The notes under the pieces are model-generated. The model saw only the letters and a list, made by a program, of their open reading frames with translations. It searched no databases and was not told the DNA's origin. A stretch of 64,000 nucleotides of DNA. It comes from Kitasatospora paranensis. GTDB taxonomy: Bacteria > Actinomycetota > Actinomycetes > Streptomycetales > Streptomycetaceae. How positions within the stretch are numbered: the first letter of the stretch is position 1; each line of letters starts with the position of its first letter. The translations under genes and the position numbers were made by a program. The DNA lies in assembly GCF_039544005.1 (NCBI RefSeq), contig NZ_BAABKV010000001.1, positions 1 to 64,000 on the forward strand, in the 5' to 3' direction. Below, in pieces: positions 1 to 64,000 of the stretch.

Positions 1-93
1 GCCGCTGACGCGGCGTCAGCCGGGGGTGCCGCCTGCGGCGTCACCGTGCGTGGCTGGCCGGCTGCGCCGGGGCGGGCGGGCGGGTGGCGGGGG

Positions 94-114
94 GAATTCG
101 CCGGTGGCGAATTC
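94..114. repeat. Perfect inverted repeat (9-3-9)
   Basis: GAATTCGCC, spacer GGT, then GGCGAATTC: a perfect 9-base inverted repeat. There is no T-tract and no gene next to it, so a rho-independent terminator is not indicated. It could be a protein-binding site or a structural hairpin. A second perfect inverted repeat (CTGACGC-G-GCGTCAG) lies near position 5. Confidence 0.7.
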
Positions 115-184
115 GTGGGCCTGCTTGGGTGGTTGGGGGCTGGTTTGGCGTCGCTGCGCTCCGCCAATCCGTGGACAATGCGCC

Positions 185-253
185 GGGCCTACGGCCCGTC
201 AATCGGTCGGCTTTCCCGGTCAATTGGCCGGTATTTTTCACGGCCCTACGGCC
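185..253. repeat. Two GGCC-TAC-GGCC type hairpins
   Basis: GGGCC-TAC-GGCCC at 185-197 and a related CGGCC-CTA-CGGCCG at 241-254. A third partial copy (AGGCC-TAC-GGCCC) lies at 910-922. They recur only in gene-poor DNA. Function unknown. Confidence 0.45.
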
Positions 254-292
254 GGTTTGCTAACTGGGTTTCTCGGGCTGCGCCGGGGGTGA

Positions 293-402
293 GCGTTGAC
301 GATGTGACGCGAAATTCGGGTAGCGGCCCCTTCCCCGATCGGGAGGGGTGCCGGCCCGGCCTGCGGCGCCGGGCGTTGACGATGTGTCGCGGACTTCGGG
401 TA
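293..402. repeat. Direct repeat of 30 bases, two copies
   Basis: Copies at 293-322 and 373-402 both begin GCGTTGACGATGTG and end TTCGGGTA. They differ at three positions and lie 80 bases apart. No coding explanation is visible. They could be iteron-like binding sites or promoter repeats, since TTGACG resembles a -35 hexamer. Confidence 0.55.
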
Positions 403-660
403 CTAGCCACAACCCTACCCCCGGCCCGCCCCCGGTCCCGACCGATGGCCGGTTCCGCCTTGCGGTTGCTCGACTTTCGGCCCACCCGCCGCCCGTGGGC
501 AGGGCCTGCGGCCCTCGGGAGGAGCGTTCGGTGCCACCTCCGGGGGTCGGTCCGGCCCGGGCCTGACCGACCCCCGTGGCGGGCCCTCACCAGCACCCCG
601 TGCGCCGGTCCCTGACGGCACCTCAACCACAGATTCCCGGCCGGGCATCCAAAGGGTTTA

Positions 661-706
661 CTGTGCTCTTTCGGCGGCGTTTCCTGTGCTCTTCGGCGGC
701 GTTTCC
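661..706. repeat. Short tandem repeat, two copies of about 22 bases
   Basis: CTGTGCTCTTTCGGCGGCG at 661 is followed by the near-identical CTGTGCTCTTCGGCGGCG at 684, each trailed by TTTC. The second copy is one T shorter. No gene covers it. Confidence 0.6.
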
Positions 707-1272
707 CGGAGCACCGGACGGTCCTGTCCCACCGGCCTTCGAATGGGCGCGAGACACGAACGGTCAACGTCGCGTCCATCGCCCATAACGGCTCTATCAG
801 GCCGCGCCCTCGGCGAGAATATCAATTCCCTTCCGCTCTCTTTTCATGCCACAATCAGAAAGCCCATGGGGCGCAGCTCTGGGAAATCGAATTCTGACAC
901 GCCGAAAAGAGGCCTACGGCCCTCACCACCGACACCACGAACACCAATCCAGACCCCCCAAGAAATCCCACTCGGCATCAACGGGGCAATCCCCAGAGCA
1001 GCACCGGCAAACCGAACACCGGACAGAACAGACCGGGACGGCGGCCCGGGCAGCGGCCACGGCGCAGCAGTACGACGGCCCTGGACGACGGCCCTGGACG
1101 GCGGCCGGGACGGCGGGCAGGGCGGGCCCGGAGACGGCCAGGCCGGAACGGGCCAGGACAGGCCTGGCGGCCGATCAGGACGGCAGCCAAAGTGCACAGC
1201 ACCGGGCGACGGGAGCGGGCCAGGCGGGGCGCAGCGGACGGCCTGGCGGCCGTCCGGGAGGGCGGCGAGGGC

Positions 1273-2134
1273 CTAGGGGAGGTGCAGACCGGGGCTGTCG
1301 CCGTGGAGCCCTCGTTCAGTACGGGGCGCGGGCGCGGGTGGTAAAGGGTGAAGGCGGTCTCGGTCATGTCGATCGTCTTCGCGGTGATGACCAGCGCGGC
1401 CTTGACGGAGCCGGTGAACCTCACCCAGTTGGTGTTGCCGTCGGTGGCCATGATCTCGCGGTCCAGGACCGCGAGGGTGCCGGTCAGGTCGCCGTGCCAG
1501 TGGAGCTGCAGGCACTCCAGAACAGTTCGGCGTGTACCCCTCCGACGGAGGTGAGCGTGCCGGCCGTGTGCACGATGTCGCCGTACCCGGGCATGCGCAG
1601 TTTCCCGTTCGACAGTTCGCCTTCCGGGACGCCGGCGGCGCGGAGCAGCCCCTTGATCCGGTTCTGGCGTTTCTCGTAGTCCGCCAGGACCTGACCCAGC
1701 AGCTCGGCCTTCGCCGCGTTGCTCTTCAGGTCCGCGAGGCGCATCCGCAGGCACCGGTGTACCCGCTCGCGGCGGGAGGCGGGACCGAGCAGCCACAGCG
1801 CCCGGGCCGCGTTCTCCAGGGCCGCGCGCAGCAGGGTGAACGAGGCATGGGTGGGCAGCAGCATCTTGCGGTGACCGTCGCTCTCCGTTCCGCTCACGAG
1901 TGCGGCCAGGGCCTGGAGGTGGTCGACGGCCACCACCAGGGCGTGGTGGGCGCTGTGGGAGACCTGGTGCGGGTCGGTCTTCATATCGTCGCCGGCGAGT
2001 GCGCTGCCGACCGCCACGCTCCACCCGGGCCAGGGGCCTGCGGTGCGCTCGCCGAGCGGCACGACACGCTCGAAGTGGCGCAGCAGAGCACGCAGGAGGA
2101 CCGTCTCGTCTTCGTCCTTCTCCGGGTTCGTCAT
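1273..2134 (-). CDS. Hypothetical protein (two frame breaks)
   Basis: I do not recognise the family. The start is the ATG at 2134 (MTNPEKDEDE). The N-terminal two thirds are helical and charged, with a conserved-looking central stretch (SFTLLRAALENAARALW, then a Lys/Arg-rich helix), and the coding bias is clear. The frame breaks near 1517. Adding one G restores a continuation beginning FWECLQLHWHGDL. Adding one C near 1292 brings it to a TAG stop at 1273. It stands alone between gene-poor stretches. Confidence is good that a gene is here and low for function. Confidence 0.6.
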
Positions 2135-3978
2135 ACCCCGGCAGGCTAGGAGGCCCTGACCAGCGGAAGCCAATCATTTTGCCGCCACAGCCCGTACGGA
2201 CGGACGAAGCCTGCTCAGGTCCAGCTAGGGCATCGACCCTACTCAGGACCGGGCGCAGCAGAACCTCCCTCAGGGCCGGACGGCGGCCCGACCGCAGCGG
2301 CGCCCGCGTGCTGGGGCAGGCCGGCGCGGCGCGGCCCGCCGAAGGCTGGCCCTGGCATCCAGCAGTTGGGGGCCAGCCGCCTGGACGGCGGCAGGCGGGC
2401 ACGCTCCGCTCGGCGGGGACGGCAGCGAGAGCACAGACCCAACTGGCCCCAACAAGCCGAACACCGGCCACCGGCAACGAGCCCTCACCCAGCCGTTCCA
2501 CTCCGAACCAAGAAAAGCCATGCAGTCAATTCGTAAAAATACGAGATCCGAAATTCCAAGCCGAACAAGCGCCAGAAAAGACCGCCCACCCGCCCGACCT
2601 GGCCGGCACCACCCCCGGCCCCACAATCCACCACGTACAGTGACCAAGCCCTGTCGGACACCGGCCCGGCGAAGCACCCGACAGGTCCAACCAAAGGTCT
2701 AAATAATTCGGCGTTTATGGCTGTTTCACGCCCCTCTATCTCGACAGGTCACACCTTCGCCGTCGTGAGAGGGCAGTCCGCCCCCGCAGCCGGGCCGGAA
2801 GCAGACCGGGCAGGGCCGGGTCTTGGCGGCTGGTGCCGGGCACCGCCTGCGGTCGACGCAGCGGGGCGCCCTGGCCGCAACGAGGACGGTGCCCACCCCC
2901 GATGCCCGCCAGCGCGCTGACGGCCCGCCAGGACCCTGCCTCGGCCACCTGGACAGGGTCGGCAAGCTAGGCCTGACCGGGGCCAGGTCCCGCGCTCAGG
3001 GCGGTTGCAGGGGCCCTCGCGGCGCTCCCCGGTCCCGGCTGCGGCCCGTACCCGCCGCAGCCGGGCGAACGGCTGTGGCGGGCCGGAGTGGCGCACGGCG
3101 ACGCGGGATTCGCACCGGCCTCTTCTGAGACGTCGGGGACCGGGCAGGGCCGGTCTGGGCGGCGGCGCTGGGGCACCGCCTGCGGTCGGCGCAGCAGCGC
3201 GCCCTGGCCGGGCGGGGAACGGCTGGCCGGACCCGATGGCCGCTCGGGCGCTGACGGCCCGCCGGCGCCCTGCCGTGGCTCCCTTGAACGGGGTCAACAT
3301 CCGAAGCGGCGGGCGAGGGCCGGACAGTGCGCTCAGGACGGCTCCAGGGACCTCACTGCAGCCCCGGACGCCGAACGGGGCCACCCCGCCACGGCTGGTC
3401 CCGCGAACGGATGTGGTGGGCCCACAAAGACGCACGATGCAGCGGACCCGCGCCAGCCTCTACGGAGGCGCTGGGGACCGTCCAGAACGGCGCCTGGCCC
3501 GGGCAGCACGCTGTGCTGGCCGGCGGCTCCGTGGCTGTCCCAGCAGCTGCAGAGCGCCGCGACGACCGAGCCGCCGGGGGCCGCCAGACGAAGGCACGGG
3601 CGGATGCCCCTGGCCGCCCGCGGGCCGGAACAGGGCGCAGCGGGCCGGGTTCCGGGCCCGCTGCCGGAGGTGGTGGGCGGGTCCCGGTGGCGGGTCGGGA
3701 GCGCCCTGGGCAAGTGGGGCGGATCTGCTTCTTTGATTCGGTGTTCAGACTGCTCATAGCGGTCAGAGTCGGTTCGGTTGGCGCCGCCACTGGTCTGACG
3801 TACGTAGGCGATCGTGAATCAATCCAGGGCAAGCAGGTGGCGTCCGGGGGCGCCCACGCGCCATGGTTGATCCAGGTCGCAGGAGGCGCCCGGCGCCTGC
3901 CGAATCCGGTGCGGTGAACGCGCTCTGGCGGCCGCTCAGATCCGTCCCTCTCCACATTCCGACAGGAGTTCCTCACCC
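2135..3978. other. Gene-poor stretch with an AT-richer patch
   Basis: No convincing gene. Around 2510-2720 the DNA is noticeably AT-richer than its surroundings and holds the small palindrome CGTA-AAAA-TACG (about 2531). From about 2800 to 3310 it contains two diverged copies of a repeat unit of about 165 bases. Open frames here are Pro/Arg/Gly-rich and show no motifs. Confidence 0.5.
2807..3308. repeat. Diverged long direct repeat (two units about 165 bases)
   Basis: Unit 1 (about 2807-2975) and unit 2 (about 3141-3308) share ordered blocks: CGGGCAGGGCCGG, then CACCGCCTGCGGTCG.CGCAGC, then GCGCCCTGGCCG, then GCGCTGACGGCCCGCC. The offset is 333-334 bases. Blocks are well matched and the spacers have drifted. 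It may be a decayed duplication or structured non-coding DNA. Confidence 0.55.
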
Positions 3979-4236
3979 ATGCCCAAGCCCGGCCCCGCCC
4001 GCCTGTTCTGTGTCGGCCTTCAGGACCGCGTCCGCGGCATCCCGGCCGGCGCCCGACGCCGCTTGGTGGTCATCGTCGTCCTGCTCACCGCGGCTGCAGC
4101 CATCGCGCTCGGCGCGGACGTCTCCACCGTGGTCGAGGTCCTCGCGCTGCCGCCGTCCGCGGTGAGGCTCGCGGACCTGGCCGTCGGCGGCTGGGCCAAC
4201 CGGCGGCGCAGCCGGGCCGCCCTGCAGGGGCGGTGA
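3979..4236 (+). CDS. Small single-pass membrane protein
   Basis: An 85-residue protein with one hydrophobic segment at about residues 28-48 (LVVIVVLLTAAAAIALG), preceded by a basic stretch (AGARRR), which suggests a cytoplasmic N-terminus. AGGAG lies about nine bases before the ATG. Its TGA overlaps the GTG of the next gene as GTGA, so the two are probably translationally coupled. I do not recognise a family. It may anchor or modulate the HTH protein that follows, but that rests on position only. Confidence 0.65.
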   Translation: MPKPGPARLFCVGLQDRVRGIPAGARRRLVVIVVLLTAAAAIALGADVSTVVEVLALPPSAVRLADLAVGGWANRRRSRAALQGR

Positions 4237-5288
4237 GCGCGGCCGTGGGACGCCCCGAGAATCCGATCCCGGACAACGCGAGCAAGGAGCTCCGCGCACT
4301 CGCGCAGTACCTGCGGAAACTGCGGGCCAACGCGGGGCTCAACTTCCGCGCGATGGCCGTACACCCGGACGGTGGCCGGTACTCCGCCATCACCTTCCAG
4401 CGCGCGGCGTCCGGTGAGCGGATCCGGCGGAAGGGGGCCGACGGCAAACAGATCGTGGCGGGTGAGCAGATCCCGTCCGAGAAGGTCGCCGAGGCGTTCG
4501 CGCGGGTCTGCGGCGGCGACGTGGCGAAGGCTCGGAAGCTGCGCCGGGAGGCCGCCCGAGCCGATGCCTGGCGCAGCGTCCGGCACGCCTACAACAGGGC
4601 GCTGCGGGAGGGCTGGGATGCCGGCGATCCGCCGCCGCGGCACATCTCCCCCAGTGAGGTCGTCAGTCTCCGTGACCTGCGCACCGCCATGCGGTTCATC
4701 CGCCTCCAGGCCGGGGGCCCCTCCAGCCGCGAGCTCGAGGGCGCGGACCCGACCGGCCACCTCCGCCACACCACCCTCGACCGCGTCCTCAACCACCGCG
4801 CCAAGCCCCGTCTGCCGACCCCGGAACTCTTCGAGGCCTTCCTCGTCGGCTGCAACGTGGCCGAGCGCCACAGGAAGGCCTGGAAGAACGCCTACCAGCG
4901 TCTCGTCGACGCCGACGAACGGCTCAGCGCCCGCGCGGACGCCCGTGAGGCCCGCGCCACCACCGACCCCGACTGGCACACCTGGGGCCTGGACACCCAG
5001 GAGCGCCAGGACCGCATGGAGGAGATCAAGCGGAAGATCGGGCACCTGGTCGACCGGGACTGGTACGACGAGCAGCTCGACCACGAGCGCGACAAGGAGT
5101 TCAACGAGCAGGTCGCCTACATCGACAGCCTCACCGCCGAGGAGCTCGACAAGCTCCAGCGCGAGGCCACCGCCGATCACCGGCAGGCGGACAGACAGTT
5201 GCTCGCCGACATGGCGAAGCGGGCCCGCCCCGCCGACCGGACACAGCCCCTCCGGGCCGTCCCCAAGCCGCGGCGCAGCGGGCCGTGA
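4233..5288 (+). CDS. Helix-turn-helix protein of accessory-element type
   Basis: A 351-residue cytosolic protein. The N-terminal 80 residues resemble an XRE-type helix-turn-helix of actinobacterial plasmid proteins (ELRALAQYLRKLRANAGLNF, then a second helix around YSAITFQRAASG). The rest is charged and helical, ending in a Lys/Arg/Pro-rich tail. The start is the GTG overlapping the upstream stop. A regulatory role is inferred from the fold and the coupling to a membrane protein. Just after it lies a G-rich tract (5317-5336) with three runs of five Gs. Confidence 0.7.
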   Translation: MSAAVGRPENPIPDNASKELRALAQYLRKLRANAGLNFRAMAVHPDGGRYSAITFQRAASGERIRRKGADGKQIVAGEQIPSEKVAEAFARVCGGDVAKARKLRREAARADAWRSVRHAYNRALREGWDAGDPPPRHISPSEVVSLRDLRTAMRFIRLQAGGPSSRELEGADPTGHLRHTTLDRVLNHRAKPRLPTPELFEAFLVGCNVAERHRKAWKNAYQRLVDADERLSARADAREARATTDPDWHTWGLDTQERQDRMEEIKRKIGHLVDRDWYDEQLDHERDKEFNEQVAYIDSLTAEELDKLQREATADHRQADRQLLADMAKRARPADRTQPLRAVPKPRRSGP

Positions 5289-5398
5289 GCCAGGTGCCGG
5301 GACGGCCTGCGGCCGCGGGGGCGGGGGCGGGGGCGGTGTCTTGACGGGTGGGTGCGCGATCGGAACGGGCTGCGGCTGTGGGTTGGGATACTTCGGGC

Positions 5399-6163
5399 AT
5401 GACGCATCCCGCCCCCGCTGTTCGGCCCGCCGTGGACGTCGACGATTCCCGCACGTGGCCCCCGGCCCTGGCGGACCTCGTCGGCCGGCTCGCAGACGAT
5501 GTCGACCTGGCCGAGGCCGACCGGGACGAGTACGTCGACCTTGACCTGGACGCCTACGAGGACGACGTGCTCGCTCTGCTCGACGGCCACCTGGTCCGCG
5601 CCCTGCACTGCACCCGGCTCCTCGACTACGAGGCTGATGCCATCCGCGCCGAGGGCCTTCGCCTGCTCGACGAGGACCTCGTCAACGACCGGCTCGACCA
5701 AGCCCGGGAGCGTGGACTGTTCACCGACGCCGAGCACACGCTGCTGCGCTCGGGGCACCGGCTGGCACCCGGTCGCAGAGTCATGGGGAGCAGCGGCGAG
5801 GTCTGCTTGACCCTGTCCGCCGAAGCGACCGCCCACCACACTCACGGGGCCCGGCCGCTGCTGACCAACTGGGGAGGCGAGGTGGTCTACTCACCGCACT
5901 GCGACACCGACCCCGGCCTCGCGGCGAAGCTGCGCAGCCTCGGCCGACCCGCGCTCGTCACCGCCCACCTCGACCTCGCGTACCCGGGCGACCACAAGGT
6001 CTCCAAGTCGTTGGTGCACACCTTCGTCGGCAAAGCCATCGGTCACACACCGGCCAACGCCGACGTCTTCTACCGGGCCCCGGTCCCCGCGTCCCACATC
6101 GCATCCATCGTCTTCCCCGGCGACCTCGGCTATGACCGCATCCCCGGCCTCCCCCGAAACTGA
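5399..6163 (+). CDS. Uncharacterised protein, possibly ADP-ribosyltransferase-like
   Basis: A 254-residue protein starting at the ATG at 5399. The N-terminal 60 residues are very acidic. The core begins LHCTRLLDYEADAIRAEGL, which recalls the opening His-x-Thr...Ile...Gly-Leu pattern of some ADP-ribosyltransferase-fold families. A later WGGEVVY motif and a conserved-looking tail (SKSLVHTFVG, ASHIASIVFP) follow. I have not been able to place it in a named family, so the fold is a guess. No good ribosome-binding site is visible. GATACT six bases before the ATG could be a -10 box for a leaderless transcript. Confidence 0.65.
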   Translation: MTHPAPAVRPAVDVDDSRTWPPALADLVGRLADDVDLAEADRDEYVDLDLDAYEDDVLALLDGHLVRALHCTRLLDYEADAIRAEGLRLLDEDLVNDRLDQARERGLFTDAEHTLLRSGHRLAPGRRVMGSSGEVCLTLSAEATAHHTHGARPLLTNWGGEVVYSPHCDTDPGLAAKLRSLGRPALVTAHLDLAYPGDHKVSKSLVHTFVGKAIGHTPANADVFYRAPVPASHIASIVFPGDLGYDRIPGLPRN

Positions 6164-6939
6164 CCAACCGGCACGGCGTAACGCGGGGGCAAGGCGGACG
6201 TCTTGGCGGACGTGGAGGGCAGATCGGGGCATGGCGGCCCCTTGGTGGGTAGCGGGGATGGCTGCGGCGCCCCGGTTGGGTCGGTTCCGGGGCGCGGGGC
6301 CGGGCTGTGCCGGGTGCTCGGAGATGCAAGAGCTGTCACCGCCTTAGGGGGCCGGTGACAGGACGGCGGGGACACGCGGCGCAGCGCGGGGCGGTCGGGG
6401 CCGAGGAGTGGGGCCTGGCGTCCCCTGGTGAGGGGCTCTCCCCGGGCCGGTGACAGGCAGACAGGTTCCGGTGGCCCGGGCGGTCTTTGGGGACGGGCGC
6501 CGGCAGCGGGGCGCACCGTGGCCGGCCGGGGCGACGCGGGCGTGGAGCGTGGGCATCCCCAGCGGCTGGGTGGCCGACGGGATCGCCGGGGGCGGCGCTG
6601 GCTGCCGCGGCCCGGGATGTGCCCGGGGCGGCCCGGGGTATGTACGGCCCCGGGCCGCCCTCGGGGGTGCGGCTGCGCGGGCTGCCAGCCGGGGCACCGG
6701 GGGGTTGAGCGGCCGGGCCGGAACCCGTGCGCAGCCGGAACGGGGTCCCCGCAGGGGGTTCGGGAACGGTCCGTCGCCTCATCCAACGACCGGCCCCGTC
6801 CCGGGACACCCCCGGCGCCCTGGGACGCGCCGTAGGCGGGGGCAGGCCGGTGCAGGGGCCGGTCGCGCTCGGGGGTCCGCGACCGGCCCGCCTACCCATC
6901 AGCGTCACCAGCCACGGCGGACCCGTCCACCAGGCGCCA
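6164..6939. other. Gene-poor stretch
   Basis: Long open frames on both strands are Pro/Arg/Gly-rich and overlap one another, and none shows a domain or a ribosome-binding site. I see no gene here. Confidence 0.45.
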
Positions 6940-7785
6940 CTACGCACACCGCCACCCGAGCACACCGGTCCCCCACCCGGACCACCGCCAGGCCGGCCGC
7001 CCGCGGCACAGCGGCCCCGGGCCGCCAGGTCCGGGATTGACCACCTCGAGGAGCTCGTTCATGCGCGGATCGTCGAAGCCCTCGACGTCGCTGTCGGCGT
7101 CGAGCCGTCCGGGGGCCAGGTCGTACAGGGTCAGCCCGTCACCGCGTGGGGTGTGGAGCAGCAGGAGGCGCGGCCCGTTGGTCTCGCGGTTCCAGACCGG
7201 GAGGAGCCGTCGGTGAACCAGGCCGGCCTCGTCATTGAGCCGGTCCGGCGCGCCGGCAGTCGGCCGGCCCTCGTCGTGGAGCGGGTCCACCCCAGTCGCC
7301 GAGCAGTGCGGTGGAGGCCGACCCCCGGGCCGGACGGAGCCCGCGGCCCGGGACGGGCAGCGGAGCGACAGCACCCCTGCACCGGCGACGCCGGGCGCAG
7401 CGAAGGCCTCGGCGAGGATGAGGCGGACGTGGCGTTCGTCGACGCCGGCTTCCCGGGCGGCCCGGATCCTGGCGGTGATGTCGCCGGGCAGGCGTCCGGT
7501 GGGTCGCGGCGCCCAGGTACCGGTGTCGTCGGCGCCCGCTGGGCCGTGGCCGGTCACGGGCGCGTCCTGGCGGCCGGGCACGCCGGTTCGTGCCAGACGG
7601 TGGTCACCGCGGTCCCGCCCGGGAGTCGGCGCTCCGTGGTCCAGGTCCGGCAGCAGAACACGGCCGGAGACGGACCGGGCTCTTCCACCCCGGCGGCCGA
7701 CGGAGAAGGCGCAGCGGTGCGGGCGCTCGGCCTGCGGCGCCGCGGGCGCTGCGCGGGAGAGCTCGTCATCTCCCGCGTGTCCCAC
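6940..7785 (-). CDS. Possible hypothetical gene, boundaries unsure
   Basis: Two segments of this frame look protein-like: DITARIRAAREAGVDERHVR followed by LILAEAFAA, and RLNDEAGLVHRRLLPVW through DSDVEGFDDPRMNELLEVV. The DNA between and around them does not. The gene may be broken by indels like others in this window, or only fragments may remain. No family is recognised. Confidence 0.3.
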   Translation of the reverse strand: MGHAGDDELSRAAPAAPQAERPHRCAFSVGRRGGRARSVSGRVLLPDLDHGAPTPGRDRGDHRLARTGVPGRQDAPVTGHGPAGADDTGTWAPRPTGRLPGDITARIRAAREAGVDERHVRLILAEAFAAPGVAGAGVLSLRCPSRAAGSVRPGGRPPPHCSATGVDPLHDEGRPTAGAPDRLNDEAGLVHRRLLPVWNRETNGPRLLLLHTPRGDGLTLYDLAPGRLDADSDVEGFDDPRMNELLEVVNPGPGGPGPLCRGRPAWRWSGWGTGVLGWRCA

Positions 7786-8014
7786 GCCCGTCGATCACCC
7801 AACCCCGGTGCTACCCGGACGGGGCAGCCCAACAGGGCCGGGTGTCCGCCCGCGCAGTGCCCAGGCGCAGGTGCAGGTGCAGGCTGCATCCGAAGCCCGG
7901 ACAGCCTTCGCCGTCGGGAGTGACGTCCGCCAGGCCACCCTCGGGCGCCTGGAGGAACTCGCTACCTCGGACGGATGCCCGTCGCTCGTCCTTGCCCGGC
8001 AGGCATTTCCCGTG

Positions 8015-10356
8015 TCAGCGAAGGAGAGGGGCGCTGAGGGCGCCCAGGAGCGCGGTCTGCTGCTCGGTCAGCTTCCCCTCGGTGCGAGCCTTGTCCTGCT
8101 TGCGCAGCCAGGTGCCCGGCCGGAACGTCGGGTCGTCGCCGAGGCCGGTGCGGTTGGCCGGACCGTCGAGGGTTCCGCCGGCTGCGAGGTAGGCGAGCAG
8201 GCGCCGGTAGGAGCGGTTCCAGTCCGGCTCCAGTCGCCACAGCTCGTCCAGGGCGTCGAGCTTCGCCGTCTGGTCGGGGGTGAGGTTCTCGGCCTTGCGC
8301 TGGCGGCGCATCCACGCGCCCACGGCGTAGTCGTCCAGCTTCGCGGTCGCCGGGATGGCGAGGTGGCCGTGCTGGTGGTGGAACGCGGCGGCGTAGGCGG
8401 CCCCGCGTTCCCAGGCGTTGGCGTTCTTCGACCAGATCATGCCGAGCGCGTCCAGCTCCGAGATCCGCGCGGCATCGAGCAGGCCCTGGCCGTTCAGGTG
8501 GCGCTGGCGGGTGAGCCAGGAGATCAGCTCCGCGTGCTTCGCCTTGTCGGTGGGGTCGAGGTGGCCGTGCTCGATGTGGAACCGCGTCGCCAGGCCGTGC
8601 ATCCGCTGCCACTCGACCGCGCGCGGGTTGAACGCCCGCAGCTTCACCGCCTGGAGGATCGCGCCCGCGTGGTGGCGGGCGTTGATCTTCAGCCACTCGA
8701 CCGGCGACTCCCCCGCGGCCGGCTGCTCCCCCTCGGCGGGGCCGGCGCCGGCTGCCTCGTCCTCGGAGGCCCCCGTCGTGGTGGTGTGCGCGGAGCCCTG
8801 GGAGCGGTGGGCCCGCAGCTCGGTGATCCGGCCGACCACGCGGGCGTCGTGCGCGGCGAGGGCGCGCAGGACGCGCCAGATGGTGCGGAAGGAGGAGGCT
8901 TCGATCTCGGTGTCGGCCTCGGCCTTCACGGCCTCTCCGGCGTCGTGGACCTCGGCCGGGTCGGCGGTGGCGGTGTCGTCGCCGACATCGGGCGAGGGAA
9001 GGTAGACGGGGATGATGACCCAGGAGACCTTGCCCTGCCGGTAGGACTGGCGCAGCGCGCGGCCGACGGCCTGGACGATGTCGATGACCGAGCTCTTGGG
9101 GTCGGCGAAGCAGATGGCGTCCACGGCTCGGACGTCGATGCCCTCGGACAGGAGGCGGGCGTTGCAGAGGATTCCGCACTCCTCGCCGTCGTCGCCGGTG
9201 TGGGCCTTGAACTCGGTGAAGGCCTGCTTGCGGTGCTTGAGCTTGTCAGTGCCGGCGATCGCCTTCGCCCAGATCCGCTCGGGCCGGTCGGCGTCGGGCA
9301 GCAGCTCGGCGCTCTCCGGCAGGGTGCCGGCGAACTCCCGCGCCGCCGTCACCCGGGAGTGGAAGGTGATGACCCGGCGCAGGCCGAGGTCGGCGACCGC
9401 GCGCAGCACCGCGATCTGCAGGGCCAGCCTGAGGAGTTCCTCGTTGCTGCGCTGGGAGCGGAGGTCGGCGACGGCGGGGAGGTTGAGGAGTTCGCGCAGG
9501 TCCTCGTCGGTGACGACGGGGACCAGGACGCGGTAGTCGGCGAGGTAGCCGTGCTCGATGCCCTGTCCGAGGGTCCAGGTGAAGCAGGTCTTGCCGTAGA
9601 TCTCCTCCGAGTCCATGGAGCACAGGGCGGGCAGCTTCTCGCCGTCGGCGGTGAGGTCGGACAGGCCGGCCTTCGCCGTGCGGTCGTCGGCGATCCGCGG
9701 GGTGGCGGTGAAGTACAGGCGGCGCTTCGCCGGGATCTTCGCGTCGTCGTGGACGGCCGCCCAGGCCTTCCCTCGGCGCCTGCCGTGCGGTGGGCCTCGT
9801 CGATGACGACGAGGTCCCACGCGGGAAGGCCGTGCAGCTGGTGTGCGGCGGTGATCCGCTCCATGGAGGCGTAGGTGGCGTAGACGGTGACCGGCTCGCC
9901 CGCCTTCGCGGAGGCGACCAGGTCGGCGATGCGCGGGGCCTGGGTGGTGACGGCCGCCTCGATCCGCCCGCCCGCCTCCGCGCTCTCCAGTGCCTCCTGG
10001 CGCGAGCACGCCGCCACCGCCACACCGCGGCGCCCGCCCAGCAGCGACCAGGACTCGGCGGTCTGCTCCAGCAGCTCGATCGTCGGGACCAGGACCAGCA
10101 CCCGGCCGCGCGCCGCGAGGCGCCGGGCGCAGTTCGCGGCGATCAGCGTCTTCCCGGAGCCGGTGGCCAGGACCAGCGTCGCCCGGCCCCCGTTCCTCAC
10201 CTCGCGCACCGCGGCCGCGACCGCGTCCTTCTGGAACCAGTGCAGCGTGATGGGCGCCAGCGTGCCGAGCGGCTGGGCGGGCACGGGCGGCTGCGGGGTC
10301 GGGCGCAGCCCGGCCGGCACGGCGGCCTGGGTGGCGGTGGTGGTCGTGGTCTCCAC
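8015..10356 (-). CDS. DEAD/DEAH-box helicase with helicase-associated repeats (one frame break)
   Basis: About 780 residues after repair. It opens with a superfamily 2 helicase core: Q-like region (LHWFQKDAVAAAVREV), Walker A ATGSGKT, motif II DEAH, motif III TATP, and motif VI in QAVGRALRQSYR. The C-terminal third holds several Trp-containing helicase-associated modules (GHLDPTDKAKHAELISWL, GHLAIPATAKLDDYAVGAWM), as in large actinobacterial plasmid and subtelomeric helicases. The frame breaks near 9771, just after DEAH. One added G/C restores AEGKAWAAVHDDAKIP. The start is the GTG at 10356, with GAAGGAG upstream. It follows the Tap/Tpg-like pair on the same strand, so a role in end or plasmid maintenance is possible. 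Defence is the other plausible role. Confidence 0.8.
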
Positions 10357-10474
10357 GGCTGCGGTGCTCCTTCGGATGCTGAGACGGCTGGGCGGGGGTG
10401 GCGGTGCTGTGGGAGGGTCGCGCGGGCGGCCTCTCCTCGGGGCCAGGTCATGGATGGGGAGAGGCCGCCCGGTC

Positions 10475-11179
10475 CTACTGCTCCTCGGGGATCCAGCCGC
10501 GGACCTCCAGGTAGGCGATGTCGGCATCGGCGACGGCCCGGCCGGTCTCCACCAGCCACTCCCTCATCGCCTCGGTGACGTCACCGTGGTGGTCCGCGAC
10601 CCGCTGGGACCACTCGCCAGCGTCGAACCCGCCGGTGCTGGCGGAGCCGTAGGTGCGCTCCTCGGTGCCGTCCGCGCGCGGGACGAAGCCGCGGCGGATG
10701 CCGCCGGAGTCCTTCTCCGACCCCGCCGAGTACACGTACTGGTCGGCCTTCATCCGGACGGTGAACGCCAACCGGCCGCCGGCTTGGCCTGTCTCATGAA
10801 CGACCGGCGCGAGGTGGGACGCGCCGGACTTGATGGCCTGCCTGCCGGCCCGGCCGGCCATGCTGCCGCCCGCCTCGCCGACCGTGTCCTTGCCCCGCAC
10901 CCGGGCCCTCTGACCGGTCTTGGTGGTGCGCCGCTTGGTGTTCGCCTCTGCCACGGCGGACAGGGCCTCCTCGTCCCGCTCGCCGCCCCGCACCGCACGC
11001 ACCAGCTGGCGCAGCGCGCCGACCATGCTCGCGCCCTTGCCCTTGGTGAAGAACTGAGACACCAGGCTCGCGTCGCGGCCTAGCATCCTGGCGACCTTCC
11101 GCTTGGTGTAGCCCCGGTCGAGCAGCTCCTGGGTCAGGCGCGCGGCCTCGTTCGGGTTCTGCGGATCGGCGGGGCTCAC
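10475..11179 (-). CDS. Tpg-like candidate terminal protein
   Basis: A 234-residue protein. Residues about 12-50 form a helix-turn-helix (YTKRKVARMLGRDASLVSQF). A basic stretch follows (NTKRRTTKTGQRARVRGK), and the C-terminus ends ADADIAYLEVRGW. This layout (N-terminal HTH, basic middle, short acidic C-terminal strand) and its place directly after a Tap-like gene match the tap-tpg pair that primes telomere end-patching in Streptomyces linear replicons. The length lies between classic Tpg (about 185) and the SCP1 type (about 259). The GTG start overlaps the upstream stop as GTGA. Overall similarity to classic Tpg is weak by eye, so this is an inference. Confidence 0.5.
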   Translation of the reverse strand: MSPADPQNPNEAARLTQELLDRGYTKRKVARMLGRDASLVSQFFTKGKGASMVGALRQLVRAVRGGERDEEALSAVAEANTKRRTTKTGQRARVRGKDTVGEAGGSMAGRAGRQAIKSGASHLAPVVHETGQAGGRLAFTVRMKADQYVYSAGSEKDSGGIRRGFVPRADGTEERTYGSASTGGFDAGEWSQRVADHHGDVTEAMREWLVETGRAVADADIAYLEVRGWIPEEQ

Positions 11180-13719
11180 AGGTCAGTCCCCTTCTCGGTG
11201 GCGACGAGTTCGGCGCGGCCCAGGCCGCGCAGCTTCAGGTACTCCTCCTGGCTGGCCGGGTGCTCGACCGGCCCGGTCAGGTGGCCCTTGAGGAGGTAGT
11301 CGCCCGGCTCCCCGCGGTACGGCCAGGGCTGGCGCTCCGTCAGCGCGATGCCGTCCGTACCGAAGTACACGACCGTGCCGGGCTTCGCGTGGAGGGCGCC
11401 GGCGTGGCCGATGACCTCCTTGCCGTGGCGGTACTTCATGTCCAGCAGCGCCGCCCGCGCTCCCGACCACACGTACGCCGCCCACTCCGGGTGGGCGTAG
11501 GGGTCGCGGGAGAACCCGGCCTGCCGCTGCCAGGTGACCACGTCGCCCGCCTGGCCGAGGATCTCGACCCCGGCCGGGAGCGCCTCGCCGACCGGGGTGG
11601 TGCCGGAGACCAGGCGCGGGCGCTGGGCGAAGCCGCCCAGGCCGAACAGCAGCACCGAGCGGACCGCACGGGAGGCGAGGTAGGCGGCCTGCCGCTGGCG
11701 CTCGTCTGCGTGCAGCTTGGAGAGGTTGGTCAGGTCCGCCCACGCGGCCTTCAGGCGCTTGCCCCACTCGTCGAGCGGCTTGCCGTCCTCGAAGAGCAGG
11801 CCGCCGAGAATCTCGACCTTCCACGGCCCCAGGTGGTTCGACAGGGCGAGGTGGACCTCCGCGCCACCCGCCCAGGTGGTGAACGTGGCGCCGGGCTCGG
11901 ACGGGTAGACCCAGGCGCGGTCCCCGGTGACCGGGGCCGGGAGCAGGCCGACGTGGTTCCACCCGGCCGGGACCGTGACGCGCACGTTCCAGTGCGAGCA
12001 GGACATCAGCGCCTTGACCTGCTCGGCCTCCGTCATCGCCGCGAACGCAGCCGCCGTAATCCGGCGCGGGACACCGACCGGGGACTTCCACAGGTGCTTT
12101 GCATAGGCGAACGTGCGGTCGTACTCGACGAGGGCGGGCAGCTGCTCCGGCACCCGGGGCGGCAGGATCAGCTCGGTCCGGCCCTGCCCTCCCGTCGCGT
12201 GCAGCAGACCCCGCAACTCCTCGGACAGCACCGGGTAGCCCCCGGCCCACTTGCCCGTGGTCGGGATGGTGCGCGACCACAGGTCCCGGCCGGTCTGCGA
12301 CGGCGAACCCATCAGCACCGCGTCGTCCCAGTGCCGGCGCAGCGCCTGCCACAGCAGCGTGAACGCCTGGCGGCAGGTGACGACGTCGGCGCCGTCCGGG
12401 TCGAACCACTCCCCCATGGACCGGATCTCCGTGACCGGCCCGTCCGGGGAGGCGGCGGGGGCGTAGCGGCCGACCGGCTGGCGCTGGTGGACGAAGTGCC
12501 CGGCCAGCTTGTCCCGGCCCGAGCCGACCGCGGTCGTCCAGCGCTCGGACGGGGTGTTCAGCCACGCGGCGACCGCGTCCTTGAGCGTGGAGTAGCGCTC
12601 GGCGCCGTCGTGCCACGGGGCACCGGCGGTGATGTAGATGCGCTCCGTGCCCGGCGCGGTCGCCAGGACCGCGTCGAGGATCTCCCCGGGAGTGCGGGTG
12701 CCGAGGTCGAGGCGCACCACGCGGTCGCGCACCGCCAGCTCGCCGGTCGCCGCGTCCAGGAACACCGTCGAGCGGGCCTGCTGTGTGAAGTTCGGGCGTT
12801 TGGACACCAGGCCGGTCGTCACCGCCTCGAACCGGGCACCGGCCGGGCCCTCGGGAAGGGCGGGCAGCTCACGCGGGCCGACAGCGACCGGAGCAACCGG
12901 AGCCGCCGGGACAGCGGGCGCAGCCGGGGCGGGCTGCTCGACGACGGCCTGGTGCTCGGCCTCGGTCGGCGCCTCGACGGGCGGGGCGGCCGGGGTCGGC
13001 TGCTCGAGTACGGCAGCCGGGCGGGTCAGCGCCGGGGCAACCGCGGCGACGGGCTCGACGACCGGCTCGGCCACGGGCGCCGGGGCGGGCACAGCGGCGG
13101 CGGCCCGGTCGTCGGCCTTGGCGGCGCGGACGGCGGCCGGGGTCGGGTCCAGCAGCGGGGCGATCCGCACGACGTCGCCGAGCGACAGGCCCGAGGCCTT
13201 CGCGATGGCCGGCGCCTGCGCGCCCTCGTACCCCGCGAGCCCGGCCACCCTGCGCGCACGCTGGGCGGTGAGCTTGTCCAGCTCCTTCTGCGCGGCCGCG
13301 ACCAGCTTCTCGGCGGCCGTGATCTCGGTGCGCAGCTCGCGCAGGCCGGCGAGCTCGGCGGTGTACGTCTTCCGGTCCATCAGCGACTCACTCCCCTGGG
13401 TGTCGGGCTGGTGGGCAGTGTCGTGGGGGCGGGCCTGACGGGCCAGGGTGAGCCAGCCGTCGGGGCCCTGGGTGCCGTGAATGTCAGCCAGACCGGCGAG
13501 GAGGAACGCATAGGCACCGCGCTTCGGGGCGCGCGGCTGCGCGGTGCCGTTCTCCCACTTGGCGAACGTCTCGCGCCGTGTCTGCAGCGCCTCGGCCACC
13601 TCGACCTGGGTGAGGCCGGCGGCCTTGCGCAGCCGCTCCCGCTCGGCCGGTTCCGGCAGGTCACCACCGTCCCGGGCCCTGGCCAGCAGCGCGTCCACCG
13701 CCGCGAAGATCTCAGACAT
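11176..13719 (-). CDS. Tap-like telomere-associated protein candidate
   Basis: An 847-residue protein. The N-terminus (residues about 20-75; AERERLRKAAGLTQVEVAEA, then ETFAKWENG and PKRGAYAFLLAGL) is the XRE-type domain I know from Streptomyces Tap proteins. A long helical and Ala/Pro-rich linker follows to about residue 300. The C-terminal 550 residues (from about TGLVSKRPNFTQQ) are globular and do not resemble the classic Tap C-terminus that I recall. The start is the ATG at 13719 with AGGAGG just upstream; an in-frame GTG at 13722 lies too close to it. It is coupled to the Tpg-like gene. The replacement of the C-terminal region may reflect a different telomere sequence. Confidence 0.55.
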   Translation of the reverse strand: MSEIFAAVDALLARARDGGDLPEPAERERLRKAAGLTQVEVAEALQTRRETFAKWENGTAQPRAPKRGAYAFLLAGLADIHGTQGPDGWLTLARQARPHDTAHQPDTQGSESLMDRKTYTAELAGLRELRTEITAAEKLVAAAQKELDKLTAQRARRVAGLAGYEGAQAPAIAKASGLSLGDVVRIAPLLDPTPAAVRAAKADDRAAAAVPAPAPVAEPVVEPVAAVAPALTRPAAVLEQPTPAAPPVEAPTEAEHQAVVEQPAPAAPAVPAAPVAPVAVGPRELPALPEGPAGARFEAVTTGLVSKRPNFTQQARSTVFLDAATGELAVRDRVVRLDLGTRTPGEILDAVLATAPGTERIYITAGAPWHDGAERYSTLKDAVAAWLNTPSERWTTAVGSGRDKLAGHFVHQRQPVGRYAPAASPDGPVTEIRSMGEWFDPDGADVVTCRQAFTLLWQALRRHWDDAVLMGSPSQTGRDLWSRTIPTTGKWAGGYPVLSEELRGLLHATGGQGRTELILPPRVPEQLPALVEYDRTFAYAKHLWKSPVGVPRRITAAAFAAMTEAEQVKALMSCSHWNVRVTVPAGWNHVGLLPAPVTGDRAWVYPSEPGATFTTWAGGAEVHLALSNHLGPWKVEILGGLLFEDGKPLDEWGKRLKAAWADLTNLSKLHADERQRQAAYLASRAVRSVLLFGLGGFAQRPRLVSGTTPVGEALPAGVEILGQAGDVVTWQRQAGFSRDPYAHPEWAAYVWSGARAALLDMKYRHGKEVIGHAGALHAKPGTVVYFGTDGIALTERQPWPYRGEPGDYLLKGHLTGPVEHPASQEEYLKLRGLGRAELVATEKGTDL

Positions 13720-13724
13720 CACAT

Positions 13725-13742
13725 ACCTCCTATCCCAATAGG
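13725..13742 (-). promoter_or_regulatory. Inverted repeat overlapping the ribosome-binding site of the Tap-like gene
   Basis: On the minus strand CCTAT-TGGG-ATAGG (5-4-5) runs directly into AGGAGGT, the ribosome-binding site. TACCT on the far side also mirrors AGGTA. Its position suggests an operator, perhaps for autoregulation by the HTH of the Tap-like protein, or an RNA hairpin hiding the ribosome-binding site. Confidence 0.4.
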
Positions 13743-13897
13743 TAGCACAGAGCGCCGCGCTGTTGGCAACATTTCTACTCTCAAAAACATCTCATCAATG
13801 ACAGCACGCGGTGCTCATGGCCTCTGGTCAGCCCTGATTGTCGGTGCCAGGTGGGAGCGTGGTCGATTACCAACAAAGGCGGGAGGAGGTGGAGGAG

Positions 13898-14062
13898 ATG
13901 ACGGGAAGACAGCAGAAGGCCGCGGTCGTGCTCGGCGCGGCGCTGGTCGGCGGCTACGTGCTCAGCAACGTGGCCAAGAGCCAGGCGCGTGTGCTCGGCC
14001 TGAGCGCGGCCCAGCTCGCTGTGCTGAGCGCGGGCGTCGCGTTCGCCCTGCGCAAGGCCTGA
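13898..14062 (+). CDS. Small hydrophobic protein
   Basis: A 54-residue protein starting MTGRQQKAAVVLGAALVGG. It has two hydrophobic stretches (about 8-24 and 36-50) separated by a polar loop, and looks like a small two-helix membrane protein. GGAGGAGGTGGAGGAG lies immediately before the ATG, a very strong ribosome-binding site that decides this start. It runs divergently from the Tap-like gene and ends at a strong hairpin. No family known. Confidence 0.6.
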   Translation: MTGRQQKAAVVLGAALVGGYVLSNVAKSQARVLGLSAAQLAVLSAGVAFALRKA

Positions 14063-14077
14063 CGCAGGCCCAGCACC

Positions 14078-14114
14078 GTTCGGCCCGACCACCCTCCCGG
14101 TGGCCGGGCCGAAC
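14078..14114. terminator. Strong hairpin between convergent genes
   Basis: GTTCGGCCCG and CGGGCCGAAC form a perfect 10-base stem that continues with CCACC/GGTGG around a short loop. It sits between the ends of two convergent small genes (14062 and 14126), as expected for a bidirectional terminator in a high-GC host. No T-tract. Confidence 0.75.
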
Positions 14115-14125
14115 TGCTTCGGGCC

Positions 14126-14371
14126 CTACTCGGCGCCGGCCTCGGGGCGGGGCGCCGAGCACGCGCCGCAGCAGCCCGGGGCGGGGAGGGAAGCCGGGGC
14201 CTTGGGAGCACGCAGCTTGCGGACGGCGGCCACGGCGTTCGCGGCGGCCGGGACGGTGGAGAGGACGGAGCTGAGGTTGCGGACGGCGTAGGCGAGCTGA
14301 TCGGCCTGCGGGCCGACCGGGTCGGCGAAGACCTCGGCGAGAAACTGCAGAGCGGACTGAATGGGCGTCAT
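14126..14371 (-). CDS. Small hypothetical protein with Cys-rich tail
   Basis: An 81-residue protein starting MTPIQSALQFLAEVFADPVG, with a GGGGGC ribosome-binding site. The first 55 residues are amphipathic helix. The tail carries CCGAC, a possible metal or redox site. It converges on the preceding small gene and shares its hairpin terminator. Family unknown. Confidence 0.55.
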   Translation of the reverse strand: MTPIQSALQFLAEVFADPVGPQADQLAYAVRNLSSVLSTVPAAANAVAAVRKLRAPKAPASLPAPGCCGACSAPRPEAGAE

Positions 14372-14576
14372 GGCGCCCCCTTCGAGAGAGGTGTGTTCCT
14401 TCACCCTTCGAGGCGCGCAGAGTCCAACAGACAGGACCCGCGCGTAGAAACGTCTATGGCCTGGGGCGCAGCACCACGATCCGGCACGGATTTTCGGAAC
14501 CGATAATGCGCCCGGAAGCACCTCGGCCCCGGCGCCACCGTGACGGTGGTGCCGGGGCCGGGGCGGGCACGTCCTG

Positions 14577-15315
14577 CTACGCGCCCGCCATCGCCTCGAG
14601 GACGGCGCGCTGCTGCTCGGGGATCACCAGGCTCGCCTCCCGGACGGTGCGCAGCGTCCGCCCGCTGACGCAGAACCGGCACAGCCCAGCGATCGGCATC
14701 CCCGCACCGAGGAACATGCCGATGGACTGCGTGCTGTCGTAGACGGGCCGCAGGCAGCCGGGGCAGACCAGGGCGTTCGGGATCCCACTGCTCGGGCGGC
14801 AGGGTGGTGTCCAGGCTCTCGATGATCCCGTCCATCGCGGTGCCGGCGTCGGCCCACAGCGTCAGCGGCCGGTCGGCGCGGCGCAGGATGTCGGCGGGGC
14901 CTTCGGGATCGGGGCCGGGCCTGGCGCTGACGAGTGTGCCGAAACCGGGCTGCTGGGGGTCGGGGAAGAACGCCAGCCAACGGTCGGTGCCTCCTCCCAG
15001 GGCGTGCTGGGTGCCGGTGCGGAACGCCGCGGCGAGGTCGCGCAGGCCCTGGCCGCCGTCGTCGTTGCGCAGGCGCAGCTGCCGCGCCATGGCGGGGTAG
15101 CCCACCTCTGCCGGGGACACGGTGACCAGCAGTCCGTTCCCGGCGGCACGGACATCGAGGTGTATCAGCCACAGGTCGGCGCGCACGGCGCTGCCGAACC
15201 ACTCAGCCTGCGGCTGCATCTCCCCCTGCAGTCGACTCTCCCTGCTCGCCTTAGCCTTGTCGTCCTTGTCGTCCTTGTCGTCCTTGCGGCCCTTGCGGGG
15301 CTTGGCCCCTGCCAT
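14577..15315 (-). CDS. Hypothetical protein with C-terminal four-Cys motif (frame break)
   Basis: About 245 residues after repair. The N-terminus is a basic/acidic tail with DDK repeated three times, encoded by a short tandem repeat at about 15256-15285. The middle (DLWLIHLDVRAAGNGLLVTV and on) is an alpha/beta domain I do not recognise. After the break near 14780 another frame continues ALVCPGCLRPVYDS and then LCRFCVSGRTL, a likely zinc site made of two CxxC pairs, and ends at a TAG at 14577. This break needs one base removed or two added, unlike most others here. AAGGAC precedes the ATG at 15315. Confidence 0.6.
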
Positions 15316-15582
15316 GGCCGTCCTTGGGATCCCTCATGGTCGCGGACCGCTCTGCCGGGCCGCGCCATGTCCGCCTGGACAACGCCCCGGGCCGCGCTCG
15401 GACACGCCGGAAAACGACCTGTCCCTCCAGCCGCAGCGGCCGGTCGCATGTCGGCCGAGGCCCGGCGATGGCGGCTTCATCAGTTGGAGCACCGTGGTGG
15501 GCGGACGGAGGACTTACCGGTCGACACCTGGCGTACGGGATGCAGGGGCTGCCGGACGGCGAGCCCGACAGCCGGCGAACCG

Positions 15583-17532
15583 TCAGCCGAGCCACCCCGG
15601 GGGAATGAGGGCGTTTCGGTTCCCGTCCTCGTCGGGGCGCCAGTTGGCGATGACCGCGTCCTGGAACCAGCTGTCGGGCAGGTTGGCGTGATCGCTGACG
15701 ATGATCTGGAGGCTGCCCTCGTTGAGTTGTGCCACCTCGTTGAGGAGGGTGAAGTAGGCGGTGACGGTGGCCCAGTCGGCGTCCTGGATCTTCGAGGCGT
15801 CGCGCGGCCTCTCGGGGAAGAACGCCTGAGTGGGCTGGTCGAGCATGAGGAAACCGGGCACCGGCCGGTCGTTGCGCCGCAGATAGGTGTGCAGGGCGAG
15901 ATGGGCCACAAGGTGGTAGCCGATCCAGTTCTTGGCACTGCCGATCCGGGTGAGGGGCAGTCGGCCGGCCGGGCGCCTGACGACGACGTTGAGCAGGTTG
16001 AGACTGATGCTCACCTCTGTCGCGTCTGCGGCCTGTCCGAGGTCGAGGCGTTTCGCCCACGCCGTCATGTCGGTGGCGATAGCGGCCAGGCAGCGTTCGG
16101 TCTCGGCGGCCACGTCGTCCTCATCCGCGAGGACTTGGAGCGCGGCGGTCTGTTCCTCGGCCAAAGCCAGGTTGTGGCGCAGCCTGCTGATGTCGCTGTC
16201 CGAACCAGTACGGGTGAGGGCTTCGGCGATCCGTCCCTGGATGTGCGCGATGCGGAGGTTCTGTTCCTGCAGGTTGCGCATCCGTTCGTCGCTGGCCATC
16301 AGTTCTCGCAGTTGCACTCCGTTGAGCCGCAGGCGTTCGGCGACGCCGTCGCGTTCGGCCCGCAAAGTGCGCCGGTGCTCTTCACGAACGGGCTGCAGAG
16401 TCTGTGCGTGGGCAAGTTCCTCGGCCAGTTGGCCGGTGAGTTCGGCGATGTCCTGGGCCGACGGGTCGGGTTGCGGAAGAGGCTGGGTACACATCGGGCA
16501 GATGCTCGTGTCGTGCTGGTGCTCGGGGCCGAGCAGGGCGAGCGTCTTGAGGCGGTCAAGCTGGAGGTGGAGTTCCCCGGTGAAGGCGCGCCCCTGCTGC
16601 TGCCATCGGTCGACTGCCGCCAGGGCCTCGTCGTACTCCTGGAGCTGATCGCGCAGCGTGCGGCGTTCGTCGTTCAGTCCCTGACGCCGGTCGGACAGGT
16701 TGAGCGGTGCTGCGGTTCGCGGCGAGGCGGCCAGTGCCTGCTGCAGAAGATCGACGACCTGGGTGGTGTTCGGTGCGGCGGGAACGTCGGTGAGCAGTCC
16801 CTCATTCTGCGCGAGGCGCACCAAGGCGAGCCCGTTGGCGTCGGTTGCGGCTTGGTGGCGCAGGGCGTCGTCGTACTTGCGTTGCGCCGCACGCTGGGCA
16901 CGGGCCGCTTCCGTGAGGTGGTGGCGCCGCAGGGCTTGTTCGGGGCCCGCGGCCCCGAGGAAGTAAGGCAGCGTGTCTTTGAGCGTCTGCGTCATTCCAG
17001 TTTCGGTCTGCCGGTGGAACAGCGCTTTCTTATCGGCGATCTCGTTCTGGTTCTGGAAGCAGAGCAGGGCCGCGTGGGCGATCGAGACGTCGAAGGCATT
17101 ACGCCCGGCGCCGGCAGGTGGCTGGAAACGGAAGTCCTCGATCCCGAGCCGGGCGCTGACCTCACTGCGCAGAGCCGCCACATTGGAGTTGGGGACGAGT
17201 TCGCCGATCGCGGGGACATCGAGTCGGCTGTCGCCGGTCTGCACCATGGCGTGGAGTGTGGAGGCGCCGGCGGGACGGGGCCGGGCCAGGACCATGCGGC
17301 TCCCGTCGCCGAAGACGACGAGGAGTGCGTACCAGCCGACAGTCTGGTCGATCGGCTCGTCGGGCAGGTTCGGTGTCCTTCGTCCGAGGCAGTAGTCGAC
17401 GATGTCGAGCACCTCGGACTTCCCGGTCTCGGACTCACCCGTGATGATGTTCAGCGCCCCGGGACGGAAACGCAGGACTCTCGGGGCTGTCCCGCCGTCT
17501 CGGTGGTACATGGCCAGGGCGAGCAGCTGCAT
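15583..17532 (-). CDS. DUF3732-type SMC/Rad50-like ATPase of an ABC-3C system
   Basis: A 649-residue ABC ATPase of the DUF3732 type. Walker A is GESETGKS (residues 32-39). A long helical middle carries a Rad50-style zinc hook, CPMC at residues 345-348. Walker B-like LMLDQPTQAFFPE lies near the C-terminus, followed by SDHANLP. DUF3732 proteins are known as the ATPase of three-component ABC conflict systems (ABC-3C), proposed to sense invading nucleoprotein. The gene is last in a minus-strand operon, after the middle and third components. The start is the ATG at 17532; a weak GGAG lies 13 bases upstream. Confidence 0.85.
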   Translation of the reverse strand: MQLLALAMYHRDGGTAPRVLRFRPGALNIITGESETGKSEVLDIVDYCLGRRTPNLPDEPIDQTVGWYALLVVFGDGSRMVLARPRPAGASTLHAMVQTGDSRLDVPAIGELVPNSNVAALRSEVSARLGIEDFRFQPPAGAGRNAFDVSIAHAALLCFQNQNEIADKKALFHRQTETGMTQTLKDTLPYFLGAAGPEQALRRHHLTEAARAQRAAQRKYDDALRHQAATDANGLALVRLAQNEGLLTDVPAAPNTTQVVDLLQQALAASPRTAAPLNLSDRRQGLNDERRTLRDQLQEYDEALAAVDRWQQQGRAFTGELHLQLDRLKTLALLGPEHQHDTSICPMCTQPLPQPDPSAQDIAELTGQLAEELAHAQTLQPVREEHRRTLRAERDGVAERLRLNGVQLRELMASDERMRNLQEQNLRIAHIQGRIAEALTRTGSDSDISRLRHNLALAEEQTAALQVLADEDDVAAETERCLAAIATDMTAWAKRLDLGQAADATEVSISLNLLNVVVRRPAGRLPLTRIGSAKNWIGYHLVAHLALHTYLRRNDRPVPGFLMLDQPTQAFFPERPRDASKIQDADWATVTAYFTLLNEVAQLNEGSLQIIVSDHANLPDSWFQDAVIANWRPDEDGNRNALIPPGWLG

Positions 17533-17563
17533 GGCGGTTCCAGAACTCCTTGTACGGGGCGGG

Positions 17564-18049
17564 TCAGGGACGGACGCCGAGAACGGTGAAGGCGCGAGCC
17601 GGGTCTGTCGTGGCAAGCCAGCGGCCGACTAGTACGGCGGCGCGTGCGCATTCGGCGACCTCCTCGCCGGGGGCTTGCGAGGAAGGTTTCGGAGCGCGGG
17701 GGCATGTCAGGCCTTGCGGACTGGTGCCTATGGCCTGATGGCGCAGGGCGGTGCGCAGGCTGGCGCGGGTGTAGTCGGTCAGTGCGGCAGCTCGTTCGGC
17801 GAAGGCCGCCTGGTGGCGCGGGTTGGCGTGGGCCCAGGCCATGAGGGTCACAGTGGACTTACCCGGCAGTGAGCGTCGGGTGTCCTCTGGAAGGACGAGC
17901 GGGAGGACGAGGAAGGCGCTGGGCCACGGCAGAGGGCCTTCCACCTTCTTGACCGCGGCGTGGACGCTGCTGGCCAGGAGATAGGCGCCGAAGGCGGGGT
18001 TGAAGAGGGCTTCTGCCTCGGGAACGCGGTGATGAGGGGTCGTGGTCAC
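17564..18049 (-). CDS. ABC-3C middle component
   Basis: A 161-residue protein with the layout of the three-component ABC system middle component: EAEALFNPAFGAYLLASSV, then FLVLPLVLPEDTRRSLPG, then a helical second half. It lies between the third component and the ATPase. The GTG start overlaps the upstream stop as GTGA, so the two proteins are probably made together. It probably bridges ATPase and effector, a role taken from the family. Confidence 0.8.
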   Translation of the reverse strand: MTTTPHHRVPEAEALFNPAFGAYLLASSVHAAVKKVEGPLPWPSAFLVLPLVLPEDTRRSLPGKSTVTLMAWAHANPRHQAAFAERAAALTDYTRASLRTALRHQAIGTSPQGLTCPRAPKPSSQAPGEEVAECARAAVLVGRWLATTDPARAFTVLGVRP

Positions 18050-19305
18050 TGGTCCTGCGTCTCTTCCCGGGGCTTGCACAGGTCCTTGTAGTCCGGGTGC
18101 CAACCGACGGCACGGTCCGGGACCGCGGTGTCCGCTTGGTCGGCCAGGCTGTGCATGGTGCCGCGGCCGATCCACGGCGCGGTGATGCTGCCGGGGCGGG
18201 CGGGTCTGTCGGCGGCCCTGTCCATGGTGTCGTCCAGTACGGCCTGGCCGAGGGACTCGCGTTCGGGTGCGGGCATGTCGCCGTGGAAGCGGCGGGTGCG
18301 ACGGCGGAAGACGTGCTCCCACTCGTCGTGCAGTTCCTGCTCGTACTCACCGAGCCGCTCGGGTGTGATCTTGAAGGTGCGCAGCCATTCGGAGCGCTGG
18401 GCGCGTGCGTAGTGGTACTCGCGCAGGTGCATGGCGATCTCCGGATCGGGCAAGCTGATCCATCGCATCTGGTTCACGACGAGTTGGTCCTCGTAGCCGG
18501 CGATCTCGGCCTGGGTGAGGTTGCGCAGGGTCTCAGTGATCGGCAGGTTCTTTCCGGCGTACCGGTCGAGGACTTCGTCCCTGCGGCACATGAGCTCCTG
18601 GGCGCTGACCGCAGGTCGCTTGCGCTGGGGGTTCTTGCGGTCCAGCAGGCCGACAGCCATGCCGTACCACCACCCTTTGATGTCGTCGAGAGCGGCTTGA
18701 GCGTGGTCGCTCGGTGTGATCCCCAGCTCTTTGGCCAGACTAGGGTTCAGGTCCGACATCACCGGGGCGCCGTCATCGACCGTGATGGCGTCGACCAGTT
18801 GGTGGCGCTGCGACGGAGTCAGTGCCATGAACAGTTCGCGGTCTTTCGCCGTGCCGTCCGCGCCGTTCTCGTCCCCGGCGATCTTCTCCATCCGGGCCAG
18901 TGCGGCACGAGTGTCCCGGTCGGCTCCGGAGCGGAGCATGGAGAGAAAGGTGTCGGCGGGAGCGACCTGGGTCGAGACCAGGCGCAGCAGCGGCATCGCT
19001 GCGCTCGAGGAGGCTGCGATGGCTTCCAGGGCATCGATCCATGAGGCGACCGAGCGCCAGAGATCCTTTCCGGCTTCGCTCAACGGGCCGGCTGCTTCGC
19101 GGTGTTTGGACTGGATCAGTTCCAGCGGGGTGTAGCTGTCAGGGTCCAGGAACTCGATGTCGTCGAGGACTTCCATCCGGACGGCGCAGGACGCGTCTTC
19201 CCAGCTACGGCGCGCGAGTTCCAGCAGAGCCAGTTCGCACTGGTAGAGGTATCCGGTCATCTGGCCTGCGGCCGAATGCGAACCAGCTTGCGCCACGTTG
19301 CCCAC
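18046..19305 (-). CDS. ABC-3C third component with nuclease-like N-terminal domain
   Basis: About 419 residues if the GTG at 19305 is the start; an ATG at 19404 is also possible. The N-terminus reads QMTGYLYQCELALLELARR, then EVLDDIEF and LELIQSKH. This is the usual pattern of a PD-(D/E)xK-like domain (acidic residue, then E-x-x-Q-x-K) at the front of ABC-3C effectors. The C-terminal half (GWWYGMAVGLLDRK, MRWISLPDPEIAMHLREYH) fits the family's C-terminal domain. It is first in the operon of three and probably the effector. Confidence 0.75.
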   Translation of the reverse strand: MGNVAQAGSHSAAGQMTGYLYQCELALLELARRSWEDASCAVRMEVLDDIEFLDPDSYTPLELIQSKHREAAGPLSEAGKDLWRSVASWIDALEAIAASSSAAMPLLRLVSTQVAPADTFLSMLRSGADRDTRAALARMEKIAGDENGADGTAKDRELFMALTPSQRHQLVDAITVDDGAPVMSDLNPSLAKELGITPSDHAQAALDDIKGWWYGMAVGLLDRKNPQRKRPAVSAQELMCRRDEVLDRYAGKNLPITETLRNLTQAEIAGYEDQLVVNQMRWISLPDPEIAMHLREYHYARAQRSEWLRTFKITPERLGEYEQELHDEWEHVFRRRTRRFHGDMPAPERESLGQAVLDDTMDRAADRPARPGSITAPWIGRGTMHSLADQADTAVPDRAVGWHPDYKDLCKPREETQDQ

Positions 19306-19528
19306 TACTGATCGTGCTTGCCCGAGCGGCGCGCTCCTGTGGTTCCGCTGATCACCTGCGACCGACGGTCCGGGCGGTCTGCCGCTCCCCCGTGGCGACA
19401 ACATAGCACTGGTTCGGCAGCCTTCACCCAGCTCTGCCGATGAGCTGTCACATGCTCGACTGCGAGGGCAGCCACTTGTCAGGCGGTGGGCCAGGCCCTA
19501 TCCAAAGACGCGCACAAACATCACACCG

Positions 19529-21863
19529 TCAGGCGACTTCGGGGAGCTCCGGTTCCAGGAACCGAGGCACAACTGGCAGGCCGAGCGCGTCGAGCGCTGC
19601 GGCCTGTTGGGAGGTGAGCTGGGCGGCGTCGTACCGGCGCTGGTCGATCCAAATGTCCAGTCTGACGTGGTCGGTACCGACGACCTCGACATGTCCGTCG
19701 GGAACCTGAAGGTGGCCTTCGCGTCGGAGGAACCTGCGCGCGGCGCTCAGTCCGCGCGCGAAGCTCATCGCCGGGCCGGTGGTCTGCCGAAACAGCAGCA
19801 GGGCATGGGGGTGAAGGTCCGGGTACTGGCGTGCCAGGAGAGCCAGTTGGGCGAGCTGCCCCGGCTCCAGGATGTGGTTCTGCTCGATCTGGTGGTCCAG
19901 CCACGCCCCCAGTGAGAGGTTCGTCTCGGCAGCGACCTGGTACGTGAGCCGCCAGTCGCCGGTGGCGAGGCAGCGCCGCAGCCGGGCGCAGTTGTACTGC
20001 CAGTCGATGCTCCAGGCCGGATTCCAGCAAGGGTCGGTGGAGTTCAGCGCCTCGATGCGTTCGGGGGCAGCTCGTCCTCGCGGGTCATGGCTCGCATCTG
20101 GTCGAGCCACCGGGCCAGGCCGGCGTCCACGTCGGGGGTACCGGCGTGGACTGCGAGGGTGTGGTGGGCGGTGGCGAAGTCGCGGGCCAGGGCGAGGTTG
20201 TGTTCGAAGCTGCCAGGTGGGTGGGGCCAGGAGATGCGCAGCGCGTACAGGGCGAAGGCCTGGTCGGGGTCGAGGGTGCCCTCGGCATAGCGGTTGCGCT
20301 GTTCGCCGATCCAGGAGCCGAGGTGGACGCCGGCGGAGTCCCGGTGGTCGGTGGGGACTTCGAGATGGCCGTGCTCCTCGTAGAAGCGCATGGCGGCCTC
20401 GTAGCCGCTGTTCCAGCCGTCGCCCTGGAACTGGTGGGCTCGCAGGGAGAGTACGTCGGCGATCTCGTCGGGGCGCTCGGGCTCGGTCAGGACCGGGTCC
20501 TCGGAGCGGCGGCCAGAGCCGCGGCGCAGGCGGGTGTAGAACTTGCTGTCAGCGGTGCGCAGCCCGTCCAGGATGGCCCACAGGTCGCGGAAGTCGGAGG
20601 ACTCCATGGCCTCACGGGTGGTTTGTCCCGGGCGGATGTACACGGGGATGATCAGTGTGGCGATCTTGCCGCTGCCTGGCGGCTGGCGCAGGGCGCGGCC
20701 GAGGGTCTGGATGATGTCGACGACGCTGCGTTTGGGGTCGGCGAACAGCACCGCGTCGGCTTCGGGCATGTCGACGCCTTCGCCCAGGCATCTGACGCTG
20801 CTGAGAATGTGCGTGTGGGACTGTCCGGGCAGGAGGGCGGTGCGGCTCTGCCAGGAACTTCCCGCGAAACGCCAGAGCTTGGTGTTGCGCTCGGAGCGGG
20901 GCTGGCGGCTGTCGACAGCGGCAGCCCACAGTTGCATCGGCTGGCCGCCCTGGGTGAAAGCCGTGGCGGTGCGCGGCAGGGTCCGGGCGAAGGTGCGAGC
21001 GGCCGCAATCAGGCGGTGGAACGTCAGGACACGGCTGAGGCGGTAGTCCTGTATGGCGCGCAGCAGTCCCACTTGCATGGCTGCCAGGCGCAGTCCGTCC
21101 AGGTGAGGGGTGGTCTCGGCCGTGGTGAGGATGTCGTGCAGGTCCTCCGCGCTGATCACGGGGACGACGACGCGGTAGTCGGCGAGGATGCCCTGGGCGA
21201 TGGCTTCGGCCAGTTCGAGGCGGAAGACGACGGGTCCGAACAGTGCGGGATTGTCCATCGATGCCAGTGGTTGCTTGTACGCGCCGGGTTTTCTGGACTT
21301 CGGGTGGCTCCAGCGGCGTGGCGTCGCCGTCATGTAGAGGCGGCGCTGCGCGGGGATCTGGGCATCATCGTGGATGTCACCCCAGCTCTTGTCGAGACTG
21401 CCGGTGGTGTGATGGGCCTCGTCAGCGACGGCGAGGGCCCACTCCGGCAAGCCGTGGCGGCGGTGAGCCTCGACGATCGCAGGCAGGGACTGGTAGGTGG
21501 AGAAGACGATGGTCGGGCCGCTGTGGTCGGCGACACGGCGGGCGGGTTCGGCCGGGCTGGTGGTGAACGGGATGCACAGGGCGCCTCGGCCGGACGGGGG
21601 CAAGGCGCAGACCGCGATGTGCTTCTCGTCCGGGCGGCCGCGGTCCCACTCGCGTGCTGTCTGCGCCACCAGATCCTGGCTGGGGGCGAGCACGAGGATG
21701 TTGCCGTGGGGGTGTAGGTGTCGGCGCTGGCCCGGGCGATGACGGTCTTGCCGGTGCCGCAGGCCGCGACCACGGTCACTCTTGAGTGGCGCTGGAGGCC
21801 TGCGGTGATGGCGCCGACGGCGCGTTGTTGATGCGGACGTAGTCGGATGGGCTTGTGGGGCAC
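19529..21863 (-). CDS. Second DEAD/DEAH-box helicase with helicase-associated repeats (two frame breaks)
   Basis: About 778 residues after repair. RLRPHQQRAVGAI and Walker A CGTGKT start the helicase core. ADEAHH, TATP and QTLGRALRQP are motifs II, III and VI. C-terminal Trp modules (GHLEVPTDHRDSAGVHLGSW, ETNLSLGAWLDHQIEQ) are helicase-associated repeats. Breaks lie near 21710 (in a G/C run after DTYTP) and near 20066 (after DELPP); one added base at each restores the reading. The start is the GTG at 21863, though coding sense may extend further upstream. Same layout as the 8015-10356 gene, so a paralogue. It precedes the ABC-3C operon on the same strand by about 220 bases and may belong to it. 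Confidence 0.75.
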
Positions 21864-22320
21864 GTGGGCGTCCTCGGCGACCGGCAGCTGGATCGGCGGG
21901 GCGATCGCCGTGCCTGCATGGCTCGTGCCCCGCTCCGGACACCAATTCGATCGGCTTTCCGGCGTTCCTTGTCAAGCAGGCTTCGAAATTCTCGTCGATT
22001 TGACTGCCAGGGTGGCGCCTTCAGGACCCTAAATGTCATTCTGATTCGTTCGGTTCGCCTTGATGCCGCCGTTCCGCGTGAATCGGCTGAGCCGCGGGCG
22101 CCGGGGAGCCACCTCGCGGCTCACCGAGCCAGTACCATCAGCCGGGTTTCAGCAGGCAGGACAGGAGCCACCCCGCCAGGCAGCCGAAGGTGACGTGTCC
22201 CGGCCCCCGCAGTACGGAGGCCAACCACTTCAGCCGCCTTCTGCGGCGGCCCCTTCGGAGCGAGGAAACGCTCCTCCTATTCGGCCGCCCGGGCGACCCT
22301 TCTCATATTCGGCAGATCAC
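21864..22320. other. Non-coding stretch left of the transposon genes
   Basis: No gene seen. ATTCGGC occurs at about 22279 and 22305, and GAATCGGC at about 22076, close to the ATTCTGCA of the right-end repeats. A TGTCA at 22034 is a second candidate for the left terminus of the transposon. Confidence 0.45.
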
Positions 22321-22417
22321 TGTCAAGAATTGGTGCGCTTTGCCGGATTCTTTTCCCTGTTCCTGCTCCTCGTGCCGCTCGGCGTGATAGCCATGGCCGC
22401 AGAGGCGAGGGAGGGTC

Positions 22418-23422
22418 ATGGATTCGGTAGCGGCTTTGAATCGGGTACGGGCGCGTGAGCTGCCGTTGCACGTCCGGTTCATGGCAGGCGAGTCGACCGG
22501 CTCCTACGTGACCCGCCTGGCCGGCCGCAACGGGCTCGAGGTCCAGCAGTTGCTGGACGAGGTCGGGCATGGCAGCACGAGGGCCGTCGCGCCACACCTG
22601 ACCGAGCTCTACCTCAACCGTCCTGCCGCCGAGCGCCTGGCCGCCCTGGCGGGCCGTCCGCTGGAGGTGATGCGGCGGGCACTCGCGAGCCTGGACGCGG
22701 CGTACCTGCTCGACGACGGTGACGGAACTCCCGCCTGGTCGTTCCCGTGGGCGGTGCGGGACGGCTATCTCGTGCGGGCCTGCGCGTTGTGCGCGGCCCG
22801 CCGCGGCATCGGTGAGCCGGCCTGGATGATGGTGGCGGACCCCTGGCACCTGTGCGCCCGGCACGCACGGTGGTCGGACAACTCCCGTGATCCGCAGACC
22901 CCTTGGATCGACGTGGCCGACTGGCCGCAGATCCTGGCGACGGAACACCAGCGGGTGGCCATGGTGCGGTGCCTGGGCCGCACCGCACGCGCACTGTTCG
23001 CCGACGCGCACACGATGAGCAGAGCCGAATCGAGCGCACCGGACAGACTCCAGTCGATGGCCGACCGGCTCGGGGAGGCGCGGACCGCGTCCTTGTTGTC
23101 CTACCCGCACACCGTGCGCATCGCCCGCGTCCTGGCGCGGGCCGAGCGCCGCCGACTCGGCCGGGAGCTGACGGCGGACTCCTACGAGGACTGGTTCACG
23201 CGCAGCTCACAGGAGTTGGGGCCCAGGCACCGGGGAGTGCTGAGGCGGTGGATGGAGTGCCACAAGCCGGTGCCTGGCCCGGCGCCAAGGCGCGGGGGTG
23301 AGTTGGGGCGGGCCGTGCTGGTCACGCCGCACACACGGATCGCGCCGCTGGATTCGGTGCACCAACTCAGCTGCCTGCCCTCCGGCCCGGTGGCCAGCCC
23401 GTTCGACCGGCCCTTCCTGTGA
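22418..23422 (+). CDS. tniQ: TniQ family target-site selection protein
   Basis: A 334-residue TniQ family protein. The N-terminal GESTGSYVTRLAGRNGL is the family's opening motif. A zinc site is formed by CALC (122-125) and CARH (146-149), followed by the family's HARW. TniQ/TnsD proteins link target DNA to the AAA+ regulator in Tn7-like transposition. It is the first gene inside the left end, with the TnsA-like gene next. An ATG at 22418 follows GAGGGAGGGTC, a good ribosome-binding site. At this length it is a TniQ rather than a long TnsD. Confidence 0.85.
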   Translation: MDSVAALNRVRARELPLHVRFMAGESTGSYVTRLAGRNGLEVQQLLDEVGHGSTRAVAPHLTELYLNRPAAERLAALAGRPLEVMRRALASLDAAYLLDDGDGTPAWSFPWAVRDGYLVRACALCAARRGIGEPAWMMVADPWHLCARHARWSDNSRDPQTPWIDVADWPQILATEHQRVAMVRCLGRTARALFADAHTMSRAESSAPDRLQSMADRLGEARTASLLSYPHTVRIARVLARAERRRLGRELTADSYEDWFTRSSQELGPRHRGVLRRWMECHKPVPGPAPRRGGELGRAVLVTPHTRIAPLDSVHQLSCLPSGPVASPFDRPFL

Positions 23423-23534
23423 CGGCCGTGGTCCGCCAGGAGCGGGGGCGGCTCCCATGGGACGAGGCGCCCCTTATTTATCCGCAGAAAGCAGGTCAGG
23501 GACGAGTGGATGCGGCACGGGAGAGGTGATCCTT

Positions 23535-24242
23535 GTGCAGGTGCGGGTGCGTTACCGCGACGGGGACGGGCGGATGCGTGAGAGTGGCCCAGACCAGGTG
23601 CGGGCGGTGCCGCTGGAACGGTGCGAGCCATTGCGTGAACCACACGCCTACAACGGCCGACCGTCGATCTTGACCCGGTACTGGTCGGCGACCACAGGCG
23701 GCATGGTGGTGTGCGGCAGTGAGCGGCTGATGCACGCGGCCATGCTGCTGGACTACGACGCCGCCATCACCTGCTTCTCGGCCCCCGCGACCGAGATCGC
23801 CTGGGAGGACGGCAGCGCCCATGGAACGGTCAGCCCGGCGTTCTTCGCCCGCACCGCTGACGGGCGGCGGCTGGCGATCGTGCACCCGGGCCGCGCGGAG
23901 CCGGACGGCGCGCGCGAACGCCAGGCGCTGGAGATGGCGGCGCAGGCCGCCGGGTGGACACTGACGGACCTGGACGTCCCCATCGGGGTGCGGCTGGCAT
24001 GGCTGAAGGTGGTGGCCAACTTCCGGTTCCCCGAACTGTTCGACACAGCGACCCGTCCGGCCCTGCTGGACACCTTCCGCCAACCCCGCCCGCTGGTCCG
24101 CGGAGTAGCCGAAGCCGGCCTGCCCGACACCGCCCTCGCCCACGCCTGGCACCTGCTGTGGCGCGGCGACCTCCTCTTCGACCAGGCACGGCCCCTGATC
24201 CCCGTCTCCGCGGCGTGGACCGCCGACACAGCCCACCGGTAG
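23535..24242 (+). CDS. TnsA-like protein with degenerate catalytic site
   Basis: A 235-residue protein placed where Tn7-like elements carry TnsA, the endonuclease that frees the 5' ends. The order CGSERLMHAAMLLDYD, then FSAPATEIAW, then SPAFFARTADGRRLAIVHPG follows the actinobacterial TnsA-like pattern. The Glu is present (residue 63). The expected Asp of the PDFFA motif is Ala (residue 102), and the D/Q-x-K end is VHPG. It is therefore probably not an active nuclease and may be structural. The GTG start at 23535 was chosen because GAGAGGTGA lies at proper spacing; a GTG at 23526 is an alternative. The transposase gene begins eight bases after it. Confidence 0.65.
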   Translation: MQVRVRYRDGDGRMRESGPDQVRAVPLERCEPLREPHAYNGRPSILTRYWSATTGGMVVCGSERLMHAAMLLDYDAAITCFSAPATEIAWEDGSAHGTVSPAFFARTADGRRLAIVHPGRAEPDGARERQALEMAAQAAGWTLTDLDVPIGVRLAWLKVVANFRFPELFDTATRPALLDTFRQPRPLVRGVAEAGLPDTALAHAWHLLWRGDLLFDQARPLIPVSAAWTADTAHR

Positions 24243-24250
24243 GAGGCGTC

Positions 24251-26704
24251 GTGACGCTCGATTTGGCAACCGTGGAGGCACGGGCGACGTCCGTCCACGC
24301 CACGTGGGACCGACGTCGCGTGGACCTGACGCCGGGAGTGACAGTGCGCTGGCTGGGCGGCCTGTACGAGGTCGCCGCCCTCCAAGGCCCCCGGGTGCAC
24401 CTGCACGCCTTGGACGAGAACGGCGAGGACGCCGTCGCGCTGGTATCCGCAGTGACCTGCGCCGCCGACTTCGCGCTGGTGGAGGCGCAGGGCCGGGAGC
24501 GGCCCGGCCCGCGGATCCCGGACGTGAGCATCGTGGACGTGCTCGACCCCCTGGAGCGCGAGCGAATGCGCACCTGGGAGTGGCACCTGCACGAGGTCGT
24601 TCACGGACTGCCGCCTGGCGCGCCCTCGGGCACCCGGCCGCGCCCGCAGTACGACCCGGAAGAGACGTCGCGGTGGAGCCGACTGGACGCCAAGTCCCGC
24701 GAACTCAAGGACCTGGGCTGGGCGAAGGTGTCAGTCGCAACACTGCGGCGCCGCGCCCAGGACTACGAGGAGCGGGGCGTCGCCGGGCTCGTGAAGATCG
24801 TCGCCGGGTCCCTGTACGGCGACACCGACGAGCGGATCGTCCAGTTGCTGCTGGAGGAACTCCGCGCCGGGACGGAGGAGTCCTCGGGGTGGGCCAACCG
24901 GCTGCGGGAGCGGGTCGAAGCCCGGCTGCGCGCTGAGTTTCCGAAGGAGGGCCTGAGCCTGTCGCGGACCGGGTTCTACCGGCTGCTGAAGGACCTGGGC
25001 GTGCGGGTGGAGACGCTGCGCGGGCCGGTGCGCCGCCGCGAGGAGCGGGCCAGCTCGCCCGAGCCGCCCTGGTCGCCGACCCGGGCGGCGATGCTGGGCG
25101 AGGTGGTGCAGATCGACTCCACCGGGCTGGACATCCTGGCTGTCGGCGACCACGGCTACCCGGTCCAGGTCGAGCTGACCGCAGCGATCGACGTGGCCTC
25201 GCGCAGCATCATCGCGGCGATGATCGTGCCCCGTGCTCCGGGCCGCGGTTACAAGGGCAAACGCCTCGGCGGGCGGGCGACCACCTATTTCGATGCGACG
25301 CTGATGCTCGCCCAGGCGCTCGCGCCGATGCCCGGACGGCCCGGCTGGTCGCCGTCCGCAGCGGCCGAGAAGGCCCGCCACCTGCCGTACGCGGACCTGG
25401 TGGCGTGCGACCCGCGGATGGCCGGCGCCGCGGCGCGTCCGGTGATCCGCCCGAAGATGGTGGTCGTCGACCAGGGCAGCATCTACCAGAGTGAGCACTT
25501 CACCGACGTGTGTACCTCGCTGAAGATCTCGGTGCGCTCAGCGCGCGACCGCACCGCCGACGACAAGGCCGTCATCGAGTCGACGTTCAGCGCGATCAAG
25601 AAGCTGTTCTGCCAGTACGTCGCCGGGTACACCGCGCGTGACCTGTCCCGGCGCGGGAAGTTCGTGACCGAGGGCGTCATGTGGCGCCTCAACGAGTTGC
25701 AGGACCTTCTGAACGAGTGGATCGCGCTGGGCTGGCAGCAGCACCGCCACGAGGGCCTGCGCGACCCGCACCTGCCCGGGGTCGTGCTGACCCCGAACCA
25801 GATGTACGCGGCGCTGGTGGCCTGCGAGGGCTACGTGCCGCTGCCCCTGTCGGAGTCGCAGAACCGCAAGCTGCTGCTGTGCGAGTGGCGGCAGGTCACC
25901 GACAAAGGTGTGCGGATCGGCAACCGCACCTACGACAGCCGGGCCCTGCAGGAGTACAACAAGGAGCCGTCCGGGGTACGCGGGAAGGGCATGAAGTGGC
26001 CCATCCGCCACGACCCCTACAGCCCGCGCTACGTGTGGCTGTTCGACCAGCGCAAGGAGCAGCGCGGCGAAGACCCTTGGGTGGAGGCGGAGTTCGTCCA
26101 CCAGGACCTCATCGGGGACGACTGGTCGCTGTTCTTGTGGGAGACCGCCGAACGCCTGCGGCTCGAGGCCGGCGGCAGCGAGGAGGACCGGCAGTGGGAG
26201 CGCGACATCGCGCTGGAGGTGTCCGAGCTGCGTCGGCGCGCCAGGCAGGGCCCCGCCGACGAGCCGGCCACGCCGACGCGACGCGGCCGCGGGCGTACAC
26301 GCTGGCGCCGCCCCGCGGCCCCGTACACCGGTCCCGGCCTCGCCGTGCGCGCGCCTGCCGTTGGCCGGTACGCGGGCATCCCGGCGCCCGACCCGGCCCG
26401 GGTGCGCCCCGCCAGGTCGCTGAACGTCCCGGCCCACTTGCTGTTCGCCGGCGCGGCCCTGGCCGGCCCCGAACCGTCCCCGACCGCTTCGCCCGCGCCG
26501 CCGGGCGCGAACAGCGTTGACAGCCCGCCCTCGGGCACGGACACCGACGCGGCCCTGCCGGGGCCGGCGAAGGCGCCCGATCCGCGGCGGTGGCGTTCGC
26601 GCACGCTCTCCGGTCGCGCCACCGACCTGTTCCTGCGCAGCCTCGCCCCGGCCCCCGATGACAGCGACAGCCCGGACCCGTCCGGCGACGAGGAGATCAC
26701 ATGA
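24251..26704 (+). CDS. tnsB: TnsB/TniA-type DDE transposase
   Basis: An 817-residue Mu/Tn7-type integrase-fold transposase. An N-terminal DNA-binding region with HTH-like helices (VSVATLRRRAQDYEERGVAG) precedes the catalytic core. The triad is D289 (EVVQIDSTG), D407 (VVVDQGS) and E443 (DKAVIEST), with the usual 35-residue D-to-E spacing. A Mu-type C-terminal beta domain follows (SESQNRKLLLCEW), then a long Pro/Ala-rich tail that may contact the AAA+ partner. AGGAGG precedes the GTG. Its stop overlaps the ATG of the next gene as ATGA. Confidence 0.9.
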   Translation: MTLDLATVEARATSVHATWDRRRVDLTPGVTVRWLGGLYEVAALQGPRVHLHALDENGEDAVALVSAVTCAADFALVEAQGRERPGPRIPDVSIVDVLDPLERERMRTWEWHLHEVVHGLPPGAPSGTRPRPQYDPEETSRWSRLDAKSRELKDLGWAKVSVATLRRRAQDYEERGVAGLVKIVAGSLYGDTDERIVQLLLEELRAGTEESSGWANRLRERVEARLRAEFPKEGLSLSRTGFYRLLKDLGVRVETLRGPVRRREERASSPEPPWSPTRAAMLGEVVQIDSTGLDILAVGDHGYPVQVELTAAIDVASRSIIAAMIVPRAPGRGYKGKRLGGRATTYFDATLMLAQALAPMPGRPGWSPSAAAEKARHLPYADLVACDPRMAGAAARPVIRPKMVVVDQGSIYQSEHFTDVCTSLKISVRSARDRTADDKAVIESTFSAIKKLFCQYVAGYTARDLSRRGKFVTEGVMWRLNELQDLLNEWIALGWQQHRHEGLRDPHLPGVVLTPNQMYAALVACEGYVPLPLSESQNRKLLLCEWRQVTDKGVRIGNRTYDSRALQEYNKEPSGVRGKGMKWPIRHDPYSPRYVWLFDQRKEQRGEDPWVEAEFVHQDLIGDDWSLFLWETAERLRLEAGGSEEDRQWERDIALEVSELRRRARQGPADEPATPTRRGRGRTRWRRPAAPYTGPGLAVRAPAVGRYAGIPAPDPARVRPARSLNVPAHLLFAGAALAGPEPSPTASPAPPGANSVDSPPSGTDTDAALPGPAKAPDPRRWRSRTLSGRATDLFLRSLAPAPDDSDSPDPSGDEEIT

Positions 26705-27872
26705 ACGACCATGTCCGCGCCCGCCCGGTGCCCGCGGCCAAGGCCGCCACGCACCCCTTGCACCTGGCCGATCCCGGGCCGCTGGCGACCAAGGAGGGCT
26801 TCCTCGCCCGGGCTCGACGCACCGTCACCCCGCCGGGCCTTCAAGACAGCGCGCCCCTGGGCACGAAGGTGCGGCTGACCGACCCGCGCCTGGCCTACCA
26901 CGGCACTCTGCTGCCCTTGGAGACCGACGACTTCGCCCGAGGAGTGCACCTCGCCCGGACCATGCTGGTGAAGAACCTGTACGACTCCCCGGCCGCAGCC
27001 CGAACTTCGCCGTCGACGGACCGCGACTTGCCGGCAAGTCGCTACTCGCCGCCAGGATCGGATTCGCCTTCCAGGGCCTGGTCGACCACCACTTCCCCGC
27101 GGACGCAGACCGGCACCCGGTGGTGTACATCCACGTGCCGCACGACCGCAGCGACGCCCTGCACTGGTCCCTGCCGTTCGCGGAGTACTTCGGCCTGGAG
27201 CACTCCCGCTCGCCCGAGACGATGAACCACCGCTCCGTCGACATGACCGGTCCCATCACCCGCGTCATGGAACGCGCCGGCACGCGCCTGGTCATCGTCG
27301 ACGGCATCGAGTACATCAAGGACAACGAGCGGCAGACCGCGTTCGACTACCTGTTTCGACTCCAGGACGCCCTGCCGAGGATCACTTTCCTGTTCTGCGG
27401 CATCGGCGCGCAGGGGATCCTGCACCACGCCCTCGGCGACCACCGCAGCAAGGCGCCCGCAGCGGGCGCCGACCGGCCGGCGCCGCTGGGCATCCCGACG
27501 CTGTGGGTCAGGCCCGTCCCCTACACCGCCGCCGAACCCGACCAGTGGTGCAACGTGCTCGACGACGCCGAAAAGAACCTGCGCCTGTACAAACACCAGC
27601 CCGGCACCCTGGTGCAGCTGGCCGCCTACCTGCACGCACGTACCGACGGCTCCATGCACGCCCTGAACCAACTGCTGTGCCAAGCCGCGCAGACCAGCAT
27701 CCTCCAGCAGACCGAAGCCATCGACCGCAAACTCCTGGAGACCATCCTCACCGGCTACAACGACCCGACATACGACTGCCTGCCAGCCCTGGCCGAACCG
27801 GCCACTGACGAAGCCGACGGCGACCCGCAAGCCCAGGCGAGGCTGGACGACGCGGAACAGTCGGACTCGTAG
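26701..27872 (+). CDS. tnsC: TnsC/TniB-type AAA+ transposition regulator (one frame break)
   Basis: About 390 residues after repair. The N-terminus (MNDHVRARPVPAAKAATHPL) leads to LARTMLVKNLYDSP. The frame breaks near 27000 in a C run, and one added C gives PNFAVDGPRLAGKSLLAARI, the Walker A of an AAA+ protein. Walker B-like LVIVDGIEYI and an arginine-rich second half follow. TnsC/TniB proteins form ATP-dependent filaments that pass target information from TniQ to the transposase. The ATG overlaps the transposase stop. Confidence 0.8.
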
Positions 27873-27904
27873 CACAGCTTTCCAATGCGCTGGGCCGGCT
27901 GGAC

Positions 27905-30268
27905 GTGCCTGCCTTCGGCACGCCAGTTCCCCGTAGCTGGCAGGATCAGCTGGTGACCTTCTCCTACCTGTCGCTGCAGTCCTTCGTCCGTCCTCCCAGG
28001 CTGCTGGTCCTCGCTCCCGAGGGCGAGGACTGGGTGGCGATGTCAGCGGCCGCGCTGGGCGCGGTCGGGAAGGTCTGGGGAGGCTGTGCGAGCGCCGTCG
28101 TCCCGGTCAGCGCCGCGAGCCATGCGGCCCTCGCGCCCTTCCTCGCCCGATACCAGCCCGATCACATCCTGGAATACCAGCTCACGTGGACGACGGCTGA
28201 CCTGATTCATCCAGGCATCCTGGAGCGGGAGTTGAGGGGACTCGACCTGGATGAGCAGAGCTTTTCCTTCAACAAGGAGCTGCTGGCTGCCGATACCTGG
28301 GACGGTCACGCCGATGGAGCGGCCCTGCAGGCGGCCGCAGAGCGACTGCGGGCGGCACACGGCGTCAACAGCTTCGACCGTTCCCAGCCTTGGTTGTTCC
28401 ACCTTGCTGACGATCCCGGCAAGAGCGGCTTCACCGCCCTCAGGGACGTTACCCCGCAGCCGACCGGCGGCGTGCCGATCGGGCAGATCCGCACGCCTGC
28501 TGCCCTGTCCGCCGCAGCACGGCTCGGTGTCCTCCTCGCGGCGGCCGGCGACGAGGCGCAGGCCCCCAAGTCCGAAGCGGACTGGCTCACGCAGGTCGCC
28601 AGAACCCCGTGGAACTCCGACGACCCAGCAAGCCCTTTCGATGCAGCCGCCGCGCTGTGCGCCCGAATCCACCGCGGCTACAACGCGGACCGGTCAAGCG
28701 ATCTCGTCGTGCTCGGCGATCGGCCCGAGGACTTCGCGCTGGCCCAACTCGCCCGCCAGGTTTACGGAGCTACTCGCTGGCTCCCTGGGAGCGCGCTGGC
28801 CTGGCATCATCTGCCCCTCTCCCGGCGCCCAGAGCCCATCACCGTGGTCAGCGCCTCCCTGTCGGAAGAGGAAATCCACGCTCATCTGACCGACCGCTGG
28901 ATCACCCGTGGCATCCGGGTGCACGGCGCCGACACCATGCCGGTCACGATCGTTTCCCCCGGACAGCTCCGACCGACCGGCCGCGACCAGGTCGCGCTGC
29001 TCAACGCCTGGGACATGCCGCTGTCCCTCCCGGTGGAGGAGACCTCGGACGGATCCCTGGTCTCGGCCGTGCGGATGCCCGTCCAGGTCCCCGCCCCGCT
29101 CGACGCGGCACGGCACCGCTGGCAGGTGGGGATGATCTCTACCAGCCACCCTGTCCCGCCCCTTTCCGACTTGTCCGGCCCCAGCTTGGTCGCAGCCGGC
29201 GACGAGCGGGAGACATTCGTGCGAGCCGCGGACGGCGGGATCACTTACGCCTCCAACCGGGTCGACTTCGTCCCCGCCGGTGCGTCGCTCGCCGGCTCCC
29301 TCGCCGGCCCCAGACTCGTGTGGCCCTCGCTTGAGCGGATTCTGCGCCTCACCGCCGAGCCCGACGAGATCCGCCCCAGCCCCGCCGGGAAACGCGCCCG
29401 CGTCGCGAAGCGTCTACTCGGATCCCGAACTGCCGTCGAAGCCCTGGCCGCACCAGCGCCGTGGGCGCTGCTGTCGCACTGGCTACCCGGTCACGACCGC
29501 TCGGCCCTTCCGGCAGACAGTGCCTGGGAGCTCAAGTCCGGGGCGTTCCTGACGTGGGAGGCCATCGCCGCCGCCTCCGGCAACTGGGCCCAGGCCGAGC
29601 TACGGGCGCAGATCGACGCGTGGAGCACCTGCGGGCTCCTGCGCCGCGGACTGGTGCTCGGCTGCCACGATTGCCCACGGGTCGAGTTCTACCCCATCGC
29701 CGAAGTAGCGCAGCAGTACACCTGCCGACGCTGCGGCAGCAGCAACACGCTGGAGCAACCACGGTGGAAGCCGATCCGCAACGAGCCCACCTGGTTCTAC
29801 GAACTCCACCCGGCGATCACCGAGTTGATCGCCAATGACGGCAACTACGACCTGCTCGCCACCCAGTTCCTCCGCTCGAAGGCATGGGCCGGCGCCTGCC
29901 TTGTCACCGAGGAGTTCGAACTGGTCCAAAACGGCAAAGCCGTCGTAGAGTTCGACTTCGCCGCAGCAACCGTCGAGGGACTCTTCCTGGGCGAGTCCAA
30001 GAAGAACGACTGCCTCGCCGCAACCGCGAAAGCTACCCTCACCGAGCTCAACAAGCTCCTGAACGGATGCCGCACACTCGGCGCGACGCACCTCGTCCTT
30101 GCCACCCCCAAGGACACCTGGAAACAGGCGACCGTCGACGCCATCGACAAGCAACTCCAAGGCGACACAGCGCAGGGCGTCAGCAGCCCACAGGTGCTGC
30201 TTCTGACATGCCTGGGGACCAACCCGAAGATCACAACCCTCGACGGTGCCCCGTTCACCATGGACTGA
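27905..30268 (+). CDS. Zinc-ribbon protein with C-terminal PD-(D/E)xK-like nuclease domain
   Basis: A 787-residue protein of unknown family, last gene of the transposon and about 300 bases from its right end. Residues 1-570 are a mixed alpha/beta region I cannot assign. CHDC (587-590) and CRRC (607-610) make a zinc ribbon. The C-terminal 170 residues read EFDFAAATVEGLFLGESKK: D684 and E697-x-K699 match a PD-(D/E)xK nuclease core. It may be a cargo defence nuclease or a transposition factor standing in for the degenerate TnsA. The GTG at 27905 is the first marked start, but the frame is open upstream into the previous gene, so the true start may overlap it. Confidence 0.65.
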   Translation: MPAFGTPVPRSWQDQLVTFSYLSLQSFVRPPRLLVLAPEGEDWVAMSAAALGAVGKVWGGCASAVVPVSAASHAALAPFLARYQPDHILEYQLTWTTADLIHPGILERELRGLDLDEQSFSFNKELLAADTWDGHADGAALQAAAERLRAAHGVNSFDRSQPWLFHLADDPGKSGFTALRDVTPQPTGGVPIGQIRTPAALSAAARLGVLLAAAGDEAQAPKSEADWLTQVARTPWNSDDPASPFDAAAALCARIHRGYNADRSSDLVVLGDRPEDFALAQLARQVYGATRWLPGSALAWHHLPLSRRPEPITVVSASLSEEEIHAHLTDRWITRGIRVHGADTMPVTIVSPGQLRPTGRDQVALLNAWDMPLSLPVEETSDGSLVSAVRMPVQVPAPLDAARHRWQVGMISTSHPVPPLSDLSGPSLVAAGDERETFVRAADGGITYASNRVDFVPAGASLAGSLAGPRLVWPSLERILRLTAEPDEIRPSPAGKRARVAKRLLGSRTAVEALAAPAPWALLSHWLPGHDRSALPADSAWELKSGAFLTWEAIAAASGNWAQAELRAQIDAWSTCGLLRRGLVLGCHDCPRVEFYPIAEVAQQYTCRRCGSSNTLEQPRWKPIRNEPTWFYELHPAITELIANDGNYDLLATQFLRSKAWAGACLVTEEFELVQNGKAVVEFDFAAATVEGLFLGESKKNDCLAATAKATLTELNKLLNGCRTLGATHLVLATPKDTWKQATVDAIDKQLQGDTAQGVSSPQVLLLTCLGTNPKITTLDGAPFTMD

Positions 30269-30746
30269 ACCAGCCCTCTGCGAGCACCCGAGCCGAGTCA
30301 GCCGAACCAGCGGCAGCCCGAGGACAGGCACACCAACAGCCGACACGAGAAGGGGCCAGGTGATCGTCCCACCGAACCAAGATCAACAGCGCTGAGGCGA
30401 CCCCATCCTCCATACAGCGATTGTCCCGACTCAACTGAACAGCGGTCCCAGATTCTGCAAAGTCACAGGCCACAAGCCATGAAAAGTCAATCACGGCAGC
30501 AAAACCGCAGTTCAGGTAGCCAAGCTCTAAAGTCCCAGATTCTGCAAGCCCAATGGTCAACACATGATCAATTGACAAGATCTTTCAAAGCACCCGGGAC
30601 GGAGCACCCGGCCCGCTCCGAAGCCATGGTCCACGTCGCGATGATCAGCCTCACCTCATGACCCGCCGACTCACCGGCGAAACCACCCCAACGTGGCGCG
30701 GAACCTGACCACCAAGGTCAGGGACGAAACGCCCAGTCAGAGAAGT
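30269..30746. other. Non-coding transposon right end and flank, AT-richer
   Basis: No gene. The transposon's right-end repeats and terminus lie here. Outside the terminus the DNA stays AT-richer than the window average and runs into the immunity gene. Confidence 0.6.
30445..30547. repeat. Two 16-base transposase-binding candidates
   Basis: GTCCCAGATTCTGCAA occurs identically at 30445-30460 and 30532-30547, start to start 87 bases. The second copy is 26 bases inside the TGACA terminus (30573-30577). Same-orientation repeats behind a TGTCA end are typical of transposase binding sites in Tn7-like elements. Confidence 0.75.
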
Positions 30747-31391
30747 TCAGAATGTATATGACTCGCCGCCTGTCCACGGGTTGACACCGGACGCCCGCAG
30801 CCGCAGATCTTCCTTCCAGTTGAAAAATCTCGGCGCGGGGTTATCCCAAATCGGGCCAAGAACCTGTCGAGCCCCGATGAGAGATCCCGAAATTCCACCC
30901 ACAAGGAAATCCAGCATGCCGCAGGAGTAAAATTCCCATCGCACTGCCGACCGATTAAATACAGCGACAGGCCATGGATCTCCGGCTTCCATCAATATCC
31001 AGCAATACATATTTCCATCAAAATCACCTCCCCATTGAATAAGCTCAAGATTGCCACCTCCTCCGGCTCGACTACCAGCCTCTTCCATATAGACGCTGGC
31101 AGCCGTGCCAAGTTCGGAGAGGATGCAGGTATACGGACCCCCGAGGTCACCCAGTGAAATCGGGGAAAAGATATCCAGGTAATCCTCTATGCCACCCGCC
31201 CCATATGCATTCATGAATTCGATGTAATCGTCTGGCAGGCCAAATCCTAGAGCCCTGCCAACCTCATCCCAGTCAAATCGATCACCCGCGCCCGCCTGCG
31301 GGTCCATAATCTCGAGGAGCCGGTCGATATGCACATCTACCCCAGTTTCTAGTTCGTCGGCACGACACTGCCAGTCCGCGAATCCGTCCAT
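30747..31391 (-). CDS. SMI1/KNR4 (SUKH) family immunity protein
   Basis: A 214-residue protein. FDWDEVGRALGFGLPDDYIEF with a following NAYGAGGIEDYLDIFSP is the SUKH opening. QWGGDFDGNMYCWI and GDPWPVAVFNR fit the family's later strands. SUKH proteins neutralise cognate nuclease toxins of polymorphic toxin systems. It overlaps the end of the nuclease gene by 43 bases on the same strand, the expected toxin-immunity order. The region has visibly lower GC than the rest of the window, a sign of recent transfer. Confidence 0.85.
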   Translation of the reverse strand: MDGFADWQCRADELETGVDVHIDRLLEIMDPQAGAGDRFDWDEVGRALGFGLPDDYIEFMNAYGAGGIEDYLDIFSPISLGDLGGPYTCILSELGTAASVYMEEAGSRAGGGGNLELIQWGGDFDGNMYCWILMEAGDPWPVAVFNRSAVRWEFYSCGMLDFLVGGISGSLIGARQVLGPIWDNPAPRFFNWKEDLRLRASGVNPWTGGESYTF

Positions 31392-32068
31392 AGGCCCATG
31401 TTCACGGAACCCACTCGCGGACTATAGATGGTATTAGCGACCGTCTCGCTCAGGGCAAAGTTCGGGATGCCGTTCCGGTCAGTTCCGTAGGCGTACATTT
31501 CGATCGCGTATGGAACAGTCCTAGGGCCAGCATAGACCGGGACCACCCTGTAGTGCACGATGCTGCCGGCATCCACAGCCGCTCTCGTCTCGCCCTCGAA
31601 TTTACGCATGTTGTCCTCCATGCGACCCGGGTCTCCCAATCTCTTGGGAAAATTGGTGGCCCGAGAGCACGGAACCAGATTATCGGTTCGGCCTCCTTCG
31701 CCCGAGAGCGTATCAGCGAGAAGATGGCATTTATTGATATCCGCACTCGGAAGAAGGCCCAGGTATCTGGCGAAGTCCTTCGCCCAGTCGGTTCCTGGTG
31801 GATTTATATCCTTTTGCGTGCTGGATCCGGGATGGGTTTCTATCCACTCCGTGTCAAGGCAAGCTTCAATACCGGTTGCTCGCCCGCCATTATTTGGGTC
31901 AGGGTCGCCATATTCTCGCCATCCAAGGCCGCCCCTGAGACAAGAATCGCCTGGATTTTCGTCCCTTAGAGGGTTCTGCAAGACCGCCGCGAGCGCCTGA
32001 TCCACGATGCGCACCGCCGCGAACGGCCAGAACATCAATCTCCAGCAACTGACCATCCCCGACACCAA
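31349..32068 (-). CDS. Orphan DNA/RNA non-specific endonuclease toxin domain, N-terminus missing
   Basis: The C-terminal 170 residues read KCHLLADTLSGEGGRTDNLV, then PCSRATNFP, then GRMEDNMRKFEGE and VHYRVVPVYAG. This matches the C-terminal nuclease domain of polymorphic toxins (His-containing HL, GG...NL, N/ME motifs). Sensible sequence begins around ALAAVLQNPLRDENPGDS (near 31985). The 25 residues upstream look like chance translation. No secretion or repeat region is present, so this is a C-terminal piece of a larger toxin joined to unrelated DNA. Low GC like its immunity gene. Confidence 0.75.
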   Translation of the reverse strand: MVSGMVSCWRLMFWPFAAVRIVDQALAAVLQNPLRDENPGDSCLRGGLGWREYGDPDPNNGGRATGIEACLDTEWIETHPGSSTQKDINPPGTDWAKDFARYLGLLPSADINKCHLLADTLSGEGGRTDNLVPCSRATNFPKRLGDPGRMEDNMRKFEGETRAAVDAGSIVHYRVVPVYAGPRTVPYAIEMYAYGTDRNGIPNFALSETVANTIYSPRVGSVNMGLWTDSRTGSVVPTN

Positions 32069-32324
32069 GCCCGGACAGGCGGCCTCCTACCTCGCCGGCC
32101 TTGCCGCCCAGCACTGCACTCTCATCATCACCGTCGGCAGCCCCGGATCGGCGATCCCCGCCCTCCTCAAAGCAGATCCTCGTCTCCACTTCACCGCCAT
32201 CGACTCACCCCTCACCGCGCCCAGCGCCAACCTGACCCTCCTCACCCACGCCGACCTGACCGGACCACTGACCTCACAGATCCGTGGCCTGGCTCCAAGT
32301 GAGGCAGCCACCGGCAGTCCGTAA
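32008..32324 (+). pseudogene. Fragment of a substrate-binding (BMP-like) protein gene
   Basis: A short open stretch encodes LQQLTIPDTKPGQAASYLAG, then CTLIITVGSPGSAIPALLKA and LHFTAIDSPL. This resembles the middle of periplasmic binding proteins of the basic-membrane-protein type. There is no signal peptide and no end domain. It begins exactly where the toxin domain on the other strand loses sense, which suggests a recombination junction. Family assignment is tentative. Confidence 0.4.
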
Positions 32325-32869
32325 GAAACGCGGAACACCAACCCTTCGGGGAGGGCGGTCTACTGACGCTGAGCCTGCCGACCCGGCTGGCGCCGCCTAC
32401 GACGACGACACCGGCAACTCCGCCGCGCCCTTCAACTCCAACCCTGGACCAAGCTCACTGCCAGCTACAACGCCGCCACCGACCCAGAGCATCCCCCGGT
32501 TCGTCGTCACCGGCCGCACCAGGACCACCGGCGCAGCGGTCGTGCAGTGGACCGGTTCCGTGGACGATGTCGCTGAGCACACCGGTTCCACGGGTGACTG
32601 TGGCATGGTGGCAAGATCGTCTCCGCGGTCTCCTGCCACCGCCAGCGCAGGAGCAGCGATCCGGATCTCAGGCGCCGCCTCGTCCACGGGGGCTGGATCC
32701 GGTCATGTTCAGGCCGCCGACGATGAGACATGGTGGGACAGCCTGGGACCCACGCGGACAACCACGGACAACCACGGACCTCCGCGGACAGCGATGAGAC
32801 CTGGCTGAACCCGAGCGCGCCAAAGGCGGCTGTCGTTTCGTCAGGGCGAGGACGCGCCACACTTCCAGC
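32325..32869. other. Non-coding stretch with a 10-base tandem repeat
   Basis: No convincing gene. CGGACAACCA is repeated at 32755 and 32765 and followed by two degenerate units (CGGACCTCCG, CGGACAGCGA) to 32794. Confidence 0.5.
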
Positions 32870-33370
32870 ATGCCGAGCTTTCACGCCAGGAAGGCGATCG
32901 GTGACGCCCACGAGCGACGCGTCACCGAGGAACTCAACCACCGCGGCTGGGATGTCAGCCCCTGGGGCCAGGGAGTCATGGGTGAGCCCGTCCGCGTGGC
33001 CCTCCGCAGCACCGACAGCTTCCTTCGCTGGACCCCCGACCTCATAGCTGCCCGGGACGGGCAGGTCGTCTTGATCGACTGCAAGAGCCGGATGACCAGC
33101 CGGACCAGCAGTCGGCACGCCATCGAGAACGCCGCCGTCACCGCCCACCTCCAGCTCGTCGCCTGGACCCGGCTGCCCCTGTACTACGTCTTCGACGACC
33201 TCGACATCCTCACCCCCAGCGACGCCCTCGGCACGGGCATAGGCGGGCCTCGGACCACCGCCGGCTCCGGCGCGCCCTACCTCCTCGTCCCCGCCGACCG
33301 CGCCCTCGCCTTCGACCACGTCTTCGGCCCGGCCCGCCGCACCGCGCTTGTGTCGGTCAGCTCGCTCTGA
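32870..33370 (+). CDS. PD-(D/E)xK-like nuclease or resolvase-fold protein
   Basis: A 166-residue protein. KAIGDAHERRVTEELNHRGW is the opening helix with Glu. TPDLIAARDGQVVLIDCKSR supplies D and D-x-K of a restriction-endonuclease-like fold. Similar small proteins are common on streptomycete accessory elements. The last 14 bases overlap the convergent XRE gene. No partner methylase is present, so a stand-alone restriction role is not supported. Confidence 0.65.
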   Translation: MPSFHARKAIGDAHERRVTEELNHRGWDVSPWGQGVMGEPVRVALRSTDSFLRWTPDLIAARDGQVVLIDCKSRMTSRTSSRHAIENAAVTAHLQLVAWTRLPLYYVFDDLDILTPSDALGTGIGGPRTTAGSGAPYLLVPADRALAFDHVFGPARRTALVSVSSL

Positions 33371-34682
33371 GGCGGTCCATGAGGTCGGCGACTCCGTCGA
33401 CCTGCCGGTAGGGCCTGAACTCCGGGACGAGTTCGCGGGCCAGGGTGATGCACCGCGCGGCGCCGATCCGGGTTGCCAGGTCGAGGGACTGGTTCGTGAC
33501 CGTGAGGGCCTGTTCGACTTCGCGGGCTCGCAGCAGGCTCCGGGCTTCGTAGGTCAGGAAGATGCCGCGGGTCTTGTCGCGTGATCGGGGCAGCAGGCTC
33601 AGGCCTTCGTCGATGCGGGTGTGTGCCTGGTCGGTGCGTCCGAGGTCGAGCATGCATTGGCCCGAGTCGACGGCCAGGTCGGCCGTGCTCATCCATCGGC
33701 ACCATTCGGGGGCCGGGTCGGGGCTGTCGGTCAGCAGGGCGGTCTCGGCGGCGGCCAGGTCGCGGTGGCAGTCGGAGGATTCTCCGAGTGCGGCGTGGGC
33801 GCGGGCCCGGCGGAGGTGGAGCAGGGACCGGGCGGTGGGGTGGCGGGTGTGGATGAGGGCCTGGCTGAGCGGCTCGACCGCGGCGTCGGGTCGGGTGAGC
33901 CAGATGGACTGGTAGGCGAAGTCGGAGAGAATGCCGGCGCCGAGATCGCGGTCCCGGGCGGCGTGTGCGTTGGTGAGGGCTGCGTTCCAGAGCTTGCCGG
34001 CGGCGTAGTGGTGGCCTTGGTCGAAGCGGTGCCAGCCGCAGGTGCTGGCCAGGGTGGCGGCGAGCAGGTGGAGTCGTCGGCCGAGGGGTTCGGTGTAGCG
34101 GCCGTGCTCGAGGAGGTCGGTGACCGTTTCCAGGTGGGCGTCCATCAGCTTGGCGGTGTGCTGGCGCTGTTCGGTCGGAAGGTTGGTCAGCTGGGTGGTG
34201 GTGTCCTCCAGCCAGTCGACCAATTCGGCATCGACTCGCGCGCCGTTCCAGGAGGTGGCGGGTGGATCGGGTTCGAGGGTGGCCCATTGGGTTGAGAGGC
34301 CGGCCAGTGCGAGGGCGCTGAAGGTCATGAAGGTGCGGCGGCGATGGTCCATTGCGGCCCTCTGTGCGTCTCGAAGTGCGTGAACGGTGAACGCCGGTCC
34401 AAGGGGCACCGGCTGTTCCTGGCCGGGCAGCCAGTGAGGCCAGTCGACGGCTTCCAGGTCGCCGAGGGGGACCTCGAAGGCTTCGGCGATGAGGAGCCGT
34501 GATTCGGCGCTGGGCGTCTTGCGCCAGGTCTCCCATTTACTGACGGCGGCCTTGTCGGTGCCGGATCGAAGGCCTTCAGGCCGGTTCCGGGCCGCACGGT
34601 GGATTCGGGCCGCAAGGTCGCTCTGGGACCAGCCGCGGAGCGCGCGGGCGTACGCAAGCGGGTGCCTGATCTGGTCGTCCAC
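33357..34682 (-). CDS. XRE-family regulator with TPR-like tail
   Basis: A 441-residue transcription factor. Residues about 10-75 are an XRE-type HTH (YARALRGWSQSDLAARIHRA, then AVSKWETWRKTPS). After RRRTFMTFSALALAGLS the rest is helical TPR-like repeats, as in a large streptomycete regulator group. The start is the GTG at 34682. It is divergent from the oxidoreductase operon, with about 155 bases between, and is its likely regulator. Confidence 0.85.
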   Translation of the reverse strand: MDDQIRHPLAYARALRGWSQSDLAARIHRAARNRPEGLRSGTDKAAVSKWETWRKTPSAESRLLIAEAFEVPLGDLEAVDWPHWLPGQEQPVPLGPAFTVHALRDAQRAAMDHRRRTFMTFSALALAGLSTQWATLEPDPPATSWNGARVDAELVDWLEDTTTQLTNLPTEQRQHTAKLMDAHLETVTDLLEHGRYTEPLGRRLHLLAATLASTCGWHRFDQGHHYAAGKLWNAALTNAHAARDRDLGAGILSDFAYQSIWLTRPDAAVEPLSQALIHTRHPTARSLLHLRRARAHAALGESSDCHRDLAAAETALLTDSPDPAPEWCRWMSTADLAVDSGQCMLDLGRTDQAHTRIDEGLSLLPRSRDKTRGIFLTYEARSLLRAREVEQALTVTNQSLDLATRIGAARCITLARELVPEFRPYRQVDGVADLMDRLRAS

Positions 34683-34836
34683 GGGCCGATCCCATCATCG
34701 ACAGTGGCTGCGAGCCTACTGCGCGCACGGGCGGGACCACCCCGGGACTACAGACAACGCCTGGATGGGGACTACCCGTTGGGCTCTACTCGTCGTGCAC
34801 CGACAAGTTCACTCACGAAGCGGAAGGAGTCCACGC

Positions 34837-35829
34837 ATGAAACGACGCGCTGCAGTCATCGGCCTCGGCCACCAGGCGCTCGAGGACCATCTGCCCGGCC
34901 TGCTCGCCTCCAGCCGGGCCGACCTCGTCGCAATCTGCGACAGCAACCCGAACACGTTGCGGCAGCAGCAGGAGCTGTTGCAGGTCCCCGGGTTCATCCA
35001 CGCCGGTGAACTGCTGGACACGGCGGCGCCGGACTTCGTGATCGTCGCCGTCCCGCACCATGCCGGCCGGGACGTCGTCCGGGAGTGCGCCGCCCGGGGC
35101 GTCCACGTCCTCAAGGAGAAGCCGTTCGCCACGTCCGTGGAGGAGGCCCGGGAGCTGGCCCAGGTCTGCCGGGCCGGCGAGGTGGAGCTGATGGTGACGC
35201 TCCAGCGGCGGTTCAACCCGATCTACACCAGCGTCGCCGGCCTACTGGACCAGATCGGCACCCCGTTCCTGATCGACGGCCAGTACACCTTCCACACCGA
35301 CGACCCCGGCGCCGGATGGCGCGGGGACGTCCGGCAGGCCGGCGGTGGCTGCATCATCGACATGGGCTACCACCTCATTGACCTGCTGCTCTGGTACTTC
35401 GGCCTGCCCAGCCGGGTCATCGCCGAATTCTCCACCACCGCGGTACCAGGCGGCGGCTACGACGCCGAGGACACCGCCGTCATCCAGCTCGGCTACGACA
35501 CCGACCTGTACGGGTCGCTCCTGCTGTCGCGGTGGATGGCGCCGAAGAGCGAGCACCTGCACGTGGTCGGCACCCGCGGCTCGGTACTGCTGTCCAAAGG
35601 CCGGGTCCAGCGTCTCGACCTGGACGGCACGGTCGTCGAGGAACTGACCCGCCCGCACGCGCCCGCCTCCGCAGCGACCGCGCAGATCGACCACTTCTGC
35701 CGGGTCCTGGACGGCGACAGGCCCAACACATCCGGCCCCGACCAGCACCTCGCGCACGCCGCGTTCATCGCCTCCTGCTACCGCTCCAAGGATGCGGGGC
35801 GCTACATCGACCCGAAGGAAATGCTGTGA
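34837..35829 (+). CDS. Gfo/Idh/MocA family NAD(P)-dependent oxidoreductase
   Basis: A 330-residue oxidoreductase. The Rossmann start RAAVIGLGHQALEDH and the family motif EKPFA (about residue 93) are clear, followed by the C-terminal alpha/beta domain (GGGCIIDMGYHLIDLLLWYF). Such enzymes oxidise sugars or cyclitols. Paired with a DegT aminotransferase, the natural guess is oxidation to a ketone followed by transamination, as in aminosugar routes. GGAAGGAG precedes the ATG. Its stop overlaps the next start as GTGA. Confidence 0.9.
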   Translation: MKRRAAVIGLGHQALEDHLPGLLASSRADLVAICDSNPNTLRQQQELLQVPGFIHAGELLDTAAPDFVIVAVPHHAGRDVVRECAARGVHVLKEKPFATSVEEARELAQVCRAGEVELMVTLQRRFNPIYTSVAGLLDQIGTPFLIDGQYTFHTDDPGAGWRGDVRQAGGGCIIDMGYHLIDLLLWYFGLPSRVIAEFSTTAVPGGGYDAEDTAVIQLGYDTDLYGSLLLSRWMAPKSEHLHVVGTRGSVLLSKGRVQRLDLDGTVVEELTRPHAPASAATAQIDHFCRVLDGDRPNTSGPDQHLAHAAFIASCYRSKDAGRYIDPKEML

Positions 35830-37079
35830 CCAGCACGCTCGCCCTCCTCGGCGGCAAGCCCGCCGTCACCGCCACGGGCCCCCACTTCACCTGGCCACCG
35901 ATCGACGACACCACCCGCGCCAAGGTCACCGCCCAGCTCGACGAGGCGATCTCCCTACCCGGCCGGTCCGGCATCGTCGCCGAACTGGAGGAAGGCCTGC
36001 AGGACTACTTCGGCGTCCGGCACGCGATCACCACCAGCTCCGGCACCGCCGCCCTGCACGCCGCCTACTGGGCTGCCCGGATCAGGCCCGGCGATGAGGT
36101 GATCGTGCCGGCCTGGACCTTCCACGCCACCGCCTCCCCTCTCTTCCATCTCCGCGCCGTCCCGGTGCTGTGCGAAACCGGGCCGGACGGCAACATCGAC
36201 CCCGCCCGTGTCGAGGAGCTGATCACGCCCCGGACCCGGGCGGTCATGGTCACCCATCTGTGGGGCAAGCCCGCCGACATGGCCGGGCTCGTGGCCGTCG
36301 CGAACGCCCACGACCTGGCGGTGCTGGAGGACGGCTCCCACGCCCACGGCGCGAGCATCGCCGGGCAGAAGGTCGGCACGTTCGGCCTCGCCTCGGCGTT
36401 CTCCCTCAACGGCCCCAAGCCGCTGTCGGGCGGCGAGGGCGGCTTCGTCCTCACGGACGACGAGGACACCTACCACCGGGTCCTCACCTTCGCGCACTAC
36501 AACAAGCGTGCCAGGACCGAGATCCCGGAAGACCACCCGCTCGCGCGGTACGCGGTCACCGGGGCCGGCCTCAAACTCCGCATCCACCCGCTCGCCGCCG
36601 CCATCGCCCACGACCAGCTCGCCCGCCTCGACGGCTACCTCGCCGGGCGGACGGAGATCGCCCACCACCTCACCGACCGGCTGGCCCAGGTACCCGGCCT
36701 GAAGGTCACCACCCCACCCGAAGGAGTGCTCCCGTCCTGGTACGCGTTGACGCTCACCTACACGCCCGACGAGCTCGGCGGCCTCCCGATCGAGCGCTTC
36801 CACCAGGCACTCCTCGCCGAGGGCGCCACCGAGTTCGACCGGCCCGGCTCCACCTGCCCCCTCAACCAGCTCCCCCTCTACCAGGACCCCGGCATGCTCT
36901 TCCCCGGCCACCCGCACTCCCAGCGCCGCTACCAGCACGGAGACTTCCCCGTCGCCGAACACTCCCACGCGCACACCGTCAAGCTCCCCGTCTGGCATCG
37001 TGAGCAGGATCTGGAACTGGCCGCGCAGTACATCGCCGCGGCCATCAAGATCAGCGACCATCACAAGGAGCTGCTGTGA
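35826..37079 (+). CDS. DegT/DnrJ/EryC1 family PLP-dependent aminotransferase
   Basis: A 417-residue sugar-type aminotransferase. SSGTAALHAAYWAA, GDEVIVPAWTFHATASP and VLEDGSHAHGA follow the family. The catalytic Lys lies in NGPKPLSGGEGG. It is of the same broad family as AHBA synthase and kanosamine-type aminotransferases, but the substrate cannot be read from sequence. It overlaps both neighbours by GTGA and is the middle gene of a coupled three-gene operon. Confidence 0.9.
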   Translation: MTSTLALLGGKPAVTATGPHFTWPPIDDTTRAKVTAQLDEAISLPGRSGIVAELEEGLQDYFGVRHAITTSSGTAALHAAYWAARIRPGDEVIVPAWTFHATASPLFHLRAVPVLCETGPDGNIDPARVEELITPRTRAVMVTHLWGKPADMAGLVAVANAHDLAVLEDGSHAHGASIAGQKVGTFGLASAFSLNGPKPLSGGEGGFVLTDDEDTYHRVLTFAHYNKRARTEIPEDHPLARYAVTGAGLKLRIHPLAAAIAHDQLARLDGYLAGRTEIAHHLTDRLAQVPGLKVTTPPEGVLPSWYALTLTYTPDELGGLPIERFHQALLAEGATEFDRPGSTCPLNQLPLYQDPGMLFPGHPHSQRRYQHGDFPVAEHSHAHTVKLPVWHREQDLELAAQYIAAAIKISDHHKELL

Positions 37080-37504
37080 CCCTCCCCTCCTCCGCCGACC
37101 TCGCGGCCGACGCCGCGGCCACCGGCATCACCGGCTTCGTCGCCGCCGCCGTGATCAGCCACCACGGCCACGTACTGCTCGTACGCCGCAACCCCGACGA
37201 CTACATGGGAGGCCTGTGGGAGATCCCCTCCGGAACGGTCGAAAACGGCGAGAGCATCCTGGACGCCCTGCACCGGGAAACCCTCGAAGAAACCGGCCTG
37301 ACCATCGACCAGGTCACCGACTACATCGGCCACTTCGACTACACGAACAGCCGCGGAACCACCACCCGCCAGTTCAATTTCGCCGTCACCGTCGCGACCA
37401 CCGAACCCGTGGTCCTCACCGAGCACGACGCCCACCAGTGGGCCCTGCCGGGCGACCTGCCCGAAGTCAGCAACGCGGTCCGCGACCTGCTCACCGCCGC
37501 CTGA
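37076..37504 (+). CDS. Nudix hydrolase
   Basis: A 142-residue Nudix protein with a complete box: G-x5-E-x7-REx2EExGL, read as GTVENGESILDALHR then ETLEETGL. It is last in the operon with the oxidoreductase and aminotransferase. A role in removing a damaged or toxic nucleotide-linked intermediate, or in activating a nucleotide sugar, would fit but is inference. Confidence 0.9.
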   Translation: MTLPSSADLAADAAATGITGFVAAAVISHHGHVLLVRRNPDDYMGGLWEIPSGTVENGESILDALHRETLEETGLTIDQVTDYIGHFDYTNSRGTTTRQFNFAVTVATTEPVVLTEHDAHQWALPGDLPEVSNAVRDLLTAA

Positions 37505-38276
37505 CACTCACACCGCCGCACCGGCGCAGCCAAACGGCGCCTTCTCGACGAGCCGGGCGCTTCCGGTCCGACCACGCACCGTGGAGTATTGCCCGATGAC
37601 GCACCCGGCGGCAGCCGGGCCTGGAACTGTGGCTCAAGCAGGCTCCGGCACGCTTGTGGCGTCTTCTTGCCTGACGGATCAGCAGGGCCGACGCGGTGGG
37701 GCCGGGTTCGCCCGGGCCACGCGCGGACCGATCGAGGCGGGGCCCCGCGCAGCCACGTCGTGGCTTTGCGCGGGCCCTCGCAGGCGGAAACCCATTCCGG
37801 CAGGTCGCGGTGAGGCGGCGAACATCCGGGCGACTCGAATGCGCCCTGCAAGGCCGGCCCTGTCCCCCGGCCCGGCGCGGGGATGAGAAGATCAACATGG
37901 CTCCCGGGCTTCTTGCCATTGCCTGCCCGGGAGCCACTCGCATGTCCGCCCCACGCGCCGTCAGCACCCGGTCCGGACAAGGACGCAGCACCGCCGAGCC
38001 GTTGGGCAGTTGGTCCCCGCCGGTGGCCGGGCCAGTCACCGCCACCTGGCTGGTTCGGGCGCGTGCCGGCCAGGCAACGGGGGCGGCCGGTCTCCGCGGC
38101 CGGCCGCCCCCGAGGATTCGGCTGCGCGGCCGCGGTCGTCCGGGCGCCGGGGTGCGGCGGGCCGGACTGCGCGGCCGCGGGGCGCAGCCGGATGTCGGCC
38201 CCTGTGAGGGGTGGCGGGGCGCTGCCGGGTCCAACGACGGTGCACCGGCCGAGGACACCGGTCCGGGTGCGGCGGT
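37505..38276. other. Non-coding stretch
   Basis: No convincing gene. It contains a hairpin at 37604-37619 and very GC-rich DNA from about 38090 with TGCGCGGCCGCGG repeated at about 38121 and 38167. Confidence 0.5.
37604..37619. terminator. Possible terminator hairpin
   Basis: CCCGGC-GGCA-GCCGGG, 100 bases after the Nudix stop. There is no T-tract, so this is only a candidate. Confidence 0.35.
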
Positions 38277-39326
38277 CTACGGCGCGGGGTCGGAGGGCCG
38301 GGCCGCCGGGGTGTCCGCTGCGGGGCGCCGCGGGGGCGGCACCGGTGTCCGGCCCGCTCGGCCGCCGGCGGCGAGGTGGGCGAGCACGAAGCGCTCCAGG
38401 CCGCTGCCGGGGTGCAGGTAGACGCGGCTACGGGCGGCTTCGATCTGCAGGCCGTTGAGTTCGTTCACCATGGTGGTGGGGATCGGCGCCAGGACGTCGT
38501 GCGGTGACCTGCCAACGAGGAGGTGATGGGGGCCGAGCGGCAGGACGATGGCATTCGAGTCGCCCAGGGCCATGCAGTAGGTGAGGGTGCTCCCGTCCCG
38601 GCGGACGGTCAGGGCCGGTGTGTCGCCGATGAGGAACTGGCCGCTGGCGGGGATCAGGATCTCCAGGCAGCTCTCGCGGATCGCCGCCCTGGTCTTGTGG
38701 AACATCTCCTCGATGCCGATCCGCAGGTTGTACCCGCTCAGCTCGTCGTCGCGGACGGTCCGCATGAGGTCCTCCGCCCACATCGCCAGGGTCTGGGGGT
38801 CGGCGACGTGTTCGCCGCTGTGCTTCAGGTAGTCGGCGCGCAGCAGGTCGGCGTGGACGGTGAGCAGCTTGGTGCGCTGACGCTCGTAGAGCGCGGCGAA
38901 GATCTGGTCGTGGAGAGCGCGGTAGTGCAGGGAGCGGGCCCAGTGCAGGGCGATGAAGTCCTTCAGTACGAGGACGTACTCCTCGTGCTCGAAGATGTCG
39001 CCGCGTTCCACCGCGTCGGCGGCGGCCGGCAGCAGGTTCTCGACCCGGCTCCAGACCTCCTCCAGCGAGGCGGAGGCAAACGGCACGAAGTCCGGCACCG
39101 TGCCGCAGGTCTTGATGCTCCTGGTCCTGTGCCGGTTCGTGGGGCGGTCCAGGTCGAACGAGTAGACCTGGTGCCCCGCGCTGCCGGCGTGCGCCGCGAA
39201 GCGTTTGAGCAGCACCCGGGAGACGACGTGCTGGTTCACCACCGGCGCACGTCCGTCCGCGCGGAGCGTCTCGATCCGGGTCTGCGTCCGCTCGGCGGCA
39301 GACCGCCAGTTGGGCTGCTCGTTCAT
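38277..39326 (-). CDS. DUF4238 family protein, copy 1
   Basis: A 349-residue protein of the DUF4238 family. VVNQHVVSRVLLKRFAAH is the family's N-terminal signature, followed by a helical middle (ERGDIFEHEEYVLVLKDFIA) and a C-terminal FLIGDTPAL strand. Function is unknown. It is a tandem paralogue of the next gene; near-identical blocks include TCGTVPDFVPFASASLEEVW. Both lie directly downstream of the TniA/TniB module on the same strand and may be its cargo. Confidence 0.8.
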   Translation of the reverse strand: MNEQPNWRSAAERTQTRIETLRADGRAPVVNQHVVSRVLLKRFAAHAGSAGHQVYSFDLDRPTNRHRTRSIKTCGTVPDFVPFASASLEEVWSRVENLLPAAADAVERGDIFEHEEYVLVLKDFIALHWARSLHYRALHDQIFAALYERQRTKLLTVHADLLRADYLKHSGEHVADPQTLAMWAEDLMRTVRDDELSGYNLRIGIEEMFHKTRAAIRESCLEILIPASGQFLIGDTPALTVRRDGSTLTYCMALGDSNAIVLPLGPHHLLVGRSPHDVLAPIPTTMVNELNGLQIEAARSRVYLHPGSGLERFVLAHLAAGGRAGRTPVPPPRRPAADTPAARPSDPAP

Positions 39327-39447
39327 CCGCCCAGTCTCCCGGACGGGAGCGACAGACCCGCCCGCCGGCGGAAGACCGCCCTGCCCGGCCCGGCCGGGAG
39401 CCGGGGCGCAGCAGGCGGGCGGCCGTGGCTGCCCCGGGTGCGGGGGT

Positions 39448-40464
39448 CTACGGTGTGGTGCCTGCGTCGCGTCGCGGGGGCTCCAGCGGTGTCCGGTCCG
39501 CCCGGCCGCCGGCGGCGAGGTGCGCGCGCACGAAGTGCTCCAGGCCGCTGCCGGGGTGCAGGTAGACGCGGCTGTAGGCCGCCTCGACCTGCAGCGTGTT
39601 GAGGCAGTCCACCATGTCGGCGGGGATCGCGGCCATGTCGTTGCTCGGTGCCCTGCCGACGAGGAGGTGCTTGCGGCCGAACGGCAGGACGATGGCGGCG
39701 GAGTCCTCCAGGGCCGTGACGCAGGAGAGCACGGTTCCCTCCCGGCGGACGGGCAGGGCCGGGATGTCGCCGATGAGGAACTCGCCGCTCTTTGGGGTGA
39801 CGATCTCCAGGCAGGTCTCCCGGATCGCCGTCCTGAGCTCGCCGAACATCCTCTCGATGCTGACTCTCAGGTCGGCCCCGCTCCGGAGGTTGTCGGTGAA
39901 CGGCTGCATGAGCCGGGCGCCGATGGCCTCCCGGGCCCCCTTGGCTGCGACGTACAGGCCGGTGTGCTGCCGGTAGGTGGCGCGCAGCCGGTCGGTGGGT
40001 ATGGCGGCCAGGGCATCCCACGCCCGCTCGTAGGCTGCCGCGGCGGCGCGGTAGTGCATCGCGAGGTAGTGCAGGGAGCGGGCCCGGTGCAGGGCGATGA
40101 AGTCCTTCAGCGTGAGGATGTGCTCCTCGTGCTCGAAGATGTCGCCGCGCTCCACCGCGTCGGCGGCGGTCGGCAGCAGGTTCTCGACCCGGCTCCAGAC
40201 CTCCTCCAATGAGGCGGAGGCAAAGGGCACGAAGTCCGGCACCGTGCCGCACGTCTTGGTCGATCCGGGTCTGTGCCGGTTCGCGGGGTGGTGGAGGTCG
40301 AAGGAGATGACCCGGTCGTTTGCCGCGAAGCGCTTGAGCAGGACCCGGGAGACGACGTGCTGATTCACCACCCGCCGTTGTCCCTCCGGCTGCAGCTCCT
40401 CGATCTGGGCCAGGATCCGTTCGGCCTCGACGGCACGCTGTCCACGTTGTTCGGGTACGTCCAT
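39448..40464 (-). CDS. DUF4238 family protein, copy 2
   Basis: A 338-residue paralogue of copy 1. NQHVVSRVLLKRFA, TCGTVPDFVPFASASLEEVW and YLHPGSGLEHFVRAHLAAGG are shared almost unchanged. The middle (about residues 130-190) has diverged strongly. It begins eight bases after the stop of the unknown protein of the transposition module, so it is probably in the same operon. The mix of frozen and drifted blocks suggests duplication with specialised middles. Confidence 0.8.
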   Translation of the reverse strand: MDVPEQRGQRAVEAERILAQIEELQPEGQRRVVNQHVVSRVLLKRFAANDRVISFDLHHPANRHRPGSTKTCGTVPDFVPFASASLEEVWSRVENLLPTAADAVERGDIFEHEEHILTLKDFIALHRARSLHYLAMHYRAAAAAYERAWDALAAIPTDRLRATYRQHTGLYVAAKGAREAIGARLMQPFTDNLRSGADLRVSIERMFGELRTAIRETCLEIVTPKSGEFLIGDIPALPVRREGTVLSCVTALEDSAAIVLPFGRKHLLVGRAPSNDMAAIPADMVDCLNTLQVEAAYSRVYLHPGSGLEHFVRAHLAAGGRADRTPLEPPRRDAGTTP

Positions 40465-40472
40465 CCGACTGG

Positions 40473-41503
40473 TCAGGCACGAACGCGAAGTCCGCAGGTG
40501 GTGGCCATGGCGCTCAGGCGGTCCGCGCGAATCCCGGCGAACAGCCGCGCGCCGGGCCCGGCGTCCTCCAGGTGGCGGTAGTGCGCTGCGGCCAACAGGT
40601 GGGGGCGCAGCCGGGCCGGGATACGGAAGGTCTCCCGCGTCCCGTGGCGGCTGACGGGTCCCGGGCCGGGCGAGGCTGCCATCGGCAGCGCCAGTGCGTC
40701 GCCGCGGGGGTGAGGTCCTGCAGGCGTGCGCCGCGCAGAAGATGTGGCGAGGCGCCGGTGGTCCAGGCCGCGGTGAGTGCCGCGGCGTAGAGCGGGTGGG
40801 GGATGTGACGGCGGATCCTCTCCAGGACCACGGCCGGGGGCAGGGCTGCGACGGGCGTGTCCCAGCCCGGGATCAGGATCCGGGCGCGGGGCGGCCTGCC
40901 CGGGCAACGGCATGCGCGGACGAAGGGTGTGTGGAATGCCTCGCGAGCGGCGTGGAGGGTGTCGACGACACGGTGGTTAACGCTGTTGAGCAGGCGCTCC
41001 AGGTCTCGCCCTAGGGCTGGGGCATGCCAGACGACGGTGAGGGCGGCGCCGGTGGCGGCGTGCAGGTCCAGCAGGTAGTGCAGGCGGAGGCGGGGTAGGT
41101 GCGAGCGCAGAACGATCACGTGACGGATGCCCTCGGCCCACATCCATGCACGTACTGCACGCTCTGCCGCTGCCTCCTGCGCCAGACCCTGCGTCCTCAG
41201 GTTGACCACCGACCTGCCGAGGGCGGTGAGGTGGTCGTGGAGAAGGACATCGGTTCGAGCCGTGCCCACGGTGGGGTGGATGGTGATGCATCCGGCCCGG
41301 GGTCGGGAGGCGGCGAGGGCCGCGGCGGTGAAGCGGGCGTCGTCGCCGCGGTCCAGGACCACCGTCACCGGTGGCAGAGCGCGCCGCTTCGACGCCGGCA
41401 GGACCAGGGCAGGGTCCACCAGCAGGTCGATGGGCAGGTCGCGCGCCGTCATCGCGACTGGTCCGGTCGGTGGCAGGCATCGCTCGCACGCAGGCTCGTC
41501 CAC
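40473..41503 (-). CDS. Unknown third protein of the TniA-TniB module (one frame break)
   Basis: About 343 residues after repair. It occupies the place that TniQ has in Tn5053-type operons but lacks TniQ motifs. The first half is alpha/beta (LPPVTVVLDRGDDARFTAAA, RHVIVLRSHLPRLRLHYLLD). The second is helical (GASPHLLRGARLQDLTPAAT), then after the break near 40670 RIPARLRPHLLAAAHYRHLE. One added C restores the frame. The last part recalls the helical repeats of recombinase-like proteins, weakly. Starts at GTG 41503 or ATG 41452 are both possible, with no good ribosome-binding site. Confidence 0.6.
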
Positions 41504-41574
41504 AGTTTCCGGCGTGCTGACACCCGCGGGGCTTCTTGGGCCGGCGGCGCCGCGCACGGGAGGCGGGTGGTGGC

Positions 41575-42329
41575 TCACAGCCGACTGAAGGCCCAGCCGA
41601 GCACCTCGCTGTCCACCCGCTCCCGGCCGGTGCGCTCCAGGCCGAGGCGCACGTGCGCGGTCAGCTGGGCCCAGGCTCGGAAGTTGCCGTGCGCGGCGTG
41701 CTGGTCGGCGGAGGCGATGGCGGCCGGGTCGGCGTCGGCCCACACCGGGTGGAACAGCGGGATGACGGCCTGGACTTCCTCGGGCGTGAGGCGGGTGAAG
41801 TGCTGCCAGATGAAGATGCGGGAGGAGAGCATCGGTTCGCGGCGCAGCACCTGGTGGCAGCCCTCGCCGCCGACGAAGATGATGGCGAGCTGGGTGTAGG
41901 GGTCGTCCCACAGGTAGCGGAAGTACTCGAAGGTCTCGCCGCTGAGCCACTGGGCCTCGTCGACGACGAGGGTTCGGGGGTGAGGGCGAGGGCTTGGCGC
42001 AGCAGGGCGTCGAACTCGCTGGGGCCGCGGGGCGGGGTTCCGGGCAGGTCGAGAGCGGCGAAGAGTTCGTGGCGGGCGGCGCGTGGGGTGGGGCGTACGC
42101 GGAAGGTGATGCGGCGGACGTCCTGGGCGGGGTCGAGGTCGCGCAGGCAGGTGTTGACGGCCAGGGTTTTGCCGAAGCCGGCGCCGCCGTGGACGCACAT
42201 CATTGCGCGGGCGTTGATGGTGTCGGCGAGGTTGTCGCGGGCGGCGAGCAGGGCGCGGGTGGTGACGACCTGGGCGCCGGGCAGGCGCAGGTACTGGTCG
42301 CTGGCCTGGGGTGGCAGGAGTCCGGTCAC
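41575..42329 (-). CDS. tniB: TniB-type AAA+ ATPase (one frame break)
   Basis: About 251 residues after repair. Walker A is GGAGFGKT. The frame breaks near 41978 in a C run, and one added C gives TPRTLVVDEAQWL, the Walker B. HGNFRAWAQLTAHV near the end is the C-terminal sensor region typical of this group. It should activate the DDE transposase and choose targets. The GTG start overlaps the tniA stop as GTGA. Confidence 0.8.
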
Positions 42330-43987
42330 GGGGTCTTCTTTCCGGTCGGGTCGGCGGCGGGGCTGGCGGTGAGTAGGCCGGGCGGGGTGTTCCAGTGCGC
42401 GGGTGGGGCGGTGGGTGGGATGAGGTCGGGTCGGGCGAGGGCAGTCAGGTCGGTGTGGGTGGAGGCGGCCAGTTCGCGGCCGGCCTCGGCGGCGGTCAGC
42501 GGGTCGATCGGTCGGGGCGCCGAGGGCTCGGTGGTGGCGCCATGACGCTCGTTGCGGGCGCGCTGGGCGTTCTCGAGGTCCTTAGCAAGGCGGCGGGTAC
42601 GGGCGGCGCGGGCGCGGCGCACTGCCGCGATCTGCTCGCGGGTGGCTTCGTCGGCGAGGTGGGCGGTGGTCAGGTGGCGGCCGGTAGTGGGGTCGAAGAG
42701 TTCGATCTCGTGCCGGTGGTGGGGCATGTACCGCACGCTCACCCTGGTTCCGGCGCGGCCGGTCATCCACGGGGAGACGTAGAAGCGGCCCTTGAACTTC
42801 ACCCCGCGGGTGGTGACCAGGCGGGACCCGGCCCGATCGTCCTCGAGGGTAAAGGACCACAGATCGGCTGGCGGGATGTCCCGTATCGGTGTGGGGTCCT
42901 CCTGCCACGCCTCAAGCGGGGTCCTGCCGCGCAGCGGGGCCGGGCGGTGTTCGGTGTTCCACCAGGTCACCCAGGTGAGCAGGCCCGCGGTGAACTCCTC
43001 GAACGACAGCAGAGCGCTTCGGTCGACCGGCTGCGGTCGGCGTCCCGGGCGGGGCTGGTGGGCGTAGCCGGGCAGCGCGGCCAGGTGCATCCGTTCCACC
43101 GAGCGGTTCAGCCCCTCCACCGTGCCCTTCAGGTGGGGCGTGTAGGCGGGCAGGGGCTCGACGGTGACGGCCAGGGCGCCGAACGCCGCCGTCACCGTAC
43201 GGGAGAGGAAGTCCTTGCCTCGGTCGATCCGCACCTTCTCCGGCAGGCCACCCACCGGCCCGTAAGGGCTGGTGCGCAGCACCGCCGAACGCAGGGCCAC
43301 GAGGACCGACTCACGGGAGGGATAGCCCGGGGTGACCGCCACGCCCGCGATCGCGTCCGTCGCGCAGTCGACGAACCAGGTGATCCATGGCCTGCGCTCC
43401 TGTCCGTCCACGAGCACGAGAACGGGGGCCTGCACGTGGTCCGCTTCCCACACCTGATTGCGGTGCCCGCGAGGCCGGGTCAGGAACACATCGTGCTTGC
43501 GGGCCGCGCGCTCCCCCGCCGTCAGCCCCGCCCGCTCCCCCGCGCTCAGGTCCCGCTGGATCGCCCGGTGCAGGGTCGGCAGCGACGGGGGTGCGGCGGG
43601 AGGCTGCTGTCGGGCGGCCCTGGCGGCGAGCTCGCGGTGCACCGCGGCGACATTGCCTTTCCAGAGGGCCAGCAGGTGGCGGACCTCTGGCGTGATGGTG
43701 AACCGGGTGCTGCTCTGGGCACGGGAGCCGGGTTCACGGGCCGCGGCCGGATCCCGTCCGGCGGCGGCCAGCCACCGCCACACCGTGCGCTCCGTCACCT
43801 CCAGGCACTGCGCGACCGTCCGAACCTGCCCCGTCGTCAGGGCGCCCTCCTCCCGCAGCGCCAGCAGGCGGCGCAGTGCCGGCCCGCGCAACGCGGCCAG
43901 AGATGCCTCTGGCAGGACGGCATCGGCCGGCCAGTCGGCGGCGACGGTGTCCTCGGGTACAGGTACGGGCTCTGGTGGATCGATCAT
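42326..43987 (-). CDS. tniA: TniA-type DDE transposase
   Basis: A 553-residue Mu/Tn7-type transposase. The N-terminal HTH (GQVRTVAQCLEVTERTVWRW) is followed by a second DNA-binding region and the catalytic core: D183 (EADHVQ), D255 (VRIDRGKDF) and E291 (GTVEGLNRS), D to E separated by 35. The C-terminal beta domain (GVKFKGRFYVSPWMTG) and basic tail follow. AGGAGA precedes the ATG at 43987. It is only distantly related to the transposase at 24251, so the window holds two independent modules. Confidence 0.88.
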   Translation of the reverse strand: MIDPPEPVPVPEDTVAADWPADAVLPEASLAALRGPALRRLLALREEGALTTGQVRTVAQCLEVTERTVWRWLAAAGRDPAAAREPGSRAQSSTRFTITPEVRHLLALWKGNVAAVHRELAARAARQQPPAAPPSLPTLHRAIQRDLSAGERAGLTAGERAARKHDVFLTRPRGHRNQVWEADHVQAPVLVLVDGQERRPWITWFVDCATDAIAGVAVTPGYPSRESVLVALRSAVLRTSPYGPVGGLPEKVRIDRGKDFLSRTVTAAFGALAVTVEPLPAYTPHLKGTVEGLNRSVERMHLAALPGYAHQPRPGRRPQPVDRSALLSFEEFTAGLLTWVTWWNTEHRPAPLRGRTPLEAWQEDPTPIRDIPPADLWSFTLEDDRAGSRLVTTRGVKFKGRFYVSPWMTGRAGTRVSVRYMPHHRHEIELFDPTTGRHLTTAHLADEATREQIAAVRRARAARTRRLAKDLENAQRARNERHGATTEPSAPRPIDPLTAAEAGRELAASTHTDLTALARPDLIPPTAPPAHWNTPPGLLTASPAADPTGKKTP

Positions 43988-44092
43988 GTTCTCCTGCCTT
44001 CCTCGGGCCGTTGGCACCACCGCGCGGTGGCCATCCGGCGTTCCGGTGCCGGCCAGCTGTCGCTGCCGGTTTCGTCACGGGGGCGGCGGCCG

Positions 44093-45333
44093 TCACACCG
44101 GTCCGGTGAGGCGGGCGCAGACTCTCTCCAGGAGCGGGCGGTCGACCACCGCGCGGGCCTGGCCGTAGACCTCCGCAGTCAGATGCGAGGTGACCTTCGC
44201 CCAGGTCCGGAAATTGCCGTGCCCGACGTGCTCCTCCACCCACGCCATGTCCACGGGTGCCACCTGTCCCCACAGCGGGTGGAACGCCTCCATCACCGGC
44301 CTGACCGCGGCCTGGCCCAGGCGCGGCACCAGCTCCCAGGTCAGCACCCGTGATGCCAGCGCCGGCACCCTGCGCAGGGCGCGCTCGGCCCCCGCGCCAG
44401 CGAGGAGCAGCGCGACGTCCGTGTCCGGGTGGTCCCACAACTGCCGCAGGAACTCCAGCGCCGGAACAGGCAGACGCTGCGCCTCGTCCAGGACCAGGAC
44501 CCTGGGCTGGCGCAGCGCGTCCAGGAGCATCAGGTCCGCCGCGCCGGTGGCGTGCGGCAGCCGTTTCAGCTCCAGGGCGTCGGCCAGCACCCGGCGCAGT
44601 TCCGGCACCGATGGGTGCACCCCGACATGGACCCGGCGGACCCGGACCGGTTCCGGCAGCTGGGACAGGGCGTACTGCAGGGCCACCGTCTTGCCGTGGC
44701 CGGCATCCCCGTACAGGCACGCCACCGCACCCACCGCCGTAGCGTGCGCGACGCACTGCACCACCGAGGCGACCGAGGGGTGGCAACGACCCGCGCGCCG
44801 GGCACCAGAACCGGCACCTTGGCCAGGCGGGTCTGCTCGCGCAGGAACACCCGACCGCCCAGACCCGCGCCGCTGACCGTGCCCAGGCCCAACTCGCTCA
44901 GCGGATCCGGGCGCAGCGGCTCGGCAAGACTCGGTTCCCGCTCGACGACCAGCAACCGCCCCGCCAGGCGGTCACGGCGCACCACCCGGTGCAACGTTCC
45001 CAAAGTCGGCACGGCGGTGCTCGAGCCGGCGGCGGCAGCGAGCATACGGCGCCGCAGTTCCGCGACGTTCCCGCCCACTTCCGCCAGCAGTGCCCATGTC
45101 TCGTCCGGCATTGCGTAGCCCTGGCGCGCAGGCTTCCTGACGACCTCACCAGTTGCCTTCGCTTCCGCCAGCCACCGCCACACCGTGCGCACCGACACAC
45201 CCACCGTGTCAGCCACCGCCCGCACATGCAACGACGTCAACTCCCCGGCCACCTGCCGCTCCACCAGACGCCGTACCACCAACGCACGCGGCAGCACCCG
45301 CCCCGAACGTCCACCGGCGCCGTCATCTCCCAT
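44093..45333 (-). CDS. HTH-AAA+ fusion: TniA-like N-terminus joined to a TniB-like ATPase (one frame break)
   Basis: About 413 residues after repair. The first 130 residues copy the layout of the TniA N-terminus: SLHVRAVADTVGVSVRTVWR, then VGGNVAELRRRML, then PTLGTLHRVVRRD. There is no DDE core. After a linker with GGRVFLREQTRLAKV comes a TniB-type ATPase with Walker A YGDAGHGKT, Walker B VLVLDEAQRL and HGNFRTWAKVTSHL. The frame breaks near 44778 in a C run, and one added C joins RVVATP to SVASVVQCV. It lies about 105 bases before tniA on the same strand. It could be a natural fusion or the scar of a deletion between tniA and tniB. Confidence 0.7.
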
Positions 45334-45690
45334 ACCGGGGATCAAACCCGCACACCACCAGCACCGGCATCAGATCTGTCGAACCCATGACAGCACTACC
45401 GGCGGTGCGATAAAGCCCCACGACAGCAAACCCAACCGCCAACCTCTCGCCACGTGACAGTCAGCCCGCCAGCCGCTCACCCACACCAAAGACACCTTGA
45501 CCAGCAGAAGCCTGGCCCTCATGCCCTACAGCACAACCGACTCTCATCACCACTGACACCACGCTGAGAAATCGCATGCCACTCGATCCTGATCAGTGGC
45601 AGGGGCTTCCGGCGCCGTGGAGCCGCGAACTGCCGTGTCAGCGCGGGGGCCTACCGTTGCCGGCATGGAACCGACCGGACGGGATTCGAG
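45334..45690. other. Non-coding stretch
   Basis: No gene. TGACA occurs at about 45456 and 45554, either of which could be a terminus of the second transposition module. I found no matching left end. Confidence 0.4.
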
Positions 45691-46307
45691 ATGGCACTGA
45701 CCTTGGACGAAGCCGTGGCGCAGCTCGGCCACCGGCTTTCCCCCAAGCGGCGTTCAGCTGCTGCACGCCTGCGCCGGCTTGCCGATCCCGCTGCGGGTCC
45801 GTCGCTGCTGGACGCCCTCCAGCGGGAGGTCCGCGACACCCGTACATGGGAAACCCAATACCAGATGGTCATGGCCCTCGGGGCATGTGGCCACCGGCCT
45901 GCCCTCGGTCTGATCCGGGAACTCGCCCAGCGCCCCTTCGAGGCGACCATGGTGTACGTCGCGCTCGGCGATGCCATCATCCGGCTGAGCACTCCACAGG
46001 ACACGGCCCATCCCCTGCGATGGTGCCTGGAGGCCGGTACCCCGATGCTTGCCGACGGTGCCCTGCGCGCCGTCGCCATGCAGCGACTCCCCCTGGACAC
46101 GGCCACGATCGACTACGTCCTCGACTTCCTCGACCCTCTGGCCCCCCACGACGGCGCCCGGTTCCGGGCCGCTGCCGCCGCAGCGGGATGGACCGGTTCC
46201 CGGGTCGGGGAGTTCCTCCAGGGATGCGCCGCCGGCCCCGGGCCGACGTGGCCGGCGCAGCCGCCTCGTCCCTGCAGGGCAAGTACCAGACCTACTCCGT
46301 CTTGTAG
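45691..46307 (+). CDS. HEAT-repeat protein (one frame break)
   Basis: About 205 residues after repair, built of paired helices with repeats such as YQMVMALGACGHRPALGLI and VYVALGDAIIRLS, as in HEAT-like scaffold proteins. The frame breaks near 46244. One added C gives PDVAGAAASSLQGKYQTYSV and a natural stop at 46307. Probably a protein-protein scaffold, partner unknown. Confidence 0.7.
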
Positions 46308-46365
46308 AGACCCGCCCTGAAGGAAATTCAGCGGTCGAGATCGCTTGTCGAACGGTCAGGATCAC

Positions 46366-46814
46366 ATGTCGCAGGACAAGGACCAGGCGCTGCGCCGCGA
46401 ACGCGAGCTCGCCGAGCAGGAAGCCGAACGGCAGTACCAGGCCGCGCAGGCCGCCGAACTCGCCGTCGCCAGGAGCTGGTGGACCCGCCTCACCCCGGCC
46501 CAGCGGGAGGGACTGGCCGCCGCGGTGAACCGGCAGGCCTGGAAGGAGATGACCGCCCGGGCCGGGACCGCACTCGGCGAGATCGCGCCGCAGTTCGCCT
46601 ACGGCTGGCCCGCCCGGACCGCCGGCAGCCGGCGCGGCATCTACGGCATCGTCCGGCCCTGCCCCGCGCTCGTCGCCCACTGCCCCAGCTGCTCACCATG
46701 CGGGTCTTCGCACGAAACGCCCGGGAAGCGCGCGAGCTGGCCGCGGCCAGCCTCGACCCCGCACGCATCACCCACGTCGACCTCGCCGACCACGAGCAGG
46801 ACACCCTCTGCTGA
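46366..46814 (+). CDS. Hypothetical protein (one frame break)
   Basis: About 149 residues after repair. A charged N-terminal helix (RRERELAEQEAERQYQAAQA) leads to SWWTRLTPAQREGLAAAV and RGIYGIVRPCPALVAHCP. One added C near 46685 joins this to QLLTMRVFARNAREARELAA and a stop at 46814. It may follow the HEAT gene in one transcript. Family not recognised. Confidence 0.55.
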
Positions 46815-46893
46815 CCCGTCCGCACCGGCCCGCAGCGGCCGGGCGGGCCTCGCCCCCAAAGCCGGACGCCGCGCCGCACCCGAGGACGGTCGG

Positions 46894-47094
46894 ATGGTGG
46901 GCTACTCGTGGGCCGTGGTCAACGGCAACCGCGAAGGTCGCTCGCACGACAGCCGGGGAAAGAGCGCCGACGACGACCGGAGCGGGATCCGGGCCGTGGT
47001 CGAGGCGATCGTCCGGGCCTTCGACGAACGAGGGGATGCGCCGGCCGGCGGCGGCCGTCCGTCACCCGACTCGGGCCGGGGGCGGCGCGGGTGA
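46894..47094 (+). CDS. Possible small protein
   Basis: A 66-residue frame starting MVGYSWAVVNGNREGRSHDS with GAGGACGG before the ATG. It carries a helical stretch (RAVVEAIVRAFDERG). Weak evidence, no family. Confidence 0.35.
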   Translation: MVGYSWAVVNGNREGRSHDSRGKSADDDRSGIRAVVEAIVRAFDERGDAPAGGGRPSPDSGRGRRG

Positions 47095-47154
47095 CCGCGT
47101 TCTGAATGCCGGGTGGGCCGGGACGGCTCGCCGTCCCGGCCCACCCTGGGTGTC

Positions 47155-47463
47155 TCACCGCGCCCGGCACCGGTGGTATTGCGCCCCGGTGCCCGGCGGC
47201 ACGCCGGGCACCGGGGCCTGCTGCCAGGGGTCGGCGGCCAGCGCCGCGACCACAGCTCCGGACGGCAGCCTGCGGCCGGCCACGGCCAGCAACTGCGGTG
47301 CCAGGACAGCGGCCTGCAGTCGCCAGGCCGCGGAGCGGCAGGCGACCTGCAGCACGTCGTGCTCATCGATGCCGAACGGCCGGACATTGCGCGCCACCTC
47401 CACCCCCACGGCGCCTGTCCACCACGACAGGTCACCGAAGCACCCGGGTCGCTTCAGGGACAT
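47155..47463 (-). CDS. DUF721/DciA-like domain protein
   Basis: A 102-residue protein. WWTGAVGVEVARNVRPFGID, then DVLQVACRSAAWRLQAAVLA and LLAVAGRRLPSGAVVAALA follow the DUF721 pattern (W...VG, then a strand with SAAW, then a helix). DciA is the bacterial replicative helicase loader, and short copies occur on actinobacterial accessory DNA. It might serve plasmid-like replication here. The usual N-terminal helix is missing. Assignment by eye. Confidence 0.5.
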   Translation of the reverse strand: MSLKRPGCFGDLSWWTGAVGVEVARNVRPFGIDEHDVLQVACRSAAWRLQAAVLAPQLLAVAGRRLPSGAVVAALAADPWQQAPVPGVPPGTGAQYHRCRAR

Positions 47464-47580
47464 CGCAGGTCCTCTCTCACCGGGCGCCCATCGTGGCGCC
47501 TGTGGCCGGACAACGCCGCACTCCCGGTCGGCGTCGCGGGCGCCGGTATCGCGGCGAGCCGATGCCCGGCCGGACGGGAT

Positions 47581-48521
47581 TCAGCGCAGAACGGCAGTGC
47601 GGGAAGCCAGGGCCGCCCGCAGCCGACCGCGCAACCGCGGCAACGGATCCCGCGATCCCAGGAGGGCGAGGAACTCCGCGGTGTCCCAAGTGGTGAGCGA
47701 CCCCGTCCGAGCCTGGTACCAGCCAAGACGCTCAATGCGGTAGACGTCGTCGTAGTCCAGGAGCAGGTAGCCGGCGAGCTGGTGGATGTCCCTCCCCGGA
47801 AGCTTGTCCGGGGAGGTCGTCGCCTTGACGTCGACGAGAGTGCGGTAGGCGATCCAATCGGCGTCCGCGCCTCCCACATCGGCGCTGCCGCGAAAGTCGG
47901 AGCGAGGACGACCTGGTCGGGTGCAGTCGCCGCGCGCAGCGCCTCCAGGCCCCCGTGGCAGGCCCGTTCCACCATCGCAGCGATGTCCCGCACCTCATGG
48001 TCGGGCACGGCCCGCATCAAGGTCTCCAGGGTGAGAGAACCGTCGGCCTCGGCCAGCGGCATGGCGGGCCAGACCCTTCCGGTGCGGAAGACCTCCTCGA
48101 ACAGTGCCGCGGCCCAGGCGAGGCGCGCGAGGCGATCCTCCGTCTCGGACGCCCGGGCGACGGGCAGTACGCGGCCGTCGAGCCGCTCGCGAGCAATGAG
48201 GTCGTCGATCGTGTCGAGCAGTTCAGCGCCGACCAGCCTCAAGACGGGGGCGTATTCGGCCGAGATCGCAATCCCCGCCTCCACCGAGCGGCCGCGCGGC
48301 TGAACCGAGCGCAGCGACCAGCGCAGGCGACGGTCGATCGCCGCGCCGATGGTGCCCCACCGCGGCGCGCTCCCGACTGGCGGCGCGGGCCGCTGGGCCG
48401 GAAGACGGGGGGACAGAGCCGCCCGGTAAGAGGCCCGCAGCGCGCGGAGGGCAGGGAACTCGTCGTCGAAGAAGGCCCGCAGGGCGGAGCTCTTGTCGTC
48501 GAGAAGGCCGGTCGGGTTCAC
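47581..48521 (-). CDS. Nuclease-fold protein of unknown role (one frame break)
   Basis: About 313 residues after repair. The helical first half (ALRAFFDDEFPALRALRASY, RLARLAWAAALFEEVFR) is unassigned. After the break near 47892, one added C gives FRGSADVGGADADWIAY followed by LVDVKATTSPDK and HQLAGYLLLDYDD. D...VDVK is a PD-(D/E)xK-type core. The start is the GTG at 48521 with GAGGAACC upstream. No restriction partner is nearby. Confidence 0.65.
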
Positions 48522-48696
48522 GGTGGTTCCTCGTTCGAACGGCGGTCGGTGACGGATCCGGTTCTCGGTTCACAACAACAGGGTGTGTATCAACCCGGCA
48601 GAGGGGTTTCAGGGCGCGGGCCGGGGCCCGGCCCGCGAGGGAACGTCGGCGCCGCCACAGCGGACGCCGCCCCGAGGCGCTGCAGGCCGGCCGCTG

Positions 48697-49473
48697 TCAC
48701 CCTCCGAACTCCTCGGCCTCCCCGACGGCCGGCCCCTGTGCGTCGAGCTTGAGCAGGCGCGAGGCGATAGCCCCCTCGTAGCGGCCGAACTCCTCGGCGA
48801 GTTCGGCCAATGACACCCCGTTGGCGCAGCGGTCGAGGAGGTCCGCGTCCTCCTCCGCCGTCCAGCGCTTGTAGGCGTTGGGGTGTTCGCGGCGCTTCTC
48901 CTCCACCGTGTAGGCCTTGGGAGGCTCGGGCAGGGCGGGGCGGGGAGCCGGTACCAGGTCGTCGGGGCGGGCGGCCAGGCGAAGGGAGTGAAGCTTCCAG
49001 CGGACCGAGTTCTCGGAGCGTCCGAGGTGCTGCGCAATGTCGGCCGGATCGCTGCCCTCACCGTGGAGGGCAGCCAGGCGGTCCTCCTCCTCGCCACTCC
49101 ACAGTTCCCCGGTGCGAGGAGGCCGGTGGGGTGTCCGCGGACCCGTTGCGGTCACCCTGTCGCCTGTGCCGCCCGGACCTGCGGCAGCTGTCAGCAGGCG
49201 AGCGATCAGCGGGAGGTCAGCGGTGACGACGTCGCCCCGCAGTTCCGCAACGACCTCCCCGTCCGTGTCGCAGCCGATGATGCTCACCCGTCCTCGCCCC
49301 GGAGATTCCGAGTCGTACGAGAGCTCGTAACGGCGAGCTCCGTCAGTGGTCTGGGCGGTGATGGTCCGCCGCGTCGTCTCCGCGACGATCCACTGCGCCA
49401 TCGGCCGGGGAGGCTCCCCCAGCAGCGGACCGGCAGCCACCCCGCCCGGTCCTGCGCCAGCATTCGAAGGCAT
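48697..49473 (-). CDS. Protein with two SANT/Myb-like domains
   Basis: A 258-residue protein. A beta-rich N-terminus (residues 26-95) is followed by two SANT/Myb-type helical domains, at 125-165 (LWSGEEEDRLAALHGEG, ENSVRWKLHSLRL) and 204-243 (RWTAEEDADLLDRCANGVSL, EGAIASRLLKL). Tandem Myb-like domains bind DNA and are uncommon in bacteria outside phage and accessory proteins. The ATG at 49473 was chosen because AGGA lies just upstream and the sequence before it looks like chance translation. Confidence 0.7.
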   Translation of the reverse strand: MPSNAGAGPGGVAAGPLLGEPPRPMAQWIVAETTRRTITAQTTDGARRYELSYDSESPGRGRVSIIGCDTDGEVVAELRGDVVTADLPLIARLLTAAAGPGGTGDRVTATGPRTPHRPPRTGELWSGEEEDRLAALHGEGSDPADIAQHLGRSENSVRWKLHSLRLAARPDDLVPAPRPALPEPPKAYTVEEKRREHPNAYKRWTAEEDADLLDRCANGVSLAELAEEFGRYEGAIASRLLKLDAQGPAVGEAEEFGG

Positions 49474-50517
49474 TGTTCCTGCGAGTCCTTTCCAATCGGT
49501 GCAGAGGGACTGGCCCGCCGAAGCGACGCGTGCCCCGCGGGTCACGTCAAGCTGCCCCCGCACACACAGCAGAGATGATTGGCCATCAAAAAACTTGTAC
49601 AGAAGGACTGTTAGCCATGAGGCGGCTTCCTTCTGGGTTCGAACCGTAGCAGCGGGCGCGAGACAACAGGGCGGGAACCAAACCAACCCGGAAACACACG
49701 CTCGCCACTGTCACAAGCACGCGCTAGCCTCGAGCCGCCGGCTCCCTTGTCCATGGCATCCGGCCGCGAAATAACTGCCCGGGACAGGCGGGTACCTGGC
49801 CAGTACCGAACCGCACGCCCGCAAGCCGGCATGCCCCGGCTCGTCCGGGGTGCACGGAGTGACGGCCGCATCCGGGCCGGCCCCGCCGGCGGCGTGGAGC
49901 GCGGGAACGGCCGGCCACCGAAACCGATCGGCCCGGCTCACACCGGCCGGCCCTGAGCCGGAAAAAATCGCTCCCGGACAGCGCGCGGCTCGCCGGGCAC
50001 GGCGTGGAGTGGCGTGCGTGGTGCCGTGGGATTCCCGGGACGCCCACGCGGATCCCGGGCATCGACGAGGTCGGCGGTTCCGGGCCGGTCGGGCCGCCCT
50101 CGTGGACGAAGGCCCGACCGGGACAGCAACCCTCCGGACTCGATGGCGGGGCCGGACGTTCCCGCCGGACTCACCGAAACGAGCCGACCGCGGGCCCCGA
50201 CCCCCCGGCCCCCCGCCCCCGGCCCCCGGCCCCGCTGCAGAGCCCGGAGTTCACAGTCTCCCGGCCCTGCGCGGCGTCCGTTCCGGCAGCGACGGCTCCG
50301 TCCGCGCCCGCTGCTCATCGGTCGGCGTTGCGCATCGGCCAACGATCGGATGATTCGCGGGAAGTGGCCCGGCGCACGTGGGTCGGCCGGGCGCGGGGCC
50401 TCGCGCATGTGACACTCCCGGATGGGATTTCGTGCCGTTCGGCCGGTCGGCCGGTCGGCTGGTCGATGTCGCAGTCGTTTTGATGGAGATTCGCGGAAGA
50501 AGGCGGTTGTGGTGTCC
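49474..50517. other. Non-coding stretch of about 1 kb
   Basis: No convincing gene. Frames are Pro/Arg-rich on both strands. The last 100 bases carry the leader of the phosphatase gene. Confidence 0.45.
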
Positions 50518-51702
50518 ATGGACAGACCTCGTTCGGTCGAGCGGTCTCTGCGCGAGGCCGCGCCCCACGAGATTTTCGACGTGGTCCGCTCCGCGATCGT
50601 GCGCCGCCATCGTGCCTCGGCGGTGGACCTGCTGCTGGTCGACTACGCCATGACGAGGTTGCAGCCCGTCGGGGTGCTGCCGCACACCCGTCCGCCGGTA
50701 TCGGTGAACGACAGTGCTCCGGGCCGTGCGTTCGGCGCCCAGGAACCGCATTGCGTGCATGACCGATCGGCGTCCGAGGTGACGGTGTACCTGCCGGTCA
50801 GTGTCCGGGGCGACCGGCTGGGTGTCCTCGGCGTCACCCTGCCGGGGGACGGCGAGCCGGCCGCCGCCGTGCTGGCGGACCTGCAGGAGTGCGCCGACGC
50901 GCTGGCGCACGAGGTGGTGGTCGCGGAGCGGGACACGGATCTCTTCCTGCAGGCGCGTCGGGCGGAGCGGCTGACACTGGCCGCCGAGATGCAGTGGCAG
51001 TTGCTGCCCGGGCGCTCCTGTTCCCGGCCGGAGTACAGCCTGGGCGCCCAGTTGGAGCCCGCCTACGCGATCTTCGGTGACTGCTTCGACTGGTCGGCGT
51101 CGGCCGACGACCTGTATGTGACCGTGAGCAACGGCATGGGCGAGGGCATCGACGCCGCGTTGCTGACGAACCTCGCCATCAACGCCCTGCGCAATGCCCG
51201 CCGCGCCGGCCTGAGCCTGAGCGATCAGGCCTATCTCGCCGATCAGGCCGTGTACGGACAGCACGGGGGAAGCCAGTACGTGTCGGCACTGTTGTTCCGT
51301 TTCCATCTTCCGACCGGACAGGTGGAGATTGTCGATGCCGGCTCCCCGAAGGTCTGGCGTGTGCGCAGCGGGGTGATCGAGCCGATCGAGCTGGAGGCGC
51401 AGATGCCCCTGGGCATGTACGAGGACACTTCCTACCTGCCGCAGCACTTGCGGGTCGAACCCGGAGACCGCCTGCTCTTCATCAGCGACGGCGTCTTCGA
51501 CGCGCTGTCGCCGGGCGGTGAGAAGTACAGCCTCCGCGCGCTGGCCGCCTCGATCAGCGGCACCCGTCTCCTGCCCGCCTCGCAGGTGCCGAGAGTGATG
51601 CTGCAGGAGCTGACGGGCCACCGCGGGTCCGGCCCGGCGGCGGACGACTCCCTGGTGATGTGCCTGGACTGGCACGGCCCCACCGCCGACCGCGACCGCT
51701 GA
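50518..51702 (+). CDS. SpoIIE/PP2C-type phosphatase with GAF-like front, copy 1
   Basis: A 394-residue serine phosphatase of the RsbU/SpoIIE group. The N-terminal 140 residues are GAF-like (SEVTVYLPVSVRGDRLGVLG). The phosphatase core shows FGDCFDW, NGMGEGIDAALL, ISDGVFDAL and ADDSLVMCL. The first motif departs from the usual GGDFYD but keeps its metal-binding Asp. Such enzymes dephosphorylate STAS anti-anti-sigma factors. GTG codons at 50509 and 50512 are better spaced from GAAGAAGG and may be the true start. Confidence 0.85.
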   Translation: MDRPRSVERSLREAAPHEIFDVVRSAIVRRHRASAVDLLLVDYAMTRLQPVGVLPHTRPPVSVNDSAPGRAFGAQEPHCVHDRSASEVTVYLPVSVRGDRLGVLGVTLPGDGEPAAAVLADLQECADALAHEVVVAERDTDLFLQARRAERLTLAAEMQWQLLPGRSCSRPEYSLGAQLEPAYAIFGDCFDWSASADDLYVTVSNGMGEGIDAALLTNLAINALRNARRAGLSLSDQAYLADQAVYGQHGGSQYVSALLFRFHLPTGQVEIVDAGSPKVWRVRSGVIEPIELEAQMPLGMYEDTSYLPQHLRVEPGDRLLFISDGVFDALSPGGEKYSLRALAASISGTRLLPASQVPRVMLQELTGHRGSGPAADDSLVMCLDWHGPTADRDR

Positions 51703-51847
51703 CCTCGAAATCACCCGGGGGTGGTCCTCATGTGGAGAAACGGCAGCTCCTTTGCGAGAAGCCCGCACGGGGCAGGGAGCAGGTTGCCAATCAGGGGCAG
51801 CACCGGAGATGGTTGCCTCCAGGCAAACATCTAGGTGATGAGGTGAG

Positions 51848-51866
51848 GGATTCGCCCAGCGAATCC
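51848..51866. repeat. Perfect 8-3-8 hairpin before the second phosphatase
   Basis: GGATTCGC-CCA-GCGAATCC ends seven bases before the presumed TTG start at 51874. It could end transcription from the first phosphatase, bind a regulator or control translation. Confidence 0.55.
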
Positions 51867-51873
51867 TCGATAT

Positions 51874-53523
51874 TTGGTTTCCACTCAAGCGCGCACTCCT
51901 TCGGACGCGGGACCGGACCTCGACTGGGTGGGGGCCCCGTACCCGGTGCTGGTCGCCGATGCCCGGGGCGCTGTGGTGCACTGCAATGACGCCGCAGGTC
52001 TTCTCCTGCCCGCCGCGGCGCCCGGGGCACCTCTGGCGGACGTGGCCCCGGCCTGGCTCTGTGCCGCGCACGCCGCGCTGGGCTCCCCCGGTCCGCACGC
52101 CGCGCCGGGCTCCCCCGGTCCGCACGCGGCCCCGGACACCGAAGAGCCGCCGCGCGGAGGCATCGGCGGACGGCGTTTCCGGGCGCACCCCAGTGTGCGG
52201 GGCGACGGCCGGGTGGCGTGGTGGCTGGTGGACGACACCGACCACCAGCTCGTGCGGGAGGCTCTGCGCATGGAGCAGGAGCGGGCCGCGTTCCTCGCGA
52301 AGGCGTCCAGTGTCCTGCTCTCCTCCCTCAACCTGGGACGCTGCATGGACGTGGCCGCGCAGATGGCCGCCGAAAGCCTCGCGGACGCCGCGCTGGCCGT
52401 CGCGGCGGTTCCCGGGCGCCGGATGCCGGTGGTGACCTGCCTGCGCGGCGGCACTCCCACCCAGTCCACCGTGACGGTGGACCCCGACGACGTACCGGGT
52501 CTGGGCGAGGCGCTGCGCGGATTCCCGCCGGTGCCCTCGCGGTGGATCGACCCGTCCACGGCTCCCGAGTGGATGCTGCCCCAGGGGCTGGGGCCGGTCG
52601 GCTCGATCGTGATCACCCCGCTGCCCGGGCACGGTGTGCCGGCCGGAGCGCTCATCCTGCTGCGCAAGGCGGAAACCGCAACCTTCAGCGACGAGGAGGA
52701 GGTCTTCTGCCGGCTGTTCGCCGCCCGTGCCGGGGCCGCGATGTCGGCCGCCCGCCTGTACGCGGAGCAGAGCGCGATCACCGACGTGCTGATGCGTGAG
52801 CTCATGCCGCCGGTCCTGCACCAGATCTCCGGGGTGGACTTCGCCGGCCGCTACCGGCCGTCCGCGGACCACGAACGCATCGGGGGCGACTTCTACGACG
52901 TGCACCCCGCGGCCGTCGAGGGCGAGGCCTCCCTGGTCTCCCTCGGGGACGTGTGCGGCAAGGGCCTGGAAGCCGCCGTACTGACGGGCAAGATCCGTAA
53001 CACCCTGCACGCCCTGCTGCCCCTGTCCGGCGACCACCAGCGGATGCTCAACCTGCTGAACACGGCGCTGCTCAGCTCCCACCACACCCGCTTCGCCACC
53101 ATGGTCCTGGCCTCCGCCGTACGACGCGGGAACATGGTGGACCTCACTCTCACCAGCGGCGGCCACCCCAGCCCGCTGATCATCCGCGCGAACGGCACCG
53201 TCGAGGAAGCCGACACCCACGGCACCCTGATCGGAGCCATCCCGAACATCTCCGCCACCACCGCCGCCGTCTCCCTGGCGCCCGGCGAGTCGTGCGTCCT
53301 CTACACCGACGGCATCACCGAAGCCAAGGGCGGGCCGCTGGGCGGCGATCTGTTCGGTGAGGAACGCCTCAAGCGCGCCCTGTCCGGATGCGCGGGCATG
53401 CCCGCCGAGGGGATCGCGGAACACGTACAGATGCTGGCCGCCCAATGGCTCGGCAACCGTCCCCACGACGACATGGCCGTCGTCGTGATCTCCGCCCCCG
53501 CACCCACCACCTCAGCGCGGTGA
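51874..53523 (+). CDS. PAS-GAF-PP2C (SpoIIE-type) phosphatase, copy 2
   Basis: A 549-residue sensor phosphatase. PAS-like region at about residues 18-120 (WVGAPYPVLVADARGAVVHC), GAF at about 130-300, phosphatase from about 320 (FAGRYRPS, IGGDFYDVHP, GDVCGKGLEAAV, YTDGITEAK, NRPHDDMAVVVI). All metal-binding Asp residues are present. It probably acts on the STAS protein encoded 1.2 kb downstream. The only upstream start is a TTG at 51874 without a clear ribosome-binding site, so the N-terminus is uncertain. Confidence 0.88.
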   Translation: MVSTQARTPSDAGPDLDWVGAPYPVLVADARGAVVHCNDAAGLLLPAAAPGAPLADVAPAWLCAAHAALGSPGPHAAPGSPGPHAAPDTEEPPRGGIGGRRFRAHPSVRGDGRVAWWLVDDTDHQLVREALRMEQERAAFLAKASSVLLSSLNLGRCMDVAAQMAAESLADAALAVAAVPGRRMPVVTCLRGGTPTQSTVTVDPDDVPGLGEALRGFPPVPSRWIDPSTAPEWMLPQGLGPVGSIVITPLPGHGVPAGALILLRKAETATFSDEEEVFCRLFAARAGAAMSAARLYAEQSAITDVLMRELMPPVLHQISGVDFAGRYRPSADHERIGGDFYDVHPAAVEGEASLVSLGDVCGKGLEAAVLTGKIRNTLHALLPLSGDHQRMLNLLNTALLSSHHTRFATMVLASAVRRGNMVDLTLTSGGHPSPLIIRANGTVEEADTHGTLIGAIPNISATTAAVSLAPGESCVLYTDGITEAKGGPLGGDLFGEERLKRALSGCAGMPAEGIAEHVQMLAAQWLGNRPHDDMAVVVISAPAPTTSAR

Positions 53524-53551
53524 ACGGACACACCCGAGGCAGGTTCACCGC

Positions 53552-54722
53552 ATGAGCACGTCCTCCCCGCCCCGTCCTCCCCACGCCGGCCACGCGAAAG
53601 AGCCCGCCGAGCAGGTGCGGCACCCCGGCCACGCGAAAGAGCCCGCCGAGCAGGTGCGGCACCCCGGCCACGCGAAAGAGCCCGCCGAGCAGGTGTGGCA
53701 CGCCGTCTCGGCCATGGACGAGTACGCGGCCACCGAACTCGTACTGCGCATGCTGGACGAGGGAACCGCCCCGGAGGACGTCCTGCTCGATGTGATCGCC
53801 GTGGTGCAGAGCCGCGTCGGTGAGGAATGGGCGGCCGACCGGATCAGCGTCGCCCAGGAACACGCGGCGACCGCCATCAACGACCGTGCCGTCACCGCGG
53901 TGAGCATGCACCCCACCGCCCGCACCACCGCCACCCGGGGCCGGATCACGGTGGCCTGCGTGGACGGCGAATGGCACGCCCTGCCGGCCCGCCTGCTCGC
54001 AGAGGTCCTGAAACTGCGGGGCTGGCACGTCGACTACCTGGGCGCCCAGGTACCCACCCCGCATCTCATCGCCCACCTCCACCACACCCGAGCGGACGCG
54101 GTCGCGCTCTCCGGCTCCATCGCCACCAGGCTGCCGACCGCGCACGCGGCGATCACCGCCTGCCAGGCCGTCGGGGTCCCCGTCATCGTCGGCGGTGCCG
54201 CCTTCGGCCCCCGGGGCCGGTACGCGCGACTGCTGGGCGCCGACGCCTGGGCACCGGAGGCCCGCGCCGCCGCCGACCACCTCGCCAGAAGTCCGCTGCC
54301 GCGACCGCAACCCGACCACCAGCAATTCGACGACCTGCCGCACCTGGCCGACCAGGAATACACCACGGTCGCCCGTCACAGCGCCACCCTCGTGGGGACC
54401 GTCCTCACCGCGTTGCAGGACACCGTCCCCGCCCTGCGCGCCCACAACGACGCCCAGCGTGAACGCACCGCAGAAGACCTCGCGCACATCGTGGAGTTCC
54501 TCGCCACCGCCCTCTACCTCGACGACGACGAACTCTTCACCCGGTTCATCACCTGGACCGCGCAGATCCTCGCGGCACGAGGCGTACCCCCACAGCCTGC
54601 CCCCCGCCCTGGATCTCCTCGCCCGTGAACTCCACGACTTCCCCCGGGCCACCCGCATCCTCAAGGCCGCCACGCACACCCTCACCACCGCCCACCCCAC
54701 CGCCGCCGGGAACACCGCATGA
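53552..54722 (+). CDS. B12-binding sensor protein with Wx9EH signature (one frame break)
   Basis: About 389 residues after repair. Three 13-residue repeats (HPGHAKEPAEQVR) open the protein. A B12-binding helical cap follows, with W93 and E103-H104: the Wx9EH motif of CarH-type adenosylcobalamin light sensors. The Rossmann-type B12 domain has E140-x-H142 and VDYLGAQVPTPHLIAHL. A helical C-terminal region may bind a partner. The break near 54589 in a C run, corrected by one base removed, lets the gene end at 54722 in an ATGA overlap with the STAS gene, which supports the repair. No DNA-binding domain is present, so it probably signals through partners. Confidence 0.8.
53588..53704 (+). repeat. 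In-frame 39-base tandem repeat, three copies
   Basis: Copies at 53588, 53627 and 53666, nearly identical, each encoding 13 residues at the N-terminus of the B12-binding protein. Identity at the DNA level suggests recent expansion, so copy number may vary among strains. Confidence 0.85.
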
Positions 54723-55129
54723 CCACACACCCCCGCCACCTGCAGCTGACCACGGTCGACACCCAGGACAGCATCCGCATGGAGCTCCACGGCGACCTCG
54801 ACCACACCAGCGCCGACCTCCTCCTCGACGAGGTCACCGCGCAACTCGCGCGGCGGACCGCCCTGACCGACCTGCATCTGCACTGCGCGGACCTCGGCAC
54901 GGTCGACCCCATGGGCCTGTCGGCCCTGCTGATGATCGGCCGCCGCACCACCGCGGCAGGCGTACGTCTGCACCTGGACGACAGACCTGCCAAGCTGGAC
55001 CGGCTCCTGGACCTCACCGGAACCCGCGAACACCTCACTCATCCCCACCCCATCGGTGCCGCAAAAACCCCGGCGACCCAGGACAGCGCCCTACCGGCCC
55101 GCCCCACCGGACCGGACGGAACCACCTGA
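54719..55129 (+). CDS. STAS domain protein lacking the phosphorylatable Ser
   Basis: A 136-residue protein with an anti-sigma factor antagonist fold: LTTVDTQDSIRMELHGDLDH, DLHLHCADLGTVDPMGLSAL. In RsbV/SpoIIAA the loop reads D-S-x-G-L with Ser as phosphosite; here it is D63-P-M-G-L, so the usual Ser is absent. It may be a constitutive antagonist, or phosphorylated elsewhere. It overlaps the B12-binding gene as ATGA. A Pro/Thr-rich tail overlaps the region before the MarR gene. Confidence 0.8.
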   Translation: MTTHPRHLQLTTVDTQDSIRMELHGDLDHTSADLLLDEVTAQLARRTALTDLHLHCADLGTVDPMGLSALLMIGRRTTAAGVRLHLDDRPAKLDRLLDLTGTREHLTHPHPIGAAKTPATQDSALPARPTGPDGTT

Positions 55130-55178
55130 ACCACTGCCGGCCCTCCACCTGGCACAAGCACCCACCGACGGGGAAACC

Positions 55179-55682
55179 GTGACCGCACCAGACGCCACCC
55201 CCCACACCTGGCACGAAGCAACCCGGTCCGCCAGCACCATCACCGAACTCCTCGACGTCATGTGGGAGCACGCCAGACACTCCACCACCGGCACCACCGC
55301 CCCCAGCTCCACCTCCCAGCTGCGCCTGATGTACGTCGTCGACCGCGAAAACGGCATACGGATGCGCACCGTATGCCAACGCCTCGCCTCCGCTCCCCCG
55401 ACGGTGACCCGCATGTGCGACCGGCTGCAGGCCATCGGCTTCCTCCAACGACTGCCCTGCCCCGACGACGGCCGCGAGATCACCCTGCAACTCACCCGCG
55501 CCGGCAAAGAACACCTGCAACGCATCCGCGAACAACGCGACACCATGCTCCACCAGGCCATCAACAGCATGCCCCCCACCGAACGCCGTGCCCTGGCCAC
55601 CGGACTCACAGCCCTCCGGACACACCTGGACACCACCCCCGGCGAGAGACACCAAACACCCCACAACCACTCCGCAGCCTGA
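55179..55682 (+). CDS. MarR family transcriptional regulator
   Basis: A 167-residue winged-helix protein. SQLRLMYVVDRENGIRMRTV, PPTVTRMCDRLQAIGFLQRL and DGREITLQLTRAGKEHLQRI are the MarR HTH, recognition helix and wing. The GTG at 55179 gives the shortest sensible N-terminus. It is the last gene of the signalling cassette and a plausible output or autoregulator. Confidence 0.85.
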   Translation: MTAPDATPHTWHEATRSASTITELLDVMWEHARHSTTGTTAPSSTSQLRLMYVVDRENGIRMRTVCQRLASAPPTVTRMCDRLQAIGFLQRLPCPDDGREITLQLTRAGKEHLQRIREQRDTMLHQAINSMPPTERRALATGLTALRTHLDTTPGERHQTPHNHSAA

Positions 55683-56351
55683 CCGACACCACCGCGACAC
55701 CCCCACGGACGACAACCAGCCGACCACCCGGCCCGTACCACCCCCCAACAGCCACCCATGCCGTTCAACAGCCACCCGACATGACCACCACCCACCAACA
55801 CCGGACAACACAGCCCGACCAACCACGCCGACCAGACCAGCCCGACCAACCACGCCGACCAGACCAGCAGAACACCACCCACACCCACACACCCAGAACC
55901 CCCCGGCTGCGCTCCACGATCAGCGCAGCCGAGCCGCGAGGGCTTCCTGGGACGGCTCGAGACCGGCGATCATCCCGAACGAGCCCGCGCCCGGCGGCCC
56001 GGGGCGACGCGTCGAGGCGGCCGTGGCGGCCGGACACCCCCTGCACACCGCTGTCGTCGGAGGCCCCCACTACCGGACTTCCCGATCCTCGCCGCGCCCG
56101 CCACGAGGACGACGGCCTGCCCCCTGCGCAGGCCCTCCAGCAACGTACGCAAGGCGCTCCCATGCCCGACGAACACGAAGCGGGCCGCGTTCGGACGCGT
56201 GGGGCAGCGGCGGGCGACCGGATGGCACAGACGATGCGCGAATGATGCAAGTGGAATCGGCCGTGACCGGCCAGTGATGCTTCCACCATTCCCATGAACG
56301 CTCCGCTCCCGGCCCCGCCCGTGGGCGGCACGCAGCGGAAGGCATCGATCC
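55683..56351. other. Non-coding stretch with a 27-base tandem repeat
   Basis: No confident gene. A Pro/Thr/His-rich low-complexity region follows the MarR stop, with the tandem repeat listed next. From about 56070 to 56250 the minus strand shows protein-like pieces (RFVFVGHGSALRTLLEGLR, QAVVLVAGAARIGKS) in one frame without proper ends, perhaps a gene fragment. Confidence 0.4.
55813..55866. repeat. 27-base tandem repeat, two copies
   Basis: CCCGACCAACCACGCCGACC plus AGACCAG is repeated exactly at 55813-55839 and 55840-55866. No gene covers it. Confidence 0.8.
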
Positions 56352-56585
56352 ATGTGCGGCGACCCGAACCGGACCGGCAACCACCCCGTGCCGCACTCTC
56401 CCGGGAACAGCAACCCTCTCCCGCACTGGCGGCAGGCGGCCGCCTGCGTCTCCGAGGATCCGGAACTGTTCTTCCCCATCAGCAATGAGAGACCCGGGAT
56501 CACACAGACCCGGCGCGCCAAAGCCGTCTGCGCCCACTGCCCGGTCATAGCGACATGCGCGGAAACAGCGATGACCACGGGCTAG
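56352..56585 (+). CDS. WhiB-family iron-sulfur regulator truncated by an amber codon
   Basis: A 77-residue product with the four Cys of a WhiB protein: QAAACVSEDPELFFP, then CAHC and ATC in C-x2-C-x5-C spacing. The usual GVWGG turn and basic C-terminus are missing. A TAG at 56583 follows ETAMTTG, and the same frame continues AHGVWGGMDERERRRQR, exactly the lost part. One C-to-T change of a CAG codon would explain it. GGAAGG precedes the ATG. As it stands the protein may bind a cluster but lacks the part that usually contacts sigma factor and DNA. Confidence 0.8.
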   Translation: MCGDPNRTGNHPVPHSPGNSNPLPHWRQAAACVSEDPELFFPISNERPGITQTRRAKAVCAHCPVIATCAETAMTTG

Positions 56586-56594
56586 GCCCACGGG

Positions 56595-57185
56595 GTGTGG
56601 GGCGGCATGGACGAACGGGAGAGGCGGCGGCAGCGGGCCGGGGAGGACGGCGGCCGGGAAACCGGCGGCCGCGGCACCCTGTCGCCCACCGTTGTCCGGG
56701 CCGCGCGGCAGGACGTGGCCGCGGCTGCAGTCCGGCTCCCCGGCGCCGCCGGATGGCTGGACGGAGCCGGGACCGCCGAGCACAGCGGTCCGTTGGTGGC
56801 CGAGGTCTGGGTCTTCGATGTCCGGGGCCGCAGGATCCTGCTGGAGGAACACCCGTGGCGTGGGCTTGTGCCGCCGGGCGGGAAGGTCGATGCCGGCGAG
56901 ACGCCGCGCCGGGCGGCGGCCAGGGAGCTTCTCGAGGAGACGGGTCTGTCCGCCGTGCTGCTGAACAGGCCGGCGATGGCTTTCGTGCGGCGCTTCCGTG
57001 CGGACTCGGCGGCGACCACGCTCGGCCTGTCGTACGCGGCGGTCGTCGACCCGCGGCAGCCCCTGCGGTGCGAGCCCGGTCAGCCCGCCGCCTGGTTCGC
57101 TCTCGACAGCGCCTGGGCGTCCGCCTTTCCGGAGGACCGGGACCGCATGCGCCGCTTCTTCGGCTCCCTGGCGACGGCCCGGTGA
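56595..57185 (+). CDS. Nudix hydrolase, in frame with the WhiB gene
   Basis: A 196-residue frame with a full Nudix box (GGKVDAGETPRRAAARELL then EETGL), preceded by VAEVWVFDVRGRRILLEEHP. The first 20 residues (VWGGMDERERRRQRAGEDG) are the C-terminus expected of the upstream WhiB protein, so the true Nudix start is probably further in. No separate ribosome-binding site is evident. Read through the amber codon, it would form a WhiB-Nudix fusion. Confidence 0.75.
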   Translation: MWGGMDERERRRQRAGEDGGRETGGRGTLSPTVVRAARQDVAAAAVRLPGAAGWLDGAGTAEHSGPLVAEVWVFDVRGRRILLEEHPWRGLVPPGGKVDAGETPRRAAARELLEETGLSAVLLNRPAMAFVRRFRADSAATTLGLSYAAVVDPRQPLRCEPGQPAAWFALDSAWASAFPEDRDRMRRFFGSLATAR

Positions 57186-57289
57186 CGCGCCGCCGGATCG
57201 CTCTGACAGCGGGTCCTCCGTGGTGGCCGGGTCGCTGGATCGCTCATGGGGAGCGGTGGGTGGGGGTGAGTTCCTGATGGCTTGTGGGA

Positions 57290-57440
57290 TGTGATGGAGC
57301 CGTCCGGCCGGCTGCTCGGGTGCGGCCGCACGGTGGTGGGACGGCGAACCTGGACGACGAGGCGGTGTTCGCCGCGGTCGTCCATGTGCTGACGACCGGT
57401 TGCGCGTGGTGTCGGCTGCCACCGTGCTTCGGCTGTCGAG
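57290..57440 (+). pseudogene. IS5-type transposase relic
   Basis: A short stretch encodes NLDDEAVFAAVVHVLTTGCA and then WCRLPPCFG, the N-terminal motif of IS5-family transposases. Nothing of the catalytic domain follows. A decayed insertion sequence. Confidence 0.6.
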
Positions 57441-58048
57441 GTCGACGGCTCTGCCACCGGAAGCAACTCATCTGTGCGGTCCGTTCACATGGTGCCGCGA
57501 AGCAGCACTCCCCAGGGGCACGCCCGGCACGTTCCAGGACAGCTCGTCGGACCCCTGCCCCTGAGCCGACAAGGACGCGCCGGCCACCCGGCCTCGAGGA
57601 GCGGCTTGCACCGCCCCCTTCGCCAACCCGCCCACCCACTCCCCCGCCTACTGACGCATCGCGGTGCCGGCCCGAGATCGGAGAGGATCTCGAAGCCCGA
57701 CCGACAGCCCCCGGCCTGCGCCCCTGCCGAGGATCGCCGCTTCGGCTACTCGATGGCCTTGACGTGACCGATCGCCAGAACCGGCACGCTGCGCGCAGGA
57801 GCGCACCTAGCCGCCCTTGGCGAGAGTGGGGCGCCGCAGCGGATCGTGTTCATCCCTGCGTTGAACGCTTCCCGGGACATGGGCGGCACGGGCATCGCCT
57901 CCGCAGGGCCCCTCCGTACCGACGCCGACCGCACGTTGCCGGAATGTAATCTTCAATACATTCACGTCCGACTTGGACTGCCTGTAATTTCTGTTCACGC
58001 CGGCTCGTCGCGCTCGCCGCTCACCTCCTGCAGCTCTGGAAGGCCCCC
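57441..58048. other. Non-coding stretch
   Basis: No gene seen. The last 120 bases before the lipoprotein gene are AT-richer (about 57940-58000) and may hold its promoter. Confidence 0.4.
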
Positions 58049-59017
58049 ATGCCCGCGAACCGCTCGACCATGACCAGAATCGCCGTGATCACGGCCACCG
58101 CAGCCCTCTGCAGCCCGCTCCTCAGCGCATGCGAAAGCACTGCGAGAACCGGCTCGGACCCAGCTCCCGCATCATCTGCCCCCGTGTCCGTCCAGGGCAT
58201 CGCGATCAGCGCCTCGCCCGAGCTCGCCGCCAAGCTGCCGGCCGACATCAGGAAGGCGGCCGTCATCCGGGTGGCCTCGGACATCCCCTACCCGCCGTTC
58301 GAGATGTACGAGAGCGAGGGCAGCAAGAAGATCGTCGGCATCGACGTCGATCTCGGCGCCGCCGTCGGAGCCCGCCTCGGCATCAGGTTCGACTTCCAGG
58401 CCCAGAAGTTCGACGGGATCCTCCCGGCGATCCAGGCCGGGAAATTCGACGCTGTCATGTCGGCCATGACCGACAAGAAGGAACGCGAGAAGGCCGTGGA
58501 CTTCGTCGACTACATCAACGCCGGCCCTGGATGGCTCGTCAAGAAGGGCAACCCGGACGGGATCAAGGTCGTCACCGACGTGTGCGGCAAGGCCGTCTCG
58601 GTGCAGACCGGCACCAACCACCAGAAGATCCTCGACCAGCGCCAGGAGCTCTGCAAGTCCCAGGGCAAGCCTCCGATCACCGTGATGGCCTTCCCGAAGG
58701 ACTCCGAGGCGCAGCTCGCCCTGCGCAGCGGGAAGGTGGTGGCGGACTTCCTCGACGAGGTGACGGCGGTCTACGTTTCCGAGACCGCGGAGGGAGGCAC
58801 CGTCTTCGACGCCGTGACCGGCCGGGAGGCGGTCGGCGAGACCAGCGCCTCCCCCATCGGAATCGGCGTCTCGAAGAGTGCCTCCGGCCTCAAGGAGGCC
58901 GTCCAGGGCGCCTTGCAGTCCCTGATGGACGACGGCACATACGGCAAGATCTTGGCCGCCCGGCATCTGCCCGGCATCGCGATCGCGCAGGCGACGATCA
59001 ACGGCGCCCTGGACTGA
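58049..59017 (+). CDS. Solute-binding lipoprotein of an amino-acid type ABC transporter
   Basis: A 322-residue extracellular binding protein (SBP_bac_3 type). The N-terminal signal ends in the lipobox PLLSAC with Cys28. VIRVASDIPYPPFEMYESEG, GIDVDLGAAVGARLGIRFDF and GKFDAVMSAMTDKKEREKAV are the family's lobes. Substrate is probably an amino acid or related polar compound. No permease or ATPase gene is nearby, so it is an orphan or works with a distant transporter. An alternative ATG lies at residue 8. Confidence 0.9.
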   Translation: MPANRSTMTRIAVITATAALCSPLLSACESTARTGSDPAPASSAPVSVQGIAISASPELAAKLPADIRKAAVIRVASDIPYPPFEMYESEGSKKIVGIDVDLGAAVGARLGIRFDFQAQKFDGILPAIQAGKFDAVMSAMTDKKEREKAVDFVDYINAGPGWLVKKGNPDGIKVVTDVCGKAVSVQTGTNHQKILDQRQELCKSQGKPPITVMAFPKDSEAQLALRSGKVVADFLDEVTAVYVSETAEGGTVFDAVTGREAVGETSASPIGIGVSKSASGLKEAVQGALQSLMDDGTYGKILAARHLPGIAIAQATINGALD

Positions 59018-59687
59018 TCCAACGCACGGGTCGAAGCGTGAGCCGGCACGCATCCGGAGAGCTGTCGGGTGCTGAGCCGAGATACACGCCCTGCTCGCGC
59101 GCCACCGCTTCTCGGTCCCCGACCGGCCCGGGATCCGGCTGCGGACCCCGGCGGACCCGATCGCCTGCGCGCAGCCGAAGGCCTCGTCCTGCGGCTGCGC
59201 GCCACCGAGGTCCCGGTCCGTGGCCCGGCCGCCCACCGTGGCGGGTGACGGGCGTTCGTGTCCGGTATGAACAAGCAGAACGCCCATGGGGGACGAGGAA
59301 GGCCGGACCCTGCGGACCGGGGCGCAGCACGATGCCCCGGCGCCGAGGGCAGCGACGCCCTCTTCCGCCAGTTCTCCGGCATCCAAGTCCTCCTTGATGA
59401 GGGCTGCTTTGCTCTTCATCGGGATCACCCGGGCCAGGCCGTCACGCCACCGCGAAAGGCGAACAAGCTCCCCGCCGAGCAACACCGCACCCCCACCGCG
59501 GACACCCACACCGAGAGCCGCGCCCTCTCCCATCGGCTCACCGGCACCGACTTCTTCACCCTCTCCTGCGAGGCCCTGAGGGCGAAGCGGGTGCGGCATG
59601 ACCGCTCGGCCGACGGGGGCTCTCCTCTCGGCACCGGAAGGCCCCCGTCTTCAGCTCGGCCGGACGGAACGCGTGCAATCCGACGCG
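59018..59687. other. Non-coding stretch with gene fragments
   Basis: No intact gene. Near 59080 a fragment reads IHALLARHRFSVPDRPGIRL, similar to the start of an endonuclease III-like (HhH-GPD) protein, but it does not continue. Confidence 0.4.
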
Positions 59688-59984
59688 CTAGGACGACGTC
59701 CGGAACGGCTTGGGTGCGCTTGCCGAGCCGGGAATCTGATCCGACGGGCTCGAAGAGTTGGGCGAACGTTCCTCGTAGGTGGCAAGGGCCAGGCCCAGCG
59801 CGAAGAAGGTCGGCGCCCACTCGCCGATGAAGATGCCCCAACGGTCGGCGCGCTCGAGCCCAGCCTGTTCGGCCTTCAGCGAAGTCATCCAACTGAGCAG
59901 CGAAAGGCCGATCGACCCAAAAGCAGCCGCGTACGCGTGCTCGCTGGCCACTCCGGCGTCGTGCAGCTTGCGGACGATCATCAT
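59688..59984 (-). CDS. Small two-helix membrane protein
   Basis: A 98-residue protein beginning MMIVRKLHDAGVASEHAYAA. Hydrophobic segments at about 20-36 and 56-72 (GIFIGEWAPTFFALGLALAT) suggest two membrane helices, with a Ser/Pro-rich tail. GAGGAG precedes the tandem ATGs. Family unknown. Confidence 0.6.
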   Translation of the reverse strand: MMIVRKLHDAGVASEHAYAAAFGSIGLSLLSWMTSLKAEQAGLERADRWGIFIGEWAPTFFALGLALATYEERSPNSSSPSDQIPGSASAPKPFRTSS

Positions 59985-60397
59985 GATTGCAACTCCTCGT
60001 GGAGGGGACTGTGCTCCCACTCTTTGCGCGTCCGGCGGGTGGCGCCGGTTGCACTGCTTACGCAGCGAAGAGGCAGGTGCCCACAGTTGCGCCGGCCCAC
60101 AAACGAACCATGGCGCGAGAACGCCGCACCACAACCGGGGTAGCCCTGGGCCGGAAACTCGCGCGGACACCCGTGAGCGCGCCGCCGCCCAGGCAGCTGC
60201 TCGGCGAAGTCGCCGACGCGCCAACTGCCGGAGCTCACTGGAGGCGACCGCGGGGGCAACGGCACACATCGACACCACCGAGGTGGCCGTCGTGAAGGAC
60301 TCTCGGGCCAGTTCGCCGGCCCGGCGGGTCGCCGGCCGGGCTTCTCGGCCAGACCGCCCGGCTGGAGGTCCGTCCCCATCCATCCGGGACGGGTCGC

Positions 60398-60577
60398 GTC
60401 GATCAGCACGACGCGTTGACCGCCGACCTCCTGCGGGACCTGCGCACCGCGCGGCCCCACCCAGTGGTCTCCCTGACGATGCCCACCAACCGACGCGAAC
60501 CGGACCACGCCCGGGACGCAGTGCGGCTACGCAACCTTCTCGCCGAAGCCGAGCGTCGGATCGAACCCTCAGCGTGA
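60398..60577 (+). pseudogene. N-terminal relic of a baeRF-type protein
   Basis: The frame reads LTADLLRDLRTARPHPVVSL then TMPTNRREPDHARD and RLRNLLAEAERRIEPSA, then stops. This is the N-terminus of the bacterial release-factor-like (baeRF) family, whose members run to several hundred residues. The rest is gone. Confidence 0.55.
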
Positions 60578-60900
60578 CGGCAGAGTGTGCCCGTCCATTG
60601 ATGGGCAACCGGGCAGGCATGAGCAGGCGGGGAGCGGGCACAGCGCCGGCGCGTTCGTGCGTCGCGGCCGCCGTCGCAGCCGTGCACGGAGCCGCACCGG
60701 GTCAGCTGTCACGCCCGGCTCAGCCCGCTCGAAGGCCGTGGAGGACCAGGGAAGGCACCGTGGCAACGCCCGCGCGCTGCTGATCAGTCGTTCCAGGCCT
60801 CGGGGTTCGGGAGGGCGGCAGCGTGGTCGTGGAGATGCGCGGCGCTTTCAGGTCTCCTGGAGCAGATCAGCGGAGCCAACTGGCCTGCCACGCCTGCCCG
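60578..60900. other. Non-coding stretch
   Basis: No gene seen between the relic and the ThrE-type gene. Confidence 0.4.
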
Positions 60901-62282
60901 TCAGTATCCGCGGGTGCGTTCGGCGGCGAGGCGGTGCAGGGAGGGGACGCGGCGTAGTTGACGGGTGATTTCACCGCCGATGCTGACGCCGATGGCCAGC
61001 GCCAGGGCGATGGCTGCGGCACGGCTGAGGTCGCCGAGGCCGTCGGCGGGGCGTCCTTGGATGAAGGCGAGGACGCCGGTGTACGTGAGGGAGCCGGGCA
61101 GGAGGGGGCCGAGGGCCGCACTGATGTGCGGCAGGGGTTGCAGTTTCTGCTGGCGGGAGACGGTGTGGGCGAAGAGGGCGGCGGTGGCTGCGGCGATGCC
61201 GGTCGCGGCGATCGGGCTCATGTCCACTTGGCGGGTGAGGACGCCGAACACGGTCCAGGCGACGGCACCGTTGAGTGTGACGAACAGCAGCGTGTGGCGG
61301 GGGGTCTGCAGGAGAACGGCGAGGGAGATGGTGAGACCCGCGGCGGCGAGCAGCTGCAGCGCGGGCGCGGAGCTGCGTACCAGGGGTCTTCGGGGCGCAG
61401 GTGTGCGCCGAGGAGTTGGCCGATGGGCAGGACGGCGAGGACACCGAGGATGACGCCGGTGATGAGGTAGAGGAGTTCGACCAGGCGGGCGGCCGCGGTG
61501 AGATAGAAGCCGGTGAGGCCGTCCTGGACGGCAGCAACCAGGGCGCGGCCGGGCAGGAGGGCGAAGAGGCCGCCGGTGATGACCTGGGATCCGCGCAGGC
61601 CGGCGCCGGCCAGGGCGAGGACGACACCGACGACGGAGGCGGGGGCGGCCGCGACGGCGTACTGGTAGAACTCCGGCACGCCGCGGTCGTAGAACATGCC
61701 GGCGAGGCGGTCGCCGATGAAGGAGGCGACGAAGGCAGCCGAGAAGGTGAGCGCGGCCTTGGTGTCGGCGCTGCCGCCGACCAGGACGGTGGCGCTGGCC
61801 GCGAGCGAACCCGCGACCAGGGAGATCAGCCAGCCGGGGTACGGAGGGCTGCGGCGGCGGATCGCGGCCAGCCGCCGGCGGGCCTGCTCCAGGCCGAGGC
61901 GGCCTTCGGCAACCTGCGTCACGAATGTGTAGGTCGCCGACAGTCGCGTGTAGTTGGGAGCGCGCCGCCACACGGTGCGGTCCAGGATCATCGCGCCGTG
62001 GTCCGCCGAAGGGCGGTGGCTGATGGAGATCATGGTGAACGTGACCTGCGGCTCGCCGTCCAGGCCGTAGGTGCGGGCGACTGTGCGCATCGCGGCCTCG
62101 ACGTCCTCGGTGCCCTGGCCGTCGGCGAGCAGCAGCTCGCCCGCGTCCAGGGCCAGGCCCAGGACGCGGGCTGACCGCCGCTGCCGGTCCGGCTCGGTCG
62201 CGTGCCGACCGGCGGCATGGGACCGGTTGCGAAGCATGTGCAGGCGGCGGTGCCTGCCGGGGTGGAGGGTTGTTGAGGGCAC
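60901..62282 (-). CDS. thrE: Threonine/serine exporter family protein, ThrE type (one frame break)
   Basis: About 460 residues after repair. The N-terminal cytosolic part reads LGLALDAGELLLADGQGTED, then TFTMISISHRP. It is followed by about ten membrane helices (GWLISLVAGSLAASATVLVG, LVELLYLITGVILGVLAVLP). The frame breaks near 61377. One added C joins PEDPWY to RSSAPALQLLAAAG and the second membrane block. The layout is that of ThrE of corynebacteria, an exporter of Thr and Ser driven by the proton gradient. The GTG start at 62282 is two bases after the upstream stop; an ATG at 62237 is possible. Confidence 0.85.
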
Positions 62283-62284
62283 GG

Positions 62285-62941
62285 TCACAGGGAGTTCAGG
62301 ACGTCGTCGACCAGGCGGGTGCCGCCGCTGGCGATCAGGGTGACCGCGATGGCGGTGAGCAGGATCCCGGCGACCCGGTCCAGGATGGCCGCGGTGCTCG
62401 GGGAGACGCGGCGCACGAGGTGGCCGGAGAGGTAGAGGGTGATGCCGGTGACCGCGGCGTAGGCCAGGCCCGCGACGGTCATGGCGATGCCGGCCTTCCA
62501 GCCGGACACATCCGCGCGGTAGGCGACGAAGAAGCCGAAGGTGGTGCCGCCGAAGGTGAGCGGGAACGTGAGCGGGGTGAACACGATGGACCGCCACGGC
62601 GCTTTCGGGCCTCTGGCCGCCGCCGTGTCGTCGGGGGCCCGCGGGGAGGATCCGGAGCCGGTCATCATCGGCACGGCGGCCAGGATCAGCGCGATGCCAC
62701 CCGTGGCCGAGAGCGCGGCGGTGCTGATTCCGAGCAGTTCCAGCAGTGGCTCCCCCACCCACAGCGCCAGCAGCATGAGGATGGTGACGTTGCGGAACAG
62801 GCCGAACGACAGTTGGCGCTGTTCCTTCGGGGTGTAGCCCTCCATGTAGGGCAGGTAGGAGGAGAGGGCGGCGATCGGGCTGTAGAGCGCGAACAGGGCC
62901 AGGAACAGCAGTAGGGCGTGGCCCCAGTGGAACTCCGACAC
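62285..62941 (-). CDS. MarC family integral membrane protein
   Basis: A 218-residue protein with six predicted membrane helices. LLLFLALFALYSPIAALSSY is the MarC opening, and LLGISTAALSATGGIALILA the second family motif. MarC proteins are of unknown function, possibly transporters. GGGAGG precedes the GTG start. It sits between arginine deiminase and the ThrE-type gene on the same strand, which would suit a shared role in amino-acid handling. Confidence 0.85.
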   Translation of the reverse strand: MSEFHWGHALLLFLALFALYSPIAALSSYLPYMEGYTPKEQRQLSFGLFRNVTILMLLALWVGEPLLELLGISTAALSATGGIALILAAVPMMTGSGSSPRAPDDTAAARGPKAPWRSIVFTPLTFPLTFGGTTFGFFVAYRADVSGWKAGIAMTVAGLAYAAVTGITLYLSGHLVRRVSPSTAAILDRVAGILLTAIAVTLIASGGTRLVDDVLNSL

Positions 62942-62969
62942 GGGTGCCTCCCGGGTGTGAGGGTGCGCG

Positions 62970-64000
62970 TCAGTAGTCGACGGGGTCGCGGGTGAGGGGG
63001 CAGGTCATGCAGTGTCCGCCGCCGCGGCCGCGCCCGAGCTCGGCGCCGACGATGGTGATCACCTCGACGCCGGCCTTGCGCAGCAGGGTGTTGGTCTGGG
63101 TGTTGCGGTCGTAGGTGAAGACGACGCCGGGTTCGACGGCGACGGCGTTGTTGCCGCTGTCCCACTGCTGGCGCTCGGAGGCATAGACGTCGCCGCCGGT
63201 CTCGATCACGCGCAGACCGCCGCTGATGCCCAGGGCCTCGGCGACGATGTCGGTGAACGCCCGGTCGCCCTCGTCGGTCACCTCCACGCCTGGTGCCTTA
63301 TCCACGGGGCGCAGCGAGAAGGTGTGCACCGCGTTCATGATGGCCGGGTGCTGGGTGACGATGTCGCGGTCGGCGAAGGTGAACACCGTGTCGAGGTGCA
63401 TGGCGGCGCGCAGCCGGGGCATTCCGGCCACCACCACCTGCCGGGCGGCGCCCCGGGCGAAGAGTGCGGCGGCGACCTGGGTGATCGCCTGCCGGGAGGT
63501 GCGCTCGCTCATGCCCATCAGGACGACGCCGTTTCCGACCGGCATGATGTCGCCGCCCTCGAAGGTGGCCTGGCCCCACTCCCGCTCGGGGTCGCCCCAC
63601 CAGACGGTGGAGGTGCGGTAGTCGGGGTGGAAGGAGTAGACCGCCTTCATCAGCAGGGTCTCGTCGTGGCGGGCCGGCCAGTAGAGCGGGTTGAGGGTGA
63701 GTCCGCCGTAGAGCCAGCAGGTGGTGTCGCGGGTGTAGAGGGTGTTCGGCAGCGGCGGCATCAGGTACTCGCGGGTGCCGGTCGCCTCCTGGCGAGGGCC
63801 AGGTGGCCGGTGCGGAAGTCCTCGGGCAGGTCCGTGGTGGCCAGGCCGCCGATCAGGTACTCCGCGAGTTCGCGCGGGGCCAGCGTCTCCAGGTACGCCC
63901 GGGTGCCGTCGATCAGACCGAGGCCGACCTCGTTGGCGGTGATCTTCCGGTCGAGCAGCCAGCCGCGGGCCTCGGGGAGGGCGACGGTCTGCGCGAGGAG
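62970..64000 (-). CDS. arcA: Arginine deiminase, N-terminus beyond the window (one frame break)
   Basis: The C-terminal 340 or so residues of arginine deiminase, which converts arginine to citrulline and ammonia. [42 protein letters not shown] and the nucleophile segment [11 protein letters not shown] are all present. The upstream part ([20 protein letters not shown]) reads to near 63791, where one added C restores [16 protein letters not shown]. The gene runs off the right edge. Confidence 0.88.

What the first reader, a model, noticed from the sequence alone, without database searches (positions are those of the whole stretch)
10475..13719. Divergent Tap-Tpg-like pair: candidate for a new telomere class
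The N-terminal HTH and gene order match Tap and Tpg, but the 550-residue C-terminus of the first and most of the second differ from the classic forms. Several streptomycete linear replicons are known to have non-classic telomeres with their own terminal proteins.
Basis: partly seen in the sequence, partly recalled or inferred. Interest (0 to 1): 0.75.

Follow-up and report, generated by a model that had tools for sequence, protein, structure and literature searches.

The report
Chromosome-end copying genes of Kitasatospora
Near the tip of a linear bacterial chromosome sit two genes, relatives of the Tac and Tpc proteins known from the SCP1 plasmid, that very probably prime and start the copying of the chromosome's last bases, and the larger protein looks like a hidden, degenerate relative of the phi29 virus DNA polymerase.

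Summary
The pair is real and lies 10-14 kb from the end of an 8.41 Mb linear Kitasatospora-type chromosome with inverted terminal repeats of at least 48.7 kb. It is not Tap-Tpg. It is homologous to tac-tpc, the SCP1-class system (about 55%/46% identity to pFRL3, 33%/29% to pSCO2), in the operon HTH - tac - tpc - helicase. The genome has no Tap and no intact Tpg. The terminal 400 bp is a hairpin-rich telomere found at contig ends of 17 of 70 genomes of the genus, all of which carry tpc. Fuller copies show that the window lacks about 50 outermost bases and that the true end starts with a G-run, like SCP1-type ends. Those were reported only from plasmids (Tac-Tpc itself was noted in K. viridifaciens); here they cap chromosomes. 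The apparent 848-residue fusion is probably an assembly indel. New: Tac and Tap, published as unrelated and without polymerase motifs, are homologous (P 3e-6), and Tac resembles a degenerate protein-primed family-B DNA polymerase (invariant motif A and C aspartates, sub-threshold Pfam DNA_pol_B_2 hits, phi29 polymerase as top Foldseek match of a poor model). The polymerase link is probable, not proven.

The parts
1..650 (.). Telomere: hairpin-rich terminal DNA (e.g. GCCGC-TGAC-GCGGC at 1-14, GAATTCGCC-GGT-GGCGAATTC near 95-115, GGGCC-TAC-GGCCC near 185-200); about 50 outermost bases are missing
   Evidence: Homologues at contig ends in 17 of 70 genomes; longer ends start GGGGGCGGA; stems conserved
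8015..10370 (-). Helicase with HA repeats (TtrA-like), start approximate; frame changes near 9766
   Evidence: Pfam HA and Helicase_C; tblastn with the K. cathayae helicase in two frames; same operon position in K. cathayae
10475..11179 (-). tpc homologue, proposed terminal protein, 234 aa with N-terminal HTH
   Evidence: Homologous to the tpc neighbours of pFRL3 and pSCO2; AlphaFold model pLDDT 84
11176..13380 (-). tac homologue, 734 aa, proposed protein-primed polymerase
   Evidence: Homologous to tac of pFRL3 and pSCO2; homologous to Tap
12100..12123 (-). Proposed motif A of Tac, YDRTFAYA, with D421
   Evidence: Position; D invariant in nine diverse Tac
11614..11670 (-). Proposed motif B region of Tac, RAVRSVLLFGLGGFAQRPR
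   Evidence: Position; aligned with Tap and phi29 polymerase counterparts
11338..11367 (-). Proposed motif C of Tac, YFGTDGIALT, with D676
   Evidence: Position; D invariant in nine diverse Tac; aligned with YCDTDSIHLT of phi29 polymerase
13387..13719 (-). Tap-type HTH gene, separate in relatives, read through into tac here (end approximate)
   Evidence: NF047542 match to residues 4-131; junction comparison
18702..64000 (.). Part of the terminal inverted repeat that is present at both contig ends (runs on to about 67404)
   Evidence: 99.96% identity to the reversed right end

Best explanation
This is the end-patching operon of a Kitasatospora linear chromosome: a Tap-type HTH protein, Tac, Tpc (the terminal protein) and an HA-type helicase. 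After the internally started fork reaches the tip, a 3' overhang of folded hairpins remains. Tac, perhaps with the HTH protein, binds it and holds Tpc; Tac attaches the first dGMP to Tpc and copies the outermost bases, so Tpc ends up covalently on the 5' end and cellular polymerases fill the rest. Tac and Tap are proposed to be one family, degenerate protein-primed family-B DNA polymerases that keep the aspartates of motif A (D421) and motif C (D676). Shown here: gene pair, homology to tac/tpc, linear replicon, conserved hairpin telomere, co-occurrence of telomere and tpc, Tac-Tap homology. Inferred: binding, dGMP addition and capping (from SCP1 Tac/Tpc biochemistry, PMC4513846) and the polymerase fold.
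For: Operon conserved in plasmids and chromosomes. pFRL3 and pSCO2, listed as SCP1-type telomere plasmids (PMC8743542), carry the homologues. Linear replicon. No Tap, no intact Tpg. Telomere at contig ends in 17 of 70 genomes, all with tpc (chance 2e-5). G-run ends in fuller copies and on both ends of a complete Streptomyces chromosome with tac in both arms. Stems 93.5% paired against 35-48% for slid partners. Tac-Tap homology: Tac profile finds Tap at E 6e-6 and 1e-5; hhalign P 3.3e-6, score 51.4 against at most 20.8 in 60 shuffles. Polymerase: hypothesis recorded; Pfam DNA_pol_B_2 hits E 4.4e-4, 1.5e-3, 0.015; phi29 polymerase at Foldseek ranks 1-3, next E 0.9; viral DNA polymerases at ranks 3-6 of the viral library; both aspartates invariant. 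Tap and Tac prime without added polymerase (PMC4513846).
Against: The AlphaFold model of Tac is poor (pLDDT 50), so the Foldseek matches (TM under 0.2) are weak support. Direct profile comparison of Tac with phage polymerases is not significant (P 0.12-0.24; 2 of 60 shuffles reach it) and of Tap with them neither. No Tac reaches the Pfam cut-off, and the window's own Tac has no hit. The first aspartate of motif C is missing. Covariation in the telomere stems is modest. Many tpc-bearing genomes show no telomere match, which I ascribe to truncated assemblies. Covalent attachment and activity were not tested.
Confidence: 0.75

Rival explanations
1. Tac-Tpc does cap these ends, but Tac is not a family-B polymerase: it is a hairpin-binding scaffold or another kind of nucleotidyltransferase, and the motif resemblance is chance or convergence.
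For: Profile comparison with phage polymerases not significant; poor model; first motif C aspartate absent; PMC4513846 found no polymerase motif.
Against: Three Tac relatives hit the same Pfam family out of 24,736; phi29 polymerase ranks first among 350,542 chains with a gap to the next; prediction was recorded before these tests.
Confidence: 0.25
2. A wholly new telomere class whose terminal proteins are unrelated to known ones.
For: The telomere finds no DNA match among plasmids outside Kitasatospora that covers more than a short stretch; the proteins miss the standard Tap models.
Against: Clear homology of both proteins to those of pFRL3 and pSCO2; G-run start in fuller ends.
Confidence: 0.06
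3. The pair is a plasmid-derived passenger and another, unseen protein caps this chromosome.
For: tac-tpc often sits on plasmids and some genomes carry several copies; the genus also has Tap genomes.
Against: Telomere occurs only in tpc-bearing genomes; this genome has no Tap or intact Tpg; the operon lies inside the terminal 14 kb here and in G050, G059.
Confidence: 0.1
4. The HTH-Tac fusion of 848 aa is a real natural fusion, copying the domain order of Tap.
For: The ORF is open throughout and Tap has the same order.
Against: Separate genes in all 14 relatives checked, and the homologous TGA is present out of frame; the assembly carries indels in G/C runs and the helicase is also frame-broken. 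The right-arm copy of this stretch is missing, so it could not be checked.
Confidence: 0.2

Closest known systems
Tac-Tpc telomere system of SCP1-class linear plasmids (SCP1, pSCO2, pFRL3)
   Same: Adjacent tac and tpc with homologous proteins; hairpin-rich telomere starting with a G-run in fuller copies
   Different: On a chromosome; proteins 33-55% (Tac) and 29-46% (Tpc) identical to the plasmid forms; own telomere sequence with only a short similarity to pFRL3; a Tap-type HTH gene and an HA helicase in the operon
Tap-Tpg system of archetypal Streptomyces telomeres
   Same: Tap N-terminal HTH domain; Tac is a distant homologue of the Tap C-terminal half; gene order
   Different: Far below the Tap model cut-off; Tpc not detectably Tpg beyond an HTH stretch; HTH usually a separate gene
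Tac-Tpc homologues of Kitasatospora viridifaciens (PMC7188733)
   Same: Same genus and system; its plasmid pKVP2 carries 91%/81% identical genes
   Different: No telomere sequence, operon or mechanism was described there
Protein-primed family-B DNA polymerases (phi29 type)
   Same: Order of motifs A, B, C; aspartate and tyrosine of motif A at the same spacing; second aspartate of motif C; terminal-protein priming; best fold match
   Different: Similarity below family cut-offs, first motif C aspartate missing, only short synthesis reported for Tac (PMC4513846)

Membership tests
Tac-Tpc (SCP1-class) telomere system | Both proteins homologous to Tac and Tpc of SCP1-type plasmids | tested here: met
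   pFRL3 and pSCO2 homologues; SCP1's own record was not held, so not compared directly
Tac-Tpc (SCP1-class) telomere system | tac and tpc adjacent in one operon | tested here: met
   Overlapping genes; same in relatives
Tac-Tpc (SCP1-class) telomere system | Telomere begins with a run of G | tested here: inconclusive
   Met in G055, G037 and, nearly, G056 homologous ends and in G567; the window's own end is cut short
[quoted passage not shown]
   Needs biochemistry; known for SCP1 (PMC4513846)
Archetypal Tap-Tpg | Full-length match to the Tap family model over its cut-off | tested here: not met
   84 bits over residues 4-131 against 600
Archetypal Tap-Tpg | Small protein related to Tpg over its length | tested here: not met
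   Profile comparison aligns 65 HTH columns only, P 0.013
Archetypal Tap-Tpg | Archetypal telomere palindromes | not tested
   No archetypal sequence was compared base by base
Family-B DNA polymerase, protein-primed (Pfam DNA_pol_B_2) | Match over the Pfam gathering score | tested here: not met
   Best 19.7 bits against 25.8
Family-B DNA polymerase, protein-primed (Pfam DNA_pol_B_2) | Motif A aspartate and aromatic residue five positions on | tested here: met
   D421..Y426; D invariant, Y or F in nine diverse Tac
Family-B DNA polymerase, protein-primed (Pfam DNA_pol_B_2) | Motif C with both aspartates (YxDTDS) | tested here: not met
   Second aspartate invariant, first replaced by G, R or other
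Family-B DNA polymerase, protein-primed (Pfam DNA_pol_B_2) | Family-B fold | tested here: inconclusive
   phi29 polymerase top match but model of low confidence

The most novel reading that the evidence does not exclude
Tac and Tap are one family of degenerate protein-primed family-B DNA polymerases, so that streptomycete chromosomes, said to lack any family-B polymerase, finish their ends with a domesticated phi29-type enzyme; and SCP1-class telomeres are common chromosome ends in Kitasatospora.
Probability: 0.7. Interest if true: 0.85.

Novelty: new variant of a known kind. Interest (0 to 1): 0.7.

Why it matters
[quoted passage not shown] The alignments here join the two into one family and name two aspartates that can be mutated to test a family-B origin. 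The telomere sequence gives a marker for true ends in Kitasatospora assemblies and shows a class known from plasmids on chromosomes.

Tried and rejected
Tap and Tpg models on the pair: HTH only. PHROGs and PDB sequence searches: nothing for the bodies of the proteins. Viral contigs: no relatives. SCP1 and pSLA2-L records by accession: not held. Free-energy folding of bases 1-250: no more stable than shuffles (z -0.64), so the telomere case rests on position, conservation and paired stems. Perfect hairpins in bases 1-400: 3, reached by 5 of 313 background windows, so suggestive only; fuller ends have 6-7. Foldseek with the Tpc model: weak Y-family polymerase hits with TM about 0.2, treated as noise. 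hhalign of Tap with phage polymerases: not significant. VIA-align lists several family-B polymerases at Z about 5 among unrelated folds, and phi29 polymerase is not among its rows; not counted as support. Circular replicon: rejected by the terminal repeats. Ends of several tac-bearing plasmids were read; most records looked truncated, one Kitasatospora plasmid (NBC_01300) has related ends on both sides.

Full report
What is there. The window is the left end (bases 1-64000) of a single 8.41 Mb contig. On the minus strand lie an 848-codon ORF (11176-13722) and a 234-codon ORF (10475-11179) that overlap by GTGA, followed by a helicase with HA repeats. Residues 4-131 of the large protein match the Tap model at E 9e-24, the remainder does not, and the small protein matches no family over its length. 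The closest named relatives are from Kitasatospora, from which I infer the genus.

The replicon is linear. The right end of the contig, reversed, is 99.96% identical to window 18702 onwards for 48.7 kb. The outer 18.7 kb is missing on the right, most simply an assembly truncation. The two copies differ by 14 indels, mostly in G/C runs, and one substitution, so this assembly has indel errors.

The HTH 'fusion'. In 14 relatives the HTH is its own gene of about 110 codons, ending just before the tac start; the window keeps the same TGA out of frame because of a small length change in the linker. The helicase also changes frame near 9766. Given the indels, both are probably errors. The likelier description is a four-gene operon, HTH - tac - tpc - helicase, as in K. 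cathayae.

Identity of the pair. tblastn finds tac and tpc side by side in plasmids of Kitasatospora and Streptomyces, including pFRL3 (about 55% and 46%) and pSCO2 (33% and 29%). A 2021 survey lists SCP1, pSCO2 and pFRL3 as the SCP1-type telomeres, all plasmids, and says pSCO2 carries tac and tpc (PMC8743542). A 2020 paper reports Tac-Tpc homologues in K. viridifaciens, without telomere sequence (PMC7188733). SCP1 itself was not in the collections.

No classic system. The only strong Tap-model match in the genome is this HTH (all candidates scored). A Tpg profile finds no intact gene, only fragments near 414.4-414.7 kb that could be a remnant.

The telomere. The first 400 bases have homologues at contig ends in 17 of 70 genomes of the genus, two of them weaker. 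All 17 carry tpc; 41 of 70 do; chance about 2e-5, ignoring shared ancestry. Some ends run about 50 bases further than the window and start GGGGGCGGA. In 12 aligned ends, 93.5% of cells in five stems pair, against 35-48% when partners are slid, and three pairs show changes on both sides; the number of further pair types does not exceed the shuffles, so covariation is modest. The complete Streptomyces chromosome G567, with tac in both arms, starts GGGGG(G)CGGGGGGCATAAATGCCCC at both ends, so SCP1-class ends are chromosomal there too. In Streptomycetaceae 72 of 297 sampled genomes match the Tac profile, in an even draw over the phylum 2 of 396. Tap searches in the other genomes scored only part of their candidates, so absence of Tap there is less certain.

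Tac and Tap are related. PMC4513846 shows that Tap and Tac each start protein-primed synthesis without another polymerase, and states that they share no homology and no polymerase motif. Here a Tac profile finds Tap itself in two genomes at E 6e-6 and 1e-5. A profile comparison of the C-terminal halves gives P 3.3e-6, score 51.4 against at most 20.8 in 60 column shuffles; only the Tap rows in which the motif A pattern was found entered that set. A comparison of whole proteins, without that selection, gave P 5.5e-4.

Tac resembles a family-B polymerase. From the alignments I proposed motif A at D421, motif B at 571-589 and motif C at D676, and wrote it down before the tests. Across relatives about 30% identical, both aspartates are invariant. 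Pfam DNA_pol_B_2 matched pSCO2 Tac (E 4.4e-4), Kineococcus (1.5e-3) and Microbacterium (0.015), all below the cut-off of 25.8 bits. Foldseek with the Tac model put phi29 polymerase at ranks 1-3 (E 1-2e-3; next 0.9), one of them the complex with its terminal protein, and viral DNA polymerases near the top of the viral library. Against this, the model is poor, the direct profile comparison with phage polymerases is not significant although the motifs line up, and the first motif C aspartate is missing. I rate the polymerase relation at about 0.7.

Mechanism. By analogy with SCP1 Tac and Tpc, Tac binds the folded 3' overhang and Tpc, adds dGMP to Tpc and extends a short stretch; cellular polymerases complete the gap. 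For this locus these steps are inferred. The roles of the helicase and of the separate HTH protein are guesses from their place in the operon.

Verdict. A chromosomal, divergent branch of the known Tac-Tpc class, with a telomere sequence I found undescribed, and a testable claim about what Tac and Tap are.

Noticed in passing
window 15583-19404 (-): Likely ABC-three-component (ABC-3C) system: DUF3732 ATPase-like protein, Middle Component 3 and CTD7 protein; it lies next to the telomere operon.
   Followed up: partly
window 20044-21975 (-): A second DEAD/HA-type helicase, besides the one in the telomere operon.
   Followed up: no
window 42326-44020 (-): Mu/Tn7-type transposase (rve and Mu-transpos_C). 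TnsA/TniB-type elements also lie near the ends of two Kitasatospora plasmids (L049, L154).
   Followed up: no
window 30001-32000: Local drop in GC to 0.575 in an otherwise 0.67-0.77 region.
   Followed up: no
G000:C1:414409-414735: Fragments matching a Tpg profile in different frames, possibly the remnant of a lost classic tpg.
   Followed up: no
L105, last bases (G031:C126): The contig ends in a transposase-adaptor sequence joined to telomere sequence, so it was not trimmed.
   Followed up: no
G004, G006, G016, G041, G064 and others: A second, divergent group of Tap-like proteins matches the Tap model at about 300 bits, half the cut-off; its telomeres are unknown.
   Followed up: no

Follow-up and report, generated by a model that had tools for sequence, protein, structure and literature searches.

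A probable telomeric transposon: a Tn7-like element of Kitasatospora paranensis with the telomere as its likely outer end

Where does a Tn7-like transposon end when its operon points inward from the end of a linear chromosome? The question arises in Kitasatospora paranensis, a member of the streptomycetes, whose chromosome ends turn over fast and swap telomeres with plasmids. The window analyzed here is the initial 64 kb of the 8.41-Mb linear chromosome (a linear contig, G000) and lies within a long terminal inverted repeat. The right contig end carries an inverted repeat of positions 18702-58700 with 99.96% identity, and the repeat reaches ~67.4 kb. Over the 40 kb compared, the two copies showed 10 gap openings and 0 mismatches. 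The features of the window are collected in Table 1.

Table 1. Features of the 64-kb window
Feature	Positions	Strand	Evidence
Telomere-proximal DNA, palindrome-rich; proposed outer end of the element	1..1124	.	match to G003:C2:1-1121; folding
HA-domain helicase, putatively telomere-linked, TtrA-like by position (inferred)	8015..10009	-	Pfam HA/Helicase_C; 87% to G003
Tpg-like putative terminal protein, 234 aa	10475..11179	-	position and homology (inferred assignment)
Tap-like telomere-associated protein	11176..13722	-	NF047542 telomere_Tap, E 9e-24 (under cut-off)
Lamassu defense cargo	15583..19404	-	PADLOC
LmuB	15583-17616	-	PADLOC, E 2e-110
LmuC	17564-18322	-	PADLOC, E 1e-4
LmuA	18046-19404	-	PADLOC, E 6e-48
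HA-domain protein and HA-domain helicase, adjoining tniQ	19529..21975	-	Pfam HA, ResIII
tniQ	22418..23422	+	Pfam TniQ PF06527, E 5e-11
tnsA homologue, catalytic residues lost	~23526..24242	+	NF033179, 114 bits, above cut-off
tnsB, DDE transposase	24251..26704	+	Pfam Mu-transpos_C, rve
tnsC, AAA+ ATPase	26701..27872	+	weak TniB match, E 0.008
Gene 5, zinc-ribbon and PD-(D/E)xK-like protein, 787 aa	27905..30268	+	conserved residues; fold match
Inner (right) end with 2 repeated putative TnsB sites	30445..30606	+	terminus common to four copies
Putative TnsB sites, GTCCCAGATTCTGCAAR	30445-30461 and 30532-30548	+	repeat search
Target: IS end with the final ~134 bp of its transposase gene (IS5 family)	30607..30740	+	IS alignments; NF033580

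The original prediction was of a Tn7-like TnsABC-TniQ element with tniQ upstream, and profile matches and gene order bore this out. All five predicted genes are present on the + strand and near-contiguous, the tnsC frame being broken here. TnsB retains its DDE residues (D289, D407, and E443). The break in tnsC comes from the loss of 1 nt in a stretch of C's around position 26990, relative to the copies in genomes G003 and G009, where the frame is open across the equivalent site. As the terminal-repeat copies differ by small indels alone, this deletion may be an assembly error. The TniQ-first order is usual among the telomere-located relatives inspected, for example, in S. angustmyceticus and, with a divergent TniQ-like gene or a DNA-binding gene without assignment taking the place of tniQ, in S. 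scopuliridis and Kitasatospora NBC_00039; S. cynarae has TniQ last. The predicted lack of CRISPR components also stood, since the window has no CRISPR-like repeat array and the proteins scanned gave no cas operon match. This ruled out a CRISPR-associated transposon, and the presence of a TnsA homologue ruled out the Tn5053/Tn402 type (TniA-TniB-TniQ without TnsA).

A TnsB-type end does lie to the right of the operon, as had been anticipated, but the TTGACA at ~30577 does not mark it. The alignment of four homologous copies runs up to ...GGGACGGAGCA at position 30606, beyond which they diverge; this places the terminus (5'-TGCTCCGTCCCGG read inward) with its last base at 30606. The internal repeats claimed for the element exist as two GTCCCAGATTCTGCAAR sites, which are confined to the vicinity of the right end and are kept in relatives save for 1 or 2 substitutions. 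Beyond the terminus, the element abuts a cut IS5-family gene: uninterrupted IS copies of relatives align across the 30606/30607 junction, and the remainder of the cut gene is absent elsewhere within the 64-kb window. In G003, the inner end cuts an IS3, the rest of which is absent from the outer 27 kb, and in G009, it abuts an IS1380 gene. The four inner-end junctions are precise at one base and involve unrelated targets.

On the other side, position 22321 had been taken as the boundary, with tniQ at the edge of the element. Neither claim survived multicopy alignment, in which relatives share sequence straight through 22321; the unit continues ~22 kb leftward to the telomere, through the helicases, the Lamassu cargo, and the tap- and tpg-like genes. 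The HA-domain pair next to tniQ is 91 to 94% identical to its counterparts in G053, G047, and G009. The tpg-like and tap-like genes have 4 nt in common, and the product of the former has relatives on 28 Streptomyces/Kitasatospora plasmids and gave no family match in a protein-family search. The Tap-like protein matches its profile over N-terminal residues 4-131 only. This telomere-side backbone (Tap-like and Tpg-like genes, HA-helicases, and tniQ-tnsABC) is common to homologous copies at other replicon ends. Positions 4-1124 of the window match positions 1-1121 of G003 replicon C2 at 75%, both assemblies beginning at most 3 nt apart, and the 3' strand of the terminal segment folds better than shuffled sequences (z = -2.4).

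Homologous operons were found 16 to 24 kb from replicon ends, pointing inward, at the left ends of C1 (with tnsA truncated) and C2 in G003, at both ends in G022 and G053, and at the right end in G047. Of 35 TnsB matches on Streptomyces/Kitasatospora plasmids, 29 map to the outermost 30 kb of a replicon, against 8.7 expected, and all but one of these (28/29) are oriented away from the telomere. Taken together, these results argue that the locus is probably a telomeric Tn7-like transposon of ~30.6 kb, whose outer end would be the telomere itself (~1) and whose inner, TnsB-type end would lie at 30606. It would carry telomere-maintenance-like genes of its own; weighing against this reading are the ragged boundary of its outer part and the partial assignment of Tap and Tpg.

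The point of greatest interest is the loss of TnsA catalytic residues across the telomere-located clade. In the window protein, alignments show the HxPDF motif replaced by VSPAF, with the E, D, and DxR/K positions changed. The residues are degenerate in one 21-row clade (20 rows labeled dead and L125, which retains the Asp only) and intact in 37 other rows. The degenerate clade is telomere located, whereas interior and circular relatives retain the catalytic residues: on contigs 500 kb or longer, 9/9 degenerate copies but 2/17 intact copies lie at most 45 kb from an end (P = 2e-5). That the tnsA frame is nonetheless kept suggests a structural role for the protein. In a Tn7-like system, a TnsA active-site mutant gave >95% cointegrates, i.e., replicative transposition (PMC8188705). 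With the catalytic residues lost, cut-and-paste transposition in the manner of Tn7 is doubtful, and a replicative, one-ended transfer is predicted for the telomere clade.

It is quite possible, if short of probable, that in this clade the telomere serves as the second end, that TnsA is retained as a noncutting subunit, and that jumps are replicative, one-ended grafts, each copying an entire chromosome end with its telomere, terminal-protein genes, and defense cargo onto another replicon. In the sequence of steps that we infer, TniQ and TnsC would pick the target, and TnsB would join it to the inner end through the 3' strand of that end. With a catalytically dead TnsA, the other (5') strand would stay uncut, and DNA synthesis primed at the target could copy the element outward as far as the telomere, where the terminal-protein system would complete the copy. 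The distal arm of the recipient would be lost, and a copy of the donor end would take its place.

We considered whether the transposition genes are instead dead, the end spreading solely via homologous recombination and telomere exchange in conjugation. The degenerate TnsA, the frameshift in the assembled tnsC, and the mosaic tniQ/tnsA junction would fit such a relic, and telomere exchange in Streptomyces has been described (PMC7205883). Furthermore, the nearly identical left ends of G003 C1 and C2 have 16,921 bp in common (99.994%), and the shared stretch ends inside tnsA rather than at the inner end, so this transfer involved recombination or a second transposon. Likewise, tniQ and the helicase are 91 to 94% alike between the window and G053/G047 versus ~55% for TnsABC, so homologous recombination also shuffles these ends. 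However, the DDE residues of TnsB are intact, the TnsB and TnsC frames are mostly open in relatives, the tnsA frame is maintained though its catalytic residues are gone, and the four junctions fall precisely at one base in unrelated targets, making it unlikely that the element is only a relic.

Even less probable, in our view, is an ordinary two-ended cut-and-paste transposon that lies near the telomere by chance, its left end unrecognized or lost. The genus does have classical TnsA-B-C-TniQ elements with intact TnsA, circular plasmids carry them as well, and a conserved block starts near 19461 in four copies. Yet that boundary is ragged, recurs in elements whose TnsABC and inner end are not those of the window, and is absent in G003; we therefore rejected it as a left end. 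A search for a left end matching the inner end found no end-like sequence above chance, the cut target ISs have no partner in the 64-kb window or, for G003, in the outer 27 kb, and telomere location and inward orientation hold clade-wide.

The five genes had also been described as one compact operon, but gene 5 does not always accompany the other four: the TniQ-TnsABC elements of G022, G043, G047, and G053 are all without it. Gene 5 had no match in Pfam, NCBIfam, or PADLOC and a weak one to an unknown family in PHROGs (E 0.008); a PDB sequence search gave nothing better than allophanate hydrolase at E 0.03, which we took as chance. Invariant in 11 homologues are C587, C590, C607, and C610, together with E682, D684, E697, and K699. 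The fold of residues 472-787, the C-terminal half with the PD-(D/E)xK domain, resembles the CARF nucleases Can2/Card1 (Z 11.8 to 8bao; three rows from plasmid records were left out of the fold alignment), but sequence identity is ~10%, gene 5 has a four-Cys zinc ribbon, and no type III CRISPR is present here. The N-terminal model (pLDDT 55), in which no CARF sensor domain for cyclic oligoadenylates could be recognized, is too poor to read, its best match (Z 5.6) being Rossmann-like only. Given this fold, its absence from sister elements, and relatives outside transposons, gene 5 is probably cargo, a predicted passenger nuclease. It is highly improbable that it is a fifth transposition protein replacing the lost TnsA cleavage, even though its PD-(D/E)xK-like residues are intact where those of TnsA are lost, the window, G003, and G009 all have it in the interval from tnsC to the inner end (GAS204B and Embleya retain remnants), and a K. 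indigofera relative adjoins a Mu-type transposase near a telomere: sister telomeric elements with an equally dead TnsA lack it, and relatives outside Tn7-like operons occur alone or beside GHKL ATPases or defense-like genes, some of them inside chromosomes.

Telomeric transposons already published are reportedly Tn7-like elements of Streptomyces. That work (Hsieh et al., Science 2025, eadp1973; cited in PMC12669027) concerns, by its title and citations, transposon genes bound to telomeres on linear bacterial chromosomes and plasmids, and the window element resembles these in its telomere location across independent replicons. As far as the cited account extends, the I-E5 CAST of this class is without TniQ, whereas the window element has TniQ and no CRISPR. 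Other actinobacterial Tn7-like elements, such as those of M. avium pP2-4a and an R. koreensis plasmid, have homologous TnsA, TnsB, TnsC, and TniQ but differ in having TniQ last, intact TnsA catalytic residues, and circular replicons. Like Tn7, the window element combines TnsABC with a targeting protein of the TniQ/TnsD family; unlike Tn7, it has no TnsD/TnsE pair, no left end that we could find, a TnsA without its catalytic residues, and probably the telomere as its outer boundary.

These results correct the boundary assumptions used for delimiting Tn7-like elements and offer a testable route by which defense systems, here Lamassu, may ride chromosome ends. If the proposal is true, the dead TnsA would explain why one end suffices, and a telomere-owning transposon would be a direct cause of end turnover and telomere swapping in streptomycetes.

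The window is the start of a single linear contig of 8,411,032 bp. Positions 18702-58700 are an inverted copy of the last 40 kb of this contig (99.96% identity), and the repeat continues inward to ~67.4 kb; therefore, the whole region lies inside a terminal inverted repeat, the right contig end being truncated. Position 1 is the telomere or very close to it, since positions 4-1124 match the first 1,121 bp of G003:C2, a linear replicon from a genome with a related element (75% identity).

The original prediction placed tniQ, tnsA, tnsB, tnsC, and a fifth gene together, and all five were indeed present, every one on the + strand. The DDE residues of TnsB are intact (D289, D407, and E443). Compared to G003 and S. 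tateyamensis (G009), the tnsC frame is split by one C missing from a C run, a deletion present in both terminal copies of the genome. This split is possibly an assembly error, because the two copies differ by short indels alone and the right one carries an additional frameshift within gene 5.

Genes of the five-gene operon in the window
Gene	Position	Strand
tniQ	22418-23422	+
tnsA	~23526-24242	+
tnsB	24251-26704	+
tnsC	26701-27872	+
gene 5	27905-30268	+

The nearest named copies are those of S. tateyamensis and Kitasatospora sp. GAS204B, the latter retaining only a C-terminal piece of gene 5 and the inner end; the genus accordingly falls within the Kitasatospora/Streptomyces group. The operon is common to the window, G003:C2, and S. 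tateyamensis (91-97% identity). In an alignment, four copies were co-linear up to ...CTTTCAAAGCACCCGGGACGGAGCA (30606) and divergent beyond. Read inward, this inner terminus is 5'-TGCTCCGTCCCGG, and it contains two copies of GTCCCAGATTCTGCAAR that are likely TnsB sites. No left partner of this end was found above chance in the window (78 loose matches versus 76 expected). The proposal that tniQ sits at the edge of the element (22321) was not borne out, because the sequence of relatives runs uninterrupted across this position. Between the telomere and the operon are an HA-helicase gene, a Tpg-like gene, and a Tap-like gene common to G003, G053, and G047, and a second HA-helicase gene immediately upstream of tniQ is common to G009, G053, and G047. 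The segments separating these backbone genes vary among copies and carry cargo, which is a Lamassu system in the window.

Among the Streptomyces and Kitasatospora plasmid records listed, TnsB was at most 30 kb from an end in 29 of 35, against 8.7 for a uniform distribution, and 28 of the 29 end-located genes were transcribed away from the telomere. The corresponding P values (9e-16 and 6e-8) are too small, as some plasmids are near-duplicates, but the pattern of location and orientation is plain despite these. In chromosomes of the genus, the operon with degenerate TnsA lies 16 to 38 kb from the ends, in several cases at both. The closest known kind is that of telomeric transposons (Hsieh et al., Science 2025), to which the element belongs by the features tested and as far as the title and citations of that work indicate.

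Alignment with interior and circular relatives revealed that, in the telomeric elements, TnsA no longer has the residues that conservation and the TnsA motif designate as catalytic: FESWLERD is replaced by CGSERLMH, HxPDF by VSPAFF (window type) or, in the S. scopuliridis type, by WVPQLF, and no DxR/K motif is left. The degenerate sequences form one group of 21 (support, 100/97), in which L125 retains the Asp only. Among copies on contigs of 500 kb or longer, 9/9 degenerate versus 2/17 intact ones lay no more than 45 kb from an end (P = 2e-5). Since the active-site mutation D90A in TnsA of a Vibrio cholerae Tn7-like system yields >95% cointegrate products (PMC8188705), a Tn7-like element whose TnsA is dead would be expected, by analogy, to join 3' ends and then replicate. 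We propose that the single TnsB-type end would be joined by its 3' strand, with no cut made by TnsA, and that replication from the inner end would run outward and halt at the telomere, so that neither a second end nor a resolvase would be needed.

The target junctions fit with one-ended insertion and loss of the distal arm; the lost distal parts were not found. The 134 bp past 30606 come from the 3' end of an IS5-family transposase gene that is uninterrupted in the genomes of many relatives; the remainder of this IS was not found elsewhere in the window. In G003:C2, the inner end interrupts an IS3 at ~100 bp from the terminus of this IS, a further IS3 copy adjoins the interrupted one, and the missing part is absent from the outer 27 kb. 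In S. tateyamensis, the inner end abuts an IS1380 gene. That three of four junctions are at IS transposase genes may reflect targeting or simply the IS density of chromosome ends.

Gene 5 is predicted to encode a zinc-ribbon protein with an intact PD-(D/E)xK-like nuclease, as C587, C590, C607, C610, and E682xD684...E697xK699 are invariant in 11 homologues (20-91% identity). The AlphaFold confidence was low overall (58) and good at the C terminus; residues 472-787 are similar in fold to Can2/Card1 and further CARF nucleases (Z, 11.8 to 8.0). The model of the N terminus was of low confidence (pLDDT 55) and gave no match above Z 5.6. Gene 5 is absent from the elements of G022, G043, G047, and G053, and its relatives are found beside GHKL ATPase, SMC-like, or helicase genes or alone. 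We take gene 5 as cargo, probably defensive. In the G022 and G043 elements, the position of gene 5 behind tnsC is taken by a 1,082-aa ORF (L129, 8905-12150, corresponding to G022:C1:22905-26150). At two loci (L035 and L027), the neighbor of the gene 5 relative encodes a GHKL-type ATPase (468 and 683 aa); such pairs may constitute a two-gene nuclease system that is as yet undescribed.

Other genes are found nearby. A low-GC pair (0.56; 30747-32068) with SUKH/SMI1-type immunity-like and non-specific DNA/RNA endonuclease-like genes resembles a polymorphic toxin-immunity remnant. A small Hjc/PD-(D/E)xK-like protein (32870-33370), also found in G047 and G043, has a weak TnsA-family match (25.8 bits). 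Tandem duplicate genes at 38280-40464 (349 and 338 aa, 77.5% DNA identity) carry a VNQHVVSRVLLKRFA motif. Genes for a transposase-like protein and an AAA-type ATPase (42329-44764) represent a second transposon type, and NZ_CP108210 and NZ_CP106794 have similar pairs (Mu-type transposase and AAA ATPase) near telomeres.

The helicase and tniQ of G053 and G047 are 91-94% identical to those of the window, and identity falls to ~55% exactly at the tniQ/tnsA junction; the inner end of these two elements also differs. In G003, the left ends of C1 (chromosome; L132/L138) and C2 (865-kb replicon; L011) are alike over 16,921 bp (99.994%, one base different). The shared stretch runs from the telomere into tnsA, and a transposon of a second type, with AAA ATPase and transposase genes, starts near the point where it stops. 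An AAA ATPase gene lies just past this break in C1, at ~17.1 kb, and the near-identical ends read as a very recent end transfer. Because identity drops at tniQ/tnsA and the sharing in G003 ends inside tnsA, sequence comparison indicates that recombination also moves these ends. The transposase/AAA ATPase type may be another chromosome-end mover.

Follow-up and report, generated by a model that had tools for sequence, protein, structure and literature searches.

A probable photocobilin-controlled partner-switching operon in the terminal region of the Kitasatospora paranensis chromosome

The first 64 kb of the 8.41-Mb single-contig genome of Kitasatospora paranensis (NZ_BAABKV010000001.1, positions 1 to 64,000; this whole stretch is the window referred to below) contain a five-gene cassette that is probably a photocobilin-controlled, light-gated partner-switching operon. 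We consider this the best explanation because the cobalamin protein of the cassette is homologous to photocobilins, its SpoIIE and STAS neighbours are conserved, and a link of this kind has been put in print for Saccharothrix (PMC10979010). A broader claim, to which we give slightly less than an even chance, is that a standalone two-chromophore photocobilin gating a co-translated PP2C/STAS pair forms a widespread actinobacterial switch, extended in one Streptomyces clade by an atypical PP2C and by an output through MarR, and that the set can ride on linear megaplasmids.

All five genes lie on the forward strand, and their open reading frames and Pfam matches confirm the order given in the original prediction, namely SPOa, SPOb, the B12 protein, STAS and MarR. 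SPOa is a PP2C/SpoIIE phosphatase of 394 aa (50518-51702; Pfam SpoIIE, E = 6e-36), and SPOb is a second PP2C/SpoIIE phosphatase, with a GAF-like region and a canonical SpoIIE domain (51874-53523; Pfam SpoIIE, E = 7e-41). The B12 protein, 358 aa as read, matches the Pfam families B12-binding_2 and B12-binding (53552-54628), and is followed by a STAS-domain antagonist of 136 aa (54719-55129; Pfam STAS_2, 1.7e-7) and by a MarR-family winged-helix regulator of 167 aa (55179-55682; Pfam MarR, 2.9e-9), whose open reading frame spans 55056-55682 and whose start was placed near 55179, where alignment shows it to be conserved. The B12 and STAS genes had also been predicted to overlap; as read they do not, because the B12 frame ends at 54628 and the STAS frame begins at 54719. 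A NUDIX hydrolase gene (56595-57185) and a gene for a family 3 solute-binding protein (58049-59017) lie 3' of the cassette, and elsewhere in the window (38277-40464) there are two adjacent minus-strand genes whose DNA sequences are approximately 78% identical to each other.

Homology identifies the B12 protein as a two-chromophore photocobilin, one of a known kind of light sensor that uses vitamin B12 together with a bile pigment. Its best sequence match in the PDB is SasPcob (8J2W, E = 8e-80, residues 46-348), with CarH far behind, and the top fold matches of its AlphaFold2 model, which is of moderate confidence (mean pLDDT 70.9), are 8J2W, 8J2X and 8J2Y. Pfam, 8J2W and the model together delimit a cap (residues 45-116), a cobalamin-binding Rossmann domain (131-243) and a photoglobin domain from about residue 264. 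The elements of an adenosylcobalamin (AdoCbl) cap, W-x9/10-EH and an E/DxH lower ligand, are present as W93-x9-E103-H104 (53828-53863, forward strand), corresponding to Trp61 and Glu71-His72 of SasPcob, and as E140-x-H142, in which His142 (53975-53977, forward strand) is the predicted lower cobalt ligand and corresponds to His108 of SasPcob; the Wx9EH and ExH motifs that had been noted before are thus in place. The photoglobin domain carries Asp309 (54476-54478) and Trp335 (54554-54556), predicted bilin contacts on the forward strand that are equivalent to Asp270 and Trp296 of SasPcob, and as read its last helix falls in another frame. The N-terminus is encoded by a 39-bp tandem repeat of 3.2 copies (53582-53705, forward strand). 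A Pfam search for a MerR-type DNA-binding domain, as in CarH/LitR, gave no helix-turn-helix match in the B12 protein, in agreement with the earlier description of it as lacking a DNA-binding domain.

SasPcob, the standalone photocobilin of Saccharothrix syringae, has published AdoCbl photochemistry and dark and light structures, and the paper that defined photocobilins reported binding of AdoCbl and biliverdin, green and red photoconversion and effects on partner proteins (PMC10979010). The same paper suggested STAS, SpoIIE and PP2C partners for SasPcob, and called the role of standalone photocobilins less clear (PMC10979010). Because its best match of known structure has this photochemistry, the proposal of a B12-based photoreceptor is well supported and right in kind; its reliance on CarH as the model was not, the nearest model being a photocobilin.

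We further compared the cassette to 80 named photocobilin loci from a scan of public genomes, all of them actinobacterial, in which genes were called by codon usage (calling by GC3 only put genes on the wrong strand). The nearest relatives of the window protein are in Streptomyces. A SpoIIE/PP2C gene corresponding to SPOb lies directly upstream of the photocobilin gene in 78 of the 80 loci, and in 67 the next gene downstream encodes a STAS protein; raw reading of the loci outside these 67 added three in which a STAS-like motif follows the photocobilin gene. Judged by these frequencies, the cassette is a real, conserved unit and its gene order is not due to chance. A 4-bp overlap of the SpoIIE stop with the photocobilin start is possible in 77 of the 78 loci, and a 4-bp overlap of photocobilin and STAS genes is found in 64 of the 67; because of these overlaps at the two junctions, co-translation of the three genes is suggested. 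The gene neighbourhood is evidence of a functional link, not of its direction. A MarR gene was found within two genes after the photocobilin gene in 27 of the 80 relatives and was not found there in the other 53. SPOa precedes SPOb in 10 Streptomyces loci, in most of which a MarR gene was called, and a quick tree places these loci in one group with the window. All five genes also occur on two linear Streptomyces megaplasmids, with a DNA identity of about 83%. A literature search on SpoIIE, STAS, cobalamin and MarR, and on stressosome, B12 and light in Streptomyces, returned nothing.

SPOa and MarR seem to have been added as a module, because a trio of SPOa, MarR and STAS genes also stands alone, with no photocobilin, at 7.12 Mb of the same genome (7116000-7132000, positions 6373-8705), where it consists of an SPOa paralogue, a divergent MarR gene and a STAS gene with the motif FCDCVGLG. 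The two phosphatases of the cassette differ in their metal-binding motifs. Those of SPOb are intact (GGDFYD, GDVCGKG, YTDG and HDDMA), and its GAF-like region matches DevS (2Y79). In the second metal motif of SPOa, Asn replaces Asp (VSNGMGEG, aligned with GDVVGHG of Rv1364c, 3KE6); because all ten orthologues carry this Asn (10/10), it is, on this alignment, a feature of the family and not a sign of decay.

Alignment of the window STAS protein with RsbV (6M36) and SpoIIAA (1TID) places Pro64 (54908-54910, VDPMGLS) at the phospho-serine position, so that the phosphorylatable Ser or Thr of a STAS antagonist is lacking in the window. Among the relatives, alignment shows the serine to be kept in 65 of the 67 STAS proteins, the exceptions being L077 with Pro and L073 with Ala. 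A count by regular expression had suggested frequent loss of this serine in relatives, which the alignment led us to reject; nor is the Pro unique to the window, since L077 has it as well. In two loci (L043 and L046), the STAS protein encoded after the photocobilin is longer (229 and 251 aa) and has the motif DYAGLSAL, with Tyr at the phosphosite. No HATPase kinase gene was found near the window cassette, and the genome has more than 50 HATPase_c_2 matches; an RsbW-like kinase gene lies within six genes of the photocobilin gene in 31 of the 80 relatives.

Two runs of five C on the forward strand coincide with losses of reading frame. At the first (53495-53499), SPOb shifts frame, and the C-terminus found in relatives (LSAVNGHTRGRFTA) runs on in another frame to a TGA (53553-53555) that shares bases with the photocobilin ATG at 53552 (ATGA). 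At the second (54587-54591), the photocobilin loses the frame of its relatives (net -2 in alignments), and its last helix and tail continue in another frame (54592-54722, forward strand; HSLPPALDLLARELHDFPRATRILKAATHTLTTAHPTAAGNTA) to a TGA at 54720-54722. This out-of-frame tail HSLPPALDLLARELHDFPRATRILKAATHTLTTAHPTAAGNTA aligns with the C-termini of relatives, the megaplasmid copies included, in which the photocobilin ends in the last helix and a stop codon overlapping the STAS start. A 4-bp ATGA overlap is thus present in the window (54719-54722), belonging to the other frame, that of the C-terminus of relatives, which is here disconnected; as read, the last photoglobin helix is missing from the photocobilin.

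The cassette lies within a terminal inverted repeat of at least 45.3 kb (18702-64000), the inverse copy of which is at the other chromosome end; the left end reaches 18.7 kb further in the assembly. Both C5 frameshifts are identical in the other copy. Between the two copies there are 11 indels and 0 substitutions. Most of the indels fall in runs of G or C or in short repeats, and some make a reading frame longer or shorter in just one of the copies; indel errors in the assembly are therefore likely. Both C5 frameshifts could be such errors. A minus-strand gene at 47454-48521 also looks frameshifted, near 47.9 kb, and the copy at the other end has a different indel, at 47950. The second copy, the SPOb frameshift, the photoglobin domain and the loss of the STAS phospho-serine had all gone unmentioned in the original prediction.

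Heme oxygenase, which makes biliverdin, is encoded in 28 of 32 photocobilin-bearing genomes. Among 36 relatives of the same genus, it was found in 7 of 8 genomes with a photocobilin vs. 13 of 28 without (Fisher p = 0.05); with 20 more Streptomycetaceae pooled, these frequencies are 25 of 28 vs. 13 of 28 (p = 0.001, uncorrected for relatedness). In the genome of the window no heme oxygenase gene was found, and it is absent from the syntenic place behind methionine aminopeptidase (2788000-2797000), where two relatives have it. Taken together, the photocobilin frameshift, the change of the STAS Ser to Pro, the missing adjacent kinase and the missing heme oxygenase make normal function of the window's own copy uncertain.

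Under the preferred explanation, of light-gated partner switching, AdoCbl would be bound between the cap and Rossmann domains through His142, with Trp93, Glu103 and His104 around the adenosyl group, and intact relatives would in addition bind biliverdin in the C-terminal photoglobin domain. Green light, or red light by way of the bilin, would break the Co-C bond and change the shape of the protein. The light state may then alter contact with the co-translated GAF-PP2C phosphatase SPOb, with the STAS protein, or with both, and the altered contact would set the phosphorylation state of the STAS antagonist, depending on which an anti-sigma kinase of the RsbW type, whose gene adjoins the cassette in some relatives and presumably acts in trans here, would hold or free a sigma factor. 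SPOa and MarR may be a second small module, joined to the first in one Streptomyces clade, that provides a further input and a transcriptional output. The photochemical steps of this scheme are drawn from homology to SasPcob, and those that follow from gene order and known partner-switching systems. That the signal passes through STAS and phosphatase partners had been predicted, and the conserved operon and the prior suggestion for SasPcob speak for it; the altered parts of the window copy do not. Counting against the scheme in the window are the STAS Pro, the lack of a near kinase, the missing last photoglobin helix, the lack of heme oxygenase and the SPOa Asn.

Several of these points would also be accounted for if the window copy were a pseudo-operon undergoing decay in a rapidly evolving end of the chromosome, with genuine frameshifts and with the functions of STAS and photoglobin lost. 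We regard this as a serious possibility, at rather less than an even chance, and it is compatible with a light-gated switch at the level of the family. Two frameshifts in neighbouring genes, identical in both terminal copies, fit such decay, as do the STAS Ser to Pro change and the missing heme oxygenase. However, the values of dN/dS over intact stretches, calculated against four relatives, range from about 0.12 (SPOa) to 0.48 (STAS) and are in line with those of relatives compared to one another, the assembly carries indel noise (0 substitutions but 11 indels over the 45.3 kb shared by the copies), and Pro or Ala at the phosphosite occurs in two relatives as well. If the frameshifts are real, the copy would, with its unphosphorylatable STAS site and no heme oxygenase, at best be a green-light-only, altered or decaying one.

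The remaining alternatives concern what the cassette senses and where its signal goes. The output could be mainly transcriptional, through the MarR protein and not an anti-sigma kinase, as might be suspected from the MarR gene that follows in 27 of 80 relatives, from the separate SPOa, MarR and STAS module elsewhere in the genome and from the lack of a kinase near the window cassette; we consider this unlikely, given that no MarR gene was found there in 53 of 80 relatives, while SpoIIE and STAS genes are nearly always present, and that kinases are near in 31 of 80. Somewhat less likely still, in our estimate, is that the photocobilin passes on to the phosphatase/STAS pair not light but the level of AdoCbl or the ratio of cobalamin forms. 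Cobalamin occupancy alone can shift partner activity, AdoCbl-bound AbDPcob being less active than the apo form (PMC10979010), and no heme oxygenase to supply a bilin was found in the genome of the window; yet the residues for adenosyl photochemistry are all kept, as are the bilin residues Asp309 and Trp335, and heme oxygenase is encoded in most of the relatives' genomes (28/32). A corrinoid carrier for a methyltransferase, which weak matches to MtbC/MtgC corrinoid proteins might suggest, was rejected as almost certainly wrong, since the photocobilin matches are far better, the protein has an extra photoglobin domain and there is no methyltransferase among the five cassette proteins.

Photocobilins as a kind, and their proposed link to STAS and SpoIIE proteins, are already known (PMC10979010). 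Added here are how strongly and how widely the operon is conserved, its extension by MarR and SPOa in one clade of Streptomyces and on megaplasmids, and warnings against taking the window copy for an intact example; that copy is of lesser weight because it is possibly altered. The near-universal GAF-PP2C and STAS neighbours, with their stop/start overlaps, name candidate partners of standalone photocobilins, and offer a possible path by which visible light could act on gene expression in Streptomyces, Amycolatopsis, Saccharothrix and mycobacteria. Of the known systems, the RsbRST stressosome is approached in five other Streptomyces loci, where RsbR and RsbS genes adjoin the cassette (one set was checked by Pfam), although not in the window. 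The cassette resembles RsbU/RsbV/RsbW and SpoIIE/SpoIIAA/SpoIIAB in combining a PP2C phosphatase with a STAS antagonist that aligns with RsbV and SpoIIAA, and differs from them in its proposed photocobilin input, its Pro at the phosphosite and the absence of an adjacent kinase. With CarH/LitR (5C8D, 3WHP) the window protein shares the cobalamin cap and Rossmann core, with Wx9EH and ExH, whereas a DNA-binding domain at the N-terminus is present in CarH and not here, and a photoglobin here and not in CarH. It is most like SasPcob (8J2W/8J2X; PMC10979010), which has the same cap, cobalamin domain and photoglobin, equivalents of the W, EH and H residues and of Asp270 and Trp296, and for which STAS and SpoIIE partners have been predicted; by comparison, the N-terminus of the window protein contains a tandem repeat, a frameshift deprives it, as read, of the last helix, and its operon adds an atypical PP2C and a MarR gene.
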